Source: Ciceribacter thiooxidans
GTDB lineage: Bacteria; Pseudomonadota; Alphaproteobacteria; Rhizobiales; Rhizobiaceae
NCBI RefSeq assembly: GCF_014126615.1
Contig: NZ_CP059897.1
Span: 620,001 to 684,000 of the forward strand
Direction: 5' to 3'
Length of the DNA stretch: 64,000 nt
The notes under the pieces are model-generated. The model saw nothing but the letters and a program-made list of their open reading frames with translations, made no database searches and had not been told where the DNA came from. Below, in pieces: positions 1 to 64,000 of this stretch. Numbering within the stretch: the stretch's first letter is position 1; each line of letters opens with the position of its first letter. The position numbers and the translations under genes were made by a program.

Positions 1-1166
1 CCGAGAACCGTGATCCCGATGCCGAGATCTTCGAGATGGTGCGTTCCGTCGTCGGTAAGGATACGCCCGTTGTCGCGACCCTCGACCTTCACGGAAACGT
101 CTCGGACCGTATGGTTGCCGCGGTCGACCTCGTGATTGCCTACCAAACGAATCCCCACGTCGATATGGTAGCGCGGGGCCGCGAGGCCGCCGCGGCGTTG
201 ATCGAAATGCTTGATGGATTGCGTCCGGTCGCGAGCATCATCCGTCTGCCTGTCTGTCCACCGACGGTGACCCTTCTTACGGAGAAGGGTCCTTATGCGG
301 ATCTGATGAAATATGGGCAAGCCAAGTCGGGTGGTGAGATCATGAATGTCTCAATTCTCGGCGGTTTTGCCTATGCCGATACGCCAAAAAACGGCTTGTG
401 CATCATCGTGACTGCCCGGAGCGATCGCGCCCGTGCCGAAGCGGTCGCCCGTGATATCGCCGAAACGGCCTGGAAGGACTACCGTCGCTACGATCCGCAT
501 CTGACCTCGCTCGATGATGCCGTTGCGAAAGCGGTTGCTGTGGGGGAAAATCCGGATCTTCCGGCCGTTATTCTTGCCGATGTCGCGGACAATCCCGGCG
601 GTGGGGCAAACGGTAACACGACATGGATCCTCGAGGCGCTTGTGAGTGCCCGCGCCAAGGGTAGCGTCCTCGGCATCTTCAACGATCCCCTGCTGGCCCA
701 GGAAGCAATGCAACTCGGTGTGGGCGAAACATTCCGGGCTGTTTTCAACCGGGTCGAGCCGGATCGCTTCTCGCGCAGGTTCGAGGCAAACGCCACGATA
801 GTGCGTATTCGGGACGGTGACTGCGTAGGCCGCCGTGGCTTCTACGCCAACCGCAGGCTCAATTTGGGCACGACGGTTCTCCTTGATGTGGAAGGCGTTC
901 AGGTCGTTGTCGTTTCCATCCGCACACAATGTGCCGATCCAGTCTTTCTGGAGATGATGGGAATCGACATCGCCAAGGCACGATCAGTCGTCGTCAAATC
1001 CCGCGGCCATTTTCGCGCCGGTTTCGACGAGTTCTTCGGTCCGGATCAAGTCGTGGAGGTGGACGCGCCTGGTCTTTCGTCGCCGATACTCTCGCGTTTC
1101 GAGTTCAAGTTCCTGCCCCGCCCCATCTTTCCTGTCGATCGCGACGTCACCTGGCCGCGCGGCTGA
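1..1166 (+). CDS. M81 family metallopeptidase (MlrC-like), 5' end outside window
   Basis: The reading frame is open from base 3 of the window, so the first ATG at 36 is internal and the N-terminus lies upstream. The visible part resembles M81 (microcystinase C/MlrC) proteins, with the conserved LDLHGN segment and TNPHVD segment that carry metal-binding His/Asp residues, and the Gly-rich DNPGGGANGNTT segment. Family members are usually near 490 residues; about 387 are visible here. Rhizobial M81 proteins are often encoded beside D-amino-acid enzymes and ABC importers, as here, so a hydrolase acting on an imported peptide or amide is more likely than true microcystin degradation. The substrate is unknown. 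Confidence 0.85.
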   Translation, partial: ENRDPDAEIFEMVRSVVGKDTPVVATLDLHGNVSDRMVAAVDLVIAYQTNPHVDMVARGREAAAALIEMLDGLRPVASIIRLPVCPPTVTLLTEKGPYADLMKYGQAKSGGEIMNVSILGGFAYADTPKNGLCIIVTARSDRARAEAVARDIAETAWKDYRRYDPHLTSLDDAVAKAVAVGENPDLPAVILADVADNPGGGANGNTTWILEALVSARAKGSVLGIFNDPLLAQEAMQLGVGETFRAVFNRVEPDRFSRRFEANATIVRIRDGDCVGRRGFYANRRLNLGTTVLLDVEGVQVVVVSIRTQCADPVFLEMMGIDIAKARSVVVKSRGHFRAGFDEFFGPDQVVEVDAPGLSSPILSRFEFKFLPRPIFPVDRDVTWPRG

Positions 1167-1198
1167 AGCCGAACTCACCTATATTCTGGAAGGGAAAC

Positions 1199-2338
1199 AT
1201 GGGATTGAAGGATCTCAACACTCCGAGCCTTATTCTGGACCGAGGGATATTGGAGACCAATACGCGACGTATGACCTCGAGACTCGAGGATCACGGCGTG
1301 CGTTTCCGCCCCCACCTGAAAACCGCGAAATCCATCGACGTCGCCCGCATCGCGATTGCCGGGAACTTCGGTGGCGTGATGGTATCGACGCTCAAAGAGG
1401 CGGAATACCTTGCTGACAACGGCATAACGGATATCACCTATGGTGTCACCGTTCTTCCCGACAAGCTGCCCCGGATCGCCGCTCTCGTCAAACGTGGGAT
1501 CAAGATCGGTGTGATACTCGACCAGGTGGACTTTGCCCGGGAAATCAGCCGGCAAGCCGTCGATCTCGGTATCGTGCTGGATGTCCTCATCGAACTGGAT
1601 TCAGGAGAGAAGCGCGCCGGCGTCTTCGCCGAGTCGCCCGAATTGCTCGAAATTGGACGTGCGCTCGTAGAACTCCCAGGGACCCGTCTCGAAGGCGTGC
1701 TCACGCATGCCGGACATTCGTACCAGTGCCGTACCATCGAGGACATCCGCAAGGTTGCGGAAGAAGAGCGGATGGTGGCGGTAACCGCGGCGACACGCCT
1801 ACGCGCGATTGGCCTTCCGGTTCCCGTTGTCAGCGTCGGCTCCACGCCGACTGCCACCCATGGTGTCAGCTTCGAGGGGCTGACCGAAGTTCGCTGTGGC
1901 GTCTACATGTTCGGCGATGTCATGCAGTCGGAAATCCATTCCTGCGAGCCGCGCGACATCGCCTTATCGGTGCTTGCGACGGTCATCGGCCACCGGCCCC
2001 AGTTCAATACTGCCCTGATCGACGCGGGAGCCCTCGCTCTGTCGAAGGACCGCAGCACCGCAGCCCCCGGTCTCGCGGAGGATATCGGCTTCGGCATGGT
2101 TATGGACATGTCTTGCCGGCAGCGCATCTCCGGAGTCACGGTGGGTCATGTCTATCAGGAACACGGACTTTTGGTCAGCCAGGGACCTTTCCCCTACCAT
2201 CTGTTGCCGGTCGGTTCGAAGGTAAGGGTGCTGCCCAACCATGCCTGCATGACTGCGGCGATGTATGATCGCTACCACGTCATTGTGGGCGACGACGACC
2301 AGCACATTGCCTCATGGCCACGCATCAACGGCTGGTAG
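1199..2338 (+). CDS. DSD1-type PLP enzyme (D-serine dehydratase / D-threonine aldolase family)
   Basis: This is a fold-type III PLP enzyme of 379 residues with an alanine-racemase-like N-terminal barrel. RPHLKTAKS near residue 41 supplies the Schiff-base lysine. The C-terminal PNHACMTAA segment carries His348 and Cys350. In this family an HxC pair binds Zn in D-serine dehydratases, whereas D-threonine aldolases have HxD, so D-serine or D-threonine dehydratase-like chemistry is favoured. The frame is open further upstream, but the ATG at 1199 follows GGAAGGG and begins the family alignment. It lies 32 bases after the M81 gene on the same strand, so the two are probably co-transcribed. Confidence 0.82.
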   Translation: MGLKDLNTPSLILDRGILETNTRRMTSRLEDHGVRFRPHLKTAKSIDVARIAIAGNFGGVMVSTLKEAEYLADNGITDITYGVTVLPDKLPRIAALVKRGIKIGVILDQVDFAREISRQAVDLGIVLDVLIELDSGEKRAGVFAESPELLEIGRALVELPGTRLEGVLTHAGHSYQCRTIEDIRKVAEEERMVAVTAATRLRAIGLPVPVVSVGSTPTATHGVSFEGLTEVRCGVYMFGDVMQSEIHSCEPRDIALSVLATVIGHRPQFNTALIDAGALALSKDRSTAAPGLAEDIGFGMVMDMSCRQRISGVTVGHVYQEHGLLVSQGPFPYHLLPVGSKVRVLPNHACMTAAMYDRYHVIVGDDDQHIASWPRINGW

Positions 2339-2509
2339 GGTGCTGCTGTTCGCAGTTCTGGTGAGTGGAGATCAGCGCATCGTTCCCGAACGGAGCCGTG
2401 CGCCACGCTTGCTTTACCTTCAACGATAGAGAGCGTGTCGGCCGCGATGGTCACGCTCTCTCTCTTAGCGGCTCATCGCAAGACCGATGTCCAGGAGCAC
2501 CTAATCCGT

Positions 2510-3580
2510 TCAGATTCGTACGCCGGTCGACGCATCAAACAGGTGAACGGATTCCTGCGGGCAATGCACCCTGATCACCTGTCCGGGCGTGAAGGCCTGC
2601 CGCGCGTTCGTCAGCGCGCATATCCGCTTGCCGGCGACGTTGGCAAAGATCTGAACGTTTGGACCGGTCGGCTCGACAACTTCGATAACCGCGTCGAACC
2701 CCTCAGGCCCGGAAGACAGATCCAGATGTTCCGGTCTTGCGCCGTAGATGACCTTCCGGCCCGGGCTCACGCCGGCTTGCCGCGAAATCGCCATCCTTGT
2801 TCCGTCTGAGGCCACCACGGAAGGTCCGTTGTCATCGGCGGCCACAACGCCCTCGATGAAGTTCATGGAAGGAGACCCGATGAAATCCGCAACAAAGAGG
2901 TTGGTCGGGTAGTCGTAGAGCTCCATCGGCGTGCCGACCTGTTCCACGCGGCCCTTGTTCATCACCACGATACGATCCGCCATGGTCATGGCCTCGATCT
3001 GGTCATGGGTCACATAGACGGACGTGGTCTTGAGCCTTTGGTGGAGAGCCTTGATCTCGGTGCGCATGACGACGCGTAGCTTTGCGTCGAGGTTGGACAG
3101 AGGTTCGTCGAACAGGAAGACCTGGGCATCCCGGACCAGCGCCCGGCCCATGGCGACACGCTGACGCTGGCCGCCCGACAACTGCCGGGGAGAACGCTCC
3201 AGATAGGGCCCGAGATTGAGGATCTCGGCTGCCTCGTGGATCTTGGTCGATATCTCTTCCTTCGGCTTCTTCCTCAGCTTGAGACTGAAGCCGATGTTGT
3301 CGAAAACCGTCATGTGAGGATAGAGAGCATAGTTCTGAAAGACCATGGCGATGTCGCGGTCGCGCGGCGGAACGTCGTTGATGACGCGCGATCCTATCAA
3401 GATTTCACCACCCGAGATCGGCTCCAGGCCGGCGATCATGCGCAGGAGTGTCGACTTGCCGCAACCCGATGGACCGACAAGAACGACGAATTCCTGGTCC
3501 TTAATTTCGATATCGACGCCGTGAATGATTTGCAGAGCGCCGAACCGCTTCTCGATGCCTTTGATTGTAACCGATGCCAT
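2510..3580 (-). CDS. CUT1-type ABC importer ATPase (UgpC/MalK-like)
   Basis: This 356-residue ATPase energises a carbohydrate-type (CUT1) importer. Walker A GPSGCGKST, signature LSGGQRQRVAMGRAL and Walker B VFLFDEPLSNLDA are intact, and about 120 C-terminal residues form the regulatory TOBE region typical of MalK/UgpC. The frame extends upstream to 3724, but the ATG at 3580 (MASVTIKGIEKRF) is the canonical family start. It is the last gene of a minus-strand operon in the order binding protein, permease, permease, ATPase. Its 3' end converges with the DSD1-type gene. Confidence 0.9.
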   Translation of the reverse strand: MASVTIKGIEKRFGALQIIHGVDIEIKDQEFVVLVGPSGCGKSTLLRMIAGLEPISGGEILIGSRVINDVPPRDRDIAMVFQNYALYPHMTVFDNIGFSLKLRKKPKEEISTKIHEAAEILNLGPYLERSPRQLSGGQRQRVAMGRALVRDAQVFLFDEPLSNLDAKLRVVMRTEIKALHQRLKTTSVYVTHDQIEAMTMADRIVVMNKGRVEQVGTPMELYDYPTNLFVADFIGSPSMNFIEGVVAADDNGPSVVASDGTRMAISRQAGVSPGRKVIYGARPEHLDLSSGPEGFDAVIEVVEPTGPNVQIFANVAGKRICALTNARQAFTPGQVIRVHCPQESVHLFDASTGVRI

Positions 3581-3620
3581 GAATGCGAAGTCCTTTTGTG
3601 TTCCGGATCGTTCCGAGGGC

Positions 3621-4451
3621 TTACTTGACCGCTCCGAGCGCCATGCCGCGGATGAGATAACGTTGCAGCCAGGAGAAGACGATGGCGACCGGCACTGTGG
3701 CGAGCACGGTGCTCGCCATGACATGGTGCCATTCGACCTGGTATCGGCCAGCTACCTGGGAGAAGATTTGCACCGGCAGCGTGTAATCGTTCTGGTTGCG
3801 GATCAGCGTGAGCGCCAGCACGAACTCGTTCCAGCTGTTGATGAATGTGAAAATTGCCGTGACCACCATTGCGGGAATGGCGAGAGGCAGGAAGATCTTC
3901 ACAAGGCTGGTGAAATGGGTTGCGCCATCTATCCAGGAGGCCTCCTCGAGGTCGCGCGGTATCGTATTGAAGTAGCTCTGCAGCATCCAGATCGTGAAAG
4001 CCATGTTGAAGGCAACATAGGTGACGACCAGCGAATTGAGGCTGTTGACCAGATTGAGGTGTACCATCAGCCGGAACAGGCCCAGGACGAGAACGATTGG
4101 CGACATCATCTGGGTCATCAGCAGGAAGTTTCTGTAGAGTCCCTTGCCGACGAACCGGTAGCGGGAAAGTGCGTAGGCCGCGGGGATAGACAGCAGGATC
4201 GCGATAATGGTGGATGCGATGCTGACATAAAGGCTGTTGAGCAGTGCGCCACCGAAGTTGGTCTTCGCCCACATCTCGACGAAGTTTACCCAGCGAAATT
4301 CACTGAAAGTCCAAGTCGGCGGATAGACAAACAGTTCGTCGCGTGGTCGCACGGCGGTCACGAACATAATGCCGAATGGAAGGAGGATGACAACGCAAAG
4401 GGGAGAGAGCAGGACCCAGTAGAGTATCGATTTCTTGAGTTTAGGCGTCAT
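3621..4451 (-). CDS. CUT1 ABC importer permease (MalG/UgpE-like)
   Basis: This is an inner-membrane permease of 276 residues with six predicted hydrophobic segments and the cytoplasmic EAA loop ([15 protein letters not shown]) that docks on the ATPase. It is of usual length for the MalG/UgpE half. Its start overlaps the end of the upstream permease gene by 11 bases, which indicates translational coupling. Together with 2510-3580, 4441-5349 and 5426-6658 it completes an importer. CUT1 systems normally carry sugars or sugar derivatives, whereas the surrounding enzymes suggest amino-acid-like substrates, so the ligand remains open. Confidence 0.9.
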
Positions 4452-5349
4452 TTATGACCTGCTCCTCGGCTAGATTGTCGGATTCCTGGCGCATGACGAG
4501 GAAGACGTAGGCGATGGTGAAGACGAAGAGCACACCGAACATGATCAACGAGATCGCCGATGCCTTGCCCAGTTGTCCGAAGCGGAAGGCGAGCTTGTAG
4601 AGGTAGGTGACGAGGATGTCGGTACCATTTGCCGGACCGCCCTCTGTCATGACCCAGATGATCGGCAATGAATTGAAGACGTAGATGACGTTGAGGACGA
4701 TGGCGATATTGATGAAGGGCTTCATCAGCGGCAACGTGATATGGCGAAACATTTCCAACGGCCTCGCTCCATCGACAGCTGCCGCCTCATACGAGTCCTG
4801 TGGCAACGAGGACAACCCGCCCAGAAAGATCGTCGTCGTAAACGGTATCGAAACCAGGATCCCGACCAGGATCTCTACGGTGAATGCCAGTGAAGCCGTG
4901 GCCAGCCATTCGACTGGCTCTGAAATGATATGGAGGTCCATCAGTGTGGCATTGATCAGACCGGCGCGGCCGTTGAGGCTCCAGCGCCAAAGTACGGCTG
5001 TCATGGTCAGCGAGATTGCCCAGGGCAACATGATGATGACGCGTGCCACGCTGCGGCCATAGAAATCGTCGTTCAGCATGATGGCGACTGGCAGCGATAT
5101 GACCAGTGTGCCGCCGACCACGACGACGGTCCAGATCACCGTGCGCCCGAGCGACGCATAGAAAAGCGGATCGGCGAAGACTTCCGAGAAGTTCTTCAAA
5201 CCTGAAAACCCCATCAGCTTGCCGAAGCGGCTGACCTCCTGCATCGAAGTCCATCCAAGATCGAGAACCGGATAACCGATGATCAGGACTGCAAGCAGCA
5301 GGCTCGGCAGGATCATAAGCAGAGGCGTGGAGCGCAACGTAGATTTCAT
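4441..5349 (-). CDS. CUT1 ABC importer permease (MalF/UgpA-like)
   Basis: This 302-residue membrane protein has the MalF/UgpA permease fold without the large periplasmic insertion of enteric MalF. An EAA loop is visible ([17 protein letters not shown]). It pairs with the MalG-like subunit encoded immediately downstream. A strong hairpin at 5389-5418 separates it from the binding-protein gene, so its expression is probably lower than that of the binding protein, as is common in such operons. Confidence 0.9.
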
Positions 5350-5388
5350 TAGGGGGCTTCCCGTCCTGGTCCGCCGGACATGACATCG

Positions 5389-5418
5389 AAAAAGGGGCAG
5401 CAGTCGCCGCCCCTTTTT
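5389..5418 (-). terminator. Hairpin between binding-protein and permease genes (attenuator)
   Basis: A perfect 10-bp stem (AAAAAGGGGC pairing with GCCCCTTTTT) with a 10-base loop lies 8 bases after the binding-protein stop codon on the minus strand and before the MalF-like gene. The arms carry their own A/T tracts, so it can act as a Rho-independent terminator. Partial read-through would set the usual excess of binding protein over permease. Confidence 0.8.
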
Positions 5419-5425
5419 GTCTCGT

Positions 5426-6658
5426 TTACTTGCCGCGGATCTTGTTGATTTCGGCTGCTGCGGCCTTGAGGGCTTCTTCAGGCTGGGCCTGGCCGAGATA
5501 GATCTGCTGCATCGTGCGAACCGTCACGTCGGCGATTTCTTCCCAGTTGGCGATGGTCGGAGCGAACTTGGCATACGGAAGGCCCGCAGCAAAGCCGGCG
5601 ATGTCCGGGTCCTTGGTGAAGTTGTCGAGTGTCGCGACGTTCTTCGTCACCGGCAGGAAGCCTTCGCCGAGGTCGAATTTCTGACGCCATTCATCCCTGT
5701 AGGAAAACTCGATGAACTTCCAGGCTTCCTTCTTCACCTGCGACGAGGAGAAGAGCATCAGCGTATCCGTCACGCCATAGGTGGCCTTGGCTTTTCCTTC
5801 CGGGAACGGCATGACCGCATATTTCAGGTTCGGAGCTTCCGCCTTGATCTGCGGGATCAGCATCGGGAAGGTAAATACCATACCGAGCTTGCCCTGCTTG
5901 AACATGTTGAAGATTTCTTCGCGGTTGTAATTTGTCGGCGAGGGCTGGGTCAGGCCTTCATCGATCAGCTTCTTGTACAGCGTTGCTGCTGCGAGCGCTT
6001 CCGGTGTGTCGAGGCCCGAGGTGCCGTCAGCCTTCAGGATGTCGCCTCCATGCGTCCAGAGGCTGTAGTAGTAGTAGGCGTCCGTCTCGATTTCCTTGCC
6101 CTGGAGACCGAAGGGAAACACATCCGGCAAGGTTTTCAGCTTCTTGGCCGCCTCGTAGAACTCGTCCCAATTGGTCGGAGCCTTGGCGCCCGCCTTGTCC
6201 AGAAGCTCGGTATTGACGAGCATGGCGCGAGCGGATGCTGCGACCGGCAAGCCCATGATCTTGCCGTCGATGACCGACGGCGACATGAAGGTATCGATGA
6301 AGGTCGCCTTGAATTCCGGTGTAAGGTAGGAATCGACCGGCTCGGCGATGCCCTGCTGTTCGAAATCGACAAGCCAGCGTGTGCCGATGATCGAAATGTC
6401 CGGCGCCTGTCCTCCGGCAATGTCGGTGGTCAGACGCTGCAAGAGCGTGTCCCACGGAACTACCTGTATGTTGATCTTGATGTCGGGATTTTCCTGCTGG
6501 AACGCGTCCGCCATTTCCTGGAAGAAGGGTCCGGTCTTGGAACTATACTCCGCGACGGTGAAATTGACCTGCGTCTCCGCCAAGGCCGGAGCCCCTGCCC
6601 AAGCCATGCCCACGGCCAGTGCGGATGCTGTCATTGCACTCCGAATGCTGAAATTCAT
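5426..6658 (-). CDS. Extracellular solute-binding protein, family 1 (CUT1 importer)
   Basis: This 410-residue periplasmic binding protein is first in the importer operon. An N-terminal signal peptide is clear ([17 protein letters not shown], cleavage after APALA), followed by a family 1 bacterial solute-binding fold typical of sugar importers. Upstream of the start, the minus strand reads GGAGAACACATCG before ATG, a reasonable ribosome site. The ligand cannot be deduced from sequence; neighbouring D-amino-acid, epimerase and ornithine-cyclodeaminase-family genes hint at a sugar-like or amino-sugar conjugate. Confidence 0.9.
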
Positions 6659-6734
6659 CGATGTGTTCTCCTCATGGGGTCGCTATCCCTTCTTCTACCT
6701 GACGCATTTCGCATTCAGGCTTTCGACTTGACGA

Positions 6735-6745
6735 GCACACTGTGC
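6735..6745. promoter_or_regulatory. Small dyad upstream of the importer operon
   Basis: GCACA-C-TGTGC, a perfect 5-bp dyad around one base, sits about 75 bases upstream of the binding-protein start in the 254-base intergenic region. It could be an operator for a LacI- or GntR-type regulator encoded elsewhere. No regulator gene is present in this locus, and a dyad this short can occur by chance. Confidence 0.3.
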
Positions 6746-6855
6746 GACACCATTAAGGCGGGTTAAAATACTATTATCGCATGAAGGCATGAAGAAGCGG
6801 CATAGCGGCGAGGCGCGAGACAAGGCCACGCCGCGCGGATACGCAGAACGCAAAA

Positions 6856-6877
6856 AAGGCGGGCCTAAACCCGCCTT
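6856..6877 (-). terminator. Rho-independent terminator after the epimerase gene
   Basis: An 8-bp stem (AAGGCGGG / CCCGCCTT) with loop CCTAAA is followed, reading the minus strand, by a run of six T. It lies about 35 bases beyond the stop codon of the epimerase gene and insulates the importer operon from it. Confidence 0.85.
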
Positions 6878-6912
6878 CGTTCTAACCAACCGATGTTTCC
6901 CGGACGATCCTG

Positions 6913-7788
6913 TCAGGGCCGGCCCCAGTCATACTCCGGTTCATAGCCAAGCACGCGACGAGCCTTGTCGATCGACAGGAGCGTTTCCCGACCCTTGATA
7001 GGACGTTTGACGGCCACGTTCGGGAAAATCGAAGCCATCAGTTCGGCGCTGCCGCGCGCCATCACGGTATCCGCGTTCGCGATGATGAAATGGTCGGCGC
7101 CGACTAGATCGACATGTAATGCCTTCCGTACCGCCTGCGCGCAATCGCGCCCGTCAATATAGCCCCAGCAGTTCCATTCCCTGAAGTGCGGATCGTCCTG
7201 CCACGAGGCGAACTGTTCATAGTCAGCGGGCTCCATGACGTTGGACAGCCTCAGCCCGATGAAGGTCGTGTCCGGATTCCAGCGCTGCATCTGCCGTGCC
7301 ATCTCCTCTCCGAGATCTTTCGATAGTGAGTAGGCGCTTTCGGGACGCATCGGATGGTCTTCGTCTACCGGCACATAGGAAGGCGGGTTCGACGGGCTGA
7401 AGGGAAGTCCGAGCGTGGTTTCGCTCGATGCCCAGACGATGCGCTTGACACCGACGCGGATCGCCGCATCGAAGACATTGTAGGTCGACACGACATTGTT
7501 TCGGAAGATGACGTCGTCGGGCATCAGGTCAGGAGCGGGGATGGCCGCGAGATGGACGACTGCGTCCGGCGTGCGGAACTTGCGGAAGGGATGATCCTTG
7601 CCACCGCTCCACTGCATGGCGTCGATGACCTGGCCGAGATCGTTGAGGTCGACCTTGTAGAACGGGCAGACGGGATCCTTCGACGCCTGCATGTCGATGT
7701 TCAGGACGTTGTAGCCATGCTCAACGAGACCGCGGCACACCGCCCGGCCTGCCTTGCCGCTGCCACCAGTCACGACGATGTTCTTCAT
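6913..7788 (-). CDS. NAD-dependent epimerase/dehydratase (extended SDR)
   Basis: The 291-residue protein is an extended short-chain dehydrogenase. It has the nucleotide motif TGGSGKAG at the N-terminus and an active-site YSLSKDLG (YxxxK) near the middle, with ASSETT supplying the serine region. Such enzymes epimerise or oxidise sugars, often nucleotide sugars or uronates. The frame is open to 8154, but the ATG at 7788 follows AGGGAGC and starts right at the Rossmann fold. It is transcribed divergently from the SDR gene at 8031. Its presence beside a CUT1 importer favours a sugar-containing substrate. Confidence 0.85.
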   Translation of the reverse strand: MKNIVVTGGSGKAGRAVCRGLVEHGYNVLNIDMQASKDPVCPFYKVDLNDLGQVIDAMQWSGGKDHPFRKFRTPDAVVHLAAIPAPDLMPDDVIFRNNVVSTYNVFDAAIRVGVKRIVWASSETTLGLPFSPSNPPSYVPVDEDHPMRPESAYSLSKDLGEEMARQMQRWNPDTTFIGLRLSNVMEPADYEQFASWQDDPHFREWNCWGYIDGRDCAQAVRKALHVDLVGADHFIIANADTVMARGSAELMASIFPNVAVKRPIKGRETLLSIDKARRVLGYEPEYDWGRP

Positions 7789-8030
7789 TCGATGCTCCCT
7801 TACCTGTGCGATGCCGCCGAATTCCCTGCGGGTTTCCGTCCGGCGGGCAGATCGAGTCACCCTACGTCCGTGCGATGCGGCAAGGCGAATGCGAAATCGT
7901 GATCCTGTCATGTTTGTTCTGCATTGGAAGACTGAACCGTCCGCCGGTAGTTGTCGATGAGGATGGCAGGGGCGCAAATGGGTTGCCGTCGCGCTTTCCA
8001 ACGCAACAAGTGATCGACAGGAGTCGAGAT

Positions 8031-8825
8031 ATGCCGCGCCATGACGGGACCATTGCGATTGTGACGGGTGCAGGCCACGGTATCGGCCGCTGCATAGCCG
8101 GCCAGCTGGCTGCCGAGGGCGCCGCGGTTGCCGTGCTGGAAGTGGATGAGCCAAGCGGCCACGAGACGGTCAGCCAGATCATCGAGGCCGACGGGCGCGC
8201 GGTCTTCGTCAAGGCCGACATCACCGACGCGGCCCAAGTCGAGACCGCCTTTTCCGCTGCCGAGGCGGCGCTTGGGCCCGCAAACCTTCTTGTCAACAAT
8301 GCGGCCTTTACCGATGCCGGCGACCTTAAGGGAATGAAGCTCGAATCCTGGCATCGCGAGATCGAAGTCAACCTCAACGGCACCTATCACTGCATAAGAG
8401 CGATCATCCCGCGCATGCGAGCCAAGGGTGGCGGCGCCATCGTCAATATCGCGTCGGTGAACGGGATGCGCTACTTCGGCAATCCCAGCTACAGTGCCGC
8501 CAAGGCTGGCATCATCAACCTTACCATGTCAGTGGCCTCCGAATTCGGCCGCGACGGCATCCGCTGCAACGCAGTGTGCCCCGGTTCGGTGCGAACCGAA
8601 AACGTCACCTGGACCATTCGCCAGCAGAAGGATCCGGACATATTCCAGAAGCTTGGTCGCTGGTATCCGCTCGGTCGCGTCGCCGAGCCCATGGACATTG
8701 CCAGAGCTGTCTGCTTCCTCGGATCCGACGAGGCCGGATATATATCCGGAGTTGCACTGCCGGTCGACGGCGGCATGCTGGCCGGAATGAATGTCATGAT
8801 CGATGAATTCATCCTAGAAGCCTGA
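8031..8825 (+). CDS. Short-chain dehydrogenase/reductase
   Basis: This classical SDR has 264 residues. The cofactor motif TGAGHGIGR, the NNA motif in LLVNNAAF, the catalytic serine in NIASVNG and YSAAKAG (YxxxK) are all intact. Classical SDRs oxidise or reduce alcohols and ketones with NAD(P). The track frame opens earlier at 7806, but the ATG at 8031 begins the family sequence and follows an AGGAG-like site. It is followed after 21 bases by the ornithine-cyclodeaminase-family gene and then by an uncharacterised gene, forming a plus-strand operon. Confidence 0.88.
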   Translation: MPRHDGTIAIVTGAGHGIGRCIAGQLAAEGAAVAVLEVDEPSGHETVSQIIEADGRAVFVKADITDAAQVETAFSAAEAALGPANLLVNNAAFTDAGDLKGMKLESWHREIEVNLNGTYHCIRAIIPRMRAKGGGAIVNIASVNGMRYFGNPSYSAAKAGIINLTMSVASEFGRDGIRCNAVCPGSVRTENVTWTIRQQKDPDIFQKLGRWYPLGRVAEPMDIARAVCFLGSDEAGYISGVALPVDGGMLAGMNVMIDEFILEA

Positions 8826-8846
8826 CTCAATCAGCGGAGACTAAGC

Positions 8847-9818
8847 ATGCTGATCATTTCCGAAGCTCTGGCCCGGGATCTCGTCACCATCGAGGAAACC
8901 ATCGAGGCAGTCGAGCAGACCTTTGCAGCCATGGCGCGGGGTTTCGCGCGGAACTATCCGGTGGTTCGCGAGGTCGTCGGCCATGCGGACGCCGTCTTCG
9001 GTGTGAAGACGGGAGCCGACGTCTCCGCACCGTTTCTCGGTCTTAAGGCGGGCGGCTACTGGCCGCACAACTTGGCCCGCGGATTGACGAACCATCAGTC
9101 CGCCACGCTCCTATTCGACCTCAATACCGGGCGTGCATCGGCGCTCGTCAGCGCCAATTACCTCACCGGCGTCCGTACCGGGGCCGCAAGCGCGATTGCT
9201 ACCAAGCACCTTTCCCGAGCGGATTCGGCGGTCCTGGGCATCATCGGAACGGGCACACAGTCCGTCTATCAACTACTGGCGACCCTTGCTGTCCGGCAGA
9301 TCACGACCGTACATGCATGGGATCCCTCGCCGGGCAACCTGGCCGCCTTCGGCAAGACGGTTGTTGAGCTCGGCCTTGATTACCATGCCCACGAGAACCG
9401 CGAGGACGTCGCCCGGCTTTCCGACATTCTAATCACCGTCACGCCCTCTACCAAGGCTCTGGTTGACCGGGCTTGGGTTCGGCCGGGAACGCATATCTCC
9501 GCCATGGGCGCCGACACGAAAGGCAAGCAGGAGCTTGATCCACGGCTCGTCTCTGCTGCCGCGCTCTTCGTCGACGAAGCGGCCCAATCGATCAGTATTG
9601 GCGAGTTCCAGCACGCCTATGCGCAGGGGTTGATCAAGGAGAGCGATATTCGCGGCTCAATCGGCGAGGTGATCTCTGGTATCAGTGAAGGACGCAGGTC
9701 CGCCGAGGAGATCACGATCTTCGACGGAACAGGCGTGTCGCTGCAGGATCTGGTTGTCGCCGACCTCGCTGTCCGGCGAGCCGCCGAAAATGGTTTGGGA
9801 TCCGCGGTTGAGTTCTGA
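8847..9818 (+). CDS. Ornithine cyclodeaminase / mu-crystallin family protein
   Basis: The 323-residue protein belongs to the OCD/mu-crystallin family: the substrate lysine region GLKAGGYW, an arginine in GVRTGAASA, and a Rossmann motif IIGTGTQSV. Members include ornithine cyclodeaminase, alanine dehydrogenase and ketimine reductases, all acting on amino or imino acids with NAD(P)H. The gene sits in the SDR operon. Together with the DSD1-type and D-aminoacylase genes it suggests that an amino acid or imine is an intermediate of this pathway. The exact reaction cannot be assigned. Confidence 0.87.
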   Translation: MLIISEALARDLVTIEETIEAVEQTFAAMARGFARNYPVVREVVGHADAVFGVKTGADVSAPFLGLKAGGYWPHNLARGLTNHQSATLLFDLNTGRASALVSANYLTGVRTGAASAIATKHLSRADSAVLGIIGTGTQSVYQLLATLAVRQITTVHAWDPSPGNLAAFGKTVVELGLDYHAHENREDVARLSDILITVTPSTKALVDRAWVRPGTHISAMGADTKGKQELDPRLVSAAALFVDEAAQSISIGEFQHAYAQGLIKESDIRGSIGEVISGISEGRRSAEEITIFDGTGVSLQDLVVADLAVRRAAENGLGSAVEF

Positions 9819-9832
9819 CGGGCTTGCCGGCG

Positions 9833-11044
9833 ATGGCCACGAAGATGAAGGCGAGCATGCGACTTGCGATGTGGACCTATTCCTGGGACATCCAGGATCA
9901 GGGTCTGGACCGGCTGACTGTCGAATTGCGCGACCGGGCGGGTTTGAACAACGTCAGTCTGGCGACCTCCTATCATGCCGGCCATTTCCTGCAACCGAGA
10001 AGCCCCGGCCGGAAATCCTATTTCCCGGAAGACGGCACCGTCTACTATCGCCCCCAGGCGAAGCTCTGGGAGCAAAAGCGCATCCAGCCGCTCATGGCGC
10101 GCAACGTCGCCGCGCGGGGTGATATGCTGGACACCCTGATCAGGGCTCGTGATGAGGGCGGCATGTCCGTTTCCTGCTGGACGGTATGCCTTCACAATAC
10201 GCGCCTCGGTCTGCTTCATCCCGGCGATGTCACACGCAATGCATTCGGCGATCCCAATCCGTTCAATCTCTGCCCGTCGAGCCCTGCCGCCCGCGACTAT
10301 GTCGCGACGATGGTGCGGGATATCACCAGCCGCTATAAGCCAGACATGGTTGAACTCGAAAGCCCGAACTTCATGGGCTTCCTGCACGGCTTCCACCATG
10401 AGAAGGACGGCGTCGGCCTGACGCCTGAGGACGATTTCCTGTTTTCCCTCTGCTTCTGCGACCATTGCCGCACGGCCACCATGCGCGTCGGGATCAACAT
10501 CGACGGTGCGCGGAAGGTCGTTCGCAAGTTTCTCGCAGAGGCCTGCGAGCGCGCGGTTCCCGAAGTTCAGTTCGCGGACTTTCCGGAAAAAGGCATTTCC
10601 GCCTTTCGCGACTATCCCGATCTATATGCCTTCCTCGCCTGGCGTACCGAGCCCGTCACCAGCCTTGTTCGCGAAATCCGCGAGCAGGCCGACGAGGCCA
10701 GCAAGATCGTGCTGATCGATCTCAAGGACGGTTGGATCGGCGGCGTGGACCTTGCTGCTGTCGGCAAGGTGTGCGACGGCGCCATTCTCTGCGGCTATGA
10801 CATGGAAGTGGACGACATCGCGGCTCTTATGAGGAACGGCCGCGACATCCTCGGTCCGGACAAATATCTGGGAGTGGGCTTTCGGGTGTTCTATCCGGAA
10901 ATGCGCGGAGCCGATGACCTTGCCTTGCGAGCAGAGGCCGCCCGAGCGGGCGGCGCCGACGGCATCAATTTCTACAATTACGGGCTGATCCCAAAGGCGC
11001 GGCTCGACTGGGTCCGCAAGGCCGTTACCCGTCTCCGAGCGTGA
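9833..11044 (+). CDS. Uncharacterised protein with CxxC, possible TIM-barrel hydrolase
   Basis: I do not recognise a named family. The product is about 403 residues, has no signal peptide and is probably cytoplasmic. The order of alternating strands and helices, a central VELESPNFMGF segment with Glu, the cysteine pair in LCFCDHCRT, a late VLIDLKDGW strand and the closing GGADGINFYNYG segment look like an (alpha/beta)8 barrel of the kind found in putative glycoside hydrolases. Starts at 9824 (TTG), 9833 (ATG) and 9845 (ATG) are possible; 9833 is chosen with modest confidence. It is third in the SDR/OCD operon and its stop is three bases from the convergent D-aminoacylase stop. A pathway-specific hydrolase or isomerase is plausible. 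Confidence 0.7.
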   Translation: MATKMKASMRLAMWTYSWDIQDQGLDRLTVELRDRAGLNNVSLATSYHAGHFLQPRSPGRKSYFPEDGTVYYRPQAKLWEQKRIQPLMARNVAARGDMLDTLIRARDEGGMSVSCWTVCLHNTRLGLLHPGDVTRNAFGDPNPFNLCPSSPAARDYVATMVRDITSRYKPDMVELESPNFMGFLHGFHHEKDGVGLTPEDDFLFSLCFCDHCRTATMRVGINIDGARKVVRKFLAEACERAVPEVQFADFPEKGISAFRDYPDLYAFLAWRTEPVTSLVREIREQADEASKIVLIDLKDGWIGGVDLAAVGKVCDGAILCGYDMEVDDIAALMRNGRDILGPDKYLGVGFRVFYPEMRGADDLALRAEAARAGGADGINFYNYGLIPKARLDWVRKAVTRLRA

Positions 11045-11047
11045 CAG

Positions 11048-12640
11048 TCAGATCACGCGGCCAGGACGGATTCCCGTCAGCCTCCCGTCGGCAACGACCG
11101 CCCTTCCGTTGACCCAGAGATGGGAAATACCGGTGGCCATTTCCGTCGATCGCTCAAAGGTCGCGCGATCGGCGATGTCATCGGAAAACAGCACCAGATC
11201 GGCTGCCATGCGGGGCCGGACGACGCCGCGATCCAGCAGCGAAAATCGCTGGGCGGCAACCGATGTCATCCTCCGAACGGCATCCTCGATCCCGAACCAT
11301 TTCCTGTCCCGCCGAAGCGGCCCCGCAATGCGCGGAAAAGTCCCGAACGCCCGCGGATGAGGCCTGGATCCCGGGCGTGGCAAGCCATCCGAGCCCGCCA
11401 TGTAAAGGCGATGGCAACAGGCGCATTTCAGGTCGTCCTCGTCGAGCTGGAACAGGATGATGCCTGTTTGGCCATCATCCTCCAGAATGAAACGGAGCAT
11501 GAGGTCGAACGGCTCAACAGAAACCCGCTCCGCCGCGGCTTGCATGTCCAGTCCCTCGAAGTTTTTCAACGCGTCGATGCCGATCGCTGAAAGTTGTACG
11601 TTTTCCCACCCGATCAGGGACACCTTGCTCTGGCTGTCGAATTCCGGGCCTCCCTGATTGACCCAGCGCCGCAGGAGTTCCCGGAAGGACTCATCTTCGA
11701 GCCGCTTCTTGAGGGCTTCGAGGCCGCCATCCATCGTGGCCGGCGGCAGCAATTGCAGGATCCAGGTGCTGCCCGCCGGATAGGGATACATGTCGAAACT
11801 GATGTCGACGCCCTCCTGGCGCATGGCCTCCAGCCTGTCCAGAGCAACCGGGATTTGGCCCCAATTGGGCCGTCCCGCCGACTGAAGGTGCGAGAGGAGC
11901 CCAGCGGCCCCCGACAGACGCAGAATGTCGGCGAACTCCTCCATTGCCGGAAGCAGTCCCGCCTCATAGGCGCGGATATGGGCTGCGAGGACCTTGCCGT
12001 GGCGGCGGACGACGCCGGCGAGCGCTACCATCTCAGTCATGTCGCCGAATGCGCTCGGGGGATAAACGAGTCCGAGAGACAGACCCGCCGCGCCTTGCGA
12101 GAGCTGGACGTCTAGCATCGCACACATCGTGTTGATCTCGCTTTCGCTCGCGTGCCTGCGATCGTGCCCCAAAATCGCTAGGCGCAAAGCTGCGTGGCCG
12201 ACAAGGGACACGAGATTGAGGGCAATTCCCTGACCTTCCAGTCGCTCGCGATAGGACTGCAGATCATCGAAGATCTCGCGGTCTTCGGTGTGGCCGAGCA
12301 GTCCCGAAAAGTGCCGTCGCAGGTTCTCCCGTGACGTATCGACGGCCGGATAGAGCGAGAAGGAACAGTTTCCCACGACAATGCTGGTGACACCCTGGAA
12401 GGCCTTTTCCGGCCGGTCCGGCTCGCGCAGGAATATAAGGTCGTCGTGGCAGTGGGCATCGATGAAGCCAGGCGCGAGATAGCGATCCGCGCCTTCGACG
12501 ACGATGTCCGCCGCTTCTCGTGGAAAGTCCGTCCCGATTCGCGAGATGTGACCCTCATCGATCAGCACATCTCCACGATACCACGGCGAACCGGTTCCAT
12601 CGATAATGCGAACACTTCGGATTAGCGTCCGATCAGTCAT
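11048..12640 (-). CDS. N-acyl-D-amino-acid deacylase (D-aminoacylase, amidohydrolase)
   Basis: The 530-residue protein is an amidohydrolase-superfamily D-aminoacylase, which removes the acyl group from N-acyl-D-amino acids. GFIDAHCHDD gives the HxH-Asp metal ligands near residue 70. Later metal-site regions include LVGHAALR and AHIRAYEAG, and MAGSDGLPRP holds the late active-site Asp. The ATG at 12640 follows AGGGAGA and fits the family start, whereas the open frame goes to 12700. This gene is the clearest sign that the locus handles D-amino-acid derivatives. It converges tail to tail with the unknown gene ending at 11044. Confidence 0.88.
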   Translation of the reverse strand: MTDRTLIRSVRIIDGTGSPWYRGDVLIDEGHISRIGTDFPREAADIVVEGADRYLAPGFIDAHCHDDLIFLREPDRPEKAFQGVTSIVVGNCSFSLYPAVDTSRENLRRHFSGLLGHTEDREIFDDLQSYRERLEGQGIALNLVSLVGHAALRLAILGHDRRHASESEINTMCAMLDVQLSQGAAGLSLGLVYPPSAFGDMTEMVALAGVVRRHGKVLAAHIRAYEAGLLPAMEEFADILRLSGAAGLLSHLQSAGRPNWGQIPVALDRLEAMRQEGVDISFDMYPYPAGSTWILQLLPPATMDGGLEALKKRLEDESFRELLRRWVNQGGPEFDSQSKVSLIGWENVQLSAIGIDALKNFEGLDMQAAAERVSVEPFDLMLRFILEDDGQTGIILFQLDEDDLKCACCHRLYMAGSDGLPRPGSRPHPRAFGTFPRIAGPLRRDRKWFGIEDAVRRMTSVAAQRFSLLDRGVVRPRMAADLVLFSDDIADRATFERSTEMATGISHLWVNGRAVVADGRLTGIRPGRVI

Positions 12641-13711
12641 GCGTTTCTCCCTAAGCGGAACTTTTTCAGTAATCGCCCTTGGGCGGATATTCGTCCGCAA
12701 CCTCCGGTCCGGACCTCAGAGTGCTGCCGCCGCATTCATTCCAACGTGCAGACGCGGATCTGCAAGCCGGCCTCGGTCCAAGCGCTTGCCGGCGAATTCT
12801 CGGGGTCGATCGAGGCGTCACGGGCGGCATCAAGCGTGTCGAAGTGGGTGAAGTTGGGAAGAAGGGTGTTGACGGCAAGCGACTTCGACGTGTCGGCGCC
12901 TCTCCCAATAGCCTCGGCACTGTGTTCTGCTTGGCAAAATTCGGTGTCAGTGACGACAACGACGGTCGTCGGGGGAGGTCTTGCATTGCGGAAGCACCTA
13001 CAGATTTGTATCGGTTGGCATGGCGCCGAAGCAGAACAGCGGGTCGAACCAGAGTATGGTGGCCCGCATTTCTGGGGAAATGCGGAATACACATAGATCA
13101 CGTAGAATGGTGCATGGGCCGCGGAGCGTTCATGTCTGAATTGTCCGCCTTGGCGAGGATAGTAGTTCCTAGAAGATTGAAGCGCATACAGATGCGACCG
13201 TGGCCCGGCTCGTTGATAGCTGGGACAGGACCTTGTTCGAGCCTCGCGATTGAGGGCATCACGGTCAGCAAGTCTGCGTTACATCGGACCTTGGTCGGTA
13301 GGGGCCGACACCTGGAGGAAAAACTTGGCCACGCGGGACATGGCTGAGCCGCCCGAATGTTGATGACGATTCCCAATCAGAGTTCCCTGGCGAAAGCATT
13401 CGAAAAGGTCGACGCCTTCGGCCAGAAGAAGGAGTCATCCCTTGACGATCGGGTCGTCGCTTCTCGGCGTCGTCATCAAGCTGGTCGGAAGTCTGCCCTC
13501 TATGATTGGCGGGTTCATCCGGTGCGGCCGCGGCAACGCCTTTGCAGTCTTCGGCAGGAACCGGAATTCCTTTTGGTGATGGCCGCTCGCTCCTTCGTTG
13601 GAACGCTCATCGGAGGTCGACCTTTCGGATGGGTACCTGCGGCAGTCTTGCTTCCGTTGTTGGTAACGAGCCCCATTGTCTCTGCTATGAACGTCTGGTG
13701 GCAAGATGATG
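12641..13711. other. Gene-poor region of about 1.1 kb
   Basis: I find no recognisable gene between the D-aminoacylase start and the ArsR promoter. Several short overlapping open frames on both strands (for example minus-strand 12736-13101 and plus-strand 12679-13347) lack ribosome sites, conserved motifs and convincing amino-acid composition. The stretch also has less strict codon structure than its neighbours. It may hold decayed gene fragments and marks the junction between the catabolic and arsenic-type loci. The first 100 bases must include the promoter of the D-aminoacylase gene. Confidence 0.5.
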
Positions 13712-13733
13712 TATTTCGATGAATGTCGAAATA
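13712..13733. promoter_or_regulatory. Probable ArsR operator (perfect dyad)
   Basis: TATTTCGA-TGAATG-TCGAAATA is a perfect 8-bp inverted repeat with a 6-base centre, located 40 bases upstream of the ArsR-family start. ArsR-family proteins commonly bind AT-rich 12-2-12-like dyads in their own promoters, so autoregulation of the arsR-flavoprotein-MFS operon is likely. The spacing places it over or next to the expected core promoter. Confidence 0.75.
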
Positions 13734-13772
13734 GCCATTGACAGCCTCGCTCAAACTGCATAGCGTATTTCC

Positions 13773-14093
13773 ATGATTATCGAAGAAGCAGCATCACAAC
13801 TGGAGGCGCTGGGAAATCCCTCCCGGTTGAATATCTACCGGGTGCTCGTGAGGGCGGGGCGCGACGGCATCGCCGTCGGTCATCTCCAGGAGCGCATCGG
13901 CATCCCGGCGTCGACCTTGTCCCACCACCTCAAACGGCTGGTGGAGGCGGGTCTCGCATCACAGGAGAGACAAGCGACGACGTTGATCTGCCGGGCAGAC
14001 TATCCGACCATGCAGTCGCTGATCGGCTTTCTCGTGGATGAGTGCTGCGCGGACGAGAAATGTTGCGGCGAGCAGGAGGAAGAGGTGGTGTGA
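13773..14093 (+). CDS. arsR: ArsR-family metalloid-responsive repressor
   Basis: This 106-residue winged-helix repressor has the ArsR helix-turn-helix (IGIPASTLSHHLKRLVEAGL). The usual alpha-3 metal box ELCVCD is absent; instead the C-terminal tail has vicinal cysteines, ECCADEKCCGEQ. C-terminal cysteine pairs form the As(III)/Sb(III) site in some alphaproteobacterial ArsR types, so sensing through this tail is a reasonable inference. It leads an operon with a flavoprotein and an MFS transporter, and a perfect dyad lies just upstream. Confidence 0.85.
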   Translation: MIIEEAASQLEALGNPSRLNIYRVLVRAGRDGIAVGHLQERIGIPASTLSHHLKRLVEAGLASQERQATTLICRADYPTMQSLIGFLVDECCADEKCCGEQEEEVV

Positions 14094-14152
14094 CGCCTCT
14101 TTTTTTACGCCGGTAATTCTATAATTCTAGAACTATGGAAAAGGAGGGCATG

Positions 14153-15556
14153 ATGTCTGCCAGATCAGAACTTCCCGTGGCGGTCGTAGGTGCGGGGCCG
14201 GTCGGGCTTGCGACGGCCGCACGCCTCGTTGAACGCGGCATCGAGCCCATTGTCTTCGAGAAGGGCGGTTCCGTTGGCGCTTCTCTGCTGGAATGGGGGC
14301 ACGTCCGTGTCTTCTCGCCCTGGCGATACAATATCGATGACGCCGCACGCCGCCTCCTCGAGGCCGAAGGCTGGAAAGCCCCAAATCCAGACGCTCTGCC
14401 GAATGGAAAGGAGATCATCGAGAACTATCTGGTGCCTTTGTCGAGGGTCGCTCCAATCCGCCGGGCCGTCAGGCTGCGCGCGACGGTGACGGCAGTGACT
14501 CGGAAGGGATTGGACAAGGCGGCTTCGCGAGGGCGGGATACGGCGGCATTCGTTGTGCGATACCTCGACGGTGGCATCGAGCGGGAGGTGGATGTGCGCG
14601 CCGTCATCGACGCCTCCGGCACGTGGAACCAGCCGAACCCGATGGGCGTGGATGGGCTCGCGGTCGCGGGCGAGCGCCAGACGACCAGGATCTCCTACGG
14701 TATTCCGGACGTCACCGGGATGCGCCGCGGCACGTTCGCGGGAAAACGGACCCTCGTCGTCGGCAGCGGCCACTCGGCGATCAACACGGCCCTCGCGCTC
14801 ATGGAGCTGCAGCAATCCGATCCGGAGACGGAGATTTTCTGGGCGCTCCGCCAGAGTGGCGTCGACCGTCTGCTCGGCGGGGGCCTGAACGATCAGCTCC
14901 CCGAACGCGGCGCGCTCGGCCTTGCCGCGAAGAAGGCCATGGACGAGGGCAAGCTCAGTATGCTGACGGGGTTTGCCGCCCGTGCCGTCCAGGAGGACGG
15001 GGAGCAGGTGACGGTGCTTGCGGCTGCCGGCGGACGGGAGATCCGCTTAGTCGTTGACAACGTCGTGGTGGCGACGGGATTCCGGCCGGCCTTCGACTTC
15101 CTTCGCGAACTCCGCATCGGGATTGATCCCGCGATCGAGGCGCCGCCAGCGCTGGCTCCGCTCATCGACCCGAACCTGCATTCGTGCGGCACCGTCCCTC
15201 CGCATGGCGTGGAAGAGCTTTCCCATCCCGAAAAGGACTTCTACATTGTCGGCATGAAGTCGTACGGACGCGCGCCCACGTTCCTGATGAAGACCGGCTA
15301 CGAGCAGGCCCGCTCTGTCGTCGCGGAGATCGCTGGCGACCACGAGGCAGCCCGGCGGGTGGAACTGGTACTTCCAGAAACAGGCGTCTGTTCCGCCGGC
15401 GTCAAGTCGGCCGTGTCGTCCGGCTGCTGCGGCGGGCCGTCGACCACACGTGAGGACGCATGCTGCGAGGCGGACACTGTGGCGAAGGACGAAGGCAAAG
15501 CAGGCTGCGGCTGCGGTGCGAAGGCCCCGACGGAAAGGGCGGTCGAGAGATTGTGA
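14153..15556 (+). CDS. FAD/NAD(P) flavoprotein monooxygenase (ArsO-like) with Cys-rich tail
   Basis: The 467-residue product has an FAD-binding GAGPVGLATAAR motif at the N-terminus, a second dinucleotide motif VVGSGHSAIN in the middle and an ATGFRP segment typical of flavin-containing monooxygenase-like proteins. The last 60 residues carry cysteine clusters (SGCCGGP, DACCEAD, GCGCGAK) suited to binding metalloids. Similar proteins in ars operons are called ArsO, whose reaction is not well established. ATG at 14153 is chosen because AAGGAGGG ends four bases before it; 14135 and 14150 are alternatives. The stop overlaps the GTG start of the MFS gene (GTGA), so the two are translationally coupled. 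Confidence 0.8.
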   Translation: MSARSELPVAVVGAGPVGLATAARLVERGIEPIVFEKGGSVGASLLEWGHVRVFSPWRYNIDDAARRLLEAEGWKAPNPDALPNGKEIIENYLVPLSRVAPIRRAVRLRATVTAVTRKGLDKAASRGRDTAAFVVRYLDGGIEREVDVRAVIDASGTWNQPNPMGVDGLAVAGERQTTRISYGIPDVTGMRRGTFAGKRTLVVGSGHSAINTALALMELQQSDPETEIFWALRQSGVDRLLGGGLNDQLPERGALGLAAKKAMDEGKLSMLTGFAARAVQEDGEQVTVLAAAGGREIRLVVDNVVVATGFRPAFDFLRELRIGIDPAIEAPPALAPLIDPNLHSCGTVPPHGVEELSHPEKDFYIVGMKSYGRAPTFLMKTGYEQARSVVAEIAGDHEAARRVELVLPETGVCSAGVKSAVSSGCCGGPSTTREDACCEADTVAKDEGKAGCGCGAKAPTERAVERL

Positions 15557-16766
15557 AGTCGTCCGAAGCAAGACTGCCGGTCCGGGCGCTTGCCGGGCTG
15601 GGTGCCACGCAGATCATCGGCTACGGCACGCTCTATTATTGCCTGAGCATTCTCGTGCCCGACATCGCGCGCGACCTCGCGGTGTCGGAGCAGGAGGTCT
15701 ATGGAATGTTCTCCGTCGCCCTGCTCGTCGGGGCCTTCGCTGCGCCCATGTCCGGCAGGCTTGCGGACCGGTGGGGTGCCGGAAGGGTGATGGCCACCGG
15801 CTCCTGCGGCGCGGCGCTCACCCTGGTCCTTGCCGCGCTTTCGACAGGACCCGCGACCTTCGCGCTTGCGCTGACGATGATGCAGGTCGTCTCCGCAGGC
15901 GTCCTCTATTCCACCGCCTTCACGGCGATCGTGCAGGCGGGGGACGGCGGGCGCAGACGTCCATCGTGCATCTCACGCTGATTGCTGGCTTCGCGTCGTC
16001 CCTTTTCTGGCCACTGACCTCATGGCTGCATGCCCGGATGCCCTGGCAGGACGTCCTGCTGCTCTACGCGGCGCTGCATGTCCTCGTCTGTCTTCCCGTG
16101 CACCTCGGCATTGCCCGCCTTACATCTGGCGCCGTGATGGCGGCGCGCGCGGCTCCCTCCGAAGAGGCAAGGCGCCCGGCAGCGAACGGAAAGCTGGTCT
16201 TCCTCCTGATGCTCCTCGGCTTCGCCATCGAAGGTTACGCACTGTCCGCCATGCTGGTCCACATGGTGCCGCTTACGCAGGCGCTGGGCCTCGGGACGGC
16301 AGGGCTTCTGATCGCCTCCCTGTTCGGCCCCGCGCAGGTCGCCAGCCGGCTGCTAAACCTGTTGTTAGGCGGCGGCCTTTCCCAGTCCCGGCTCGCGGTC
16401 ATCGCGGCCGTCTTGATGCCGATCGGGATCGTGATCCTGCTTTCCACGACGCCGTGGTTCGCGGGGGCGGTGATCTTCGCCATATGCATGGGACTGGGCT
16501 CCGGCCTGACGAGCATCGTCGGAGGAACCTTGCCGCTCGAACTCTTCGGGCGGCAGGGCTACGGCAGCAGGATGGGATGGGGTACGACGGCCAAGCAGGT
16601 GACGTCGGCCGTCGCGCCGGTCATGATGTCGATATCCATGGCGGGGATCGGCGTGCACGGCGCGCTCTGGGTCGTCATGGCGGTGGGTCTGGCGGGCGCC
16701 GGTGCGTTTGCGCTTATCCCTCTGGTTTCCAGAGCGCCGGACGGGCCGGCGGCTATACCGTCCTGA
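15553..16766 (+). pseudogene. MFS efflux transporter of the ars operon, single-base frameshift
   Basis: Two frames together encode one 12-helix major facilitator of about 404 residues. The first frame (GTG at 15553) reads through helices 1-5 and stops at 15981; the second continues from SIVHLTLIAGF to 16766. Adding one G to the five-G run at 15939-15943 joins them as VQAGGRRAQTSIV with no other change. The neighbours make a metalloid or organoarsenical exporter likely; ArsK of Agrobacterium is an MFS protein of this type, but I cannot prove orthology. Either the gene is inactivated or, more likely given five similar cases nearby, a base was missed in sequencing. Confidence 0.82.
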
Positions 16767-16985
16767 TCGAACCTTCACCTCCTCCGAGGAGCGCCATGGC
16801 CGTGGAAACCGGCATCCCGGTTCTCTTGAGCCCGGGAAGGCTCTCAACGGGTGCGCCCCTGGATCTCGCCGGACCCTGATCGGGATTGCACCGGTCCTCA
16901 TCGTGAAGGTGAGACACCGGCTGTCGCCTTGTCTGCCGGACGCTGCAAGTGTCCCCGGCTCTCCATTGCAGAGCCCGGATCTGGA

Positions 16986-17723
16986 TCAAGTGTCGATCCT
17001 GATCCGCATCGTTCGCTTCGGGAACACGCCGTGGCCATAGAGGATGGGGGTGCCGGCGCTGTCAGTGTCGACATAGGTCATGATCATGACCGGAAGGGAA
17101 ACTGAGACACCGAGTGCCGCGGCCTCGCGCGGTCGCGGCATGCGGCAGTCGATCCACGTCGATGCGCGGAAGAAGGCATCGACGCCGAACCTGGCCAGCG
17201 CCTGCGTGAAGCTCGCAGTCTCGCCGAAGGCCGCGGCGATCCCGTCGAACCGCTGCTTGGCGAACATGTGATAGCCGTAGGTGGCGATGCCGGGGCCAAC
17301 CGTGCGCAAGGTCTCGGTCACAACCAGCGGCGTGCCGACCTCCAGCTTCAGGGTGCGGGCGATCGCCTGATTGGCCGGCTGCTCGTAGCTGTCGAGCAGG
17401 CGTCCGCCACGTCCGCCGTCGAAGCGCTTCTCCACTTCGCTCCACTTGGCGTTTCGGTCGAGCCTATATTCGAACGGCTCGTCGGCGACGAAGACGCCTT
17501 TACCTTGATGCGCCTTGACGATGCCCTTCTGCGCGAGGCTGGCAAGCGCCTGCCGCACCGTATGACGATTAACGCCGTACTTTGCCGTCAGTTCATGCTC
17601 GCTCGGCAGCCGTTCGCCGGCGTCATACACGCCCGTCTGTACATCGACCTCCAGATCCGCCTCGATTTGCCGCCATACCGGCAGTTCCCGGTCCCGCCAG
17701 ACGGGATTTTTCGAAATGTCCAT
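16986..17723 (-). CDS. GntR/HutC-family regulator, PhnF-like
   Basis: This 245-residue repressor has an N-terminal GntR winged helix (RLPSEHELTAKYGVNRHTVR, then QGKGVFVA) and a C-terminal UTRA ligand domain, matching PhnF-type regulators of phosphonate or phosphate-ester use. The ATG at 17723 (MDISKNPVW) is preferred over an upstream in-frame start at 17807. The gene is divergent from a peptide/opine-type ABC operon that contains a phosphoesterase. The most economical reading is that it senses the imported phosphorus compound, or a product of it, and represses that operon from sites in the shared 165-base intergenic region. Confidence 0.85.
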   Translation of the reverse strand: MDISKNPVWRDRELPVWRQIEADLEVDVQTGVYDAGERLPSEHELTAKYGVNRHTVRQALASLAQKGIVKAHQGKGVFVADEPFEYRLDRNAKWSEVEKRFDGGRGGRLLDSYEQPANQAIARTLKLEVGTPLVVTETLRTVGPGIATYGYHMFAKQRFDGIAAAFGETASFTQALARFGVDAFFRASTWIDCRMPRPREAAALGVSVSLPVMIMTYVDTDSAGTPILYGHGVFPKRTMRIRIDT

Positions 17724-17846
17724 TCGCTGACCCTTGCCTGCCCGAATCCACCGCGCCGCTCCGGCATATTCCTTGGTTGCTCGGCCCTTCCAGCGATCCT
17801 CGACCACGTCACAAAAAAATCATGTGCCGGCAACATCGCTGTAACA

Positions 17847-17869
17847 GAACATGTTCATACAGTCTAGAC
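17847..17869. promoter_or_regulatory. Candidate operators between phnF-like gene and ABC operon
   Basis: Two perfect palindromes lie 6 bases apart just before the permease gene: GAACATGTTC at 17847-17856 and GTCTAGAC at 17862-17869. HutC/PhnF-type regulators bind dyads of the GT-N-TA-N-AC kind, which the second resembles. Their position 20-42 bases upstream of the permease start suits repression. Confidence 0.6.
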
Positions 17870-17888
17870 AAGTTGCGAGGTGAAGCGA

Positions 17889-18818
17889 ATGCTCGAATTC
17901 GTCGTCAGCAGAGTGTTGCGTACAGGCCTGACCGTCGCCGTCATCGTTACGGCGGTGTTCTTTGCCACCCGGCTCTCCGGCAATGCAATCGACTTTCTCG
18001 CCGGCGAAGGGCTCGGCGCGAAGGATCGCCAGTTGCTGATCGAATACTATGGGCTCGACGGATCCTACGGCGAACAGTTCGTCCGCTATCTGGCTTCGTT
18101 GGCCGACGGCAATTTCGGCCTATCGCTGATCGAGCGGCGTCCAGTGGCACAGATCTTCGCCGAGCGCGTATGGCCATCGCTCCAGCTCATGATCGGCGCA
18201 GTGGGGCTGACGCTGTTGGTCTCCGTGCCTGCGGGCATAGCCGCCGCGATCTACCGCAATTCCTGGATCGGAAATGCGATCATGGGTGGTGCCTTCTTCG
18301 GCTACGCCATTCCCAATTTCGTCCTGGCGATACTGTTGTTGCTTGTCTTCTCCTTTTGGTTGGGCTGGTTGCCCTCGACCGGCAACTCCACCTGGCTGCA
18401 TTTCGTCATGCCGGTCACCGCGCTTTCGACCTTCTACATCGCCGGTATGACCCGCTTCATCCGAAACGCCATGCTGGACGTGCTGAACCAGGAATATCTG
18501 CGTACTGCGCGGGCAAAAGGGCTGCCGGAGCGGGTTGTCATCCTCAAGCATGCGCTTCGCAACGCCAACATTACCATCCTCTCGGTGCTGGGTCTGCAGA
18601 TTGCCGGTCTGGTGGCAGCCGGCAGCGTCGTCATCGAGACGGTGTTCTCCTGGCGTGGCATTGGAGAACTTCTGGTCTCCTCGGCCATTCGCCGGGACTA
18701 TCCGGTTCTGCAGTTCGGCGTGCTTGCCGTCGCCCTCGCCGTCATCGTCATCAACCTGCTGGTCGACCTCGCATACGGCCTTGCAGATCCGAGGGTACGC
18801 CTCGGAAGGAACGCTTGA
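17889..18818 (+). CDS. Peptide/opine-type ABC permease (DppB-like)
   Basis: The 309-residue inner-membrane protein has the DppB/OppB permease architecture, with a long first periplasmic loop, six membrane segments and an EAA-type loop (ARAKGLPERVVILKHALRNA). The ATG at 17889 is chosen over the GTG at 17880 because GCGAGG precedes it by 8 bases. It is the first gene of an operon: permease, permease, binding protein, phosphoesterase, fused ATPase. Family C importers of this kind carry peptides, opines, nickel, and in agrobacteria also sugar phosphodiesters. Confidence 0.9.
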   Translation: MLEFVVSRVLRTGLTVAVIVTAVFFATRLSGNAIDFLAGEGLGAKDRQLLIEYYGLDGSYGEQFVRYLASLADGNFGLSLIERRPVAQIFAERVWPSLQLMIGAVGLTLLVSVPAGIAAAIYRNSWIGNAIMGGAFFGYAIPNFVLAILLLLVFSFWLGWLPSTGNSTWLHFVMPVTALSTFYIAGMTRFIRNAMLDVLNQEYLRTARAKGLPERVVILKHALRNANITILSVLGLQIAGLVAAGSVVIETVFSWRGIGELLVSSAIRRDYPVLQFGVLAVALAVIVINLLVDLAYGLADPRVRLGRNA

Positions 18819-18833
18819 GAAAGGCTGGCAAAG

Positions 18834-19757
18834 ATGTCCGATACCACGATCGACACCCTTCCAGAGGTGACGTGCTCGCCCCTTTCAGGACGCCTTCGAT
18901 GGCTGGCCATGGCGCGGCGCGCCTGGATGGGGCTGGACTGGCCGATGCGGCTCGTCATGCTTTGCGCGGTCCTGCTGGTGCTTGCCGCCCTTGGAGCGTC
19001 CCTGATCTCGCCGTTCGAGCCGAATGCGCAAAGCCTGTTGTCACGGTTGAAGCCGCCGATCGGTTTTGCCGGCGCCAAGGCCGGGCATTTCCTGGGTACC
19101 GACGAACTTGGCCGCGACGTGCTGTCGCGCTGTCTCCACGGTCTGCAGATGACGCTCTCGATTGCACTGTCCGGCGCGATCATCGGCATGCTGATCGGGG
19201 GCACGCTCGGCCTTCTAGCGGGTGCTGTCGGCGGTAGGATCGATGCCTTGGTGATGGCGCTCGTCGACATTCAGATTGCGGTTCCGTTCACCCTCGTCGC
19301 TCTTCTGGCGGTCGCCGTCTTCGGCAGCGACATCCAGGTTCTGATCGTTGTGCTCGGCATCGCATACTGGGAGCAGTACGCGCGGATCATCCGGGGCGAA
19401 GTGTTGAAGCTGCGCGAGATGCCGTTCATCGAAGCGTCGCGGGCGGCGGGCGCCTCGTCGTTCCGGATCGCCTTCCGCCACATTGTTCCCAACGTCATCT
19501 CGCCGCTCGTCGTGATGTTCACGCTGAACTTCTCGAACATCGTGTTGCTGGAATCGAGCCTCTCCTTCCTCGGGCTTGGCCTAAGGCCGCCGACCGCAAC
19601 GCTCGGCTCCATGGTCGGTATCGGCCGCGACTACATGCACACCGCACCGTGGATCGTCGCAGCGCCGGCTCTGCTGATCCTGCTGATCACCTTCGTGGTG
19701 CAGATGCTCGGAGACCGGCTGCGCGATCGTATGGACGTGCGCCTGCGGGACCGCTGA
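18834..19757 (+). CDS. Peptide/opine-type ABC permease (DppC-like)
   Basis: This 307-residue permease is the partner of the DppB-like subunit 15 bases upstream. It has the typical N-terminal OppC_N segment, a GTDELGRDVLSRCLHG motif characteristic of DppC proteins and the EAA loop REMPFIEASRAAGASS. Six membrane helices are evident. It should form the heterodimeric channel of the importer. Confidence 0.92.
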   Translation: MSDTTIDTLPEVTCSPLSGRLRWLAMARRAWMGLDWPMRLVMLCAVLLVLAALGASLISPFEPNAQSLLSRLKPPIGFAGAKAGHFLGTDELGRDVLSRCLHGLQMTLSIALSGAIIGMLIGGTLGLLAGAVGGRIDALVMALVDIQIAVPFTLVALLAVAVFGSDIQVLIVVLGIAYWEQYARIIRGEVLKLREMPFIEASRAAGASSFRIAFRHIVPNVISPLVVMFTLNFSNIVLLESSLSFLGLGLRPPTATLGSMVGIGRDYMHTAPWIVAAPALLILLITFVVQMLGDRLRDRMDVRLRDR

Positions 19758-19849
19758 GCACCACGCGACGATGGCGGTTCGCCGCCGACACCAATACCGG
19801 CCGTCCGAAAAACGGCCGGACCTTTTGAAGCCCTGCAACGGAGACCATC

Positions 19850-21406
19850 ATGAAGACCAGGATGATCATCACTTCGACACTGCTCGCGCTGACCAGCGGC
19901 AGTGCCCTTTCCGCCGAACTGACGGTGGGATCGGCCAACATGCCGCCCTATCTCGACCCCGGCCGCGACCACTCGAACGTCGGATCGCAATTCTACTACA
20001 ACAGCTTCGACGTGCTGATCGACAAGGATGCCGAATCGGCCGAGACGAAGTTCCGGCCGGGTCTTGCGACTGAATGGAAGCTCGTCGAGCCGACCGTCAT
20101 GGAACTGAAGCTGCGCGAGGGCGTCGTTTTCCAGAACGGCGATCCGATGACGGCCGACGACGTCATCTTCTCGCTGAACCGCATGCTGCAGCCGACCTTC
20201 AAGCCCTATGTCGTGCGCGCCAAGGACCGTCTCGGCAATTTCGACCGCGCCGAGAAGGTCGATGACCACACGATCCGCATCGTCGCCAAGCGCCCCGAGC
20301 CGCTTTGGGAAACGCTGATCAACATGCAGCAACTGATGATCATTCCGGAGAAATATACCAAGGCGCTCACCGGTGACCCGAACGCCGCCGAGGATTCCGA
20401 CTACGAGGCCTTCTCGCTGGCTCCGATCGGCACGGGTCCCTACAAGATCGCGCAGTTCGTGCCGGGCGAAAAGCTCGTCTGGGAACGTCACGAGGCCTTC
20501 TGGGGCGACAAGGCCCCCTTCGACAAGGTGACCGTCTCCTACGTGCCGGAAATGGCGAGCCGCATAACGGCGCTGAAGAACAAGGAAGTCGACATCATCA
20601 CCAACGTGCCGCCGGACCAGCTCGCAACCATCGAGTCCAACAGCAATCTGAAGGTCGCGAGCGACGTCACGCCCCTGTTCCACATCCTGATCTTCAACAC
20701 CCAGAACGAGGTGATGAAGGATCCGAAGTTCCGCCAGGCGATCAGCTATGCGGTGGACCGCGACACGCTCAACGAGGCGCTGTGGCTCGGCAAGGCCGTG
20801 GTTCCTTCGACCCACACCTACAAGCAGTTCGGCGAACTCTACATGCCGGAATTGAAGACCTTCGAGTACGATCTGGAGAAGGCCAAGAAACTGCTGGCCG
20901 AATCCTCCTACAAGGGCGAGGAGATCCGGATGGACACCTCGGCCGTCTATTATACCAATGGTCTGCTCGCCATGCAGGCAATCGCCGAGATGTGGAACGC
21001 AATCGGCATCAAGACCCGCATCAATGTCGATGACAAGTGGACGGGCGGCGATCCGACCATGATGGTGCGCAACTGGTCTAACCCAATGTATTTTGCCGAC
21101 CCCTTCGGTTCGTTCGGCGTCATGTGGGCACCCGAAGGACCGTCGGAAGGCGAGGGCCGCTTCAAGACCGACGAAGCCTATGCCACGACCTGGGAGAAGT
21201 TCCGCTTCTCTGAGAAGGTGGAAGACCGCAAGGCCGCCTATGTCGAGCTGATGGACCGGATCAAGCAGGATCCTCCGATGCTGGTGCTCTATCAGCCATA
21301 CGAGTCCTGGGCGATGCAGAAGGACGTTCAGTGGGGTCCCAAGCCGGGTCATATCCCATATGTGCTCGACTTCCGCGCCGGCTCCATCTCGGTCGCTTCC
21401 AACTAA
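19850..21406 (+). CDS. Family 5 extracellular solute-binding protein
   Basis: The 518-residue periplasmic protein has a signal peptide (MKTRMIITSTLLALTSG, cleavage after ALSA) and the large two-lobe family 5 fold of dipeptide, opine and nickel binding proteins, including the LREGVVFQNGDPMTADDV segment. It is encoded 92 bases after the permease pair and is followed by a hairpin that may raise its expression over the genes downstream. Because the next gene is a phosphoesterase and the regulator is PhnF-like, a phosphorus-containing ligand such as a phosphodiester is inferred. AccA of agrobacterial agrocinopine importers is a precedent. Confidence 0.9.
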   Translation: MKTRMIITSTLLALTSGSALSAELTVGSANMPPYLDPGRDHSNVGSQFYYNSFDVLIDKDAESAETKFRPGLATEWKLVEPTVMELKLREGVVFQNGDPMTADDVIFSLNRMLQPTFKPYVVRAKDRLGNFDRAEKVDDHTIRIVAKRPEPLWETLINMQQLMIIPEKYTKALTGDPNAAEDSDYEAFSLAPIGTGPYKIAQFVPGEKLVWERHEAFWGDKAPFDKVTVSYVPEMASRITALKNKEVDIITNVPPDQLATIESNSNLKVASDVTPLFHILIFNTQNEVMKDPKFRQAISYAVDRDTLNEALWLGKAVVPSTHTYKQFGELYMPELKTFEYDLEKAKKLLAESSYKGEEIRMDTSAVYYTNGLLAMQAIAEMWNAIGIKTRINVDDKWTGGDPTMMVRNWSNPMYFADPFGSFGVMWAPEGPSEGEGRFKTDEAYATTWEKFRFSEKVEDRKAAYVELMDRIKQDPPMLVLYQPYESWAMQKDVQWGPKPGHIPYVLDFRAGSISVASN

Positions 21407-21421
21407 GAGACATGTCGTCAT

Positions 21422-21459
21422 CGGGCGGCGTGTCTGCCGCCCGGTTCCTCCCATTTTTT
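21422..21459 (+). terminator. Intra-operon hairpin with T tract
   Basis: A perfect 8-bp GC stem (CGGGCGGC / GCCGCCCG) with a 6-base loop at 21422-21443 is followed 10 bases later by six T at 21454-21459, between the binding-protein gene and the phosphoesterase gene. The gap before the T tract makes it a weak terminator, suitable for partial attenuation or for 3'-end protection of the upstream message. Confidence 0.65.
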
Positions 21460-21474
21460 CAAGGCGGATCATCC

Positions 21475-22353
21475 ATGGCCACTACGCGCCTCTGCATCGT
21501 CACCGACATTCATCACGGCAAGGACAACTTCACTAAGAAAGGCACCTCTGCGCTCCGTCTCCTCGAGGAGTTCACGGGTTTCGTCGACCGGACGAAGCCG
21601 GATGTCGTCATCGACATGGGCGACCGGATTTCCGATTGTGACAAGGAGACGGACAAGCGACTGGAACAGGACGTCGCCGAAATCTTCGCCGGTGTGAACA
21701 CGCCGCGTTTCCACATCTGTGGCAATCACGACCGCGACTATCTGAGCGTGGACGAAAACGCCGCCATCCTCGGCCAGGATCTTTCCAGCGCCACGGTCGA
21801 CATCGGTGACTGGACCCTGGTCATCTGGCGGGCGGATGCCAAGATCCATCGGCCGGGCGGTTTCATCCTGCCGGAGGCGGATCTGCTGTGGCTCGCCGGC
21901 GTCGTGCGCAACGCCACGCGCCCGCTCGCAATCTTCAGCCATGTCCCGGTTTCGGGCCATTCCCAGGCCGGAAACTACTACTTCCAGCGCAATCCCGAGG
22001 CCTCGACCTATCCGGCGGGAGCCGAGCGCGTCCGCGCAATTCTCGCCGGCGCCCGCGTGCCGGTTGCCTGTTTTGCCGGTCATGTGCACTGGAACACGAT
22101 GACCATGGTCAACGGCCAGCCGCATTTCACCCTGCAATCGCTGACCGAGACCTTCACCACGCATCCGGAACCGGCCGGCTCCTATGCTCTTCTCGAGCTT
22201 TCGGACCGGATCGACTGGACGGTGTTCGGCAAGGATTCGATGCGCGTTTCGCTCGACGCCGCGGAGACGGCTCGTCACTGGATCGAACCGCTTCCGCCCT
22301 TCCACGAGCATCCGGAAATCCGACTTCGCCATCTCCAGCAGGCGGCCGAATAG
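21475..22353 (+). CDS. Calcineurin-like metallophosphoesterase
   Basis: The 292-residue cytoplasmic protein has all five motifs of calcineurin-type phosphoesterases in order: TDIHHG (DxH), MGDR (GDx), GNHDR, SHVP, and AGHVHW (GHxH). Such enzymes hydrolyse phosphodiesters or monoesters with two metal ions. It lies inside an ABC import operon under a PhnF-like regulator, so intracellular cleavage of an imported phosphoester is the likely role, as phosphodiesterase AccF does for agrocinopines. The ATG at 21475 is chosen because the earlier in-frame start at 21331 lies inside the binding-protein gene. Confidence 0.85.
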   Translation: MATTRLCIVTDIHHGKDNFTKKGTSALRLLEEFTGFVDRTKPDVVIDMGDRISDCDKETDKRLEQDVAEIFAGVNTPRFHICGNHDRDYLSVDENAAILGQDLSSATVDIGDWTLVIWRADAKIHRPGGFILPEADLLWLAGVVRNATRPLAIFSHVPVSGHSQAGNYYFQRNPEASTYPAGAERVRAILAGARVPVACFAGHVHWNTMTMVNGQPHFTLQSLTETFTTHPEPAGSYALLELSDRIDWTVFGKDSMRVSLDAAETARHWIEPLPPFHEHPEIRLRHLQQAAE

Positions 22354-22361
22354 GGATGACG

Positions 22362-24172
22362 ATGACCGACAGAACCAGAACCCCTCTGCTCCAGGTCGAG
22401 AACCTGTCGGTCTCGTTCGACACGGCGAACGGACCGCGCGCTGCGGTCCAGGGTCTCTCCTTTGATATCTTCGCCGGTGAAACGCTTGCGATCGTCGGGG
22501 AATCCGGCTCGGGCAAGTCCGTCACCGCGCTGTCCATCCTCGGGCTCATCGAGCGAGAGGGCGGACGGCTCGACAAAGGCCGCATTGCGTTCCGGCGCGA
22601 TGACGAGAGCGTCGTCGACCTCGCCGCGATCAGCCGGCCGCAATTGCAGCGCATTCGCGGCAACTCCATCTCGATGATCTTCCAGGAGCCGATGAGCGCA
22701 CTCAACCCGGTGCTGACGATCGGCGACCAGATCTGCGAACCACTCATCCATCACAAGCGATTATCACCGAGCCAGGCGTTGCGCGAGGCGCGCGATCTTC
22801 TCGACCGCGTTCGCATCTCCGATCCCGGTCGCCGACTTGCGCAGTATCCGCACGAGCTCTCGGGGGCATGCGTCAGCGGGTGATGATCGCCATGGCGCTT
22901 GCGTGTTCGCCGCGCCTGCTGATCGCCGACGAACCGACAACCGCGCTCGACGTTACGATCCAGGCCGGGGTTCTCGATCTCATTCGCGAATTGCAGGAAA
23001 ACAGCGGTACGGCGGTCATCTTCATCACCCATGACATGGGCGTCGTCGCGGAGATGGCTGATCGGGTCGTCGTCATGCGCCACGGGGCGATGGTCGAGAC
23101 GGCAGAGACAGGCGCGCTGTTTCGCCAGCCGCGCGCCGCCTATACGCGTGAGTTGCTCGATGCCGTTCCGAAGCTCGGCTCGGGTGCGCCAGTCTACGCT
23201 GCCGCGACGTCGAAGGCAGAGGCGCCCGGTTTCGAGACCGAGGCGGAGCCGGCCGAAGGACTGGTGCTCGAGGTGAAGAATCTCGTCACCCGGTTCCCTG
23301 TCCACAAGGGTATGCTCAGGCGGCTCGTCGCGCGGGTCCATGCTGTCGAGGATGTAAGCTTCACTCTGCGGGCGGGCGAAACGCTCGGTCTGGTGGGTGA
23401 GTCCGGATCAGGCAAGTCGACCGTCGGCCGCTCGGTCCTCAAGCTGGTCGAGCCGGAAAGCGGTCGGATCCTTTTCGGTGGCAGGGACCTCATGCCGCTC
23501 GGCCGTCGCGACATGCGTCCGATGCGGCGAAACCTGCAAATGATCTTCCAGGATCCCTATGCGAGTCTCAATCCGCGTATGAAGGTCGCCGAGCTCGTCA
23601 CCGAGCCGCTGATCATTCACACAAGGCTTGATCCGCGCGAAAGGCGGGAGGTCGCGGCGGAACTGCTCGCCCGGGTGCGATTGCCGGCCGACAGCATCGA
23701 CCGCTACCCTCACCAGTTTTCCGGCGGACAACGCCAACGAATCTGCATTGCCCGCGCGCTCTCGTCGAAGCCGAAGATCATTGTCGCCGACGAAGCGGTT
23801 TCGGCGCTCGACGTCTCGGTTCAGGCAGAGGTCATCGACCTGATGCAGGAATTGCAGCGCCAGGACGGTATTGCCTATCTCTTCATCTCCCACGACATCG
23901 CTGTCATTGAGAAAATGAGCCATCGCGTCGCCGTCCTCGATCAGGGCCGTATCGTCGAGATCGGGAGCACGGATGCAGTCCTGCAGCACCCGCGACACGA
24001 CTATACGCGGCAGTTGCTTGATGCCGTTCCGGTTGCGGATCCCGAGCGCCGTCGGGTGCGCACATCAGTTCAGCAGATCGAGCGGAAGAATCCGATTCGT
24101 CCAGTTGGTCACAGTCCATCCCCACTGATCTATCAAACCATCGGGACAGATCATCAAGTCCTTACCGCGTGA
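22362..24172 (+). pseudogene. Fused ABC ATPase (DppD-DppF type), single-base frameshift
   Basis: Joined across one frameshift, this encodes about 603 residues with two complete ATPase halves: Walker [10 protein letters not shown], then MIFQEPMSALNP, and in the second half [21 protein letters not shown] and FSGGQRQRICIARAL. The break lies in the first signature motif: the frame reads ELSG and then shifts, and one extra G in the five-G run at 22862-22866 restores [16 protein letters not shown]. The gene should energise the permeases encoded upstream. ATG at 22362 is preferred over 22356 because AGGG is well spaced before it. The loss is probably a base-calling artefact, but if real it would disable the importer. 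Confidence 0.87.
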
Positions 24173-24275
24173 TCAGCGATGGGCGGTTGCGCTCTGCAGA
24201 TGGTCGGCGAGATCCGGAGGAGGATCCGCCCGCGCAAGCGAGAGTCTGTCGCCGACCGTGGATGATCCGTACCAG

Positions 24276-24911
24276 TCAAGCCGTCGGGCGCCGCTGCTGC
24301 ATCAAGGCGCCAATCGTAATCGCGCCACTTATCAGGAGGAGCCAGTCCTGCTGCACCCCGAGCAGGAAGGCGGCCGAACCGCCGATCACCGACCAGATCA
24401 CAGGGATGGCAAGCAACCAGCGCGAAAATCCCGTTGCGAGCAGCAACATTCCGAATGTGAAGATCGTGACCGGGCACGGCGTGACACCGAACATCGGCAT
24501 TGCCGGCCATGAATGTCCTGTCGCGACGCCAAGAAGCGGGTAGATCACCATCGCGTAGGCAATGAATGCGTAGCCGATCCATCCGGCGAGGTCGTCGCGG
24601 GCGGAAAATGCTATCCTCGATCGGACAACACCGGCGAAGACGAAGTAGAACCCCTGCAGCGCAAACAGGGCACCGAACAGATAGGCTGGCCTGTTGATCG
24701 CGGAGAAGAAGATGCCGTGATAGGCGATGCCCGTCCAAAGCCACATCAGCGCAAGAGCAAACGCGATCACCCGGTCGGACCAGCCCGATTTCGAACAAAT
24801 GAGCGCGACGGCCATCGCACCAACCAGATAGGCAACGATTTGCGCTGGCCAAATCGCGGCGTTATAGGCGGCGAAGACTGCAAGGAACTGTTCGATGGTG
24901 AAAGGAAGCAT
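24276..24911 (-). CDS. DUF6064 family membrane protein
   Basis: This 211-residue integral membrane protein has six or seven hydrophobic segments. Its N-terminus (MLPFTIEQFLAVFAAYN) and the HGIFFSAINRPA segment match the DUF6064 family, whose function is unknown. It ends about 100 bases from the convergent ABC ATPase gene and lies downstream of the hybrid kinase gene on the same strand, separated by 167 bases. A link to the alcohol oxidation island is possible from position alone. Confidence 0.75.
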   Translation of the reverse strand: MLPFTIEQFLAVFAAYNAAIWPAQIVAYLVGAMAVALICSKSGWSDRVIAFALALMWLWTGIAYHGIFFSAINRPAYLFGALFALQGFYFVFAGVVRSRIAFSARDDLAGWIGYAFIAYAMVIYPLLGVATGHSWPAMPMFGVTPCPVTIFTFGMLLLATGFSRWLLAIPVIWSVIGGSAAFLLGVQQDWLLLISGAITIGALMQQRRPTA

Positions 24912-25078
24912 GGCCGTACCGTTTTCGTTCGCTTCTTCGTCTGTTTCCTAAATAGCTGGGCGCGCGCCGGATTTCATTGACGACTGACAAAGAAGTCGGT
25001 CGGTGGCGGTGCAGCCGGTTCGAGGTTTATGGGATTGGCTACGGGGCCGTTCGCACCGCGATGCGTCCTCGGCTCCAG

Positions 25079-27271
25079 CTAGCTGGAATGCAGAACAAAG
25101 GCTTCGAGGGCGTCGGCTGCGATCGGCTTATACATAATCTCGATGCCGGCGGCCTCTGCATCGAGACGGGTCTTTGGTGTACGGTTTGCCGTGAGGATGC
25201 GGGTTGGGCGCTCGCCATATTCCGCATGCAAGGCTTTTACAGTCTCTATTCCAGTCAGAGCCCCGTCCAACTGCTGGTCGACAAGATATACATCAGGTAC
25301 GATCCCGATCTCCTCTAGCAGTGAGAGTGCTTCTTCACCGCTTGTCGCTTCGAGGACGCTTACGCCTCTCCGCTCGAGAAGCATGGCGATAGCTCGACGC
25401 AGGTCAGCGTCGTTCTCCACCAAAAGCGCGATGCAGTCGCCGTTGTCTCCCGGCTCCTCCGCTATCGTCGGAGTGGTCTCCCGACGGGTGGGTTTCGCGT
25501 GCTGTACGGCGACGGCCAGATCAACAGAAAAGCAGGTACCGCGTCCTGGCGTGGACCGAAGTGCGAGCCTGTGACGAAGCAGCCCGCACGCCCTTTCCAC
25601 GATTGCGAGACCCAGGCCCATGCCTTCTGATGCCGAGGCGGAACCCTCGATGCGGTGAAATTCGCGGAATATCGATTCTTGCTGGTCCAAGGGGATACCC
25701 GGTCCCGTGTCATGGACTTCGATGCGCACCTGACCTTTCACCCGTCTTGGCCCGACGAGAACGCGACCGTTGCTCGTGTAACGGATCGCATTGCTGATCA
25801 GATTCTGCAGAATACGGCGCAGATAAGTAGGATCACTTGATACCGTCAGCTTACAAGGCAGGATGTCGAGCCTCAGTCCCTTGCCAGCCGCGATGGGCGC
25901 AAATTCGTCGGTAAGCTGTCTGAGCAGAAGGGAAAGGGGAACCGGTCCGATATCGACTGCAGCACCGCCGGCCTCAAGCCGAGAGATGTCCAGCAATGCG
26001 CCGAGTATCCCCTCAACGCTAACAAGTGCGTTGTGTGCCTTTTCAAGGGTGCCACGCATCGGCATCGCATCCGCATCGTCCCGCGCCGCTGCGACGAACA
26101 GCTTTGCGGCGGAAAGCGGCTGCAACAGGTCATGACTCGCCGCCGCGACGAAGCGGACTCTGGCCGAATTGGCTCGCTCTGCCTCGGCGAGCGCTGCCGC
26201 TAGGTCTCCTGTGCGGGATGCTACGCGTGCTTCGAGCGTGGCGTTCGCGCGGGTCATCGCTTGTATCGCATGGCGTTCACGAGTGACGTCGGCAAACGAC
26301 ATAACAAATCCCCGTCCCGGCATCTCCTGCGCGAACACATCCAGTATGATTCCGGAGGAATGCTCGAGTTCAAAGGAAAGCGGCCCGCGTGGCAGCGTGC
26401 CGTCAACCCAACGGGTCAGTACGTCAAGAGGAATGCCCTTGCCCATTGTTGTGGTGCGGGCCATGCGGTTGGCCAGTGACCCGAAGGGCGTTCCCCGCCG
26501 CAATAGTCGTGGTGGAATATCCAGAAGATGCGCAAACCGGCTGTTCCATCCCGCTAATCGGCGATTGGCATCGAAGATCCCGACGCCCTGGTTAATGTGC
26601 TCCAGCGTGGCGCCGATCATGCGCGCCTGATCGTTCAGAAGCTTGCCCCGTTCCGATCGTTCCTTGCGCATGATATCGGTGATGTTGGTCTGGAGGACGA
26701 CAGTGCCACCGTCCGCGGTACGCTGTTCGCTGACCTGGAGCCAATGGTCGCCCGCCAATTCCACGTTGAAGACTTGCGGCGTTCCGTGCAACCGCATCCG
26801 TTCCGCCGCCCAGACGTCCGGCGCTACTCCCTTGGGGAGAGCGAGCAGGCTGGAACGGCTGACGGCCTCAACATAGGCGACAAAGGTCATCCCGGGTGTA
26901 AGCCTCCGGCGCACATCGTCAAGATCGCGACAGAAGCGCGAACTGCAAAGAACCAGCACGTCCGCTTGATCGAACAGCGCAAAGCCTTCTTCGATCGCCT
27001 CGATTGCTTGCGAGAGGTCAAGTCTCGCTCGCTCTGCGGCGCTGTTGGCATCATTGAGTTGCTTCAGAGTTGCTTCGAGATCACGCGTGCGCTGTCGGAC
27101 ACGCTCCTCGAGGATGGCTGCGCGGCGAAACTGCTCAAAGGCTGCTCCCCGGTCTCCCGAACTCTGCTCGACTTGACGCATCAGGGCATCGGCGATCTCG
27201 AGCATTTTTTCGAGGTTGCGTGCTTCGCCGTCAGCGGCATCGAGAAGGCCATCGGAGATGCGCTTGTTCAT
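25079..27271 (-). CDS. Hybrid sensor histidine kinase (NahK/ErcS'-like)
   Basis: The 730-residue soluble hybrid kinase has an N-terminal coiled coil (about 40-90), two PAS-like domains (about 90-200 and 215-330), a second coiled coil, a HisKA domain with phospho-acceptor His380 in AASHDLLQPL, a HATPase domain (N box NLISNAIRYT, G box DTGPGIP) and a C-terminal receiver with Asp665 as acceptor. It overlaps the FIST gene by four bases (ATGA). The arrangement FIST, hybrid kinase and LuxR regulator matches the NosP/NahK and ErbR region that controls quinoprotein ethanol oxidation in Pseudomonas, so signalling to the nearby alcohol dehydrogenase genes is likely. Confidence 0.9.
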   Translation of the reverse strand: MNKRISDGLLDAADGEARNLEKMLEIADALMRQVEQSSGDRGAAFEQFRRAAILEERVRQRTRDLEATLKQLNDANSAAERARLDLSQAIEAIEEGFALFDQADVLVLCSSRFCRDLDDVRRRLTPGMTFVAYVEAVSRSSLLALPKGVAPDVWAAERMRLHGTPQVFNVELAGDHWLQVSEQRTADGGTVVLQTNITDIMRKERSERGKLLNDQARMIGATLEHINQGVGIFDANRRLAGWNSRFAHLLDIPPRLLRRGTPFGSLANRMARTTTMGKGIPLDVLTRWVDGTLPRGPLSFELEHSSGIILDVFAQEMPGRGFVMSFADVTRERHAIQAMTRANATLEARVASRTGDLAAALAEAERANSARVRFVAAASHDLLQPLSAAKLFVAAARDDADAMPMRGTLEKAHNALVSVEGILGALLDISRLEAGGAAVDIGPVPLSLLLRQLTDEFAPIAAGKGLRLDILPCKLTVSSDPTYLRRILQNLISNAIRYTSNGRVLVGPRRVKGQVRIEVHDTGPGIPLDQQESIFREFHRIEGSASASEGMGLGLAIVERACGLLRHRLALRSTPGRGTCFSVDLAVAVQHAKPTRRETTPTIAEEPGDNGDCIALLVENDADLRRAIAMLLERRGVSVLEATSGEEALSLLEEIGIVPDVYLVDQQLDGALTGIETVKALHAEYGERPTRILTANRTPKTRLDAEAAGIEIMYKPIAADALEAFVLHSS

Positions 27272-28451
27272 GGGATGGTTCCAGAAACGATGGTGCCGGG
27301 AGGATAGAAAGCGAGTCCGGTCATCGTGTGGTTGACGTGCATGGGGCCGATCTGCTCCCCGTAGGTCGAGAAGCCAATCACGCCATGTTTCCGCAACAAC
27401 TCCGAAACACGCCCTGTCATCTGCGTTTCCTCAGCCTCGATCCGCCGCAGTACACAATCGAAGGCCAGAATGGCGACCGGGTCTCGTGGTTGCTTCATGG
27501 CCTGCAGCTCGTCTGCCAGATGGGTCACAAGATCCCTCGGTTCGGCGATCGTCAGAACCATACCCTCATCAATTGCAGAAAAGAACAGAAGCTCTCCCGA
27601 GGGCAAAACCCGTTGGATCGCGCGGACATAATGACGCTCACCCATGCGGACCGTAAGGGATGAATTGCAAAGGTCAGCGTGTTGATGCTTTCCGGATGCA
27701 TCCCGATGAGCCGGGCATATTCGTGCACAGCGGGCTCGGCATTGATCCGCCGCACGATGCGGGCGGACGGATCCGCCTCGGTCACGACCATCCGCCGCTC
27801 CGTCGGCTTGATATGATCCATCTTGAAAGTGCGCATCGGGCAAGAACTGCGCATGACCGAGATCACGGCGGCGTTTGCAAGAACCCGATCGCGGTCGAAG
27901 ACCAAAGTCTCGCGGAAGCGGGCGCCGTCGCCCGCCGAACCGCCAATCAGCGGCATTGCCCCGGTGCCCGCAGCGAGCGCCGAGGCCAGCTCGTCCTCAC
28001 GGGTCGACAGGCCGTCAACGAGCAGCAAAGCGAACTCTTCCGGAAAGTGTCCACTCTCGCGAGCGAGCGTTTGGCGAAGATGCAACAGCGCATCGGAAAG
28101 CTCGCTCGCAACGAGCGTCGAGAGATCCGAAACAAGCAGCGTCTCGGCAGCAAAATAGCGGGCATGAAAGCCCACCGCGACGATGCTTCCGTCATCATAG
28201 CCTGCGCTGGAAATCTCACCCGCTGTCGTACAACCGGCGATTCGGGCGTCCGGCCAGGCTAGTGCCGCGTGCGAAACGGTGGCAAGCACGTTAGCCTCAG
28301 GAGAAACGAAGAGTAGGACAAGCGAAAACGGGCCGGGGCCAAGGCTTGCCGCCAGGAGCTCGACCGGGCAGGTGTCGTGCGCTGAAACGCGCGCACGCGC
28401 AACGAACTGTTCCTCCACGGGCGATGGCCTCCTCCGCCTTTCCCCCGTCAT
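27268..28451 (-). pseudogene. FIST-domain sensor protein, single-base frameshift
   Basis: Across one frameshift the gene encodes about 394 residues with FIST_N (including GCTTAGEI and the GGSAGDG segment) and FIST_C domains; the tail GVIGFSTYGEQIG is typical. Restoring one base in the GGG run at 27657-27659 (CCC to CCCC on the coding strand) converts a broken reading into IHPLTVRMGERHYVRAI. FIST proteins are sensory; the Pseudomonas homologue NosP binds heme and NO and partners with the hybrid kinase encoded next to it. A TTG start at 28505 would add 18 residues; neither start has a strong ribosome site. Confidence 0.82.
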
Positions 28452-28511
28452 CGAGTCTAAAGCATCTGGCGACCCGCGTGCCAGCGCGAAGTCGTGACCG
28501 ATCAACTGTTT

Positions 28512-29195
28512 TCAGATGTCGTTCACCATCGTGTTGAAACTGGCCTCCTGGGCGAACAGGACGGCTTGCATGCGGGTTTGCACGCCAAGCTTGCGCATGA
28601 TCGCGGTAATGTGCGCCTTTACCGTGGTCTCGGCGATCGAAAGCTCGTAGGCAATATGCTTGTTCATTCGGCCGGCACAAATGAGTTGCAGGATCCGCGC
28701 TTGCTGGCGTGTTAACAGCGCCAAGCGTTTGACTGCCTCTTCGGACGGCGTAGGCGACGAGGCTTCGAGTGCCATGCTGCTCGCATGGATTTCGCCGCGT
28801 GCTATAACCGAGAAAGCCTCGCGAAACTCTTCGCGCGAGGCATGTTTTGGCACGAAGGCGTTCACTCCCGCTTTCAGTGAGGCTCGTACCACGCGGATCT
28901 CGTCGAGCGAAGACACGACGACAATCGGCGTCTCCGACACGGCGCGCCGGAGACGCACCACTCCGTCGAGGCCGTTGACATCGGGCAGGTTCAGGTCGAG
29001 CACCACGACGTCCGGCAGAGGGCCTGCCTCCAACCGGGCCAGTGCAGCCTCCAGAGTCCCGACAGCCTCCACGTCCGGGATACCGACGGGCCCCGTCAAC
29101 GTCATTGCCAGCGCGTCACAGAACAACGGGTGATCATCAACGATCAACGCCGATTTCAACTTACGCACGGGCTTCTCGACGGTCGGAATTGGCAT
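28512..29195 (-). CDS. NarL/LuxR-type response regulator (ErdR/AgmR-like)
   Basis: The 227-residue regulator has a receiver domain (DD at 20-21, phospho-acceptor Asp67 in VVLDLNLPD, Lys117) and a C-terminal LuxR helix-turn-helix (LTRQQARILQLI, then IAYELSIAETTVKAHITAI). It resembles regulators of PQQ-dependent alcohol oxidation such as AgmR/ErbR. The ATG at 29195 (MPIPTVEKP) is preferred over the upstream in-frame start at 29234. It sits directly downstream of the alcohol dehydrogenase gene and upstream of the FIST and kinase genes, and is the best candidate to bind the dyads found in the three intergenic regions of this island. Confidence 0.88.
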   Translation of the reverse strand: MPIPTVEKPVRKLKSALIVDDHPLFCDALAMTLTGPVGIPDVEAVGTLEAALARLEAGPLPDVVVLDLNLPDVNGLDGVVRLRRAVSETPIVVVSSLDEIRVVRASLKAGVNAFVPKHASREEFREAFSVIARGEIHASSMALEASSPTPSEEAVKRLALLTRQQARILQLICAGRMNKHIAYELSIAETTVKAHITAIMRKLGVQTRMQAVLFAQEASFNTMVNDI

Positions 29196-29283
29196 TACAC
29201 GAAATTCCCGAAAAGGCTGGCGATAGCATAACATGGTTTTCGTCCGTCTTCATCGGCCTGTCTGGCCCGTGGAAAAGGAGAAA

Positions 29284-29303
29284 GCCGGGCGTTTCCGCCC
29301 GGC
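29284..29303 (-). terminator. Terminator after the PQQ alcohol dehydrogenase gene
   Basis: An 8-bp GC stem (GCCGGGCG / CGCCCGGC) with a 4-base loop lies just after the dehydrogenase stop codon. On the minus strand it is followed by a T-rich stretch (TTTCTCCTTTTCC). It separates the highly expressed dehydrogenase from the regulator genes. Confidence 0.8.
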
Positions 29304-29309
29304 ACCGGT

Positions 29310-31076
29310 TCAGTTCAGCGATGCGAGCTCCTTGGGCAAGCGGAACGTCCAGATCATCCCGCCCTGATTGAGGTAATTGACCTTCTTGGCCACCTCGCCG
29401 CCCCAGAGAGGCACCGCGCCACCCCAGCCGGAGATCACCGAGACATATTGCTCGCCGTCCTGTTCCCAGGTCACAGGCTGTCCCACAATCCCCGAGCCGG
29501 TCTGGAACTTCCAGAGTTCCTCCCCGGTCTCGTTGTCGAGCGCGATGAAATCGCCTTCGGGCGTTCCGAAAAAGACGAGCCCGCCGGCTGTGGTCATCGT
29601 CCCGCCCCAAAGTGGCGCCCCGTTCTTGTACTCCCACTTGATTTCGCCGGTATTGGGGTCGATCGCCTTCAGGCTGCCGATATGGTCTTCGAAGAGCGGC
29701 TTGATGGTAAAGCCTGCGCCGAGATAGGCGGCTCCCTTCTTGTAGCTGATCGGCTCATTCCAGATGTCCATGCCCCATTCGTTGGAAGGAACATAGAACA
29801 AGCCGGTCTTCGGACTGTAGGCCATGGGCATCCAGTTCTTGCCGCCGAGGAACGAGGGAACGGCAAAGACCTGCTGGCCCTTGGAGCCGTTGGCAGCTGC
29901 CGCCGCGTCGCCTGGCCGGTTGTCCTCGTTATAGATCGGACGTCCCGTCTCATCGATGCCTTTTGCCCAACTGATGTTCTTCACGAACGGATGGGCGGAG
30001 ACGAACTTCCCGTCTTCGCGGTTCAGCACGTAGAAAAAGCCATTCCGGTCGGCCGTCGCAAAGCGCTTGTTTCCGTCCTTGTCGACGAAGGGCACAACCT
30101 CGTTGACGCCGTCGAAGTCCCAGCCCTCACGCGGAGTGGTCTGGAAGTGCCATTTGATCTCGCCATTCTCAGGATCGATGCCGAGTCGTGAGGCGGCATA
30201 AAGGTTGTCGCCCTTGTTGCCCTCGACCGGCTTGCCGGCGTTGCGGAGATGGCTGTTCCAGGGTGCGGGATTGCCGGCGCCGAACACGAGCGTCTTGGTG
30301 TCTTCGTCATAGGAACCGCCGAGCCAAGTGGCGCCGCCGCCGGTCTTCCACAGGTCGCCGGGCCATGTCGCATTAAGCGTCCCGGTCATCGTGCTTTCCT
30401 TGCCCTTGTAGGTGCCCATGTGACCCTCGATCACCGGTCGGGTCCAGACAAGTTCCCCGGTCTGCGCATCGCGCGCCTGCACTTCGCCGACAATGCCGAA
30501 TTCGCCGCCGGAATTGCCTGTGATGACGAGGCCGTTCACGATCAGTGGTGCGGCGGTATAGCTGTAACCTTCCTTGTAGTTCGCAATCTTCTTGTTCCAG
30601 ACCACATCACCCGTCTTGCGGTTCAATGCCACAAGACGGGCATCAAGGGTGCCGAAATAGATGTTGTCGCCGAAGATCGCCGCACCGCGGTTGACCACGT
30701 CGCAACAGGGCAAGATGCCCTCCGGAAGACGCGCATCATATTGCCAGATTTCCTTGCCGGTCTTCGTGTCGATTGCATAGAGGCGGCTGTAGGAGCCGGT
30801 AATATACATGATGCCGTCGTAGATGATCGGCTGGCTTTCCTGACCACGCTGCTTTTCACCGCCCAACGAGAACGCCCAGGCCGGCACGAGATTCTTGACG
30901 TTTTTGGTGTTCAACGTCTCCATCGGTGAGAAACGCTGCAGGCCGCGACCCATGCCGTTGGTCAAGACGTCGCCGACGGTTTCGGCGTCCTTTGCAATAT
31001 CCTCTTCCGTCACACCGGCATGCGCGGCACTCGCGCAGGCGATGGCCGCAATCGCGGCCAGTACGAGACTCCTCAT
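29310..31076 (-). CDS. exaF: Lanthanide-signature PQQ-dependent alcohol dehydrogenase (ExaF/PedH type)
   Basis: The 588-residue periplasmic quinoprotein has a Sec signal (cleavage after SAAHA) and an eight-blade propeller with W-motif repeats. Active-site features are visible: vicinal Cys124-Cys125 ([10 protein letters not shown]), Glu192 in GGEFGIVG, Asn274 in GNPAPWN and catalytic Asp320 in [10 protein letters not shown]. Asp322, two residues after the catalytic Asp, is the residue that distinguishes lanthanide-dependent enzymes (XoxF, ExaF/PedH) from calcium enzymes, which have Ala or Ser there. Overall sequence, such as [14 protein letters not shown], fits the ethanol-oxidising ExaF/PedH clade rather than XoxF. 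The ATG at 31076 follows GGAGGGAGG. Confidence 0.9.
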
Positions 31077-31153
31077 GACATCCTCCCTCCATGCCCACAA
31101 AGGATGCGGGCTCCACATGCGGATCATCCGCCTACTCGCCACCACCATGAATT

Positions 31154-31214
31154 GGACCTTGGTCGTAATCTTGGAGGCTTGGGCACCGCAGAGCCCCCCC
31201 AATAGGTCGTATAT
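31154..31214. promoter_or_regulatory. Shared dyad, intergenic region 1 of the alcohol island
   Basis: GGACCTTGGTCGTA at 31154-31167 (TACGACCAAGGTCC on the other strand) and a second half-site TAGGTCGTATAT at 31203-31214 lie between the divergent dehydrogenase and TauA-like genes. The second continues as TAGGTCGTATATCGAGCC, matching 16 of 18 bases of a site at 37234-37251. The same dyad occurs in the two other divergent regions of the island. Confidence 0.7.
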
Positions 31215-31266
31215 CGAGCCATATGAGCGGGGGGATACCATTCGACTGTTCAAGGGGAGGAGAGCT

Positions 31267-32241
31267 ATGACATTCCTGAAATCACTCATCGGCGCTGCGG
31301 TCGCTGCGCTTCTTTCCAGCATGCCAGCCTTCGCGGAAACGCCCGTCATCAGGGCGGCACTTCAGCTTTCAGGCACGGTAAACTGGGAGGCCGATACCAT
31401 CCGCCACTATGGCTTCGACAAGGCAAATGGTTTCTCGATAGCCGTGACCGACATCGCCGGGGCACCTGCTGCTCAGATCGCGCTCGTCGCCGGTGAGGTT
31501 GACATGATCGTTTCCGACTGGCTCTGGGTGGCGCGCGAGCGGGCCGCCGGCCGCGATCTTGTCTTCATCCCCTATTCACGCGCCGTTGGCGGGCTGATGG
31601 TACCGGCCGACAGTCGGGCCAAGACGCTTGCCGACCTGAAAGGACAAAAGATCGGTGTTGCCGGCAGCCCGATCGACAAGAGTTGGCTAATCCTGCGCGC
31701 GTATGCGCAGAAGGTCGAGCATTTCGATCTTGCCGAAACGACTGAGCAGGTCTTCGCTGCTCCGCCACTCGTCTACAAGGCGGCGCTCGGTGGCGAGCTG
31801 CAGGGGGCCTTGAACTTCTGGAACTTCGGCGCCCGGATGCAGGCTGCGGGCATGCGCACCCTGCTCGGGGTGGACGAGGCCGCCAGAGCTCTCGGCCTCG
31901 ATCCGGAAACACCGCTCATCGGTTATGTCGTGCGTGGCGAGGTCCTGAAGACGCACCCGAAACTCGGTGAAGCAATCGCCGCTGCCTCGCGCCAGGCAAA
32001 AGAGAAACTCTCCACCGATCCGAGCGCCTGGGCACGCATCCGACCGATGATGCGGGCTGAGACCGACGCGGAATTCGAGGCCTTGAAGGCGGGCTTCCTG
32101 GCCGGCACGCCGAAGCAGGGAGCCGTCAACGAACGGGCCGCAGCAAGGATGCTGGCGCTCATGGCCGAACTCGGTGGTTCCGATCTGGTCGGGGATCTGA
32201 AAGAGCTGCCTGATGGCGTCTTCCACCACCCCGGCAGCTGA
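31267..32241 (+). CDS. TauA/SsuA-type periplasmic binding protein
   Basis: The 324-residue protein has a signal peptide ([18 protein letters not shown], cleavage after PAFA) and the fold of nitrate/sulfonate/taurine binding proteins ([30 protein letters not shown]). AAGGGGAGGAG precedes the ATG at 31267. It overlaps the start of an ATPase gene by 29 bases; the matching permease gene is found 9 kb away at 41964. It is divergent from the alcohol dehydrogenase and shares its promoter region, so it likely serves quinoprotein metabolism. The ligand is unknown. Confidence 0.85.
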
Positions 32242-32910
32242 ACCCGTCCTGAAGCTCGATCTTCACGCCGGCGGGCCGGGCAGGGTGCTCGGCCCCATCG
32301 CCCTTACGCTCTCGCCGGGGGAGACATTGGCACTGACCGGCCCGTCGGGCGTCGGCAAGACTTCCTTGCTACGGATCATTGGCGGCCTCGACCACTGCTT
32401 TAGCGGCCATCGTGAAGCGACGGCCCACATCGCCATGGTTTTCCAGGAACCACTGCTCCTGCCGTGGCGTACGGCAGTTGAAAACCTCACGGTTATCGCA
32501 CGAATATCACGTGAGGAGGCGGAGCTCTGGCTGGAAAAGGTGGGGCTCGCTGGGCTGGGGATCGCTTTCCTCATATGCTTTCCCTCGGACAGCAACGACG
32601 GTTGTCCCTGGCGCGGGCCTTTGCCTGTGCACCGGAGCTGCTGCTCCTGGATGAGCCCTTCGTCAGTCTCGATCCCTCGCTTGCTTCGGACATGATGACT
32701 CTGCTCGAACGTCTGATTGCCGATCGTCCCTGTGCGACGCTCCTCGTCACCCATGTTCGGGGCGAGGCCGATCGTCTTGCCGGACGAATTCTTCGGATGG
32801 AGGGCCGCCCGGCCCGTATCCTGGAGGAAGATCAAAACACCCAGGCGCGCTTCCAAATCGCGGTGACCTCAGAGACGACTTCGGGATCGCAGCAGCCGAC
32901 TTGCAGATGA
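32213..32910 (+). pseudogene. TauB/SsuB-type ABC ATPase, single-base frameshift
   Basis: Across one frameshift the gene encodes about 232 residues: Walker A GPSGVGKTS, the Q-loop region VFQEPLLLPWRT, signature LSLGQQRRLSLARA and Walker B LLLLDEPF. The break is at the GGGG run 32557-32560, where one extra G restores GLGDRFPHMLSLGQQ. It belongs with the TauA-like protein encoded just upstream and probably with the permease at 41964-42731. As in the other cases in this window, a missed base in a homopolymer is the simplest explanation. Confidence 0.82.
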
Positions 32911-32970
32911 TCGGGAGCCGGACTGGGTGCGGATAGTTCTTCTCCAGGCTATTGCCCGCGCTCGGGTGGG

Positions 32971-33813
32971 TTATGTCTTTCGCGCGGTCGTTCCGCGTGC
33001 GGGATCGTAACCCCAAACGGCGACAAGGCCAAAGACGATGAAGGCGGCGAGCGTAATGGCAAGCGCCGTCGTGTTGCTCTTTGCATAGAGTGCGAAGCGA
33101 ATGAGTTCGACCGCATGGGTAAAGGGATTGAGCGCACAGAGGTCTCTCAGGCGAGGAGAGGCTTCGGCCATCGACCACAGCGGGTACAGAGCCGAGGAGA
33201 GAAAGAACATTGGAAAGATGACGAAGTTCATGACCCCGGCGAAATTCTCCAATTGCCGGATAAAGGAGGAGAGCAGCAGGCCAAGCGCACCAAGCATCAT
33301 CGCGGCGAGTGCCATTGCCGGGGCCGCGGCCACGTAGCCGAGCCAGGGAAAGCGGATACCGTACAGGGCCGCGATTGCCAGAAAGACATAGGCCTGCAAC
33401 ACGGCGATCAGACTTCCGGCCAGCAATCGGCAGGCAAGCAGCCACCAGCGAGGCAAGGGTGCCGTTAGCAACAGCCGCATCGATCCCATCTCTCGGTCAT
33501 AGACGAGACTGAGCGAGGACTGCATGCCACTGAACAACAGGATCATTCCGATCAGTCCCGGCACGATATAGATTTCGTAAGTAAGGTAGGTCCGGTAGGG
33601 CGGTGTTATCGAGAGTCCGAGCGCGGCGCGAAAACCGGCGGCGAAGACAAAGAGCCACACGAGCGGCCTGACCAGCGCCGCGATGAGCCGCCCTCGCTGC
33701 CCGAGGAACCGCAGAGCCTCTCGGTGCACGATCGCCCGCAATGTGATCAGGGCATGCGGCCTGAAAAGACCAGCGGTCTCCTGCTCCGCCGTCAAGAACA
33801 CCTCCACGGTCAT
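32971..33813 (-). CDS. ABC-2 type permease of the PQQ-alcohol system (PedC/LutF-like)
   Basis: The 280-residue membrane protein has six hydrophobic segments and the ABC-2 permease signature (VYDREMGSMRLLLTAPLPRWW). It overlaps the ATPase gene by four bases. The minus-strand gene set (family 1 ligand-binding protein, beta-propeller, small periplasmic protein, ATPase, ABC-2 permease) corresponds to the ABC system associated with PQQ alcohol dehydrogenases. This system is required for lanthanide-dependent growth as PedA1A2BC in Pseudomonas putida and resembles Lut in Methylorubrum. Lanthanide or lanthanophore transport is therefore inferred. Confidence 0.85.
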   Translation of the reverse strand: MTVEVFLTAEQETAGLFRPHALITLRAIVHREALRFLGQRGRLIAALVRPLVWLFVFAAGFRAALGLSITPPYRTYLTYEIYIVPGLIGMILLFSGMQSSLSLVYDREMGSMRLLLTAPLPRWWLLACRLLAGSLIAVLQAYVFLAIAALYGIRFPWLGYVAAAPAMALAAMMLGALGLLLSSFIRQLENFAGVMNFVIFPMFFLSSALYPLWSMAEASPRLRDLCALNPFTHAVELIRFALYAKSNTTALAITLAAFIVFGLVAVWGYDPARGTTARKT

Positions 33814-34523
33814 GTTTGCTCCCTTGTAAGCGCGAGAAAGTGTTGGTTCAACTCGTCACCACCGATTTCCCCTGCCTCACCGTCGGACAGGACTCGACCG
33901 CAATGAAGGACGACGAGCTGATCCCGACTTCGTACTTCGTCCACGAGGTGCGTTGCCCAAAGCACGGTCAGCCCCTCTGCGGCAAGATCGTGGACGTGCT
34001 GTGTGATTGCGGCGCGCGAGGCTGCGTCCAGCCCGACGGTCGGCTCGTCCAGCAGTAGCACCTCGGGCCGGTGGACGAGCGCACGGGCGATCTCCATGCG
34101 CTGGCGGTGGCCTCCATTGAGGCTTGCGGCCTTTTCCCCGGCACGCTCGGCCATGCCGAGCCTCTCGAGTGCCGCCACGATGCGGGTCTCCGCCTCTCGC
34201 CCTGAAAGCCCGTGAAGGGCGGCGAAATAGAGCAGATTGCGCCTGACGGTCAGGTCCGGATCAAGCGTCGAGGCCTGGAACACCACGCCCATACGGGCAA
34301 GTGCCGCACGCGGTTCACGCCCCACGTCATGGCCAGCAATTGCGATCCGGCCCTCTCGTGGAAGGAACAGCCGCGTGAGCACGCCGAACAATGTTGATTT
34401 GCCTGCGCCATTCGGACCAAGCAGAGCGCAGAAGCGTCCACGCTCGACCGAAAAGGAAACGCCGTCAAGAGCATGCCGGGTGCCCCAGTTGTGGCTCACG
34501 TCTTCTAAAATCAGGCCACTCAT
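33810..34523 (-). CDS. ABC ATPase of the PQQ-alcohol system (PedB/LutE-like)
   Basis: This 237-residue ATPase has Walker A GPNGAGKST, a degenerate signature SLNGGHRQRMEIARAL (NGGHR in place of SGGQ) and Walker B VLLLDEPTVGLDAASR. It resembles the DrrA/NatA-like ATPases that pair with ABC-2 permeases, here the overlapping gene at 32971-33813. It belongs to the operon that starts at 37153. The histidine in place of Gln in the signature is noted in members of this subgroup and need not mean inactivity. Confidence 0.88.
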   Translation of the reverse strand: MSGLILEDVSHNWGTRHALDGVSFSVERGRFCALLGPNGAGKSTLFGVLTRLFLPREGRIAIAGHDVGREPRAALARMGVVFQASTLDPDLTVRRNLLYFAALHGLSGREAETRIVAALERLGMAERAGEKAASLNGGHRQRMEIARALVHRPEVLLLDEPTVGLDAASRAAITQHVHDLAAEGLTVLWATHLVDEVRSRDQLVVLHCGRVLSDGEAGEIGGDELNQHFLALTREQT

Positions 34524-34530
34524 GTCCTGC

Positions 34531-34986
34531 TCACTCTATGGTCATTGTGACCTGTTGCGTGTCGCCTTTGCTGCCGGGAACCGTGAGATGGTAGCTTCCG
34601 GGCCTTATGGCGACAAAGCTGATTTCCGCCTTGCCGCTCTCGTCGAACTCGATCGAAGCGACCCCGAACGGCCGGATTTCGATACCCTCGATGACGATCT
34701 CGTTGATCCAGACCGCCCGGAAGAAGCCGGCTCCCTCGAGCGCCAGCTCCTGGCTGCCGTCCGCCTCGATTTCAAGGGTGTAAAATCGTCCGGATTTCAA
34801 CCTCAGCGGCTCCTCGGCAATCGGCTGACCGGCCGCAAGCGTAAGCTTCGGTAGCCGTTCGCGGTTGGATTTCGCAAGGATGCCGGCAGGTGCCATGCCT
34901 GCCGTGATCTCGTTGGCGTCCGCCAGCGAGGCGAAAGGCAGGGCCGTGAGCGCCAAGGCTGCGATAATCCTGTTCTTCACCGACAT
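34531..34986 (-). CDS. Small periplasmic protein of the PQQ-alcohol ABC operon
   Basis: The 151-residue protein has a signal peptide (MSVKNRIIAALALTALP, cleavage near SLADA) and a predicted all-beta, cupredoxin-like body (RFYTLEIEADGSQELALEG; GSYHLTVPGSKGD). No Cys or clear metal-binding set is visible, so it is not a typical blue copper protein. It starts 14 bases after the end of the corrected beta-propeller gene, with GGGGG before its ATG. Because of the frameshift in that gene the two appear as one long open frame, but they are separate proteins with separate signal peptides. A role as an accessory ligand-binding protein of the transport system is inferred from position. Confidence 0.72.
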   Translation of the reverse strand: MSVKNRIIAALALTALPFASLADANEITAGMAPAGILAKSNRERLPKLTLAAGQPIAEEPLRLKSGRFYTLEIEADGSQELALEGAGFFRAVWINEIVIEGIEIRPFGVASIEFDESGKAEISFVAIRPGSYHLTVPGSKGDTQQVTMTIE

Positions 34987-34999
34987 GTCCCCCGGATCG

Positions 35000-35964
35000 T
35001 TATGGCCGCATCGCCGCCCCCAGGGGAAGCGTCCGACTTTGATAGATTTTACGGGCTCTAGCGACGCGACATCGATGATGGTCACGTCCCCAGAGACACC
35101 ATTGGTGGAAAAGAGCTGCTTATGGTCCGGCGAGAATGCGAGATGCCAGACCCGACGCCCGACGAGGATATAGGTCTTGACTGCGAACGTATCGGTGTCG
35201 ATTGCCGCAACATGGTTCGCGGGCCCGAGCGCGACGAAAGCCGTTTTGCCGTCGGGCGTGAACGTGAAACCGACAGGTTGAATCAGATCAGCTTTGATAC
35301 CGGCAATCTCAAAGGAGATCTTGGCCTTCTCGGCGTGCGTTGCCACGTCGAAGACGGTGATTGTGCCGCCAATTTCGGAGGAGACCCAGAGTTCGGTGCC
35401 GTCCTTGGCGAACTCGGCATGGCGCGGGCGGGGATCGACGAGCGTATTGGCGAAGATCTTCCTCGTTTCGGTGTCAATCCAATGCGCCATATTGGTCGTT
35501 TCCGACGTCGTGATGACGGTCTTGCCATCTGGCGAGACGGCCATTCCTTCCGGCTCGATGCCAACGTTAATCTGAGCCACGACCTGGCGACTGTCGACGT
35601 CGACAACCGTGGTTACGGCGTCGTTCTCGTTGGCGATCCACAAATGCCTGTCGTCGGGAGCGAGTACGAACTGTTCGGGATCCTCGCCCGAGGGCAGATC
35701 GTACAAGATCTTGCCGGTGGCAGGATCCATTACCTGAACCGTGTCGCTGTCAGAGGCGCAGATATAGACCCGGCTCCAGTCGGAACTGAAGGTAATCCCG
35801 CGTGGCCGTTCGCCGGTCGGGATGGTGCGCACGACCTCGAGCTGGTCAGTGTCGACAACCGAAATGGTGTCATCCTTTTCGTTCGTTACCCAGATCTCCC
35901 CTCCGACGGCTTCAAGAGACGTCGTGGCCAACATGGTCGCGGTAAGCAGGACTTGAAGTCTCAT
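35000..35964 (-). pseudogene. YVTN beta-propeller protein of PQQ catabolism, single-base frameshift
   Basis: This 321-residue exported beta-propeller has a signal peptide (MRLQVLLTATMLATTS) and YVTN-type repeats (IWVTNEKDDTISVVDT, VWHLAFSPDHKQLFS). It matches the PQQ-dependent catabolism-associated beta-propeller family found with PedA/Lut ABC systems. The reported frame runs past its end into the next gene. One extra base in the C run at 35017-35021 gives the normal end GRFPWGAAMRP and a TAA at 35000-35002. The ATG at 35964 follows GGAGG and sits one base from the stop of the binding-protein gene. Confidence 0.82.
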
Positions 35965-35965
35965 T

Positions 35966-37153
35966 TCATCCTCCAAAGGCGGTGCAGCCGCTCTCGGGCC
36001 GGTCCAGGCCAAGTGTGTCCATCTCGTTGTTTTGGTGAAGGTATCCCTCGAGAGGGGCGAGTTCGACCAGTGCGCGGGCATTGACCACCGGCATGGGTTG
36101 GCGAAGCTGGCCGTCCCAATCCCGATAGCTAAGGCTGCGGCCCTTGAAACCGTCGAGCGCAAAATCGCGAGAGAGTATGAACTTTCGCAGCGTGACCGGG
36201 TCGGCAGAATTGGTGCGAGTGACAGCTTCGCCGATGGTGCGTAGCGCTATCCATGCGGCATAGTCGCGCGAGCCCATTTCGCGGCCCGCTGTCTTCTCGA
36301 ACCGGTTCTGTAGCTGCACTGCTCCCCATTGCTCAAGCACTGGCGCCCATCCCTCGCCATGCAAGCCGTCCGACCCGGCGATCGGGCGGGGCAGCCACGT
36401 ATTGTCCTGGACATAGCGCCCGAAATCATTGGCCTCGTCGGCGATCAGCAGAACATCGTGATCGGGAAAGTCCTGGGTGAACAGTGGGAGTTCGCGGCCG
36501 GCAGCCCGCCGCAGGTCAGTATTGAAGGTCCAGTTCTTCGAGGCGAGGATCTCGACGCCGAATTTTTGCGCCGAGGCGCGCAATCTCTCGGCAAAAACCT
36601 GGTCCTCGGGTTTTGGACCGACAATCAGCACCGTTCGAGTCCAGCGGCGGGCTCTCAGCACTTGCATCAGTGCATCGCTGCGCATGGTGTCTTCGGCCAT
36701 GGTGTGCAACACATTGATGCGGCAGTCCACATCTCGCAGCTGGCTTGCGCCGGACGCAACGTTGAAGAGCAGGGCGTCCTTGGCTTCAGGCAGATCGGCC
36801 ACGGCCAGAATGTCCTGCGGCTGCGCGTCGACAAACAGGATCTTCGATGTGGCGAGCGCCGCGCGGGCCGCTCCGAGGAAGTCGCCTCCCGGCTCGACTG
36901 ACGCGATCGCGAGGCTATAATCGTGGCCCATGAAGCTGCCGGTCGTCTTGGTGTCTGCCAGCGCGACCTGCGCTCCGGCAATGCCCCGGTCTTCCGGAAT
37001 GGGATCCAGGTTGGAAAGGACTGGCGGCGCCTGAATTTCCTGCCTCAGATAAGCCATCGGTATAGCAATTTCAGCCATGGCAGAGGACGCCCAGCAGAAG
37101 ATCGCCGCCGCGAACCACAGGCTACTCCGGAACGCGTTGAAGCTTTCGCGCAT
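35966..37153 (-). CDS. Type I periplasmic binding protein of the PQQ-alcohol ABC system
   Basis: The 395-residue protein has a signal peptide (MRESFNAFRSSLWFAAA, cleavage after SAMA) and a branched-chain-amino-acid-type (Peripla_BP) fold, matching the substrate-binding member of the PQQ-dehydrogenase-associated ABC family (PedA/LutA-like). It is the first gene of the minus-strand transport operon, with GGGGAGGA before the ATG at 37153, divergent from the cytochrome c gene. Pairing of a type I binding protein with an ABC-2 permease is unusual and typical of this lineage. Confidence 0.85.
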   Translation of the reverse strand: MRESFNAFRSSLWFAAAIFCWASSAMAEIAIPMAYLRQEIQAPPVLSNLDPIPEDRGIAGAQVALADTKTTGSFMGHDYSLAIASVEPGGDFLGAARAALATSKILFVDAQPQDILAVADLPEAKDALLFNVASGASQLRDVDCRINVLHTMAEDTMRSDALMQVLRARRWTRTVLIVGPKPEDQVFAERLRASAQKFGVEILASKNWTFNTDLRRAAGRELPLFTQDFPDHDVLLIADEANDFGRYVQDNTWLPRPIAGSDGLHGEGWAPVLEQWGAVQLQNRFEKTAGREMGSRDYAAWIALRTIGEAVTRTNSADPVTLRKFILSRDFALDGFKGRSLSYRDWDGQLRQPMPVVNARALVELAPLEGYLHQNNEMDTLGLDRPESGCTAFGG

Positions 37154-37202
37154 ATAGCATCCTCCCCGGCCCGAGAATGGCGGCACGCGTGAGAAGCCGA
37201 AA

Positions 37203-37241
37203 TACGACCTTGGTGCCATGGGATGGCGCGACCTAGGTCGC
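37203..37241. promoter_or_regulatory. Shared dyads, intergenic region 2 of the alcohol island
   Basis: TACGACCTTGGTG at 37203-37215 and the perfect 14-base palindrome GCGACCTAGGTCGC at 37228-37241 lie between the divergent transport and cytochrome c operons, 24 bases apart centre to centre, so on nearly the same DNA face. The second continues as TAGGTCGCATATCGCGCC, which is almost repeated at 31203. Confidence 0.75.
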
Positions 37242-37303
37242 ATATCGCGCCGCGTCCTTGCTGCCTTACATGTTTGCGAATTGGAAATGCGAGGGAGGAC
37301 CGC

Positions 37304-37990
37304 ATGACGGCCAATAGTATTCGCGGCGGGATCGCCGTTTTCATTCTCATGGCGACGACGAGCTTGGTCGTCGCTCACGGCGACGTCGCGCCACAACCAG
37401 TCAACACGGACGCCTTGCCCGAGGTGGGTGATGAGTGGCTGGGCGAAAACCCTTATCGAGAGGCCAAAGCCGGCCATGAGGTCTGGCTGAAGGCGGTCGA
37501 AATCGGGGGGTCGGGCTTCAACCAGAATTGTGCACGCTGTCATGGCCTTGGCGCGGTCTCCGGTGGTCTTGCACCCGATCTGCGGCTCCTTGAGGCGGAG
37601 GAGTATGGTGACGAATGGTTTATCGAGCGCTTTCGGCACGGCTATACTCAGGATGGTACGACCAAGATGCCGGCGTTTGGGGACATCCTTGGGCAAAAGG
37701 CGGCCTGGGCCATTCGCACCTATGTGGAAACGCGGCCGGAAGATGGTGCTCTGGATGCGCATGCGAAGCGCTTGCATGAAATCCGCGACGAACTGGGCAG
37801 CGGGAAGGTCGCCGATACCGAAGCTCTCAAGAAGGAGCTTGAGACGATTGCCATCGGCGTAAAGACAGCTTCCGGTGCTCCCGTCGCCGACAGCGTTACA
37901 TATGAAGCCGCGCGCATCCTCTCGGACGAGCCGGAAAGTTGGAAAAGAGCGTCAGACGTGCTGACGGTCGGCCTTTCGGCCACGCAGTAA
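37304..37990 (+). CDS. Cytochrome c-550 (PedF-like) electron acceptor
   Basis: The 228-residue exported cytochrome has a signal peptide (ending in SLVVAHG) and a single heme motif NCARCHG (Cys76, Cys79, His80), with a later TTKMPAFGD segment holding the axial Met. It matches cytochrome c-550 PedF, the electron acceptor of PQQ alcohol dehydrogenases. GAGGGAGGA precedes the ATG at 37304. It is followed after five bases by the XoxJ-like gene. Confidence 0.88.
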   Translation: MTANSIRGGIAVFILMATTSLVVAHGDVAPQPVNTDALPEVGDEWLGENPYREAKAGHEVWLKAVEIGGSGFNQNCARCHGLGAVSGGLAPDLRLLEAEEYGDEWFIERFRHGYTQDGTTKMPAFGDILGQKAAWAIRTYVETRPEDGALDAHAKRLHEIRDELGSGKVADTEALKKELETIAIGVKTASGAPVADSVTYEAARILSDEPESWKRASDVLTVGLSATQ

Positions 37991-37995
37991 TTGCC

Positions 37996-38892
37996 ATGGT
38001 ACGCCGCCTTTCTCTTGCACTGGCAATCGGCGTCGCTCTTCCGGGCGGCGCCGTTGCGCGTTGCGAAGGCTATGTGCCTCAGGCCAGGCCGCAGAACACG
38101 TTTGCACAAGATGTCGGCCGTGAATTCGACCGGATCCTGACGGACGGTTGGATCGAGTTCGCGGTTTATGCGGATTATGCGCCATGGTCCTTTGAAGAGA
38201 AGGGGAGGGCGGCCGGCGTGGATGTCGAGGTCGGCCGGCTGATTGCGAAGGCGTTGGGGGTGGAGCCAAAGTTCCGCCTCGTTGCGGCTGGTGAGAACCT
38301 CGAAGCCGACCTGATGAACTACGTCTGGAAGGGGGCCGCCGTGGGCGGTCGCGTCAGCGACGTCATGCTGCATGTGCCCTATGACAGCGAGCTTGTTTGC
38401 CGCATCGAACAGGTAACGTTTACCGGACAGTATGCCGCCGAAAACATCGCCATCGCCTATCAGGGTGCCGATTATGAGGAGAAGGGTCCAACCCCGCCTT
38501 TCTTCCGGTTCGATCCCGTCGCTGTAGAGAACGATTCAATTGCCGACTTTTATCTTACATCGCTGATCGGCCCCGCCGGCAAGATCCACCGGTTTCGATC
38601 GACCGCCGCGGCCATGGATGGACTTGCGGCAGGAGATACGAAGGCGGCGATGGGACCGCGCGCTGAACTGGAGGCGGGGATTGTTCGCCATCCTGAGGGC
38701 GGGCTGAAGGTGCACTCCCCGCCGCTCGTGGGTTTCGCGCGGGGGAACTGGACGATCGGCGTCGGTGTCAGCTTTCAGCACAGGGATCTCGCCTATGCCG
38801 TCGATGATGCGATCGAAAACGCGCTTGGCGACGGTGAGATCAGTCGCATCTTTGCCCAATACGGACTGACCTTCACACCGCCGCAGCGGTAG
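37996..38892 (+). CDS. XoxJ/MxaJ-like periplasmic protein
   Basis: The 298-residue exported protein has a family 3 solute-binding fold (VYADYAPWSFEEKGRAAGVD; DVMLHVPYD) and resembles the quinoprotein-dehydrogenase-associated binding proteins MxaJ/XoxJ, thought to help activate or mature the dehydrogenase. The ATG at 37996 (MVRRLSLALA) begins a signal peptide; an earlier in-frame start lies inside the cytochrome gene. It is convergent with the ApbE gene, with two bases between stops. Confidence 0.82.
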   Translation: MVRRLSLALAIGVALPGGAVARCEGYVPQARPQNTFAQDVGREFDRILTDGWIEFAVYADYAPWSFEEKGRAAGVDVEVGRLIAKALGVEPKFRLVAAGENLEADLMNYVWKGAAVGGRVSDVMLHVPYDSELVCRIEQVTFTGQYAAENIAIAYQGADYEEKGPTPPFFRFDPVAVENDSIADFYLTSLIGPAGKIHRFRSTAAAMDGLAAGDTKAAMGPRAELEAGIVRHPEGGLKVHSPPLVGFARGNWTIGVGVSFQHRDLAYAVDDAIENALGDGEISRIFAQYGLTFTPPQR

Positions 38893-38894
38893 CT

Positions 38895-39770
38895 TCAGAA
38901 TGTGGAGACGTCGCCTGTGGCATCCACCGCCGTTACGCGCGTCACCTCTCTGATCCGGTCACGCGTTGCGCGGATTTCGTCGGCCGACATCAGGCAGAAG
39001 GCGGTGGAAAGACCGTCGGCGATCGCCGCGCTCTCCGCTTCTACCGAGATCGTCGACCAACAGGGCCGCTCGCCATGCGGACCGAGAATGTGAAAGTCGT
39101 TACCGAGCGTCATGGCGGAGGGACTAGACGTTGCGATCGCAGTGCCTCCAAGGCGGCGGATTGCAACCCGGCCCCAAGTCGGATCTTCGACCGAGACGTT
39201 GAACGGTCCACCGAGGGCAGCAAACTCTCCCATCTCCACAAGAGCTTGAGCGTAGCCTGCATCCCGCAAGAGGCTACGCACCCGGTCGGCAGCGTAGCCT
39301 TGGGCGATGCCGTTGAACGTTACCGCTTGCCTTTCGCCCAGCCGAACAGACGGACCGACGCGCACCTGTTTCCAGCCGATCGCTGCACGCGCCTGCGTCG
39401 TGTCTCTGCCCTCGGCAAGGGCGCGCCAGAGCGGCTGCACCGTTGGATCGAACCGCCCGCCGGTTGCCTCATGGACATAGGCGGCGAGATGAAGAAGCTC
39501 GAGAAGTGCAGCGGGCGGATTGTCGAGGTGACCAAGAGTATTCAGGTGGCTGATTGCGGACGTCGGTTTGAAGAGGCTTGCTGTCGCCTCGATTTCTGCG
39601 ATCGTCGTGCCGATCGATTCCGCAACGTAACGAGACAGACCACGGGGACCGCGCAGGTCCACCCGTACTAACCCGCCCAGCATCTCAGCTTGCCAGGAGG
39701 TCACCTCCGCGCGCGCAGCATTCTGGACGGTCATGGCCGCGGCGATGAGCAAGAAGCGACGCCGGTTCAT
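38895..39770 (-). CDS. apbE: ApbE, FAD:protein FMN transferase
   Basis: The 291-residue protein transfers FMN from FAD to a threonine of extracytoplasmic proteins. A Tat-like signal (MNRRRFLLIAAAMTVQ), the HLNTLGHLDNPP region, VTFNGIAQGYAADRV and the acidic residue in VEMGEFAALG fit ApbE. Its start overlaps the end of the NosR-like gene by four bases, so that protein, which carries a flavinylation motif, is its obvious substrate. Confidence 0.88.
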   Translation of the reverse strand: MNRRRFLLIAAAMTVQNAARAEVTSWQAEMLGGLVRVDLRGPRGLSRYVAESIGTTIAEIEATASLFKPTSAISHLNTLGHLDNPPAALLELLHLAAYVHEATGGRFDPTVQPLWRALAEGRDTTQARAAIGWKQVRVGPSVRLGERQAVTFNGIAQGYAADRVRSLLRDAGYAQALVEMGEFAALGGPFNVSVEDPTWGRVAIRRLGGTAIATSSPSAMTLGNDFHILGPHGERPCWSTISVEAESAAIADGLSTAFCLMSADEIRATRDRIREVTRVTAVDATGDVSTF

Positions 39771-41851
39771 GCAGGGACCTCCGCCTCGGTAACCGTCGGG
39801 CGTTTTCGATAAGCCAGCACTCGCGGTACACATTGTGTCGCATCATCATGGATCGCAACGCAATCGAGGCACTGGAAACACTCGGAATAATTGATGCGCC
39901 CGGTTCTTCCTATAGCACCGTAGGGGCAGCGCACCCGGCAGAGCTGGCAAGGAGAACCGCATTCCAGTCGCCGGGGTATCCAGTTCCGCGTGCGCAGCAG
40001 TCCACCGAGAGCCATCGCTGCACCGAGCGGGCAAATGTAACGGCAGAACCCCTTGAAGGTCACTGTAGCGAGAAGCATCCAGAAGGCCGCGTAGGCGACG
40101 TAATACCATTCGCGCTGGAATAGGGTTGTGATCGCTGTCTTGAAGGGCTCGATCTCTGCGGCTGTTTCGGTCTTATCCGGGGCAATGAGGCTGACTGCGA
40201 CCAGGCCGGCGAGCGAGAGCCATGGGCCGACCTTCAATCGCCTGTCCCACACTGGCGACGGTCTCCATTGTGGCAATCGAAACAAGCGGCCGAGATGGTG
40301 GGCAAATTCCTGCATTGCGCCAAACGGACAGAGCCAGCCGCAGAAAAGACCGCGTCCCCAGAGCACAAACCCGAGAATGGCAGCGCCCCAGACCATGAGC
40401 GAGAAAGGGTCGTACAGCAGAACCGACAGGTTGCCATCCCCTGCTTGCCGGAGAACAGCAAGGGGCGTGACGATCGATAACTGCCCCTGGCCCCACCAAC
40501 CCACAAACCCGATGACCAGCGTCAGAAAGGCAAACCGTGTCGGGCGCAGCACCGTTGGTGTAGCCAGCCGGTGCATACCGGGGCCGACCGCGCCAAGCAA
40601 ACCCACGATAAGGGCAGCCAGCACGAGGAGGTCCCATTTGCGGCCGATGATTGCCGCCTGCCATGGCGATAACCTGCGGGAGACTTCCGGTCGGATGAAG
40701 GAAGCTGGGTCAGCCCTGACCGTGATCGGGAATTCGACGGAGCGCATCTCGGGCAGCAACATGCCATGGGAACGTACGGCCAGGGCGGAGAGGGTCCATT
40801 CCCGCGTGGGATCGAAACCCAAACGGCGGTCGATCCTCAGGATCATCGTCGTACCCCGCGGCACTTCCGGCCGGACTTCGATCATCATGTCGGCATCGCG
40901 CAGGGCGACGGGCAACCCGTCCTGCATGGCCATAATCCGGTCGGGCGCGGTGTTGCGCACGAAGTCCGCCGAAACGAGTCCGTGGCGGCCGGATTCGATG
41001 ATCAGTACCGGCTCATCGTCCGGGGACACGCGCACGAGGCCCTGAATCTCGCCCAAACTCTCATCACTCAAGACCGCTCGGGCAACTGCGGGAGGGCCGA
41101 TGTCCACGACCCAGAGATCCAGAAAGAAGGCCTCCGGATCGTTCGCTGCCTCCGGGTCATCATTCTCCCATTGTGTACCCGCAAACGCATCGTCAAGTTC
41201 TGCGTTCGTCACCTTGAGATGCCGGGCCAACTTGCGTTCGACGAGCGTCGCCCAGTCAAGCTTTTCGTCGACCGACGGATTGGGGTGTACGGGCGGGCCG
41301 CTTGTGAGGCCTTGCATCTTCTCCCGCGCGACGGCGAGTGTCGCAGCGAGGATCGTTTCGTGCGCGATGCGGACGGACGCCGTCGCCTTGGTCACACCAT
41401 CGAGATAGACGAGGCTGGAGCCGCCTCCCGCCTCTCCATACGGTGTTCCGACCACGAGCGCCTCGCGGATCGAATGACCGCGATATTGCTCGAGGAAGGC
41501 GCGCAATGGCGCTTCACCAAGACCCGACACGAAGATGGGTTCGTTCTGTTTGATAAGCCGGACGTCCAGGAAGCGGCCCTCCTTGTCGATTAGCACGAGC
41601 ATGTCGATAGGCGCGCCGGAAAAACCCGGAAGCGGTGCGAGCGGTCCGGTTTCGAAGGCATACCCCGCCTGTGCTCCCCCGGAATTGAGCAGCGCCCACA
41701 CGCCTTTTTGATTCACCTTCTCGCCAAGCGCATAGGGCGGCACGATCAACTCCGCGAGAGCCTCGCGGCCGAGCGCTGCCGCCTGCACAATGTGGGCGCC
41801 AGAAAGCATGCAGAGAACGAACAGGCTCAGCAGTGCCAGGTGTCTCCTCAT
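39767..41851 (-). CDS. NosR/NirI-like flavin-binding membrane polyferredoxin
   Basis: This 694-residue protein has a signal peptide, a periplasmic FMN-binding domain with motif DGVTKATAS (residues 151-159; Thr157 is the likely flavinylation site), a membrane part of several helices, CxxxCP motifs in FCGWLCPFGA and FCRYICPLGA, and C-terminal [4Fe-4S] clusters (CGSPCQLCRVRCPYGAI; CFQCLDCVAIH). This is the layout of NosR, which passes electrons from the quinol pool to periplasmic acceptors. No nosZ is nearby; the setting is a PQQ alcohol island. It could instead receive or deliver electrons in alcohol oxidation. GGGGAGGA precedes the ATG at 41851. Confidence 0.88.
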   Translation of the reverse strand: MRRHLALLSLFVLCMLSGAHIVQAAALGREALAELIVPPYALGEKVNQKGVWALLNSGGAQAGYAFETGPLAPLPGFSGAPIDMLVLIDKEGRFLDVRLIKQNEPIFVSGLGEAPLRAFLEQYRGHSIREALVVGTPYGEAGGGSSLVYLDGVTKATASVRIAHETILAATLAVAREKMQGLTSGPPVHPNPSVDEKLDWATLVERKLARHLKVTNAELDDAFAGTQWENDDPEAANDPEAFFLDLWVVDIGPPAVARAVLSDESLGEIQGLVRVSPDDEPVLIIESGRHGLVSADFVRNTAPDRIMAMQDGLPVALRDADMMIEVRPEVPRGTTMILRIDRRLGFDPTREWTLSALAVRSHGMLLPEMRSVEFPITVRADPASFIRPEVSRRLSPWQAAIIGRKWDLLVLAALIVGLLGAVGPGMHRLATPTVLRPTRFAFLTLVIGFVGWWGQGQLSIVTPLAVLRQAGDGNLSVLLYDPFSLMVWGAAILGFVLWGRGLFCGWLCPFGAMQEFAHHLGRLFRLPQWRPSPVWDRRLKVGPWLSLAGLVAVSLIAPDKTETAAEIEPFKTAITTLFQREWYYVAYAAFWMLLATVTFKGFCRYICPLGAAMALGGLLRTRNWIPRRLECGSPCQLCRVRCPYGAIGRTGRINYSECFQCLDCVAIHDDATQCVPRVLAYRKRPTVTEAEVPA

Positions 41852-41899
41852 GGCCGTATTCCTCCCCCCGATTTCTATGCGTCGGAGGAGCCGTTGCCA

Positions 41900-41914
41900 T
41901 ACGACCAAGGTCGC
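41900..41914. promoter_or_regulatory. Shared dyad, intergenic region 3 of the alcohol island
   Basis: TACGACCAAGGTCGC lies 49 bases upstream of the NosR-like start and 50 bases upstream of the divergent permease start, matching the dyads at 31154 and 37203-37241. This ties the NosR/ApbE pair and the separated permease to the same candidate regulon. Confidence 0.75.
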
Positions 41915-41963
41915 GGATCAGAGCCGCGGTTCAGCAGCTATAGTCTGCACGGGAGAAACTTAG

Positions 41964-42731
41964 ATGTCGCAAAAGACCCTCGGCGCCTACGTGGAAGCGA
42001 GCGTGTTCTTGCTTTCGCTCATCCTGTTTGGACTGTTTTGGGCAGGCCTCGCTGCCCTCAAGGCCGATCCGACCGTTCTCCCCGGACCCGTGGAGGTCGC
42101 GCAGGTGTTCTGGTCGGAGACGCGAGCTGGCCGGTTGCCCACCGAACTGCTCGCGACACTGTTACGTGTCGTGGCTTCGTTTCTTCTTGCCATGGGTTTG
42201 GGTTGCCTGCTCGGCTTCTTGCTCGGCCGCTACCGTGGCCTCAACCGCTGGGCCGATCCCTGGGTAACGATCTTCATGAATCTGCCCGCCCTGGTTTTGA
42301 TCGTGCTGTGTTATCTTTGGATAGGACTCAATGAAACTGCGGCAATTGTCGCTGTGACGCTCAACAAGACCGCGATGGTGATGGTTACCATCCGCCAAGG
42401 TGTCGGTTCCTTTGATCCCGCGTTTGATGATCTGGCTTCCGTCGCGAGGCTTTCGCGCAGAGAGCGGTTTCGGCATCTCATCCTGCCGCAACTTGCGCCT
42501 TGGCTTGCGGTGGCAGCTCGCAACGGCATCGCGATCATATGGAAAATCGTTCTGGTGGTGGAGTTTCTCGGCCGTTCCAGTGGGGTTGGCTTTCGTATCC
42601 ACCTCTATTTTCAGCAGTTCCAGATCGCCCACGTGCTCGTTTATTCCCTCTCGTTCGTCGCTGTCATGCTGATCGTTGAGCATGGGTTCATTCAGCGCTG
42701 GGAGGCGCGTGCGGCGAGGTGGAGACATTGA
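41964..42731 (+). CDS. TauC/SsuC-type ABC permease, separated from its partners
   Basis: The 255-residue inner-membrane permease has six helices and the EAA loop (FDDLASVARLSRRERFRH) typical of nitrate/sulfonate/taurine importers. No binding protein or ATPase lies next to it. The TauA-like and TauB-like genes at 31267-32910 lack a permease, have the same orientation and share the same upstream dyad, so the three probably form one importer although their genes are 9 kb apart. The ATG at 41964 follows GGGAGAAA. Confidence 0.85.
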   Translation: MSQKTLGAYVEASVFLLSLILFGLFWAGLAALKADPTVLPGPVEVAQVFWSETRAGRLPTELLATLLRVVASFLLAMGLGCLLGFLLGRYRGLNRWADPWVTIFMNLPALVLIVLCYLWIGLNETAAIVAVTLNKTAMVMVTIRQGVGSFDPAFDDLASVARLSRRERFRHLILPQLAPWLAVAARNGIAIIWKIVLVVEFLGRSSGVGFRIHLYFQQFQIAHVLVYSLSFVAVMLIVEHGFIQRWEARAARWRH

Positions 42732-43025
42732 TCGTGGCCAAACTCATGGAATTGGCCGCGGGCCGCTTGGCGTCAGGCGCGGATAGCGAATGCCGTTTCC
42801 AAGCTTTCGAGGCGAGTAAAATGATAGCCATAATCGGTCCCCTGCCTTCTAACCTCCTAGGCCATGAAAGCCGTGGCACATGCAAATGCCGACATGCCTT
42901 TCGTTGGTGGGGCAGCGTGACGCTTCCGGCTTCGACGGCAGATCGGGAGGGTGTGCTGCGTCCCAGCCGGTGGAGCGATCCTTTGCGTCCCTCGTTCCAT
43001 GAGTCTTGCGTATTGGCGTCAGGCG

Positions 43026-43055
43026 ATCTACATTATTTCGCGAATTTATCTACAT
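43026..43055. promoter_or_regulatory. Direct repeats and small palindrome before vapB
   Basis: ATCTACAT occurs twice, at 43026-43033 and 43048-43055, with starts 22 bases apart and the palindrome TTCGCGAA between them, ending 10 bases before the vapB start. Two helical turns of spacing suit cooperative binding by the VapBC complex, which normally represses its own promoter. Confidence 0.5.
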
Positions 43056-43065
43056 GGAGTAGCCC

Positions 43066-43308
43066 ATGCCGATCAACGTCAACAATCCGGAAGCGGATGC
43101 GCTCACGCGCAAGTTCGCGCGTATGGCCGGCGTCAGCATTACCGATGCAATCGTCCTCGCCATGAAGGAGGCAATCGAACGCCGTCGTAACGCAGAGACC
43201 CCGCTGCAGACCGCCGCCCGGATACGCGAACAACATGGCGTCAAGCTCGGCGCTGCGGCCAGGCGGCCGCTACCACGTGAAGCCTTTGACGAAATGTGGG
43301 AAAGTTGA
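43066..43308 (+). CDS. vapB: VapB-type antitoxin (Rv0623-like)
   Basis: This 80-residue antitoxin has the PSK/Rv0623-type N-terminal DNA-binding part (MPINVNNPEADALTRKFARM; GVSITDAIVLAMKEAIE) and an acidic tail ending in PREAFDEMWES that would wrap around the toxin. A GGAG site precedes the ATG. The stop and the next start overlap (TGATG), a usual toxin-antitoxin arrangement. Confidence 0.88.
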   Translation: MPINVNNPEADALTRKFARMAGVSITDAIVLAMKEAIERRRNAETPLQTAARIREQHGVKLGAAARRPLPREAFDEMWES

Positions 43309-43712
43309 TGTTCGTGGACGCCTGCGCCATCATCGCGCTTCTCTCCGACGAGCCGGAAGCACAACGTGTTTCCGATGCGATCGCGTCGGCGAAGGCCTCC
43401 TTCACCTCCCCAATTGTCGTGCTCGAGGCCGTGCTCGGTCTTGCACGCCCCGATAAGTTTGGCCTGACCGTCGCGGAGGTGGAACCGATCGTCATCGAGT
43501 TCCTCGAAGAGCGCGGGATCGAAATTCGCGGTCTTCCGCCTGCGGACGCGACGACCCGGATGGCTCTTTCCGCCGCCCATCGTTACCGGGCGGGCCGCCG
43601 GGGCCTCAATCTCGGCGACTGCCTGCATTATGCATGCGCCCGATACTACGATGTACCCATTCTTGCCACGGCAGACGAGTTCAGACATACAGATATTGAC
43701 ACCGTACCCTGA
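43308..43712 (+). CDS. vapC: VapC-type PIN-domain toxin
   Basis: The 134-residue PIN-domain ribonuclease has the acidic residues expected: Asp4 in MFVDACAI, Glu in VVLEAVLG, Asp in NLGDCLHYACA and Asp in LATADEF. VapC toxins cleave tRNA or rRNA when freed from VapB. The ATG at 43308, overlapping the antitoxin stop, gives the canonical start; an in-frame start at 43296 would lie inside vapB. All catalytic residues are present, so the toxin should be active. Confidence 0.88.
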   Translation: MFVDACAIIALLSDEPEAQRVSDAIASAKASFTSPIVVLEAVLGLARPDKFGLTVAEVEPIVIEFLEERGIEIRGLPPADATTRMALSAAHRYRAGRRGLNLGDCLHYACARYYDVPILATADEFRHTDIDTVP

Positions 43713-43925
43713 TACAGCCAGCCATCACGGCTGGTTTCGGGTGAAGGTGCAGGAGGCTCAGGAAGACTCCCCGCAGACACCGTGACGAACGCACGCAATG
43801 CGGTCCTGATGCCACGGTTCACATGCCCGCAGCGGTGATCGCGCCGGCGACATGTCTGCCTATTGTATTCCCTCATACTCGCTCTACAATTACGTGTATG
43901 AGCGCCCATCGCAACAGGTAGAGCT

Positions 43926-45971
43926 ATGCTCAGTCTACTCCGCATATTGGAGAACATGCAGCAAGGCGTGATGCTCCTGGATGCAGATCTACAGGTTGTG
44001 GCATTCAACGGCCGGGCAGGCGAGTTGCTGCAGGCGCCCAAGGATGGCATCGAAGTTGGTCTCAGCGCGACGAGATTGGCCGACCAGATCCCAGTTCTCG
44101 CCATCACGCCGAAGTCGGGCACAGCGCGCGAGAGCTGGGTTACGCATGTGCAAACGCGTTCCACCACGCTCCGCCGCGAGATCTCCATAGGCAGCAGAGT
44201 GATCTTGCTTACCACCGCTCCAATCGAAGAGGGCGGGTGGCTGGTGACTTGTGACGACATTTCTGCACTGGCCACGATCAGGAGGGATTTGGCCGACCAA
44301 AACAGCCGTTTTGACGCTGCCCTTGCAAATATGCCGCATGGGTTATGCATGTTCGATGCGGAAACGAAGCTCCTGCTGTGTAACGCTGCCTACGCACGTT
44401 TGTACGACCTGCCAGACTCGCTCACTCGGCCTGGAACACCCCTCGGCCAAATCCTCGATTATCGCCGAACAGCCGGAAATGAACCTGCGCAGCGGGAGGC
44501 GTATTTTGACGTCGTCGTCGAGGCTGCAATAAAGGGCTCTGCCGCCAGCCAATGCGTGAACCTGGTCGATGGTCGGGTAATCAAGATTACGCACAACCCA
44601 ATAGAAAACGGCGGCTACGTCGCGACCCACGAAGATGTCACCGAGTCCGTGCGAGCCGAGGAACAAATAAGGCATATGGCGAGTCACGATCCGCTGACTG
44701 GCTTACCTAATCGGGCCCTTCTGCGAGAGAAGCTTGACCGGGAACTCATCCTCAGCCGCGCTGGAAAACGCTGCGCGGTTCTCTGCCTCGATCTCGATCA
44801 CTTCAAGGATGTCAACGACACCATGGGACACGGCGCCGGCGATCAGCTGCTCAAGACGGTCACAGACCGCCTGAGGAGCCATCTGACCGACCACGACACG
44901 ATTGCACGGCTTGGGGGAGACGAGTTCATAGTGGTCCGAGAAAATGTTCAGGACGTTGAACTTGTCTCAGACCTTGCGCAGAGGTTGGTCGAGTCCGTCG
45001 GCGAGACCTTCAGCATTGATGGGCAAGCTGTTCATGTTGGCGCAAGCATCGGGATTGCTATTGCACCTGAAGACGGCGACACACCCGATGGTGTCCTCAG
45101 AAACGCTGATACGGCTCTTTACAAAGCGAAAACGAGCGGCCGAAGCACCTTTTGTTTTTTTGAAGCCGAGATGGACGCGGGGATCCAGAAGAGACGCAGA
45201 CTTGAAATCGATCTTCGCCAGGCCATCGCAGGCGATGAGTTCGAAATTTTCTATCAGCCCCAGGTGAATACCGAAACCGAAAACGTTGTCGGGTTCGAGG
45301 CACTCGTGCGCTGGCATCACCCCGACAGGGGCTTGGTCTCTCCCGCGGAGTTCATTCCCCTAGCGGAGGAAACCGGTCTGATCGTGCCCCTGGGAGAATG
45401 GGTCTTGCGGCAGGCATGCAAAGACGCAGCAACCTGGCCGAAGAATATAAAAGTCGCGGTCAATCTTTCCCCGCTACAGTTTAGAAGCCCGTTGCTCATC
45501 CACACCGTAGTCTCCGCCCTTGGCGATTCCGGTCTGACGCCATGCCAGCTTGAATTGGAAATCACCGAATCTGTGCTTCTGACTGACAGTGAATCCGCCT
45601 TGGCGACCCTGCACCACATCAAGGGGCTCGGCGTGCAGATCGCAATGGACGACTTCGGGACCGGATACTCCTCCTTGAGTTATCTAAGGCTCTTCCCCTT
45701 CGACAAGATCAAAATCGATCAATCGTTCATCAGGGAGCTCGGAACTTCGAAGGATTGTGCCGCCATCGTAAAAGCAGTGGTCGATCTCGGATACAGTCTG
45801 GGCATAACAACGACAGCGGAAGGCGTCGAGACACCCGAACAGCTCGACCGAGTGAGGCGGCATGGGTGTACCGAAATCCAGGGGTATCTGTTTGGAAAGC
45901 CTCTTCCGGTCAGCCACGTTCCCGAGGTCTTGGCGAAAGGTCAAGCAGCAGTTCCCAGCGTGCAAGATTAG
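43926..45971 (+). CDS. PAS-GGDEF-EAL cyclic-di-GMP protein
   Basis: The 681-residue protein lacks a signal peptide or membrane helices. It has two PAS-type segments (about 8-115 and 128-240), a GGDEF domain with intact GGDEF at residues 330-334 and an EAL domain with EAL at 458-460 and the later DDFGTGYSSLSYL segment. Both diguanylate cyclase and phosphodiesterase activity are therefore possible. The PAS parts resemble those of rhizobial cytosolic regulators with PAS-7 domains. It is monocistronic, with about 210 bases upstream after vapC. Confidence 0.88.
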   Translation: MLSLLRILENMQQGVMLLDADLQVVAFNGRAGELLQAPKDGIEVGLSATRLADQIPVLAITPKSGTARESWVTHVQTRSTTLRREISIGSRVILLTTAPIEEGGWLVTCDDISALATIRRDLADQNSRFDAALANMPHGLCMFDAETKLLLCNAAYARLYDLPDSLTRPGTPLGQILDYRRTAGNEPAQREAYFDVVVEAAIKGSAASQCVNLVDGRVIKITHNPIENGGYVATHEDVTESVRAEEQIRHMASHDPLTGLPNRALLREKLDRELILSRAGKRCAVLCLDLDHFKDVNDTMGHGAGDQLLKTVTDRLRSHLTDHDTIARLGGDEFIVVRENVQDVELVSDLAQRLVESVGETFSIDGQAVHVGASIGIAIAPEDGDTPDGVLRNADTALYKAKTSGRSTFCFFEAEMDAGIQKRRRLEIDLRQAIAGDEFEIFYQPQVNTETENVVGFEALVRWHHPDRGLVSPAEFIPLAEETGLIVPLGEWVLRQACKDAATWPKNIKVAVNLSPLQFRSPLLIHTVVSALGDSGLTPCQLELEITESVLLTDSESALATLHHIKGLGVQIAMDDFGTGYSSLSYLRLFPFDKIKIDQSFIRELGTSKDCAAIVKAVVDLGYSLGITTTAEGVETPEQLDRVRRHGCTEIQGYLFGKPLPVSHVPEVLAKGQAAVPSVQD

Positions 45972-46165
45972 TCAACTTGAGCGGGGCGGTCTGCATAACG
46001 TCGTTCAAGATGTCACCAGAGGCGCAGCTCACCGAACACATTGTCGGGTTTGCCAAACCGGCATCCGGCGAGTGGATCTAAACAATCGGCTGATGGCCGA
46101 AAAGGCCGCTTGCCGCGGGCTCTTTGCTTCCTCGCCCGTCTAGCGGGTACTCGACGGCTGCCTTG

Positions 46166-46492
46166 TCATTGGACGGATGAAAAGTCGGTCGGCGATAATA
46201 GACTGCTCGCTATCCTCTCCACGATTGGACCGTTCGCTTCGCTGGCCGACCTGACTGCCAGCCACTCATCATCGGTGACGAAAGAAGACCACTTTGCCTC
46301 GCGTTCCGCCAAACTTTCCCATCTTAGGAAGTAGGTAAGTTGATTGCTGTCCGGTCCGATCGCGGTGGTCCAGAACCCGGCGGGCTCGATGCCAAGACGC
46401 TTCCATATCCCCAGTGTGTGCTCCCGGAAACGCGCAAGCAAATCCGGCAGGCGACCTGGGATGGCTGAATATACTCTTTGTTCGTAGATCAT
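46166..46492 (-). CDS. NIPSNAP family protein
   Basis: This 108-residue protein has a ferredoxin-like NIPSNAP domain (MIYEQRVYSAIPGRLPDLLARF, then YFLRWESLAEREAKW). Small bacterial NIPSNAP proteins are common and mostly uncharacterised; some act in stress or detoxification operons. It stands alone between the GGDEF-EAL gene and the chemoreceptor gene. Confidence 0.75.
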   Translation of the reverse strand: MIYEQRVYSAIPGRLPDLLARFREHTLGIWKRLGIEPAGFWTTAIGPDSNQLTYFLRWESLAEREAKWSSFVTDDEWLAVRSASEANGPIVERIASSLLSPTDFSSVQ

Positions 46493-46990
46493 GTACGCCT
46501 CTCAAGCGTGACGAAGTTCACCTGAAGATGTTCCAGAAAACCGTCGCCTTAGCAACCTTCGTCCATTACGAGATCGGAGGTTCATCGGCATGCTCCGCCG
46601 GTCTGCATAAACGACGCAGATGAGCATCGCCGTTCCGCGAGCGTGGTTCGCTCAGACACCTGGAGCGCATTGCCTATGGTTGGTTAAGCTCGGAAATCGA
46701 CGCACTAAGGCCGTGGAGCTACACGGCCACAATGGTCTGGACTTGCCGTTTACGCTCCCAGGTTGCCTGCCGTTCGTCGACGCCGGCTTGGTCGCCGCGA
46801 CACTGACCTTTGCAGTACTGTCTTCGTCTTCTGCTCTGGGCGTGCGGTTGCGCGGCTGGTGATGTCGATGACTCTACAGGGCATCCTCGTGAGGAGCCCG
46901 GTCTGCGCCACGTACTCAGACGAGACGGTTTCTCGCCCGCCGTTTCGTCACTGCAGTCCGACCCGGACCTCACCAGACGACGTCCCGTAA
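46493..46990. other. Non-coding interval of about 500 bases
   Basis: No gene can be supported here. Short plus-strand frames such as 46620-46862 lack ribosome sites and conserved features. The right side holds the 3' flank of the chemoreceptor gene; no clear terminator hairpin was found. Confidence 0.5.
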
Positions 46991-49426
46991 TCAGAACTCC
47001 TCCCAGTCCGCCGCGCTTGCTGCGGCTGCGGCCGTTCCGCCGCCGAACGCTGACGCAACCTTGCGCGTGAGGTTTCGAACCGGAGATTGTGTCGCAACCA
47101 TGGCCTTGTGCGTCCCCCGCGGCGCGTCGCTGGCGACAGGCTCATCGATCTTGAACTGGGCGATCAGAGCATTGAGCGCAGCCGCTTCGCGGGCCAGACT
47201 GTGGGTCGATGCCGTTGTCTGCTCCACCATGGCAGCGTTCTGTTGCGTGCCCTGATCCATGGTGTTGATCGCAACATTGATCTCCTGGACACTGACGGAT
47301 TGCTCGCGACACGCCTCCACGATTTCATGGACGAGTTTGTTGACCCGCTTGACCTCTTCGACGCTCGCCGCAAGGGACTTGCCGGTGTTGCCGACGAGGG
47401 ATACGCCCTGCTGGACCTGTTCACCCGATGTCAGGATCAGTCCCTTGATCTCCTTGGCGGCCTGGGCCGAACGTTGGGCGAGCTCGCGAACTTCCTGCGC
47501 GACCACCGCAAAGCCCTTGCCGGCCTCGCCGGCCCGAGCTGCTTCGACGCCTGCATTGAGCGCCAGGAGATTTGTCTGGAAAGCTATCTCGTCTATCACG
47601 CCGATGATGTTGCTAATCTCGCTCGATGACTGTTCGATGTGCTTCATCGCCGCGACGGCGGCTCCGACAACCTCTCCAGCTTCTTCCACACCCTTGCGGG
47701 TACGATCAACGAGCTGGCCCGCCTCTTCGGCCCTCTTGGCAGTGTCCTTGACCGTCGCGGTGATTTCTTCCAGCGCCGCTGCCGTCTCTTCGAGAGAAGA
47801 CGCCTGTTGCTCGGTCCTGCGTGAAAGATCATCGGCTGCGGACCGGATCTCATTTGCGCCGCCGTCGATGGCGTAGGCGTTGATCTGCACGTCACGCAAC
47901 GCCGTTTGCAGCTTCATGACAGAATTGTTGAAATCGTAGCGAAGCCCGTCCAGGTTCGCGACGAACGACCGTTCGATGCGGTAGGACATATCGCCATCTG
48001 CAAGCCGGCCCAGCCCTTCGGCGAGCGACTCCACGACGAACTGGATGTCTTGGTTTTCTTGTGCCTTCTGTGCTTCGCGAGCAAGGCGTTCGACCTCGGA
48101 TGCCGAGCGGTTGGCTTCAGCTTCCTGCTCCATTGTTGCCTTTGCGATCGCATTCTCGCGGAAGACGGAGACCGTTGCAGCCATCTTGCCGATTTCGTCA
48201 GAACGATCTGTGCCAGGGATGTCGGCGGCCGTGTCGCCGTCAGCCAACCGGCGCATCGCGTCGGTCATGCTGTTTACTGGTGATGCGATGCTGCGTGCGA
48301 CGAGCCACATGCCGGCGATGCCCGCAAGGGCAATGACGAGAGAGACGACGATCTGCATCTTCGTGTCATTGCTGTTGCGCTCGATCAATTCCGCATCGAG
48401 GTGGTGCGCCTGCGCCATGGCGACGTCCTTCGGCACCTTGATCATGACTGACCATGGCGTCTTTGTGCGGCCGATCACGATCGGAGCGAAAGCTCGAAAG
48501 AAGTCAGCGTCGACCACCACATCTGTCTGGCCGGCCTGAATAGTCTGGAGATATCCTGAAAGTCCAGGTTCGGCCTGGTCAAAGTTGCTGCCGATCGTCT
48601 CGGGCCGTTCGCTCGATGCCACGACAAGACCCTTGTAACTGACAATCTCGACCGAGGCCTTGCCATCATAGATAGATTTGTTCACCTGTTCGGCTAGCTT
48701 CTGTACAAAAGCAAGGTCGAAGTCGGCACCTGCGACGCCCCGAAACGTGCCGTTGACCATGATCGGGACCGACATGGTAGCCAAGTAGACATTCTTGCCT
48801 TGAACCACGTAGGGCAACGGATCGAGGATGCTCTCACCGTTGCCGTTTTGCGGTCCAATGTACCAACCACCTTTCATGACGCCATTGGGATGGAGGTCGT
48901 GACTGTCATATTCGACGAGCGGCTGAATGGCGATCTTGCCGGCGGCGTCCCGCGTCCAGTACGGCAAGAATCGGCCGGTAGCGTCTGAGCCCATGTCGCG
49001 CCGGTCGCGGAATGCCGTGTCCTGGCCGTCGAGCATGTTCGGCTCCCACGCGCTATAAGTGCCGTTGAAGCCCGGGTTTTCCTTCAGGACGTTGAGCAAA
49101 ATAGCGTTCAGTTGGGTCCGCCGCGCTGCAGTCGGCGTCGCAGTCTCACCCTCCTCGGACGCGAGCACTTCGAATGTACGAGCCATATCGCGAGCCGCAT
49201 CGAAGGCGCCTTCGAGCGCGGAGCGGACAACGCCGGCTTGCGTCGCTGCCAAGGTCTTGAGACTGTCGCGCGTCAATTGATCAGTTAGAGCGCGTGTCTC
49301 TTCACTGACGAAGGAGCGGCTGTTGCCCCCCGAGACGACGCTGAAGCCGACCACTGCGCCGGTGGCAGCGAGAACGCAAATCCCCGAGAGGGCCGCGATT
49401 TTTGTTTGTATAGATCGAAACTGCAT
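46991..49426 (-). CDS. Methyl-accepting chemotaxis protein with Cache domain
   Basis: The 811-residue receptor has an N-terminal membrane helix (about 10-30), a periplasmic dCache ligand domain (about 40-345), a second membrane helix, HAMP segments and a cytoplasmic signalling domain with the conserved hairpin tip ([20 protein letters not shown]). Double Cache domains often bind amino acids or organic acids. The C-terminus ends in DWEEF, which resembles the NWETF-type pentapeptide that tethers CheR and CheB. No che genes are nearby, so it is a stand-alone receptor. Confidence 0.92.
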
Positions 49427-49864
49427 GTCCTGTATCCCATTTTCGGACCGTAGCCAGCATTAGGCCGGAATGAGATTCAGCAAGCCGCCGCAATGGTTAA
49501 CCGGTCCTAACTGGGACTTCTTCCTCCCGAGGAGGTGTTTCAAAAATGAAACAATCGGAAGCGGATTCGACAAACGTCCCCTACCTCGGAGGGCGCTCTA
49601 CCGGCTGGTGGGGATTGAGACTTCTCGTCAACACGCCTTCTAACAGGGACGCTTCGCTTGTCCCGATGGGACGAGGCTGCCTACGTGGTCCTTACCGGCA
49701 AAACATTGTCGCCGCATCGTCGTGCCGGAAATCTTCTATGGTGCTCAGGACCATGTCAGGCATGCGCTCACACGTGTGCCCGCGCAATAGAGTTCCGGCA
49801 GTCCGAGGGTTCTCATAAGATCGGCAGTGCCGAAACAGACTGACAAGACGACTGGCAGTTCGCT
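49427..49864. other. Non-coding interval between chemoreceptor and paaR
   Basis: About 440 bases without a supported gene. Two small perfect hairpins stand side by side: CCTCC-CGA-GGAGG at 49523-49535 and GTTTCA-AAAA-TGAAAC at 49537-49552, about 100 bases upstream of the chemoreceptor start. They may be regulatory or chance. Short open frames here (49546-49818 plus, 49692-49955 minus) show no recognisable protein. Confidence 0.45.
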
Positions 49865-50464
49865 TCAGCGAACTGCCTTGATCCCTTCGAGAATCAGCGT
49901 CGTCGCCACGTCGGCATAGTCTTCCCGCGTGATGCGTCCGCCGTCCCGAAACCACATGTAGACCCAGTTCATCATGCCGAACAGCGACATGGTGACGGGC
50001 ATCAGCAGCGGTCTCTCCTTGCTGTCGAGTTCGGGGTTGATGTCGCGGAGCAGGTTGGAGAAGCGGCGGACGATCCGACGCTCGATCTCGGTAATCCCGG
50101 CCTTCTGCTCGTCGGAGAGGGCGGAGGTCGCGTTGAGCTGTACCTTGTGCTGATTGTCGGCGCCACGGTAGTTTTCGAGCACCACACCGACCAACCGGCG
50201 CAACCGCTTTTCTGCCTGCTCGTCCGGGGCGTCGGCCGCCTGGATCGCTTGGTCGAGTTCTTCAAGATGGGTGACGATGATCGCGTAGATCAGCGCGTCC
50301 TTGCTCGGATAGTAGTGATAGAGCAGAGCCTTGGAGACGCCCGAATGGGTCGCGATCTGGGACATGGAGGCCTTCTCCATGCCTTGTTCGGCAAATACGG
50401 CGGCGGCATGGTCCAGAATGCCGCGACGCTTTTCCTCAAAGTCGTTTGCCCGGGTGCGAGCCAT
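49865..50464 (-). CDS. paaR: TetR-family regulator of the paa locus (PaaR-like)
   Basis: The 199-residue repressor has an N-terminal TetR helix-turn-helix (MSQIATHSGVSKALLYHYYPSKDALIYAII) and an all-helical ligand domain. TetR-type PaaR proteins repress phenylacetate genes and are released by phenylacetyl-CoA. The ATG at 50464 (MARTRANDF) is preferred over an in-frame start at 50497. It is encoded just after paaK on the same strand, separated by a terminator-like hairpin. A GACCG-GA-CGGTC dyad between paaG and paaN is the likely operator. Confidence 0.85.
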   Translation of the reverse strand: MARTRANDFEEKRRGILDHAAAVFAEQGMEKASMSQIATHSGVSKALLYHYYPSKDALIYAIIVTHLEELDQAIQAADAPDEQAEKRLRRLVGVVLENYRGADNQHKVQLNATSALSDEQKAGITEIERRIVRRFSNLLRDINPELDSKERPLLMPVTMSLFGMMNWVYMWFRDGGRITREDYADVATTLILEGIKAVR

Positions 50465-50493
50465 GATTTCGCTTTCCTGCTTGCAGAGCGCCT

Positions 50494-50518
50494 GCAAAAG
50501 GGGGGCACTTATGCCCCC
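50494..50518 (-). terminator. Terminator between paaK and paaR
   Basis: The 7-bp stem GGGGGCA / TGCCCCC with loop CTTA, followed on the minus strand by CTTTTG, lies after the paaK stop and before the paaR start. It fits a Rho-independent terminator that partly separates the regulator from the paaGIK operon. Confidence 0.7.
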
Positions 50519-50561
50519 GCCTCATTACAACAATTGTCCTTGAACTGTCACGGGTAGCCGC

Positions 50562-51872
50562 TCAGCCCTTCGGTCGGTTGTCCACTACGCGCTTGGCCTT
50601 GCCCTCCGAACGGACGATGGAAGTGGGGTCTCGGACCTCGATCCTGGTGCTGATGCCCACCACGCTCTTGATGTGATGCGCCAGTTCCTTGGCCGACTGT
50701 GCACGGGCCGCCGCATCGGTGTGATCGGCCGCGCACTCGACGTGTACCGTCATATTGTCCATCCGCCCGACTCGGGTCAGCTCGATCTGGAAGTGCGGCG
50801 CGAGCCCGCCGCATTTCAGGATCTGCTCCTCGATCTGGGTGGGGAAGACGTTGACGCCGCGCAGGATGATCATGTCATCGCTGCGCCCGGTGATCTTCTC
50901 GATACGTCGCATCGAGCGCGCCGTGCCAGGCAGCAAGCGTGTGAGATCGCGGGTGCGGTAACGCACCATCGGCAGGCCTTCCTTGGTCAGCGTCGTGAAC
51001 ACCAGTTCGCCGAGCTCTCCGTCGGGCAGCACTTCGCCTGTCATCGGATCGATGATCTCCGGATAGAAGTGATCCTCCCAGACATGCAGGCCGTCCTTGG
51101 TCTCCACACATTCGTTGGCGACACCCGGCCCCATCACCTCGGAAAGGCCATAGATGTCGACCGCATGCATATTGAAGGCCTGTTCGATTTCCGAGCGCAT
51201 GGCGTTCGTCCAAGGCTCGGCGCCGAAGATGCCGACTTCGATCGAGCTTTCCCGCGGGTCGATACCCTGGCGGCGGAACTCGTCGAGGATGGACAGCATG
51301 TAGGAGGGTGTCACCATGATGACGCGCGGCTTGAAGTCGTTCATCAAGGTGACCTGGCGCTCGGTCATGCCGCCCGAGATCGGCACGACGGTGCAGCCGA
51401 GCCGTTCGGCGCCGTAATGCGCGCCGAGACCACCGGTGAACAGGCCATAGCCATAGGCGACATGCACGATGTCGCCGGGGCGACCGCCGGATGCCCGGAT
51501 CGAGCGCGCAACCACGTCGGCCCAGACGTCGATGTCGTGCTTGGTGTAGCCGACGACCGTCGGCTTGCCGGTGGTGCCGGACGATCCGTGGATGCGCACC
51601 AGTTTTTCGCGCGGCACGGCGAACATGCCGAACGGATAGGTGTCGCGCAGGTCGGTCTTGGTGGTGAAGGGGAACTTCGACAGGTCCGACAGGGTCTTCA
51701 GGTCTTCCGGGTGCACGCCGTGCTCGTCAAAACGCGTCCGATAGAAGGGCGAGTTCTCGTAGGCGTGTTTGAGCGAGCGCTTCATCCGGTGAAACTGGAG
51801 CGCCGAGATTTCGTCCCGCGAGGCGATTTCGATCGGATCCAGATCCTGGGGACGGCTTACAAAGTCGAGCAT
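50562..51872 (-). CDS. paaK: Phenylacetate-CoA ligase
   Basis: The 436-residue enzyme activates phenylacetate to phenylacetyl-CoA with ATP, the first step of the aerobic paa pathway. The adenylate motif SSGTTGKPT, the YGLSEVMGPG segment and YRTRDLTRLLPG match PaaK, and length is normal. It is the third gene of a minus-strand operon (paaG, paaI, paaK). Phenylacetyl-CoA is also the inducer for PaaR, so this enzyme controls induction of the locus. Confidence 0.93.
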   Translation of the reverse strand: MLDFVSRPQDLDPIEIASRDEISALQFHRMKRSLKHAYENSPFYRTRFDEHGVHPEDLKTLSDLSKFPFTTKTDLRDTYPFGMFAVPREKLVRIHGSSGTTGKPTVVGYTKHDIDVWADVVARSIRASGGRPGDIVHVAYGYGLFTGGLGAHYGAERLGCTVVPISGGMTERQVTLMNDFKPRVIMVTPSYMLSILDEFRRQGIDPRESSIEVGIFGAEPWTNAMRSEIEQAFNMHAVDIYGLSEVMGPGVANECVETKDGLHVWEDHFYPEIIDPMTGEVLPDGELGELVFTTLTKEGLPMVRYRTRDLTRLLPGTARSMRRIEKITGRSDDMIILRGVNVFPTQIEEQILKCGGLAPHFQIELTRVGRMDNMTVHVECAADHTDAAARAQSAKELAHHIKSVVGISTRIEVRDPTSIVRSEGKAKRVVDNRPKG

Positions 51873-51897
51873 GATTTCCTCCCTGGAATGCGGTGGT

Positions 51898-52335
51898 TCA
51901 GGCGGGATCGGGCAGGTGTGTGCCCTTCACCGTCCGCGACAGGCCGCGAAACTCGGCGACGAGGTCGCCACTCTGATTTGAAATGCGAATATCGTAGATC
52001 CCGGACCGGCCCTTTCGCGATACTTCTCGGGCTTCGGCGGTCAGCCGGTCACCAATCCTACCGGGGCTGACATAGGTGATCGTGCAGTTTTGCGCGACGG
52101 TCACCTGATTGTAGCCGTTGCAGGCGAAAGCAAAGGCGCTGTCGGCGAGGGTGAAGATGTAACCGCCATGACAATTGCCGTGGCCGTTGGACATGGTCTC
52201 GGTGATATCCATCGACAGTGTCGCCTCGCCCGGCGCGATGTGCTCGATGCGCATGCCGAGGTGCTGTGACGCAGTGTCGAGCTTCCACATTGCCTCGGCG
52301 CAGGCGTCCGACATTTGTTGCGCGGTCATCGTCAT
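51898..52335 (-). CDS. paaI: Hydroxyphenylacetyl-CoA thioesterase PaaI
   Basis: The 145-residue hot-dog thioesterase carries the PaaI signature GHGNCHGGYIFTLADSAF with the catalytic Asp. PaaI releases CoA from dead-end ring-hydroxylated intermediates of phenylacetate catabolism. Its start overlaps the paaG stop by four bases. It lies 25 bases upstream of paaK. Confidence 0.9.
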   Translation of the reverse strand: MTMTAQQMSDACAEAMWKLDTASQHLGMRIEHIAPGEATLSMDITETMSNGHGNCHGGYIFTLADSAFAFACNGYNQVTVAQNCTITYVSPGRIGDRLTAEAREVSRKGRSGIYDIRISNQSGDLVAEFRGLSRTVKGTHLPDPA

Positions 52336-53126
52336 CGGCCCGAAAACTCCGGCTTGCGTTTTTCAAGGAAGGCGGTGACGCCTTCGGCATAGTCGGCCGT
52401 GCGACCGGCTTCGCGCTGGCAGTCGCGCTCCATGTCGAGCTGCTGGTCGAGGCTGTTGGTGGCCGCCGCCTGGATGAGCCGCTTGGTGAGGCCGAGCCCG
52501 CGGGTCGCGCCCTCGGCGAGCGACCGGGCGAGCGTTTCGGCTTCCGTCATCAGCTGGTCGTCATCGACCGCCTTCCAGATCAGGCCCCAGTCGGCGGCAC
52601 GCTCGGCCATCAGCGGCTCGGCAGTCATAGCGAGCGCCTTGGCGCGCGGTTCGCCGAGAATGCGTGCAAGGCTCCAGCTGCCGCCGGCATCGGGGATGAG
52701 CCCGATCTTGGAAAAGGCCTGGATGAATTTCGCCGAGCGGGCGGCAAGCACGATATCGCAGGCAAATGCGATGTTGGCACCGGCCCCTGCCGCGACCCCG
52801 TTGACCGCACAGACGACCGGCTTCTCCAGCGAACGGATCAATCGCAGTGTCGGATTGTAGAAGGTTTCAAGCGTATGCCCGAGATCAGGAGCAGGCCCGC
52901 CCTTGCGCGGGTCGCGATCGCCGAGATCCTGGCCGGCGGAAAACCCACGACCGGCGCCGGTCAGCAGGACCGCGCGGACAAGATCGTCATCGTGAGCGCG
53001 CTGCAATGCTGCGCGCAAGGCGATGTGCATTTCTTCGTTGAACGAATTGAGTTTTTCCGGGCGGTTCAGCGTCAACCGCAGAACGCCGCCATCCATCGCC
53101 ACCAGAACAGTGTCGGATTGGTGCAT
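52332..53126 (-). CDS. paaG: Enoyl-CoA hydratase/isomerase PaaG
   Basis: This 264-residue crotonase has oxyanion-hole segments GFSAGQDLG and AAGAGANIAFACD and the IPDAGGSW segment typical of PaaG, the 1,2-epoxyphenylacetyl-CoA isomerase that forms the oxepin ring. The ATG at 53126 (MHQSDTV) is preferred to the in-frame start at 53153. It is the first gene of the minus-strand paaGIK operon, divergent from paaN. Confidence 0.9.
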   Translation of the reverse strand: MHQSDTVLVAMDGGVLRLTLNRPEKLNSFNEEMHIALRAALQRAHDDDLVRAVLLTGAGRGFSAGQDLGDRDPRKGGPAPDLGHTLETFYNPTLRLIRSLEKPVVCAVNGVAAGAGANIAFACDIVLAARSAKFIQAFSKIGLIPDAGGSWSLARILGEPRAKALAMTAEPLMAERAADWGLIWKAVDDDQLMTEAETLARSLAEGATRGLGLTKRLIQAAATNSLDQQLDMERDCQREAGRTADYAEGVTAFLEKRKPEFSGR

Positions 53127-53183
53127 CGCTGTCTCCCTTGCCCCACTCCACATCCGGGGCTGTAAAAACCTCTTGCATAAACC

Positions 53184-53195
53184 GACCGGACGGTC
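53184..53195. promoter_or_regulatory. Probable PaaR operator between paaG and paaN
   Basis: The dyad GACCG-GA-CGGTC, within ACCGACCGGACGGTCAAT, is centred in the 101-base divergent region between paaG and paaN. GACCG/CGGTC-type inverted repeats are typical of TetR-type PaaR sites, so one bound dimer could repress both operons. Confidence 0.7.
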
Positions 53196-53227
53196 AATTA
53201 TAAACGACAGCAGAGGAGAATTTTGTC

Positions 53228-54880
53228 ATGTCCGACCTGTTCGACCGTCATCGTGATCTCTTGGAAACTGCCGTCAAGGCTCTGTCCGAGCGCGGTTTCT
53301 GGTCACCCTTTCCGGAAGTTCCGAGCGGCAAGATCTACGGTGAGACCGCCAAGGACGACGGTGAAGCGACCTTCCGGTCGCTCGTCGGCGCCCGGTTTGA
53401 CCTGCCGGGCCACCCGGAGAGCAAGCGCCTCGGTTCCGAGAAATCGCCCTGGGGCCTCGATCTCAACGTGCTTTACCCGGCAAGCGACGTGACGACGCTC
53501 GTCGCCGCCTCGAAAGCAGCCGGAGAGGTCTGGGCGGATGCATCGCCGGAGACACGGGTCGGCATCTGCCTCGAAATCCTGACGCGCCTCAATCATATCA
53601 GCTTCGCGATGGCCAACGCCGTCATGCACACGACCGGCCAGGCCTTTCCCATGGCCTTCCAGGCCGGTGGCCCGCATGCACAGGACCGTGGTCTCGAGGC
53701 GGTTGCCACCGCTTGGGCGGAGATGACCCGCACGCCGGGCCAGGCCACTTGGGAAAAGCCGCAGGGCAAGGCCCCGGCGATCATTCTCGAAAAGAACTGG
53801 CAGGTCGTGCCGCGGGGTATCGCGCTCGCGATCGGTTGCCAGACCTTCCCGACCTGGAACAGCTATCCCGGCATCTTTGCCAGCCTCGCCACCGGCAATA
53901 CGGTCATCGTCAAGCCGCATCCCGGCGCGATCCTGCCGCTTGCGCTGACCGTGAAGGTGGCGCGTGAGGTGCTGGTCGAAGCCGGTTTCCCGGCGGATGT
54001 CGTTCTCTTGGCCGTCGATGAAGCGGGCGTGGAGATCACGAAGAACCTCGTCACTCACACGGACATCGCCATCATCGATTACACCGGCTCCAGCGCGTTC
54101 GGAGAATGGGTGCGCGACAATGCCGGTTCTGCCCAGGTGTTTACCGAGGAGGCAGGTGTCAATTCGATCGTGATTGCCGCGACCGACGACTTCGCCGGTA
54201 TGTGCGCCAACATCGCCTTCTCGATCTCGCTCTATTCGGGTCAGATGTGCACCGCGCCGCAGGACATCTTCGTTCCGCGCGAAGGCATCGAGACCAACGA
54301 AGGCCACAAGAGCTTCGACGACGTCGCGGCCGCAATCGCCGCTGCCGTCGACGTGCTTCTGAGCGATTCGGCGCGCGCTTCGGGCGTTTGCGGGGCCATC
54401 GCCAATCCCGCGACGCTGGCGCGGGTCGATGAGGCACGGGGCCTCGGTCGTGTCATCCGCGAGTCCGCGCCACTTTCCGATGGCCGCAGCGCAACGCCGC
54501 TGATCGTCGCGGTCGATGCGGGCGAGACGAAGGCGCATGAGGAAGAATGCTTCGGCCCGATCGCCTTCATCGTCGCCTCGGACAGCGCAGAGGCGGCGAT
54601 CGACCTGGCCGCTGGCCTCGCCCGCAGCAAGGGCGCAATCACGGCCGCGCTCTACGACACCGACGAAGCGCGCATCGCTTACGCGGTGAAGACCTTTGCC
54701 CGCGCCGGCGTCAACCTGTCGATCAATCTCACGGGTAACATCTTCGTCAACCAGTCGGCTGCGTTTTCCGACTTTCACGTCACCGGTGCCAATCCAGCTG
54801 GAAATGCCAGCCTGACCGACACCGCCTTCGTCGCCAACCGGTTCCGGCTGGCGATGTGGCGCCGCCCCAAGGCGGCGTAA
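53228..54880 (+). CDS. paaN: PaaN, ring-opening aldehyde dehydrogenase type protein
   Basis: The 550-residue protein is an aldehyde-dehydrogenase-family member of the phenylacetic acid degradation protein PaaN type. It has a nucleotide-binding part, FTEEAGVNS with the general-base Glu, the catalytic Cys in SGQMCTAPQ and EECFGP. It lacks the C-terminal MaoC hydratase domain of enteric PaaZ, as usual for this type; ring opening of oxepin-CoA may then need a separate hydratase. It heads the plus-strand operon that includes the Liv-type importer and a FadJ-like gene. Confidence 0.9.
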   Translation: MSDLFDRHRDLLETAVKALSERGFWSPFPEVPSGKIYGETAKDDGEATFRSLVGARFDLPGHPESKRLGSEKSPWGLDLNVLYPASDVTTLVAASKAAGEVWADASPETRVGICLEILTRLNHISFAMANAVMHTTGQAFPMAFQAGGPHAQDRGLEAVATAWAEMTRTPGQATWEKPQGKAPAIILEKNWQVVPRGIALAIGCQTFPTWNSYPGIFASLATGNTVIVKPHPGAILPLALTVKVAREVLVEAGFPADVVLLAVDEAGVEITKNLVTHTDIAIIDYTGSSAFGEWVRDNAGSAQVFTEEAGVNSIVIAATDDFAGMCANIAFSISLYSGQMCTAPQDIFVPREGIETNEGHKSFDDVAAAIAAAVDVLLSDSARASGVCGAIANPATLARVDEARGLGRVIRESAPLSDGRSATPLIVAVDAGETKAHEEECFGPIAFIVASDSAEAAIDLAAGLARSKGAITAALYDTDEARIAYAVKTFARAGVNLSINLTGNIFVNQSAAFSDFHVTGANPAGNASLTDTAFVANRFRLAMWRRPKAA

Positions 54881-54918
54881 CGCCTTTTCTTTCAATGTTC
54901 TCAGGGAGGAGAAATAAA

Positions 54919-56055
54919 ATGAAGACGACGACAGCACTCGTCACACTCATGGCGATGGGTTTTGCAACCGCGGCTGAGGCCGAGATCAGGATCGGCGCCA
55001 CCGTATCGGCGACCGGCCCCGCTTCGTTCCTCGGCGACCCCGAGGCCAAGACGCTGGAAATGCTGGTCGAGGAGATCAATGCGAAGGGCGGGGTCAACGG
55101 CGAACAGCTCAAGCTCGTTCTCTACGACGATGGCGGCGATCCAAACAAGGCGCGCACCTTCGCAACCCGCCTCGTCGAGGACGACGAGGTGGTGGCCATC
55201 ATAGGCGGCACGACGACCGGCACGACGATGTCGATCATTCCGGTCGCCGAGGATGCCGAGGTGCCGTTCATCTCGCTCGCCGGTGCCATCGAGATCATCG
55301 ATCCGGTCAAGCACTGGGTCTTCAAGACCCCGCACACGGATCGCATGGCCTGCCAGAAGATCTTCGAAGACATGAAGAAGAACGCGATCAGCAAGATCGG
55401 CGTCATTTCCGGCACCGACGGCTTCGGTGCCTCGATGCACAAGCAGTGTATCGCCGTTGCCGGCGACTACGGCATCGAAATCGCAGCCGACGAGACCTAC
55501 GGTCCACAGGATGCCGACATGACGCCGCAGCTCACCAACATCAAGGGAACGGCCGGTGTCCAGGCCGTGCTGAATGCCGGTTTCGGCCAGGGTCCGTCGA
55601 TCGTCACCCGCAATTATTCCCAGCTTGCCGTCGGCGTGCCGCTCTATCAGTCGCATGGCGTCGCCTCCGACGGCTTCATCGAGCTCGCCGGCGCAAAGGC
55701 CGCGGAAGGCGTTCGCCTTCCGGGCACCGCGCTGCTGGTTGCCGGCATCCTCGCCGACGGCGATTCCCAGAAGGCCGTGGTGACGGAGTACAAGGCAGCC
55801 TACGAGAAGAAGACCGGCTCCGCCGTCTCGACCTTCGGCGGCTATGCCCATGACGCCCTGCGCATCCTCGTCGATGCCATCGGACGTGCCGGTTCGGCAG
55901 AGCCAGAAGCGATCCGCGACGCGATCGAAGGCACGTCCGGCCTCGTCGGAACCACCGGTGTCGTGACGATGTCGGCGGACAATCACCTCGGCCTCGATCT
56001 CTCGGCATTCCGCATGCTGGAAATCAAGGACGGTGGCTGGACCATCATCGAATAG
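54919..56055 (+). CDS. Branched-chain-type periplasmic binding protein of the paa locus
   Basis: The 378-residue protein has a signal peptide (MKTTTALVTLMAMGFATAAEA) and a type I periplasmic fold of the LivJ family (GATVSATGPASFLGDPEAKT; LVLYDDGGDPNKAR). CAGGGAGGAGA precedes the ATG at 54919. It starts 38 bases after paaN and precedes livHMGF-type genes. LivJ-like proteins in aromatic-acid operons usually bind aromatic acids, so phenylacetate or a relative is the likely ligand. Confidence 0.9.
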   Translation: MKTTTALVTLMAMGFATAAEAEIRIGATVSATGPASFLGDPEAKTLEMLVEEINAKGGVNGEQLKLVLYDDGGDPNKARTFATRLVEDDEVVAIIGGTTTGTTMSIIPVAEDAEVPFISLAGAIEIIDPVKHWVFKTPHTDRMACQKIFEDMKKNAISKIGVISGTDGFGASMHKQCIAVAGDYGIEIAADETYGPQDADMTPQLTNIKGTAGVQAVLNAGFGQGPSIVTRNYSQLAVGVPLYQSHGVASDGFIELAGAKAAEGVRLPGTALLVAGILADGDSQKAVVTEYKAAYEKKTGSAVSTFGGYAHDALRILVDAIGRAGSAEPEAIRDAIEGTSGLVGTTGVVTMSADNHLGLDLSAFRMLEIKDGGWTIIE

Positions 56056-56094
56056 GCACCCGAACCGTCCCCTCGCGGGGACAAGGGCATTGAT

Positions 56095-56125
56095 GCGGAG
56101 CCTGCGAACGATCTGCAGGCTCCGC
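56095..56125 (+). other. Strong intra-operon hairpin
   Basis: An 11-bp perfect stem (GCGGAGCCTGC / GCAGGCTCCGC) with a 9-base loop lies between the binding-protein and livH-type genes. No T tract follows, so it is more likely an mRNA-stabilising or processing element that keeps binding-protein message abundant than a terminator. Confidence 0.7.
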
Positions 56126-56157
56126 TTCGTAGAAAAGCGGCCACAACGGGGTCTTCG

Positions 56158-57030
56158 ATGCCAGAACTGATGCAGTTTCTCCTTTCCGGCGTGACGGTCG
56201 GTGCGGTCTATGCGCTCGTGGCGCTGGGCTTCACCATTATCTACAACGCCTCCGATGTCGTGAATTTCGCCCAGGGCGAATTCGTGATGCTGGGCGGCAT
56301 GATCACGGTCTTCGCCTTTGAAGCGGGCCTGCCGCTGCCGTTGGCAGCGCTGATTGCGATTGCCGCGACCGCAGCGGTCGGTGTCGCCCTCAACAAGCTC
56401 GCCATCGAACCCGCACGCGGCGCCCCCGTGGTGTCGCTGATCATCATCACCATCGGCGCGTCGATCTTCATTCGAGGCGTGACGCAGCTCGTCTTCGACA
56501 AGCAGCTCCATCGCTTCCCGGCCTTCACCGGCGACGAGCCGATCAGGATTCTCGCCGCGACGATCCTGCCGCAGAGCCTGTGGGTCATCGCCGGCGCCGT
56601 CCTGGTGTTCATCGCGCTCTGGCTCTTCTTCACCCGGACGCTGACCGGAAAGGCGGTGCTCGCCACCTCCAACAATCGTGTCGCAGCCCAGCTCGTCGGC
56701 ATCAACACCAACTGGGTCATGACGCTGTCCTTCGCACTCTCGGCCGCCATCGGCGCGCTCGCGGGTGTGCTCGTCACTCCGATTACGCTGACGAGCTATG
56801 ATCTTGGCATTGCGCTTGCCCTCAAGGGCTTCGCCGCGGCCATGCTCGGCGGGATGGGCAACCCGAAGGGTGCTCTGGTCGGCGGCCTGCTGCTCGGCCT
56901 CCTAGAAGCGCTGACCGCCGGCTTCATCAGTTCCCAATACAAGGACGCGGTCGCCTTCGTGGTCATTCTCGCGGTCCTCTTCGCCATGCCGCAAGGCCTC
57001 TTCGGGCGTAATGCGGTCAACAGGGTATGA
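56158..57030 (+). CDS. livH: LivH-type permease
   Basis: This 290-residue inner-membrane permease has about eight hydrophobic segments and the LivH features YALVALGFTIIYNASDVVNF and GMGNPKGALVGG. It is one half of the channel of a branched-chain-amino-acid-type importer, here dedicated to the paa locus. The downstream livM start overlaps its stop by four bases. Confidence 0.92.
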   Translation: MPELMQFLLSGVTVGAVYALVALGFTIIYNASDVVNFAQGEFVMLGGMITVFAFEAGLPLPLAALIAIAATAAVGVALNKLAIEPARGAPVVSLIIITIGASIFIRGVTQLVFDKQLHRFPAFTGDEPIRILAATILPQSLWVIAGAVLVFIALWLFFTRTLTGKAVLATSNNRVAAQLVGINTNWVMTLSFALSAAIGALAGVLVTPITLTSYDLGIALALKGFAAAMLGGMGNPKGALVGGLLLGLLEALTAGFISSQYKDAVAFVVILAVLFAMPQGLFGRNAVNRV

Positions 57031-57989
57031 CGATGCGGCTCACGGTAAAACAGACCACGCTACTCGTTCTGGCTCTGCTCATAGCGGTGACGCCATTCTT
57101 CTTTCCGTCCGCCTTCTATTTCCGGGTTGGCTCGCTCCTGTTCGTCAACGGCGTAGCGGTGCTCGGCATCGTCATCCTGACGGGCTTCGCCGGACAGATC
57201 AGCCTCGGCCACGCCGGCTTTGCCGGGATCGGTGCCTATGCCTCGGCACTGGCACCTGTGCATCTCGGCCTTCATCCGGCCGTCGCCGCGATCCTCGGCG
57301 CGGGACTTTCCGCGGTGGTCGCCTACGTCGTCGGTCGCCCGATCCTGCGGCTCAAGGGGTACTATCTCGCCGTTGCATCGCTCGGCTTCGGCATCCTCGT
57401 CTCCATGGTGCTCTCGAACGAGGCATGGCTGACCGGTGGCCCGGACGGCATCGCTGTTGCCGATCTCGGCCTCCGCCAGGCGCTCAAGAAGCTCGGCCTC
57501 GAGCTCTCGGCACCGGAATTCTGGTACTTCTTCTGTGGCCTCTGCCTGCTGGTCGGTGCGTGGTTGGCGCTCAATCTCTACGATAGCCCGACCGGCCGTG
57601 CGCTTCGTGCCCTTCACGGTTCGGAAATCGCCGCAAGCACGGTCGGTGTCGACGTACCCCGGGCAAAGCTTCAGGCCTTCGTCATCTCGGCGGTCTATGC
57701 CTCGGCCTCTGGCTCTCTGCTCGCCCTGCAGAACAAGTTCATCACGCCGGATGTCGCGGGCTACATGCATTCGATCGAACTGGTCACCATGGCTGTGCTC
57801 GGCGGCGCAGGTTCAGTGTTGGGAGCGATCTTCGGTGCCGGCATTCTCACCCTCCTGCCGCAGGTGCTGACCGTGTTTGCCGAATACGAGCAAGTCGTGC
57901 TCGGCCTGGTGATGATGCTGGTGATGATCTTCCTGCGCGAGGGCCTCCTGCCGTCGCTGATGCGTCAGTTTACGGGGAGGGGAGCATGA
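57027..57989 (+). CDS. livM: LivM-type permease
   Basis: The 320-residue permease is the LivM-type partner: GFAGQISLGHAGFAGIGAYA near the N-terminus and VLGGAGSVLGAIFGAG near the C-terminus are diagnostic. It overlaps both neighbours by four bases (ATGA), indicating strict translational coupling with livH and livG. Confidence 0.92.
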   Translation: MTMRLTVKQTTLLVLALLIAVTPFFFPSAFYFRVGSLLFVNGVAVLGIVILTGFAGQISLGHAGFAGIGAYASALAPVHLGLHPAVAAILGAGLSAVVAYVVGRPILRLKGYYLAVASLGFGILVSMVLSNEAWLTGGPDGIAVADLGLRQALKKLGLELSAPEFWYFFCGLCLLVGAWLALNLYDSPTGRALRALHGSEIAASTVGVDVPRAKLQAFVISAVYASASGSLLALQNKFITPDVAGYMHSIELVTMAVLGGAGSVLGAIFGAGILTLLPQVLTVFAEYEQVVLGLVMMLVMIFLREGLLPSLMRQFTGRGA

Positions 57990-58771
57990 GCCTTCTCAGC
58001 GTCGAAGGATTGGGAATTGCTTTCGGGGGCCTGAAAGCCGTCGATGACGTGAGCTTCTCGGTCAATCCCGGGGAAATCGTCTCCGTGATCGGGCCGAACG
58101 GTGCCGGCAAGACCACATTGTTCAACATGATCTCGGGCGTCTACGTGCCGAGGTCGGGGAGGGTGAGACTGAACGGTGAGGACGTCACCGGCTTCTCGCC
58201 GCATCTGCTCGCACGCCGCGGCATGTCGCGAACCTTCCAGAACCTGCAGATCTTCCAGAACATGACGGTGCTCGAGAACGCCATCGCCGGGTTTCATCTC
58301 AGCGAAAAGGGCTCGGTTCTGGCCGACCTCTTCGGGCTCCCGGGATCGCGCCGACGCTCGCGCGATGCACGGACGGGGGCGCGGGAGCTGCTGGCTCGCG
58401 TGGGACTTGCCAATGCGGCCGAGCTCGAGGCCGGCAGCCTTTCCTATGGTGCGTTGAAGCGGCTGGAAATCGCCCGGGCGCTCGCGCTCGACACGAAGGT
58501 CCTGTTGCTCGACGAACCGGCAGCCGGCTGCAACGCCGTCGAAACCGCGGAGATCGATCACCTGATCGCCGAGGTCGCCGCCTCCGGCGTCGCAATTCTT
58601 CTGGTCGAGCACGACATGAAGATGGTGATGCGGATCTCCAACCATATCGTCGTCCTCGATCACGGGGTGAAGATCGCCGAGGGCGAGCCTGCCGCCGTTT
58701 CGCGCGACCCGAACGTGATTGCGGCCTATCTCGGAACGAAGACGGAGGAGCCGTCCCATGCTCACGGTTGA
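57986..58771 (+). CDS. livG: LivG-type ABC ATPase
   Basis: This 261-residue ATPase has Walker A GPNGAGKTT, signature LSYGALKRLEIARAL and Walker B LLLDEPAAGCN, plus the typical SRTFQNLQIFQNMTVLEN segment. It overlaps livM by four bases and livF by 14. Confidence 0.92.
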   Translation: MSLLSVEGLGIAFGGLKAVDDVSFSVNPGEIVSVIGPNGAGKTTLFNMISGVYVPRSGRVRLNGEDVTGFSPHLLARRGMSRTFQNLQIFQNMTVLENAIAGFHLSEKGSVLADLFGLPGSRRRSRDARTGARELLARVGLANAAELEAGSLSYGALKRLEIARALALDTKVLLLDEPAAGCNAVETAEIDHLIAEVAASGVAILLVEHDMKMVMRISNHIVVLDHGVKIAEGEPAAVSRDPNVIAAYLGTKTEEPSHAHG

Positions 58772-59459
58772 GGGACTGAGATCACGTTACGGCCGCATCG
58801 AAGCGCTGCACGGCATCGATCTGCACATCGATTCCGGCGAGATCGTCACCATCGTCGGCGCGAACGGCGCCGGAAAGACCACGCTTTTGCGCTGCCTGTC
58901 CGGCCTCCAGCCGGTGAGCGGCGGCGAGATCATCTTCCGTGGCGAGTCCATCGCCGCGACGCCGGCCCACAAGCGTCTCGGGCGAGGTCTTGCCCAGTCG
59001 CCCGAGGGTCGGCAGATCTTCACCAACCTGACGGTTGAAGAAAACCTGCGTCTTGGTGCCTTCCTCTTCACCGACGACCGGGTCGACCAGGACATGGAGA
59101 ACGCCTTCCAGATGTTCCCGATCCTCAGGGAGAAGCGCAATCTCGCCGCCGGCGGTTTGTCGGGCGGGCAGCAGCAGATGCTGGCGATCGCCCGTGCGCT
59201 TATGGGCCGCCCCTCCTGCCTGCTGCTCGACGAGCCGTCCATGGGGCTCGCGCCCATCCTTGTCCAGCAGATCTTCGACGTGGTCAGGAGCATGCGGGAT
59301 CTCAAGGTCACCGTGCTGCTCGTCGAGCAGAACGCCTTTGGCGCCCTCTCCGTCGCCGACCGCGGCTACGTCATGGAAACCGGCAGGATCACCATGGAAG
59401 GATCGGCCGGCGAATTGCTCGCCGATCCGCGTGTTCGAGAAGCTTATCTGGGAATCTGA
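58758..59459 (+). CDS. livF: LivF-type ABC ATPase
   Basis: This 233-residue ATPase has Walker A GANGAGKTT, the LAQSPEGRQIFTNLTVEENL segment diagnostic of LivF, signature LSGGQQQMLAIARAL and Walker B LLLDEPSMGLAP. The ATG at 58758 lies inside livG, whose stop is at 58771. It is followed after six bases by the FadJ-like gene. Confidence 0.92.
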   Translation: MLTVEGLRSRYGRIEALHGIDLHIDSGEIVTIVGANGAGKTTLLRCLSGLQPVSGGEIIFRGESIAATPAHKRLGRGLAQSPEGRQIFTNLTVEENLRLGAFLFTDDRVDQDMENAFQMFPILREKRNLAAGGLSGGQQQMLAIARALMGRPSCLLLDEPSMGLAPILVQQIFDVVRSMRDLKVTVLLVEQNAFGALSVADRGYVMETGRITMEGSAGELLADPRVREAYLGI

Positions 59460-59465
59460 TTGCAC

Positions 59466-61405
59466 ATGTCCGTTATCACCATCGCCCGTGAGGGCAAGAT
59501 CGCCGTCATCACCGTCGACAATCCGCCCGTCAACGCCTTGAGCCAGGCCGTTCGCCAGGGTCTCCTGGACGCGGTGGCCGCCCTGGACGACGATCCCGAT
59601 GTCTCGGCCGTGGTGCTCGTCTGCGCCGGGCGAACCTTCATCGCCGGCGCCGACGTCAATGAGTTCGGCAAGCCGCCACAGCCACCGCATTTGCCGGACG
59701 TCGTCTCGGCCATCGAACTGGCAGCCAAGCCGTGGATTACGGCAATCCACGGTTCGGCGCTCGGCGGCGGCTTCGAGATCGCGCTCGGCTGCCGTTTCCG
59801 GCTGGCTGCGCCGGAGGCCTCGGTCGGCCTGCCGGAGGTGACCCTCGGCATTGTCCCGGCGCCGGCGGTACGGTGCGCACCTTGCGTCTCGCGGGTGTCG
59901 AGGTCGCGGTGGATCTGGTGACGACCGGCAAGCCGGTGCGAGCACCTCGGGCAATGGAGCTCGGGCTGATCGACCGGATCGTTGAGGGCGATCTTCGTTC
60001 CGGTGTCATCGCTTTTGCCGAGGATCTTGACGACGAGCTGCCCCTTCCGATCTCTCTGCGAGCGACGCCGTCCGTGCCGGAGACCTTCTGGGAGAACGCC
60101 GAGGTCGCCATTTCCAAACGCGCCAAAGGTGAGATGGCCCCGCTGCGGGCGCTCGCGTGCCTGCGCCGGGCGACCGAGACCGATTTTGCCTCCGCGATGC
60201 AATTCGAGCGGGCAACTTTCCTCGAGCTGCGCGCCTCCGAACAGGCGGCTGCACTTCGCCATGTCTTCTTCGCCGAACGCGCAGCCCCGCGGCCGGTGGC
60301 GCTCAAAGGCATTGAGGCAAGACCGTTGCGGAACGCCGCCGTGATCGGCGGCGGCACCATGGGGGCGGGCATTGCCGCGGCGCTTCGCGATGCCGGGCTT
60401 CCGGTCGTCCTGATCGAACGGGACGATGCGGCTGTCGAACGCGGTTTTGCCAATCTGAAGGCGATCTTCGACGGGGCGGTGAAGCGCGGTCGATTGACCG
60501 AGGCGACCGCCGAAGCGCGGCTTGCCGGGGTCACGGGTTCGACCGACTATGCCGCGCTCGCCGACACCGACCTTGTGATCGAGGCGGTCTTCGAGGAGCT
60601 GTCGGTCAAGCGTCAGGTGTTCGCCGAGCTTGGCCGCGTCTGCCGCGCCGATGCGGTGCTGGCCACCAACACCTCCTATCTCGATCCCCGGGACATCGCG
60701 GAGGACCTGCCGCATCCGGGCCGGTTCATCGGCCTGCATTTCTTCAGCCCGGCCAACATCATGAAGCTCCTGGAAATCGCGCCGACACCGGAGACGGACG
60801 CCGCGACCCTCGCCACGGGTTTTGCGCTCGCCCGCCTGCTCGGCAAGGTGCCGGTCCGTGCCGGCATCTGCGAGGGCTTCATCGGCAATCGCATCCTCAA
60901 GCGTTACCGCGCCGAAGCCGAAGCGCTGGTCCGGCAGGGCGTCTCGATCGCCGACGTTGATGCTGCGATGCGTGCGTTCGGATTCGCCATGGGTCCCTTC
61001 GAGGCGCAGGACCTCGGCGGCCTTGATATCGCGTTCCTGCAGCGAGAAGGTGCGCGGGCCGCCGGTCGGGACGTTCCCGAAACGCTGGGTGACATTCTGG
61101 TGCGAGCCGGTCGCAAAGGCCAGAAGACCGGCGGCGGCTGGTACGATTACGAGGCCGGAGACCGGCGTCCGCTTCCCTCGCAGGACGTTGATCAGCTACT
61201 CCGCGACCAGATCAAGCCCGGGGCGGCTCTGGATGCAGCGGCAATCGCCGATCGTCTGGTGGGCGCAATGGCCCGCGAAGGCGAGGCAATCCTCGCTGAA
61301 GGGATTGCCGAGCGGCCGTCCGATATCGACCTGGCCGAAATCCACGGCTACGGTTTCCCGCGCTGGCGCGGCGGCCCAATGTTCTTCACATTAGCGGGCG
61401 GTTGA
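59466..61405 (+). pseudogene. FadJ-like hydratase/3-hydroxyacyl-CoA dehydrogenase, frameshifted and C-terminally short
   Basis: Across one frameshift the gene encodes about 646 residues: an N-terminal crotonase domain ([29 protein letters not shown]) and a 3-hydroxyacyl-CoA dehydrogenase domain (AAVIGGGTMGAGIAAAL, GLHFFSPANIMKLLEI). One extra G at the GG pair 59858-59859 restores [16 protein letters not shown]. The protein stops at RWRGGPMFFTLAGG, about 45-50 residues before the usual FadJ-type end, so the 3' end appears replaced. It would serve the beta-oxidation steps of phenylacetate breakdown (PaaH-type function). The frameshift may be artefactual; the short C-terminus looks real. Confidence 0.85.
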
Positions 61406-61415
61406 AAGATGAGCG

Positions 61416-61440
61416 CCGACGGCAATGCAGTTGCCGTCGG
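61416..61440 (+). terminator. Terminator-like hairpin after the FadJ-like gene
   Basis: A perfect 10-bp stem (CCGACGGCAA / TTGCCGTCGG) with a 5-base loop starts 11 bases after the stop codon and is followed by TCTCTTCC. It probably ends the paaN-livJHMGF-fadJ operon, though the following T tract is interrupted. Confidence 0.65.
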
Positions 61441-61552
61441 TCTCTTCCGCAACCTCATTGCCAGCGACAGGCGCAGCCGTTTCGGACGCAGAGATCCCTG
61501 ACCCCGCATGTTTGGCGTGCGCTATCGCGTGATGGCCTCCCCCGGATTTCGG

Positions 61553-61733
61553 GGGAAGTCGAAATCGCAGCATTCGTCTGCCTGAAGGACATGATCGCAA
61601 TAGAGCAGATCGTAACCGCGCGGTGCCGACCGTTTTTCGAACTTCCGCTCGGCTCGCCTTTTCTCCAGCTTCTCGTCGGATACCAGAAGACGGATCGCGT
61701 GGTCCTTGACGCTGAGCGCGATCGGCGTCGGAG
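61553..61733 (-). pseudogene. C-terminal remnant of an IlvD/Edd-family dehydratase
   Basis: On the minus strand about 60 codons read APTPIALSVKDHAIRLLVSD, then KLEKRRAE, then RGYDLLYCDHVLQADECCDF. This is the conserved end of dihydroxy-acid/sugar-acid dehydratases (the usual motif is HVLQADEGCDFDF). No start, no upstream catalytic domain and no [Fe-S] ligands are present. The fragment lies between the truncated FadJ-like gene and the DUF1778 gene and marks a site of past rearrangement. Confidence 0.75.
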
Positions 61734-61915
61734 CAGCTTGAGGAATTACTGGGCCATCCCTGGCCCTTTCCCGGCAAGCCACCCAAACGCGACCTCGGCA
61801 CAAAAGCCGTCGCCGACAACTGGCCCGACTTCGTTCCCGTTGCTGAGGCAGAGATCGAGGTCTTCGAACGATGGTTCTGAGATCTGTCCGATGAACTCTT
61901 TGGCTCATCCGGTCC

Positions 61916-61946
61916 TTGATACATTCGGCAGTATGCCGAATATAAT
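61916..61946 (+). promoter_or_regulatory. Promoter with embedded operator for the DUF1778 gene
   Basis: TTGATA at 61916 and TATAAT at 61941 resemble -35 and -10 boxes with a long 19-base spacer. Within the spacer is a perfect 8-bp dyad ATTCGGCA-GTA-TGCCGAAT (61923-61941) that overlaps the -10 box. This is a typical autorepression layout for a DUF1778 antitoxin. Confidence 0.7.
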
Positions 61947-61965
61947 CCTGTCAAGGAGATCAGTC

Positions 61966-62256
61966 GTGCCCAGACCCGCAAGTGAAGTCGAAACCGCCCG
62001 CCTTGAGGCACGCGTTCCCGTCCATGTCTATGAGCAGATGCAGCGCGCGGCCAAGCTGCGCGGCATGACACTGACGAGCTACCTGATCGCCACGGCGGGC
62101 GAGGATGCCCGCCGCACGGTCGAGGAAGCCGACGTGCTGCGTCTGGCGGCGGAGGATCAGGTGCGCTTTGCGAAGGCACTGATTGATCCGCCCGCGCCCA
62201 ATGTCCGTCTGGCCCGCGCGGCGAAGCATCATGTCGACGTGATCGCGCGCCGGTGA
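61966..62256 (+). CDS. DUF1778 (TacA-type) antitoxin, no toxin partner seen
   Basis: The 96-residue protein matches DUF1778 antitoxins: an N-terminal ribbon-helix-helix (ETARLEARVPVHVYEQMQRA) and a C-terminal toxin-binding segment (LRLAAEDQVRFAKALIDPPA). AAGGAG precedes the GTG at 61966 by 7 bases, which decides the start over the long upstream open frame. DUF1778 proteins normally precede a GNAT acetyltransferase toxin; none is encoded in the 250 bases downstream, so this is an orphan antitoxin. Confidence 0.82.
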   Translation: MPRPASEVETARLEARVPVHVYEQMQRAAKLRGMTLTSYLIATAGEDARRTVEEADVLRLAAEDQVRFAKALIDPPAPNVRLARAAKHHVDVIARR

Positions 62257-62506
62257 GGCCAAGGTTTGCAGTAGAGGCGTTGACCACGGCTCACCAACGC
62301 AAGACGTCCTCGTACGGCGATGAGCGGATAGACTGCAATTTGCGCGAGGTCGTCCCGCAGGACATCAATGTCAGTGACGTCAAGACAAATTGCAGGCTCT
62401 CTGCCTTGGATAGCTCTGCTTTGAGGACCTAACGCGCCAACCGCGAGTGAGTATCGCTTTCAAAGCGTCGCCCAGCAATTGCGAGATGTTGTCTATAATT
62501 TTCGAA

Positions 62507-63670
62507 TCAATCCCACAAGCAGGACAGAGGCACGGCCGCCAATCTATCGCCGAAAGGAACTATATCCGTGCTGTCGTAAAGGACGACACCATGAACGAAA
62601 CGACTGCCGGCAGCTTCGGCTAGGGCCTTCAAACCAGAAAAATCGCCGCCTCTAACTGTAGCGCTTGCCTTGACCTCTATGCCTACAATCATCCCATCGT
62701 CGCGCTCCAAGACGACGTCCACCTCCCGGCCATCTCGATCCCGAAAATGGTGGGCAGTGACCCTAAGATCTGTCGCGGTCATGAGCTTCTGGATCTCGGA
62801 GAACACAAAGCTTTCCAATAGTGCGCCGAACATTCCGCGATCAGCTTTCACCCGATCGAATGTGAGCCCGCGTATCGTCGCCAGCAGCCCGGAATCAACA
62901 AAGTGCAGCTTCGGCGTTTTCACTATCCTCTTCAGGGAATTGGTAAACCAGGGCCGCAGCGTTGTTATCAGGAAAACCTGCTCCAACAGGCCTACGTATC
63001 GTTGGCGCGTCTTGTGGCTTACGTTGATGCCAGCTCCGAACTCGGAGTAGTTGACGAGTTGGCCGGAATGCTCTGCAAGCAACCGAACAAATTTCGGCAG
63101 CTCGGTCAACTTCTCGACGTCCGCAATATCCCGCAAATCGCGCATGAGGATAGAAGTGAGGTAAGAGCGCGCCCAGTCCTGGCGGCGACGTTCGTTCTCT
63201 CGACTGAGAGCCTCTGGGAAACCGCCAAGCAAGACCAACTGAACCGGATCGTCTCCGACAATTGCGTTCGGCTGACTTTTCAACTTTCCATCAAACAAAC
63301 CTTCAAGGAAGCTCGGGCAATGACCGGCGATCTCAGCCCTTGCCAAGGGGAGCATTTGGATGGTTTCCATGCGCCCCGCCAAGCTGTCGGCAACCTTCGG
63401 CAGGGTCAGCACATTTGCCGAGCCGGTCAGTAAGAACCGACCGGGACGGTAATCTTCATCAACCGATTTTTTGATCGCCAATAGAAGGTCAGGCGCTCGC
63501 TGTACCTCATCGATAATCGCTTGATCGAGACCTCGGATGAAGCCGACCGGATCATTGTTGGCGGCTTCCAGAACCGTTTGATCATCTAAGGTTATGTAGG
63601 TGCGCTCAGACGTACCCATCTTCTTGACGAGCGTTGTTTTGCCTGCCCGGCGTGGTCGGCTAATTGGAAG
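62507..63670 (-). pseudogene. DUF4143-type AAA ATPase with damaged N-terminus
   Basis: The product resembles the AAA_14/DUF4143 ATPase family: Walker A GKTTLVKK, Walker B IIDEVQRAPDLLLAIK, sensor LLTGSANV and a C-terminal DUF4143 nuclease-like part (REVDVVLERDDGMIVGIEVKA). From the first ATG at 63619 Walker A is missing; the frame extends upstream through RRAGKTTLVKK to a stop at 63671 without a standard start. One extra base near 63657 would join it to an ATG at 63804 preceded by GAGGAT and give QLAGPRRAGKTT. So the gene is either N-terminally broken or has another missed base. Its role is unknown. Confidence 0.7.
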
Positions 63671-63804
63671 TCAATCGTCCGCAGATTGGGAATTTGAGGA
63701 GTGTCAGGCAACATGAAAGTAGTGCAACCGGCAAATTCGATGAACCATTCCGCTCCATGCGCATCGTCCGAAATCTCATTTGCCGTTCTGATGCGTGTCG
63801 GCAT

Positions 63805-64000
63805 GATATCCTCAGCAGGACGCCTGCTGCAATGATCGGGCCGGAGCGAGAGCAGACGCGGTACGGAAGGCAGCCCCCACAGCTAAGCCTGACGCGCCGC
63901 GGATGCGGTCCCAGGTGCCTCCCGCCAATGTTAGCAGTGGAAGTTCGAAAAGGTAACCAGGATCGCCGCGCGTGAATTTAGGCAGATGGGCAGCCAGAAC
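63805..64000. other. Right-hand end of window, nothing recognised
   Basis: About 200 bases upstream of the ATPase gene. A plus-strand open frame crosses it (63664-63975) but shows no ribosome site or known motif. Confidence 0.4.

Follow-up and report, generated by a model that had tools for sequence, protein, structure and literature searches.

Genes of the island

Judged from its gene content, the island in the window (the whole 64,000-nucleotide stretch that was analysed) is an alphaproteobacterial ped/exa (PQQ alcohol dehydrogenase) cluster. On the minus strand, a NosP-like (FIST) NO-sensor gene that is divided between two frames and the gene of a NahK/ErcS'-like hybrid histidine kinase (together 25079-28505) are adjoined by the gene of a NarL/FixJ-type response regulator with a LuxR HTH (28512-29195). 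The same strand encodes a PQQ-dependent alcohol dehydrogenase of the ExaA/PedE type (29310-31076; TIGR03075, 773.9 bits). The plus strand carries a TauA/SsuA-like substrate-binding protein (31267-32241; a weak SsuA family match of 22 bits) and a TauB-like ABC ATPase (32213-32910), which is read in two overlapping frames and is broken in this sequence. The pedA1-pedA2-pedB-pedC-like operon (32971-37153, minus strand) encodes a substrate-binding protein, a beta-propeller protein, an ABC ATPase and an ABC permease (TIGR03863, TIGR03866, TIGR03864 and TIGR03861). Cytochrome c-550 PedF (TIGR04494) and a following periplasmic-binding-type protein with weak general matches only are found at 37304-38892 on the plus strand. 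A NosR-like flavoprotein/ferredoxin (422 bits) and an ApbE-like protein (24 bits), both below their cut-offs, are encoded at 38895-41851 on the minus strand.

The last gene (41964-42731, plus strand) encodes an ABC permease of the TauC/SsuC type, below cut-offs. The first-pass annotation had described it as a distant permease; this can be refined, as it is the separated TauC-type partner of the TauAB-like genes, and TauA-TauC-TauB are contiguous in several other genomes. The curated cut-offs were passed by the PQQ alcohol dehydrogenase, PedA1, PedA2, PedB, PedC and PedF, the ped/exa cluster set, and the NosP, NahK and near_NosP matches are below theirs. The NosP-like sensor and the NahK/ErcS'-like kinase are probably the input side of the system.

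Five boxes in three divergent promoter regions

A motif search of the window recovered every dyad site quoted by the first-pass annotation, all of them intergenic and between divergent gene starts. These sites are TACGACCAAGGTCC at 31154-31167 on the minus strand (one mismatch with respect to the quoted consensus), TACGACCTTGGTGC at 37203-37216 (two mismatches), GCGACCTAGGTCGC at 37228-37241 (a perfect 14-base palindrome), TACGACCAAGGTCG at 41900-41913 (an exact match) and TAGGTCGTATATCG at 31203-31216, a near copy of the quoted flank. They belong to five boxes distributed over three divergent promoter regions, namely four full boxes (A, B1, B2 and C) and a half-matching one (A2). The common form is a NarL-type 7-2-7 dyad, TAC[G/T]ACC-WW-GG, in which two inverted 7-bp half-sites are separated by a 2-bp gap. 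This layout reads TACGACC-AA-GGTCCAA in A and TACGACC-AA-GGTCGCG in C; B1 and B2 are imperfect and A2 has the left half only.

Box A (31151-31167, minus strand, TACGACCAAGGTCCAAT; 18.1 bits, the top of the genome among the scored candidates) is proximal to the dehydrogenase gene and is the most conserved 15-mer of its intergenic region. Box A2 (31195-31211, minus strand, TACGACC-TA-TTGGGGGG; 8.0 bits), proximal to the TauA-like gene, combines an intact left heptamer with a degenerate right half and contains the conserved CAATAGGTCGTATATC; at the same position, the related loci L039 and L041 have a full box. Box B1 (37203-37219, plus strand, TACGACCTTGGTGCCAT; 17.4 bits) is proximal to the gene of the PedA1-like substrate-binding protein, and box B2 (37226-37242, minus strand, TGCGACCTAGGTCGCGC; 16.6 bits), which includes the palindrome, to that of cytochrome c-550; their centres are 24 bp apart. 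Box C (41900-41916, plus strand, TACGACCAAGGTCGCGG; 17.1 bits) is a single dyad located between the NosR-like gene and the divergently oriented TauC-like gene, and the 15-mer starting at 41899 has a mean identity of 1.00 across 15 rows.

Position of the boxes relative to the promoters

At all six promoters, the box centre is located 31.5 to 32.5 bases upstream of a -10-like hexamer. The distance is 31.5 bases between A and GATGAT for the dehydrogenase (31123-31128, minus strand), between B1 and the weak hexamer CATTCT for the PedA1-like gene (37174-37179, minus strand), between C and the weak hexamer AGAAAT for the NosR-like gene (41871-41876, minus strand), and between C and TATAGT for TauC (41939-41944, plus strand). 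It is 32.5 bases in the window between A2 and TACCAT for TauA (31236-31241, plus strand), and between B2 and TACATG for the cytochrome (37267-37272, plus strand). In the related loci, the cytochrome hexamer is TAGAAA, TACAAA or TAAAAA in 12 of 18 rows. For TauA, a first set of 19 rows contained loci without this gene; repeated on the 13 rows with TauA (L037 dropped out), the comparison gave TAnnnT hexamers at 31.5 in 11 of them. Read from these -10-like hexamers, the placement would be that of a class II activator adjoining the core promoter.

An assignment in which B1 and B2 each drive the gene to which they point was also tried; it gave best distances of 30.5 for PedA1 and 56.5 for the cytochrome. 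As B2 is palindromic, we preferred the gene-proximal assignment, which brings the spacing into line with that at the other promoters. Other -10-like hexamers, which overlap B1 and B2, are possible.

Specificity of the box in the window and in the genome

With at most two mismatches, the motif quoted at first gave 10 matches in the window against 1.10 expected, palindromic places being scored on both strands, and none of 100 shuffles got to 10. One matching place (37357-37372) is within the cytochrome gene. The statement that the motif is absent from the rest of the window was found to hold for close copies only, because a copy with two mismatches is present at 13284, in a gene-poor stretch outside the island.

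In the genome, the short core CGACCWWGGTCG alone is unspecific: among the matches listed, it occurs exactly at 12 distinct places, two of which are in the island, and at one mismatch it gives 194 matches per strand versus 62 for the reversed control. The longer form TACGACCWWGGTNNAAT is found with at most one mismatch at three places, two in the island and one within an open reading frame; at two mismatches, the count is 12 versus 7 for the reversed control. Ten 17-mer matches with at most two mismatches fall outside the island, nine within a listed open frame and one intergenic (C1:85880), upstream of a gene named sdhC-like from the reading of its translation.

A matrix was then built without the window, from 56 different sites of other genomes only, chosen by a regular expression fixing the core. 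The starting 94 rows were reduced to 82 sites, 56 of them different, after removal of six rows within genes, two second strands of already counted dyads and four other intergenic rows (L045 17850, L047 5198, L052 8835 and L052 1528). Since scoring covered 150 of about 2,200 first-look candidates per genome (fewer in some genomes), weak genomic sites may be missing. Among the scored candidates, the four full boxes were the four best matches in the 5.04 Mb genome, which speaks against a motif frequent genome-wide; the four other places listed by the matrix are all within open reading frames.

PQQ synthesis and XoxF were rejected as further members of the regulon, as the xoxF-pqqB region (C1:278000-286500) gave two loose matches (465 and 2846 of L087), each within an open frame and not in front of xoxF or pqqB. 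The second PQQ_ABC_bind copy of the genome, near xoxF-pqqB, has no strict box (L169), and its best matrix score is 10.9 (L118) versus 22.6-28.8 for the full boxes.

Conservation in related islands

Most of the 26 related islands compared also carry the box in front of the corresponding operon heads. When start codons were extrapolated from tblastn, six operon heads had a box upstream of 111 of 122 testable starts (ADH 20/22, SBP 24/26, cytochrome 25/26, NosR 15/18, TauA 13/15 and TauC 14/15), and six internal or regulator genes of the same islands had none (0/133). The reversed-pattern control was found at 1/122 and 2/133 of these starts, respectively. Furthermore, the boxes are the best conserved 15-mers in all three divergent regions. 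One locus (L049) has a regulator with the same recognition helix as that of the island, IAETTVKAH, and lacks the strict box. A recent common ancestry of the related islands is probable.

The response regulator and its recognition helix

The LuxR-type regulator encoded at 28512-29195, put forward at first as the best local candidate for binding the dyads, is well supported in this role. Its best PDB match is NarL, and its helix IAETTVKAH is common to ped-linked regulators of more distant families, which from their position would be AgmR. In a tree, the local regulator and the AgmR-like clade of these families belong to separate well-supported clades that are not joined, and the local regulator is outside the ErdR-like clade; with the ErdR profile (NF041830), it scored 150.5 of 390 bits, below the curated cut-off.

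In a phylum-wide sample of 40 ped-like regions, the box was found in 17, and all 17 genomes encode an IAETTVKAH response regulator. The box was present in 12/12 regions with this regulator at the locus and in 5/28 with none in the stretch taken (Fisher 1.1e-6, kinship ignored); those five genomes encode it elsewhere, the G023 copy having an internal stop codon. Six examined genomes with other helices have no box at the tested genes. The sample comprises 37 of the 58 places above the cut-off and three below; the 21 others are the window itself, 13 places seen as short loci only and seven more. It includes no order mates of 4.7-8.8 Mb, and the whole-genome regulator search covered 12 genomes. 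Taken as sequence evidence, these data strongly suggest that one regulator co-controls the units of the island.

Comparison with known operators

The common form of the box resembles the ACTU motif of CrbR/ErdR at P. fluorescens acs, a 17-bp imperfect inverted repeat, TAC[G/T]AC[C/T]-WW-N-GTC..AAT, at -52 to -36 (PMC5715377). Both share the repeat type, the promoter position that we infer here, and a LuxR-type response regulator. However, ACTU controls acetate genes, whereas the present box precedes ped/exa genes and, unlike ACTU, has G at position 10 in 51 of the 56 different sites. Of the 17 bases of box A, 14 are identical in a predicted ACTU site and 13 in the acs site. The best agreement with the five listed ACTU sites, again out of 17, was 14 for A, 11 for C, 11 for B1, 9 for B2 and 7 for A2, values reached by 0, 150, 404, 3,211 and 46,040 of 100,000 shuffles, respectively. 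Box A thus shows clear agreement, B1 and C fair and B2 weak agreement, and A2 none beyond chance.

NarL operators consist of inverted heptamers 2 bp apart, an engineered site begins with TAC, and activation by NarL has been described with site centres at -44.5 and -67.5 (PMC7419079, PMC4549865). The boxes share the 7-2-7 layout, comparable predicted positions and a candidate regulator of the same family; in contrast to the NarL heptamer, the boxes use TAC[G/T]ACC, and the genes, and presumably the signal, differ too.

The P. putida ped cluster has in common with the island pedA1A2BC, pedF, a PQQ-ADH, nosP, nahK/pedS1 and a response regulator, and probably also co-induction by one activator (PMC12997753, PMC13390443). 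Pseudomonas possesses an additional PedS2/PedR2 tier, while the island adds NosR/ApbE and the split TauABC transporter. PedR1 activates pedE, pedF and pedI, directly according to the authors' own inference (PMC13390443). For EmaR, which PMC13390443 terms the counterpart of PedS1R1, a MEME motif has been proposed (PMC9603970) that bears little resemblance to the box. A literature search on the box letters returned no title evidently on alcohol regulation among the matches listed.

Which regulator would read the boxes

The resemblance to ACTU raises the question of another binder, the ErdR/CrbR-like response regulator encoded at C1:2989967, by which the island would be part of an acetate/ethanol regulon run from elsewhere. 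This paralogue scored higher for ErdR (219.7 bits, also below the cut-off), its helix is similar (VSEATIKAH), and the intergenic copy at C1:85880, TGCGACCAAGGTCTAAG, is ACTU-like. We nevertheless consider this reading unlikely: no relaxed-box match was found at the acs locus or at the two acs-like loci of the genome, the best box matches among the scored candidates are confined to the island holding the local regulator, and in G047, where an ErdR-like regulator (VSEATVKAH) is the sole match at E 1e-25, an exaA-type dehydrogenase is present and has no box.

It is even less probable that the boxes are common to the local regulator and another NarL-type protein. There is a precedent in the two-tier control of pedE by PedR1 and PedR2 in Pseudomonas (PMC13390443), and two regulators could be accommodated by the box pairs B1/B2 and A/A2, but no second response regulator was seen among the island genes, and the three divergent regions show no conspicuous second long conserved block beside the boxes, the -10-like hexamers and the ribosome-binding stretches. 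Finally, as conservation alone does not name a binder, the dyads could be another shared element unrelated to the local regulator, such as a repressor operator, a nucleoid site or a recombination relic. This is hardly credible in view of the activator-like spacing to the -10-like hexamers, the 7-2-7 layout, the restriction to operon heads and the fact that the box tracks one regulator helix in alphaproteobacteria as well as in less closely related families of the phylum.

A model for coordinated activation

Our preferred reading, to which we give a probability of about 0.8, is that the dyads are predicted operators for the NarL/FixJ-type response regulator that the island itself encodes, a counterpart of AgmR/PedR1/ErbR; this regulator would activate the units of the cluster together. 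Regulator binding, activation, the transcription starts, the phosphorelay and the signal are what we infer in the following scheme. The regulator would be phosphorylated, probably by way of the adjacent NahK/ErcS'-like kinase, which NosP and NO may in turn modulate. A dimer bound to the 7-2-7 box TACGACC-WW-GGTCG, with the box centre at about -43.5, would then lie beside RNA polymerase and activate transcription. Box A would serve the dehydrogenase, A2 TauA-TauB, B1 the pedA1A2BC-like operon and B2 cytochrome c-550, and the single palindrome C would serve both divergent units, NosR-ApbE and TauC. B1 and B2 would each also be near -67.5 relative to the other's promoter.

We further lean, with less assurance, towards a broader proposal: TAC[G/T]ACC-WW-GG may be a general NarL operator of the AgmR/PedR1 branch, kept from alphaproteobacteria to distant proteobacteria and read by IAETTVKAH, half-box changes tracking helix changes. 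In rhizobial islands, it would hold the split transporter (tauAB, with tauC about 10 kb off) and NosR/ApbE in one regulon, one palindrome being used for two divergent promoters. PedR1/AgmR is reported as a master activator of periplasmic alcohol oxidation, and the accessible part of that account gives no operator for PedR1. The 17-bp box and the common promoter spacing make direct control testable at six promoters, link NosR/ApbE and a Tau-type transporter (substrate unassigned) to the PQQ alcohol pathway, and offer a candidate code relating helix to box in the ErdR/AgmR branch of the NarL regulators.

We rejected autoregulation by way of a separate box, as none was found upstream of the regulator (0/22), the kinase (0/22) or NosP (0/23) in the related islands. 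Read-through from the dehydrogenase into the regulator is possible; a terminator-like stem is located between the two genes at 29284-29303, and shuffles yield 1.2 such stems by chance.

A common dyad in the divergent intergenic regions of the island

One element occurs five times in the three intergenic regions that separate divergent genes of the ped/exa island (31077-31266, 37154-37303 and 41852-41963). Four copies are full 7-2-7 dyads: box A (31167 to 31151, minus strand, 17-mer TACGACCAAGGTCCAAT), box B1 (from 37203, plus strand, TACGACCTTGGTGCCAT), box B2 (37242 to 37226, minus strand, TGCGACCTAGGTCGCGC) and box C (from 41900, plus strand, TACGACCAAGGTCGCGG); the fifth, A2, is half-matching (31211 to 31195, minus strand, TACGACCTATTGGGGGG). 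The first-pass annotation had claimed a common dyad at these promoters. Its site coordinates are correct, the sites being present in the window sequence, and the shared dyad is real; its pattern, with at most two mismatches, gave 10 window matches versus 1.10 expected.

Behind the box half, A2 and B2 also have a flank in common (GGTCG, then [T/C]ATATCG; 31210-31216 and 37241-37247), which is partly kept in relatives and exceeds what the 7-2-7 box requires. A weaker copy of the dyad lies outside the island, in a gene-poor stretch (13283-13299, CCGACCAAGGTCCGATG on the minus strand).

Conservation in related islands

Boxes were counted within 220 bases upstream of the genes of 26 related loci, all those from a single scan. 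A box precedes the operon heads of the PQQ alcohol dehydrogenase (ADH) in 20 of 22 testable loci, the PedA1-like substrate-binding protein (SBP) in 24/26, the cytochrome in 25/26, NosR in 15/18, TauA in 13/15 and TauC in 14/15, counts which are not independent, as divergent genes have one intergenic box in common. It was absent for ADH in L046 and L052, SBP in L049 and L052, the cytochrome in L049, NosR in L048, L049 and L052, TauA in L047 and L052, and TauC in L052. Among the same 26 loci, no box was found upstream of the regulator (0/22), kinase (0/22), NosP (0/23), XoxJ-like (0/26), ABC ATPase (0/23) or ApbE (0/17) genes. L038 (ADH), L040 (regulator) and L043 (kinase) fell outside the testable set. 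The reversed-pattern control gave 1/122 for operon heads and 2/133 for the other genes in the same stretches. Furthermore, alignments of the three regions (15, 26 and 15 rows including the window) had a mean identity to the window of 0.62 each, and their best 15-mers were the boxes, with identities of 0.97, 0.92 and 1.00.

Frigidibacter (Paracoccaceae) branches amid Shinella and its relatives in the regulator tree. This placement points to movement of the island between lineages, and to a recent common origin of the relatives. The island of Frigidibacter oleivorans (L033) has the Shinella layout and a regulator nested among rhizobial ones, and was likely acquired by horizontal transfer. In an Ensifer locus (L042, 9833-9872), the palindromic and asymmetric boxes of the PedA1/cytochrome region are swapped relative to L044.

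Genome-wide specificity

The short palindromic core is unspecific: 12 distinct exact genome places were listed, 2 of them in the island, and with one mismatch it had 194 matches per strand versus 62 for the control. Within the 5.04 Mb genome, the 17-mer with at most one mismatch has two island copies and a third inside an open frame; two mismatches gave 12 places versus 7 for the reversed control. A 22-column matrix excluded the window and combined 56 different sites, drawn from 24 other loci by a pattern fixing most of the core. When 150 of the 2,260 first-look candidates of the genome-wide scan were scored, the four full boxes had the top values (18.1, 17.4, 17.1 and 16.6 bits), followed by B2 on the opposite strand (13.4) and C1:3485690 (13.3); the four listed genome places other than the boxes all lie within open reading frames.

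No matrix match exceeded 15.0 bits in 17 same-genus genomes. A close relative of the PedA1-like protein was present in none of these 17, three of which are less than 90% complete: matches at E 1e-20 were lacking in 14, and the other three had one of 41-43% identity. Because same-genus genomes devoid of a close PedA1 relative have no match above 15.0 bits, boxes of such quality accompany the island.

An ACTU-like box (resembling the CrbR/ErdR motif upstream of acs), TGCGACCAAGGTCTAAG, occurs at C1:85880-85896 (L056, L085), between genes and upstream of one reading like sdhC; it is a possible target of the ErdR-like paralogue of this genome (C1:2989967).

Promoter geometry

For every spacing from the centre of a box, a -10 score was averaged over the rows. 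It peaked at 31.5 bases for ADH (GATGAT in 14/21 rows), TauC (TATAGT in 8/15), NosR (AGAAAT in 7/15; 30.5 scored nearly equally), TauA (TAnnnT in 11/13; 32.5 in the window itself) and, weakly, PedA1 from B1 (23 rows), and at 32.5 bases for the cytochrome, measured from B2 (18 rows). If the -10 element begins at -12, the box centre falls near -43.5. By comparison, the available text of two reports has the ACTU motif of acs spanning -52 to -36 (PMC5715377) and NarL activating ogt derivatives from sites at -44.5 and -67.5 (PMC7419079). Since B1 and B2 are separated by 24 bp, each would also lie near -67.5 for the other gene.

The candidate regulator and its recognition helix

The island encodes a LuxR-type response regulator of the NarL-FixJ type (28512-29195, minus strand; recognition helix IAETTVKAH), whose top match among solved structures is NarL; the 7-2-7 dyad has the same layout as the sites of NarL dimers. 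Its top NCBIfam family is ErdR, at 150.5 bits versus a cut-off of 390. The regulator tree contains ErdR-like, distant AgmR-like and island-type groups, whose mutual order it does not settle.

To survey the phylum, PQQ_ABC_bind was searched in 398 genomes and 40 regions were taken (37 of the 58 places above the cut-off and three below). The pattern T[AG]C[GT]ACCWW[GT]G lies upstream of a ped gene in 17/40, the reversed pattern in 1/40, and 100 patterns of shuffled token order in 0.24 on average (maximum 3). The box is present in all 12 loci with an IAETTVKAH regulator versus 5 of 28 with none in the stretch (Fisher 1.1e-6, uncorrected for kinship). These five (L170, L172, L183, L184 and L186) have such a regulator elsewhere in the genome, that of L184 with an internal stop codon. 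Among loci devoid of a box, the whole-genome regulator search covered six genomes (G047, G099, G143, G205, G277 and G342). Their matches at E 1e-25 had other helices only, and the tested genes of these genomes were devoid of the box.

Two of the six, G099 and G205, with exaA-type clusters and the helices IAEGTVKAH and IAEATVKAH, have candidate intergenic TACGACC half-boxes, and G099 one full box distant from the tested starts (L143, 7723). Loci of other classes in the phylum had the box form TACTACC or TGCTACC in 12/13, and TACGACC in L138. The exception to the association is L049, where an IAETTVKAH regulator is present and the strict box absent.

The first-pass proposal of a predicted common regulator is thus well supported at the sequence level, and the boxes are a predicted new operator set for regulators of a known type. 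Of the consequences open to test, a general helix-to-box rule is the most interesting.

As reported in the accessible text of PMC13390443, PedR1/AgmR activates pedE, pedF, pedI and pedS2R2, direct action on catabolic genes being its authors' inference; the word "motif" is absent from that part. The ped review (PMC12997753) gives no AgmR operator in the portion available, and the MEME motif proposed for EmaR in the accessible part of PMC9603970 is unlike the island box. No title or abstract opening found names an AgmR/PedR1 operator, and an earlier description is possible.

Gene content and the split Tau transporter

Above curated NCBIfam cut-offs, the cluster contains PQQ_enz_alc_DH, PedC, the PQQ ABC ATPase, a beta-propeller protein, PQQ_ABC_bind and PedF; the NosR-, NahK- and NosP-like matches are strong, yet below their family cut-offs. 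The island neighbours agree with the P. putida ped cluster table in the available part of PMC12997753 (nosP, pedS1, agmR, pedC, pedB, pedA2).

Contiguous genes encode the TauA, TauC and TauB homologues in loci such as L052, L136-L138, L146 and L151. Of the 26 related loci, 14 (L027-L037, L039, L047 and L050) resemble the window in having TauC set apart, beside NosR. Each half of the split transporter has its own box, with few exceptions (L047 has none at TauA), and we infer that the common operator keeps both halves co-expressed.

Between the dehydrogenase and regulator genes lies a terminator-like hairpin (GCCGGGCGGAAACGCCCGGC; 29284-29303, minus strand) with T-rich DNA after it. The TauB-like ATPase gene (32213-32910, plus strand) is broken into two overlapping frames, the break being a sequencing error or else a recent disruption; in L027 and L028 its homologues have uninterrupted frames of 226 codons. 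The NosP-like gene (27268-28505, minus strand) is also in two frames, whereas the counterparts in L027 and L028 read through 386 and 401 codons, counted from where the match begins. Two such breaks, separated by some 5 kb, could reflect errors of assembly.
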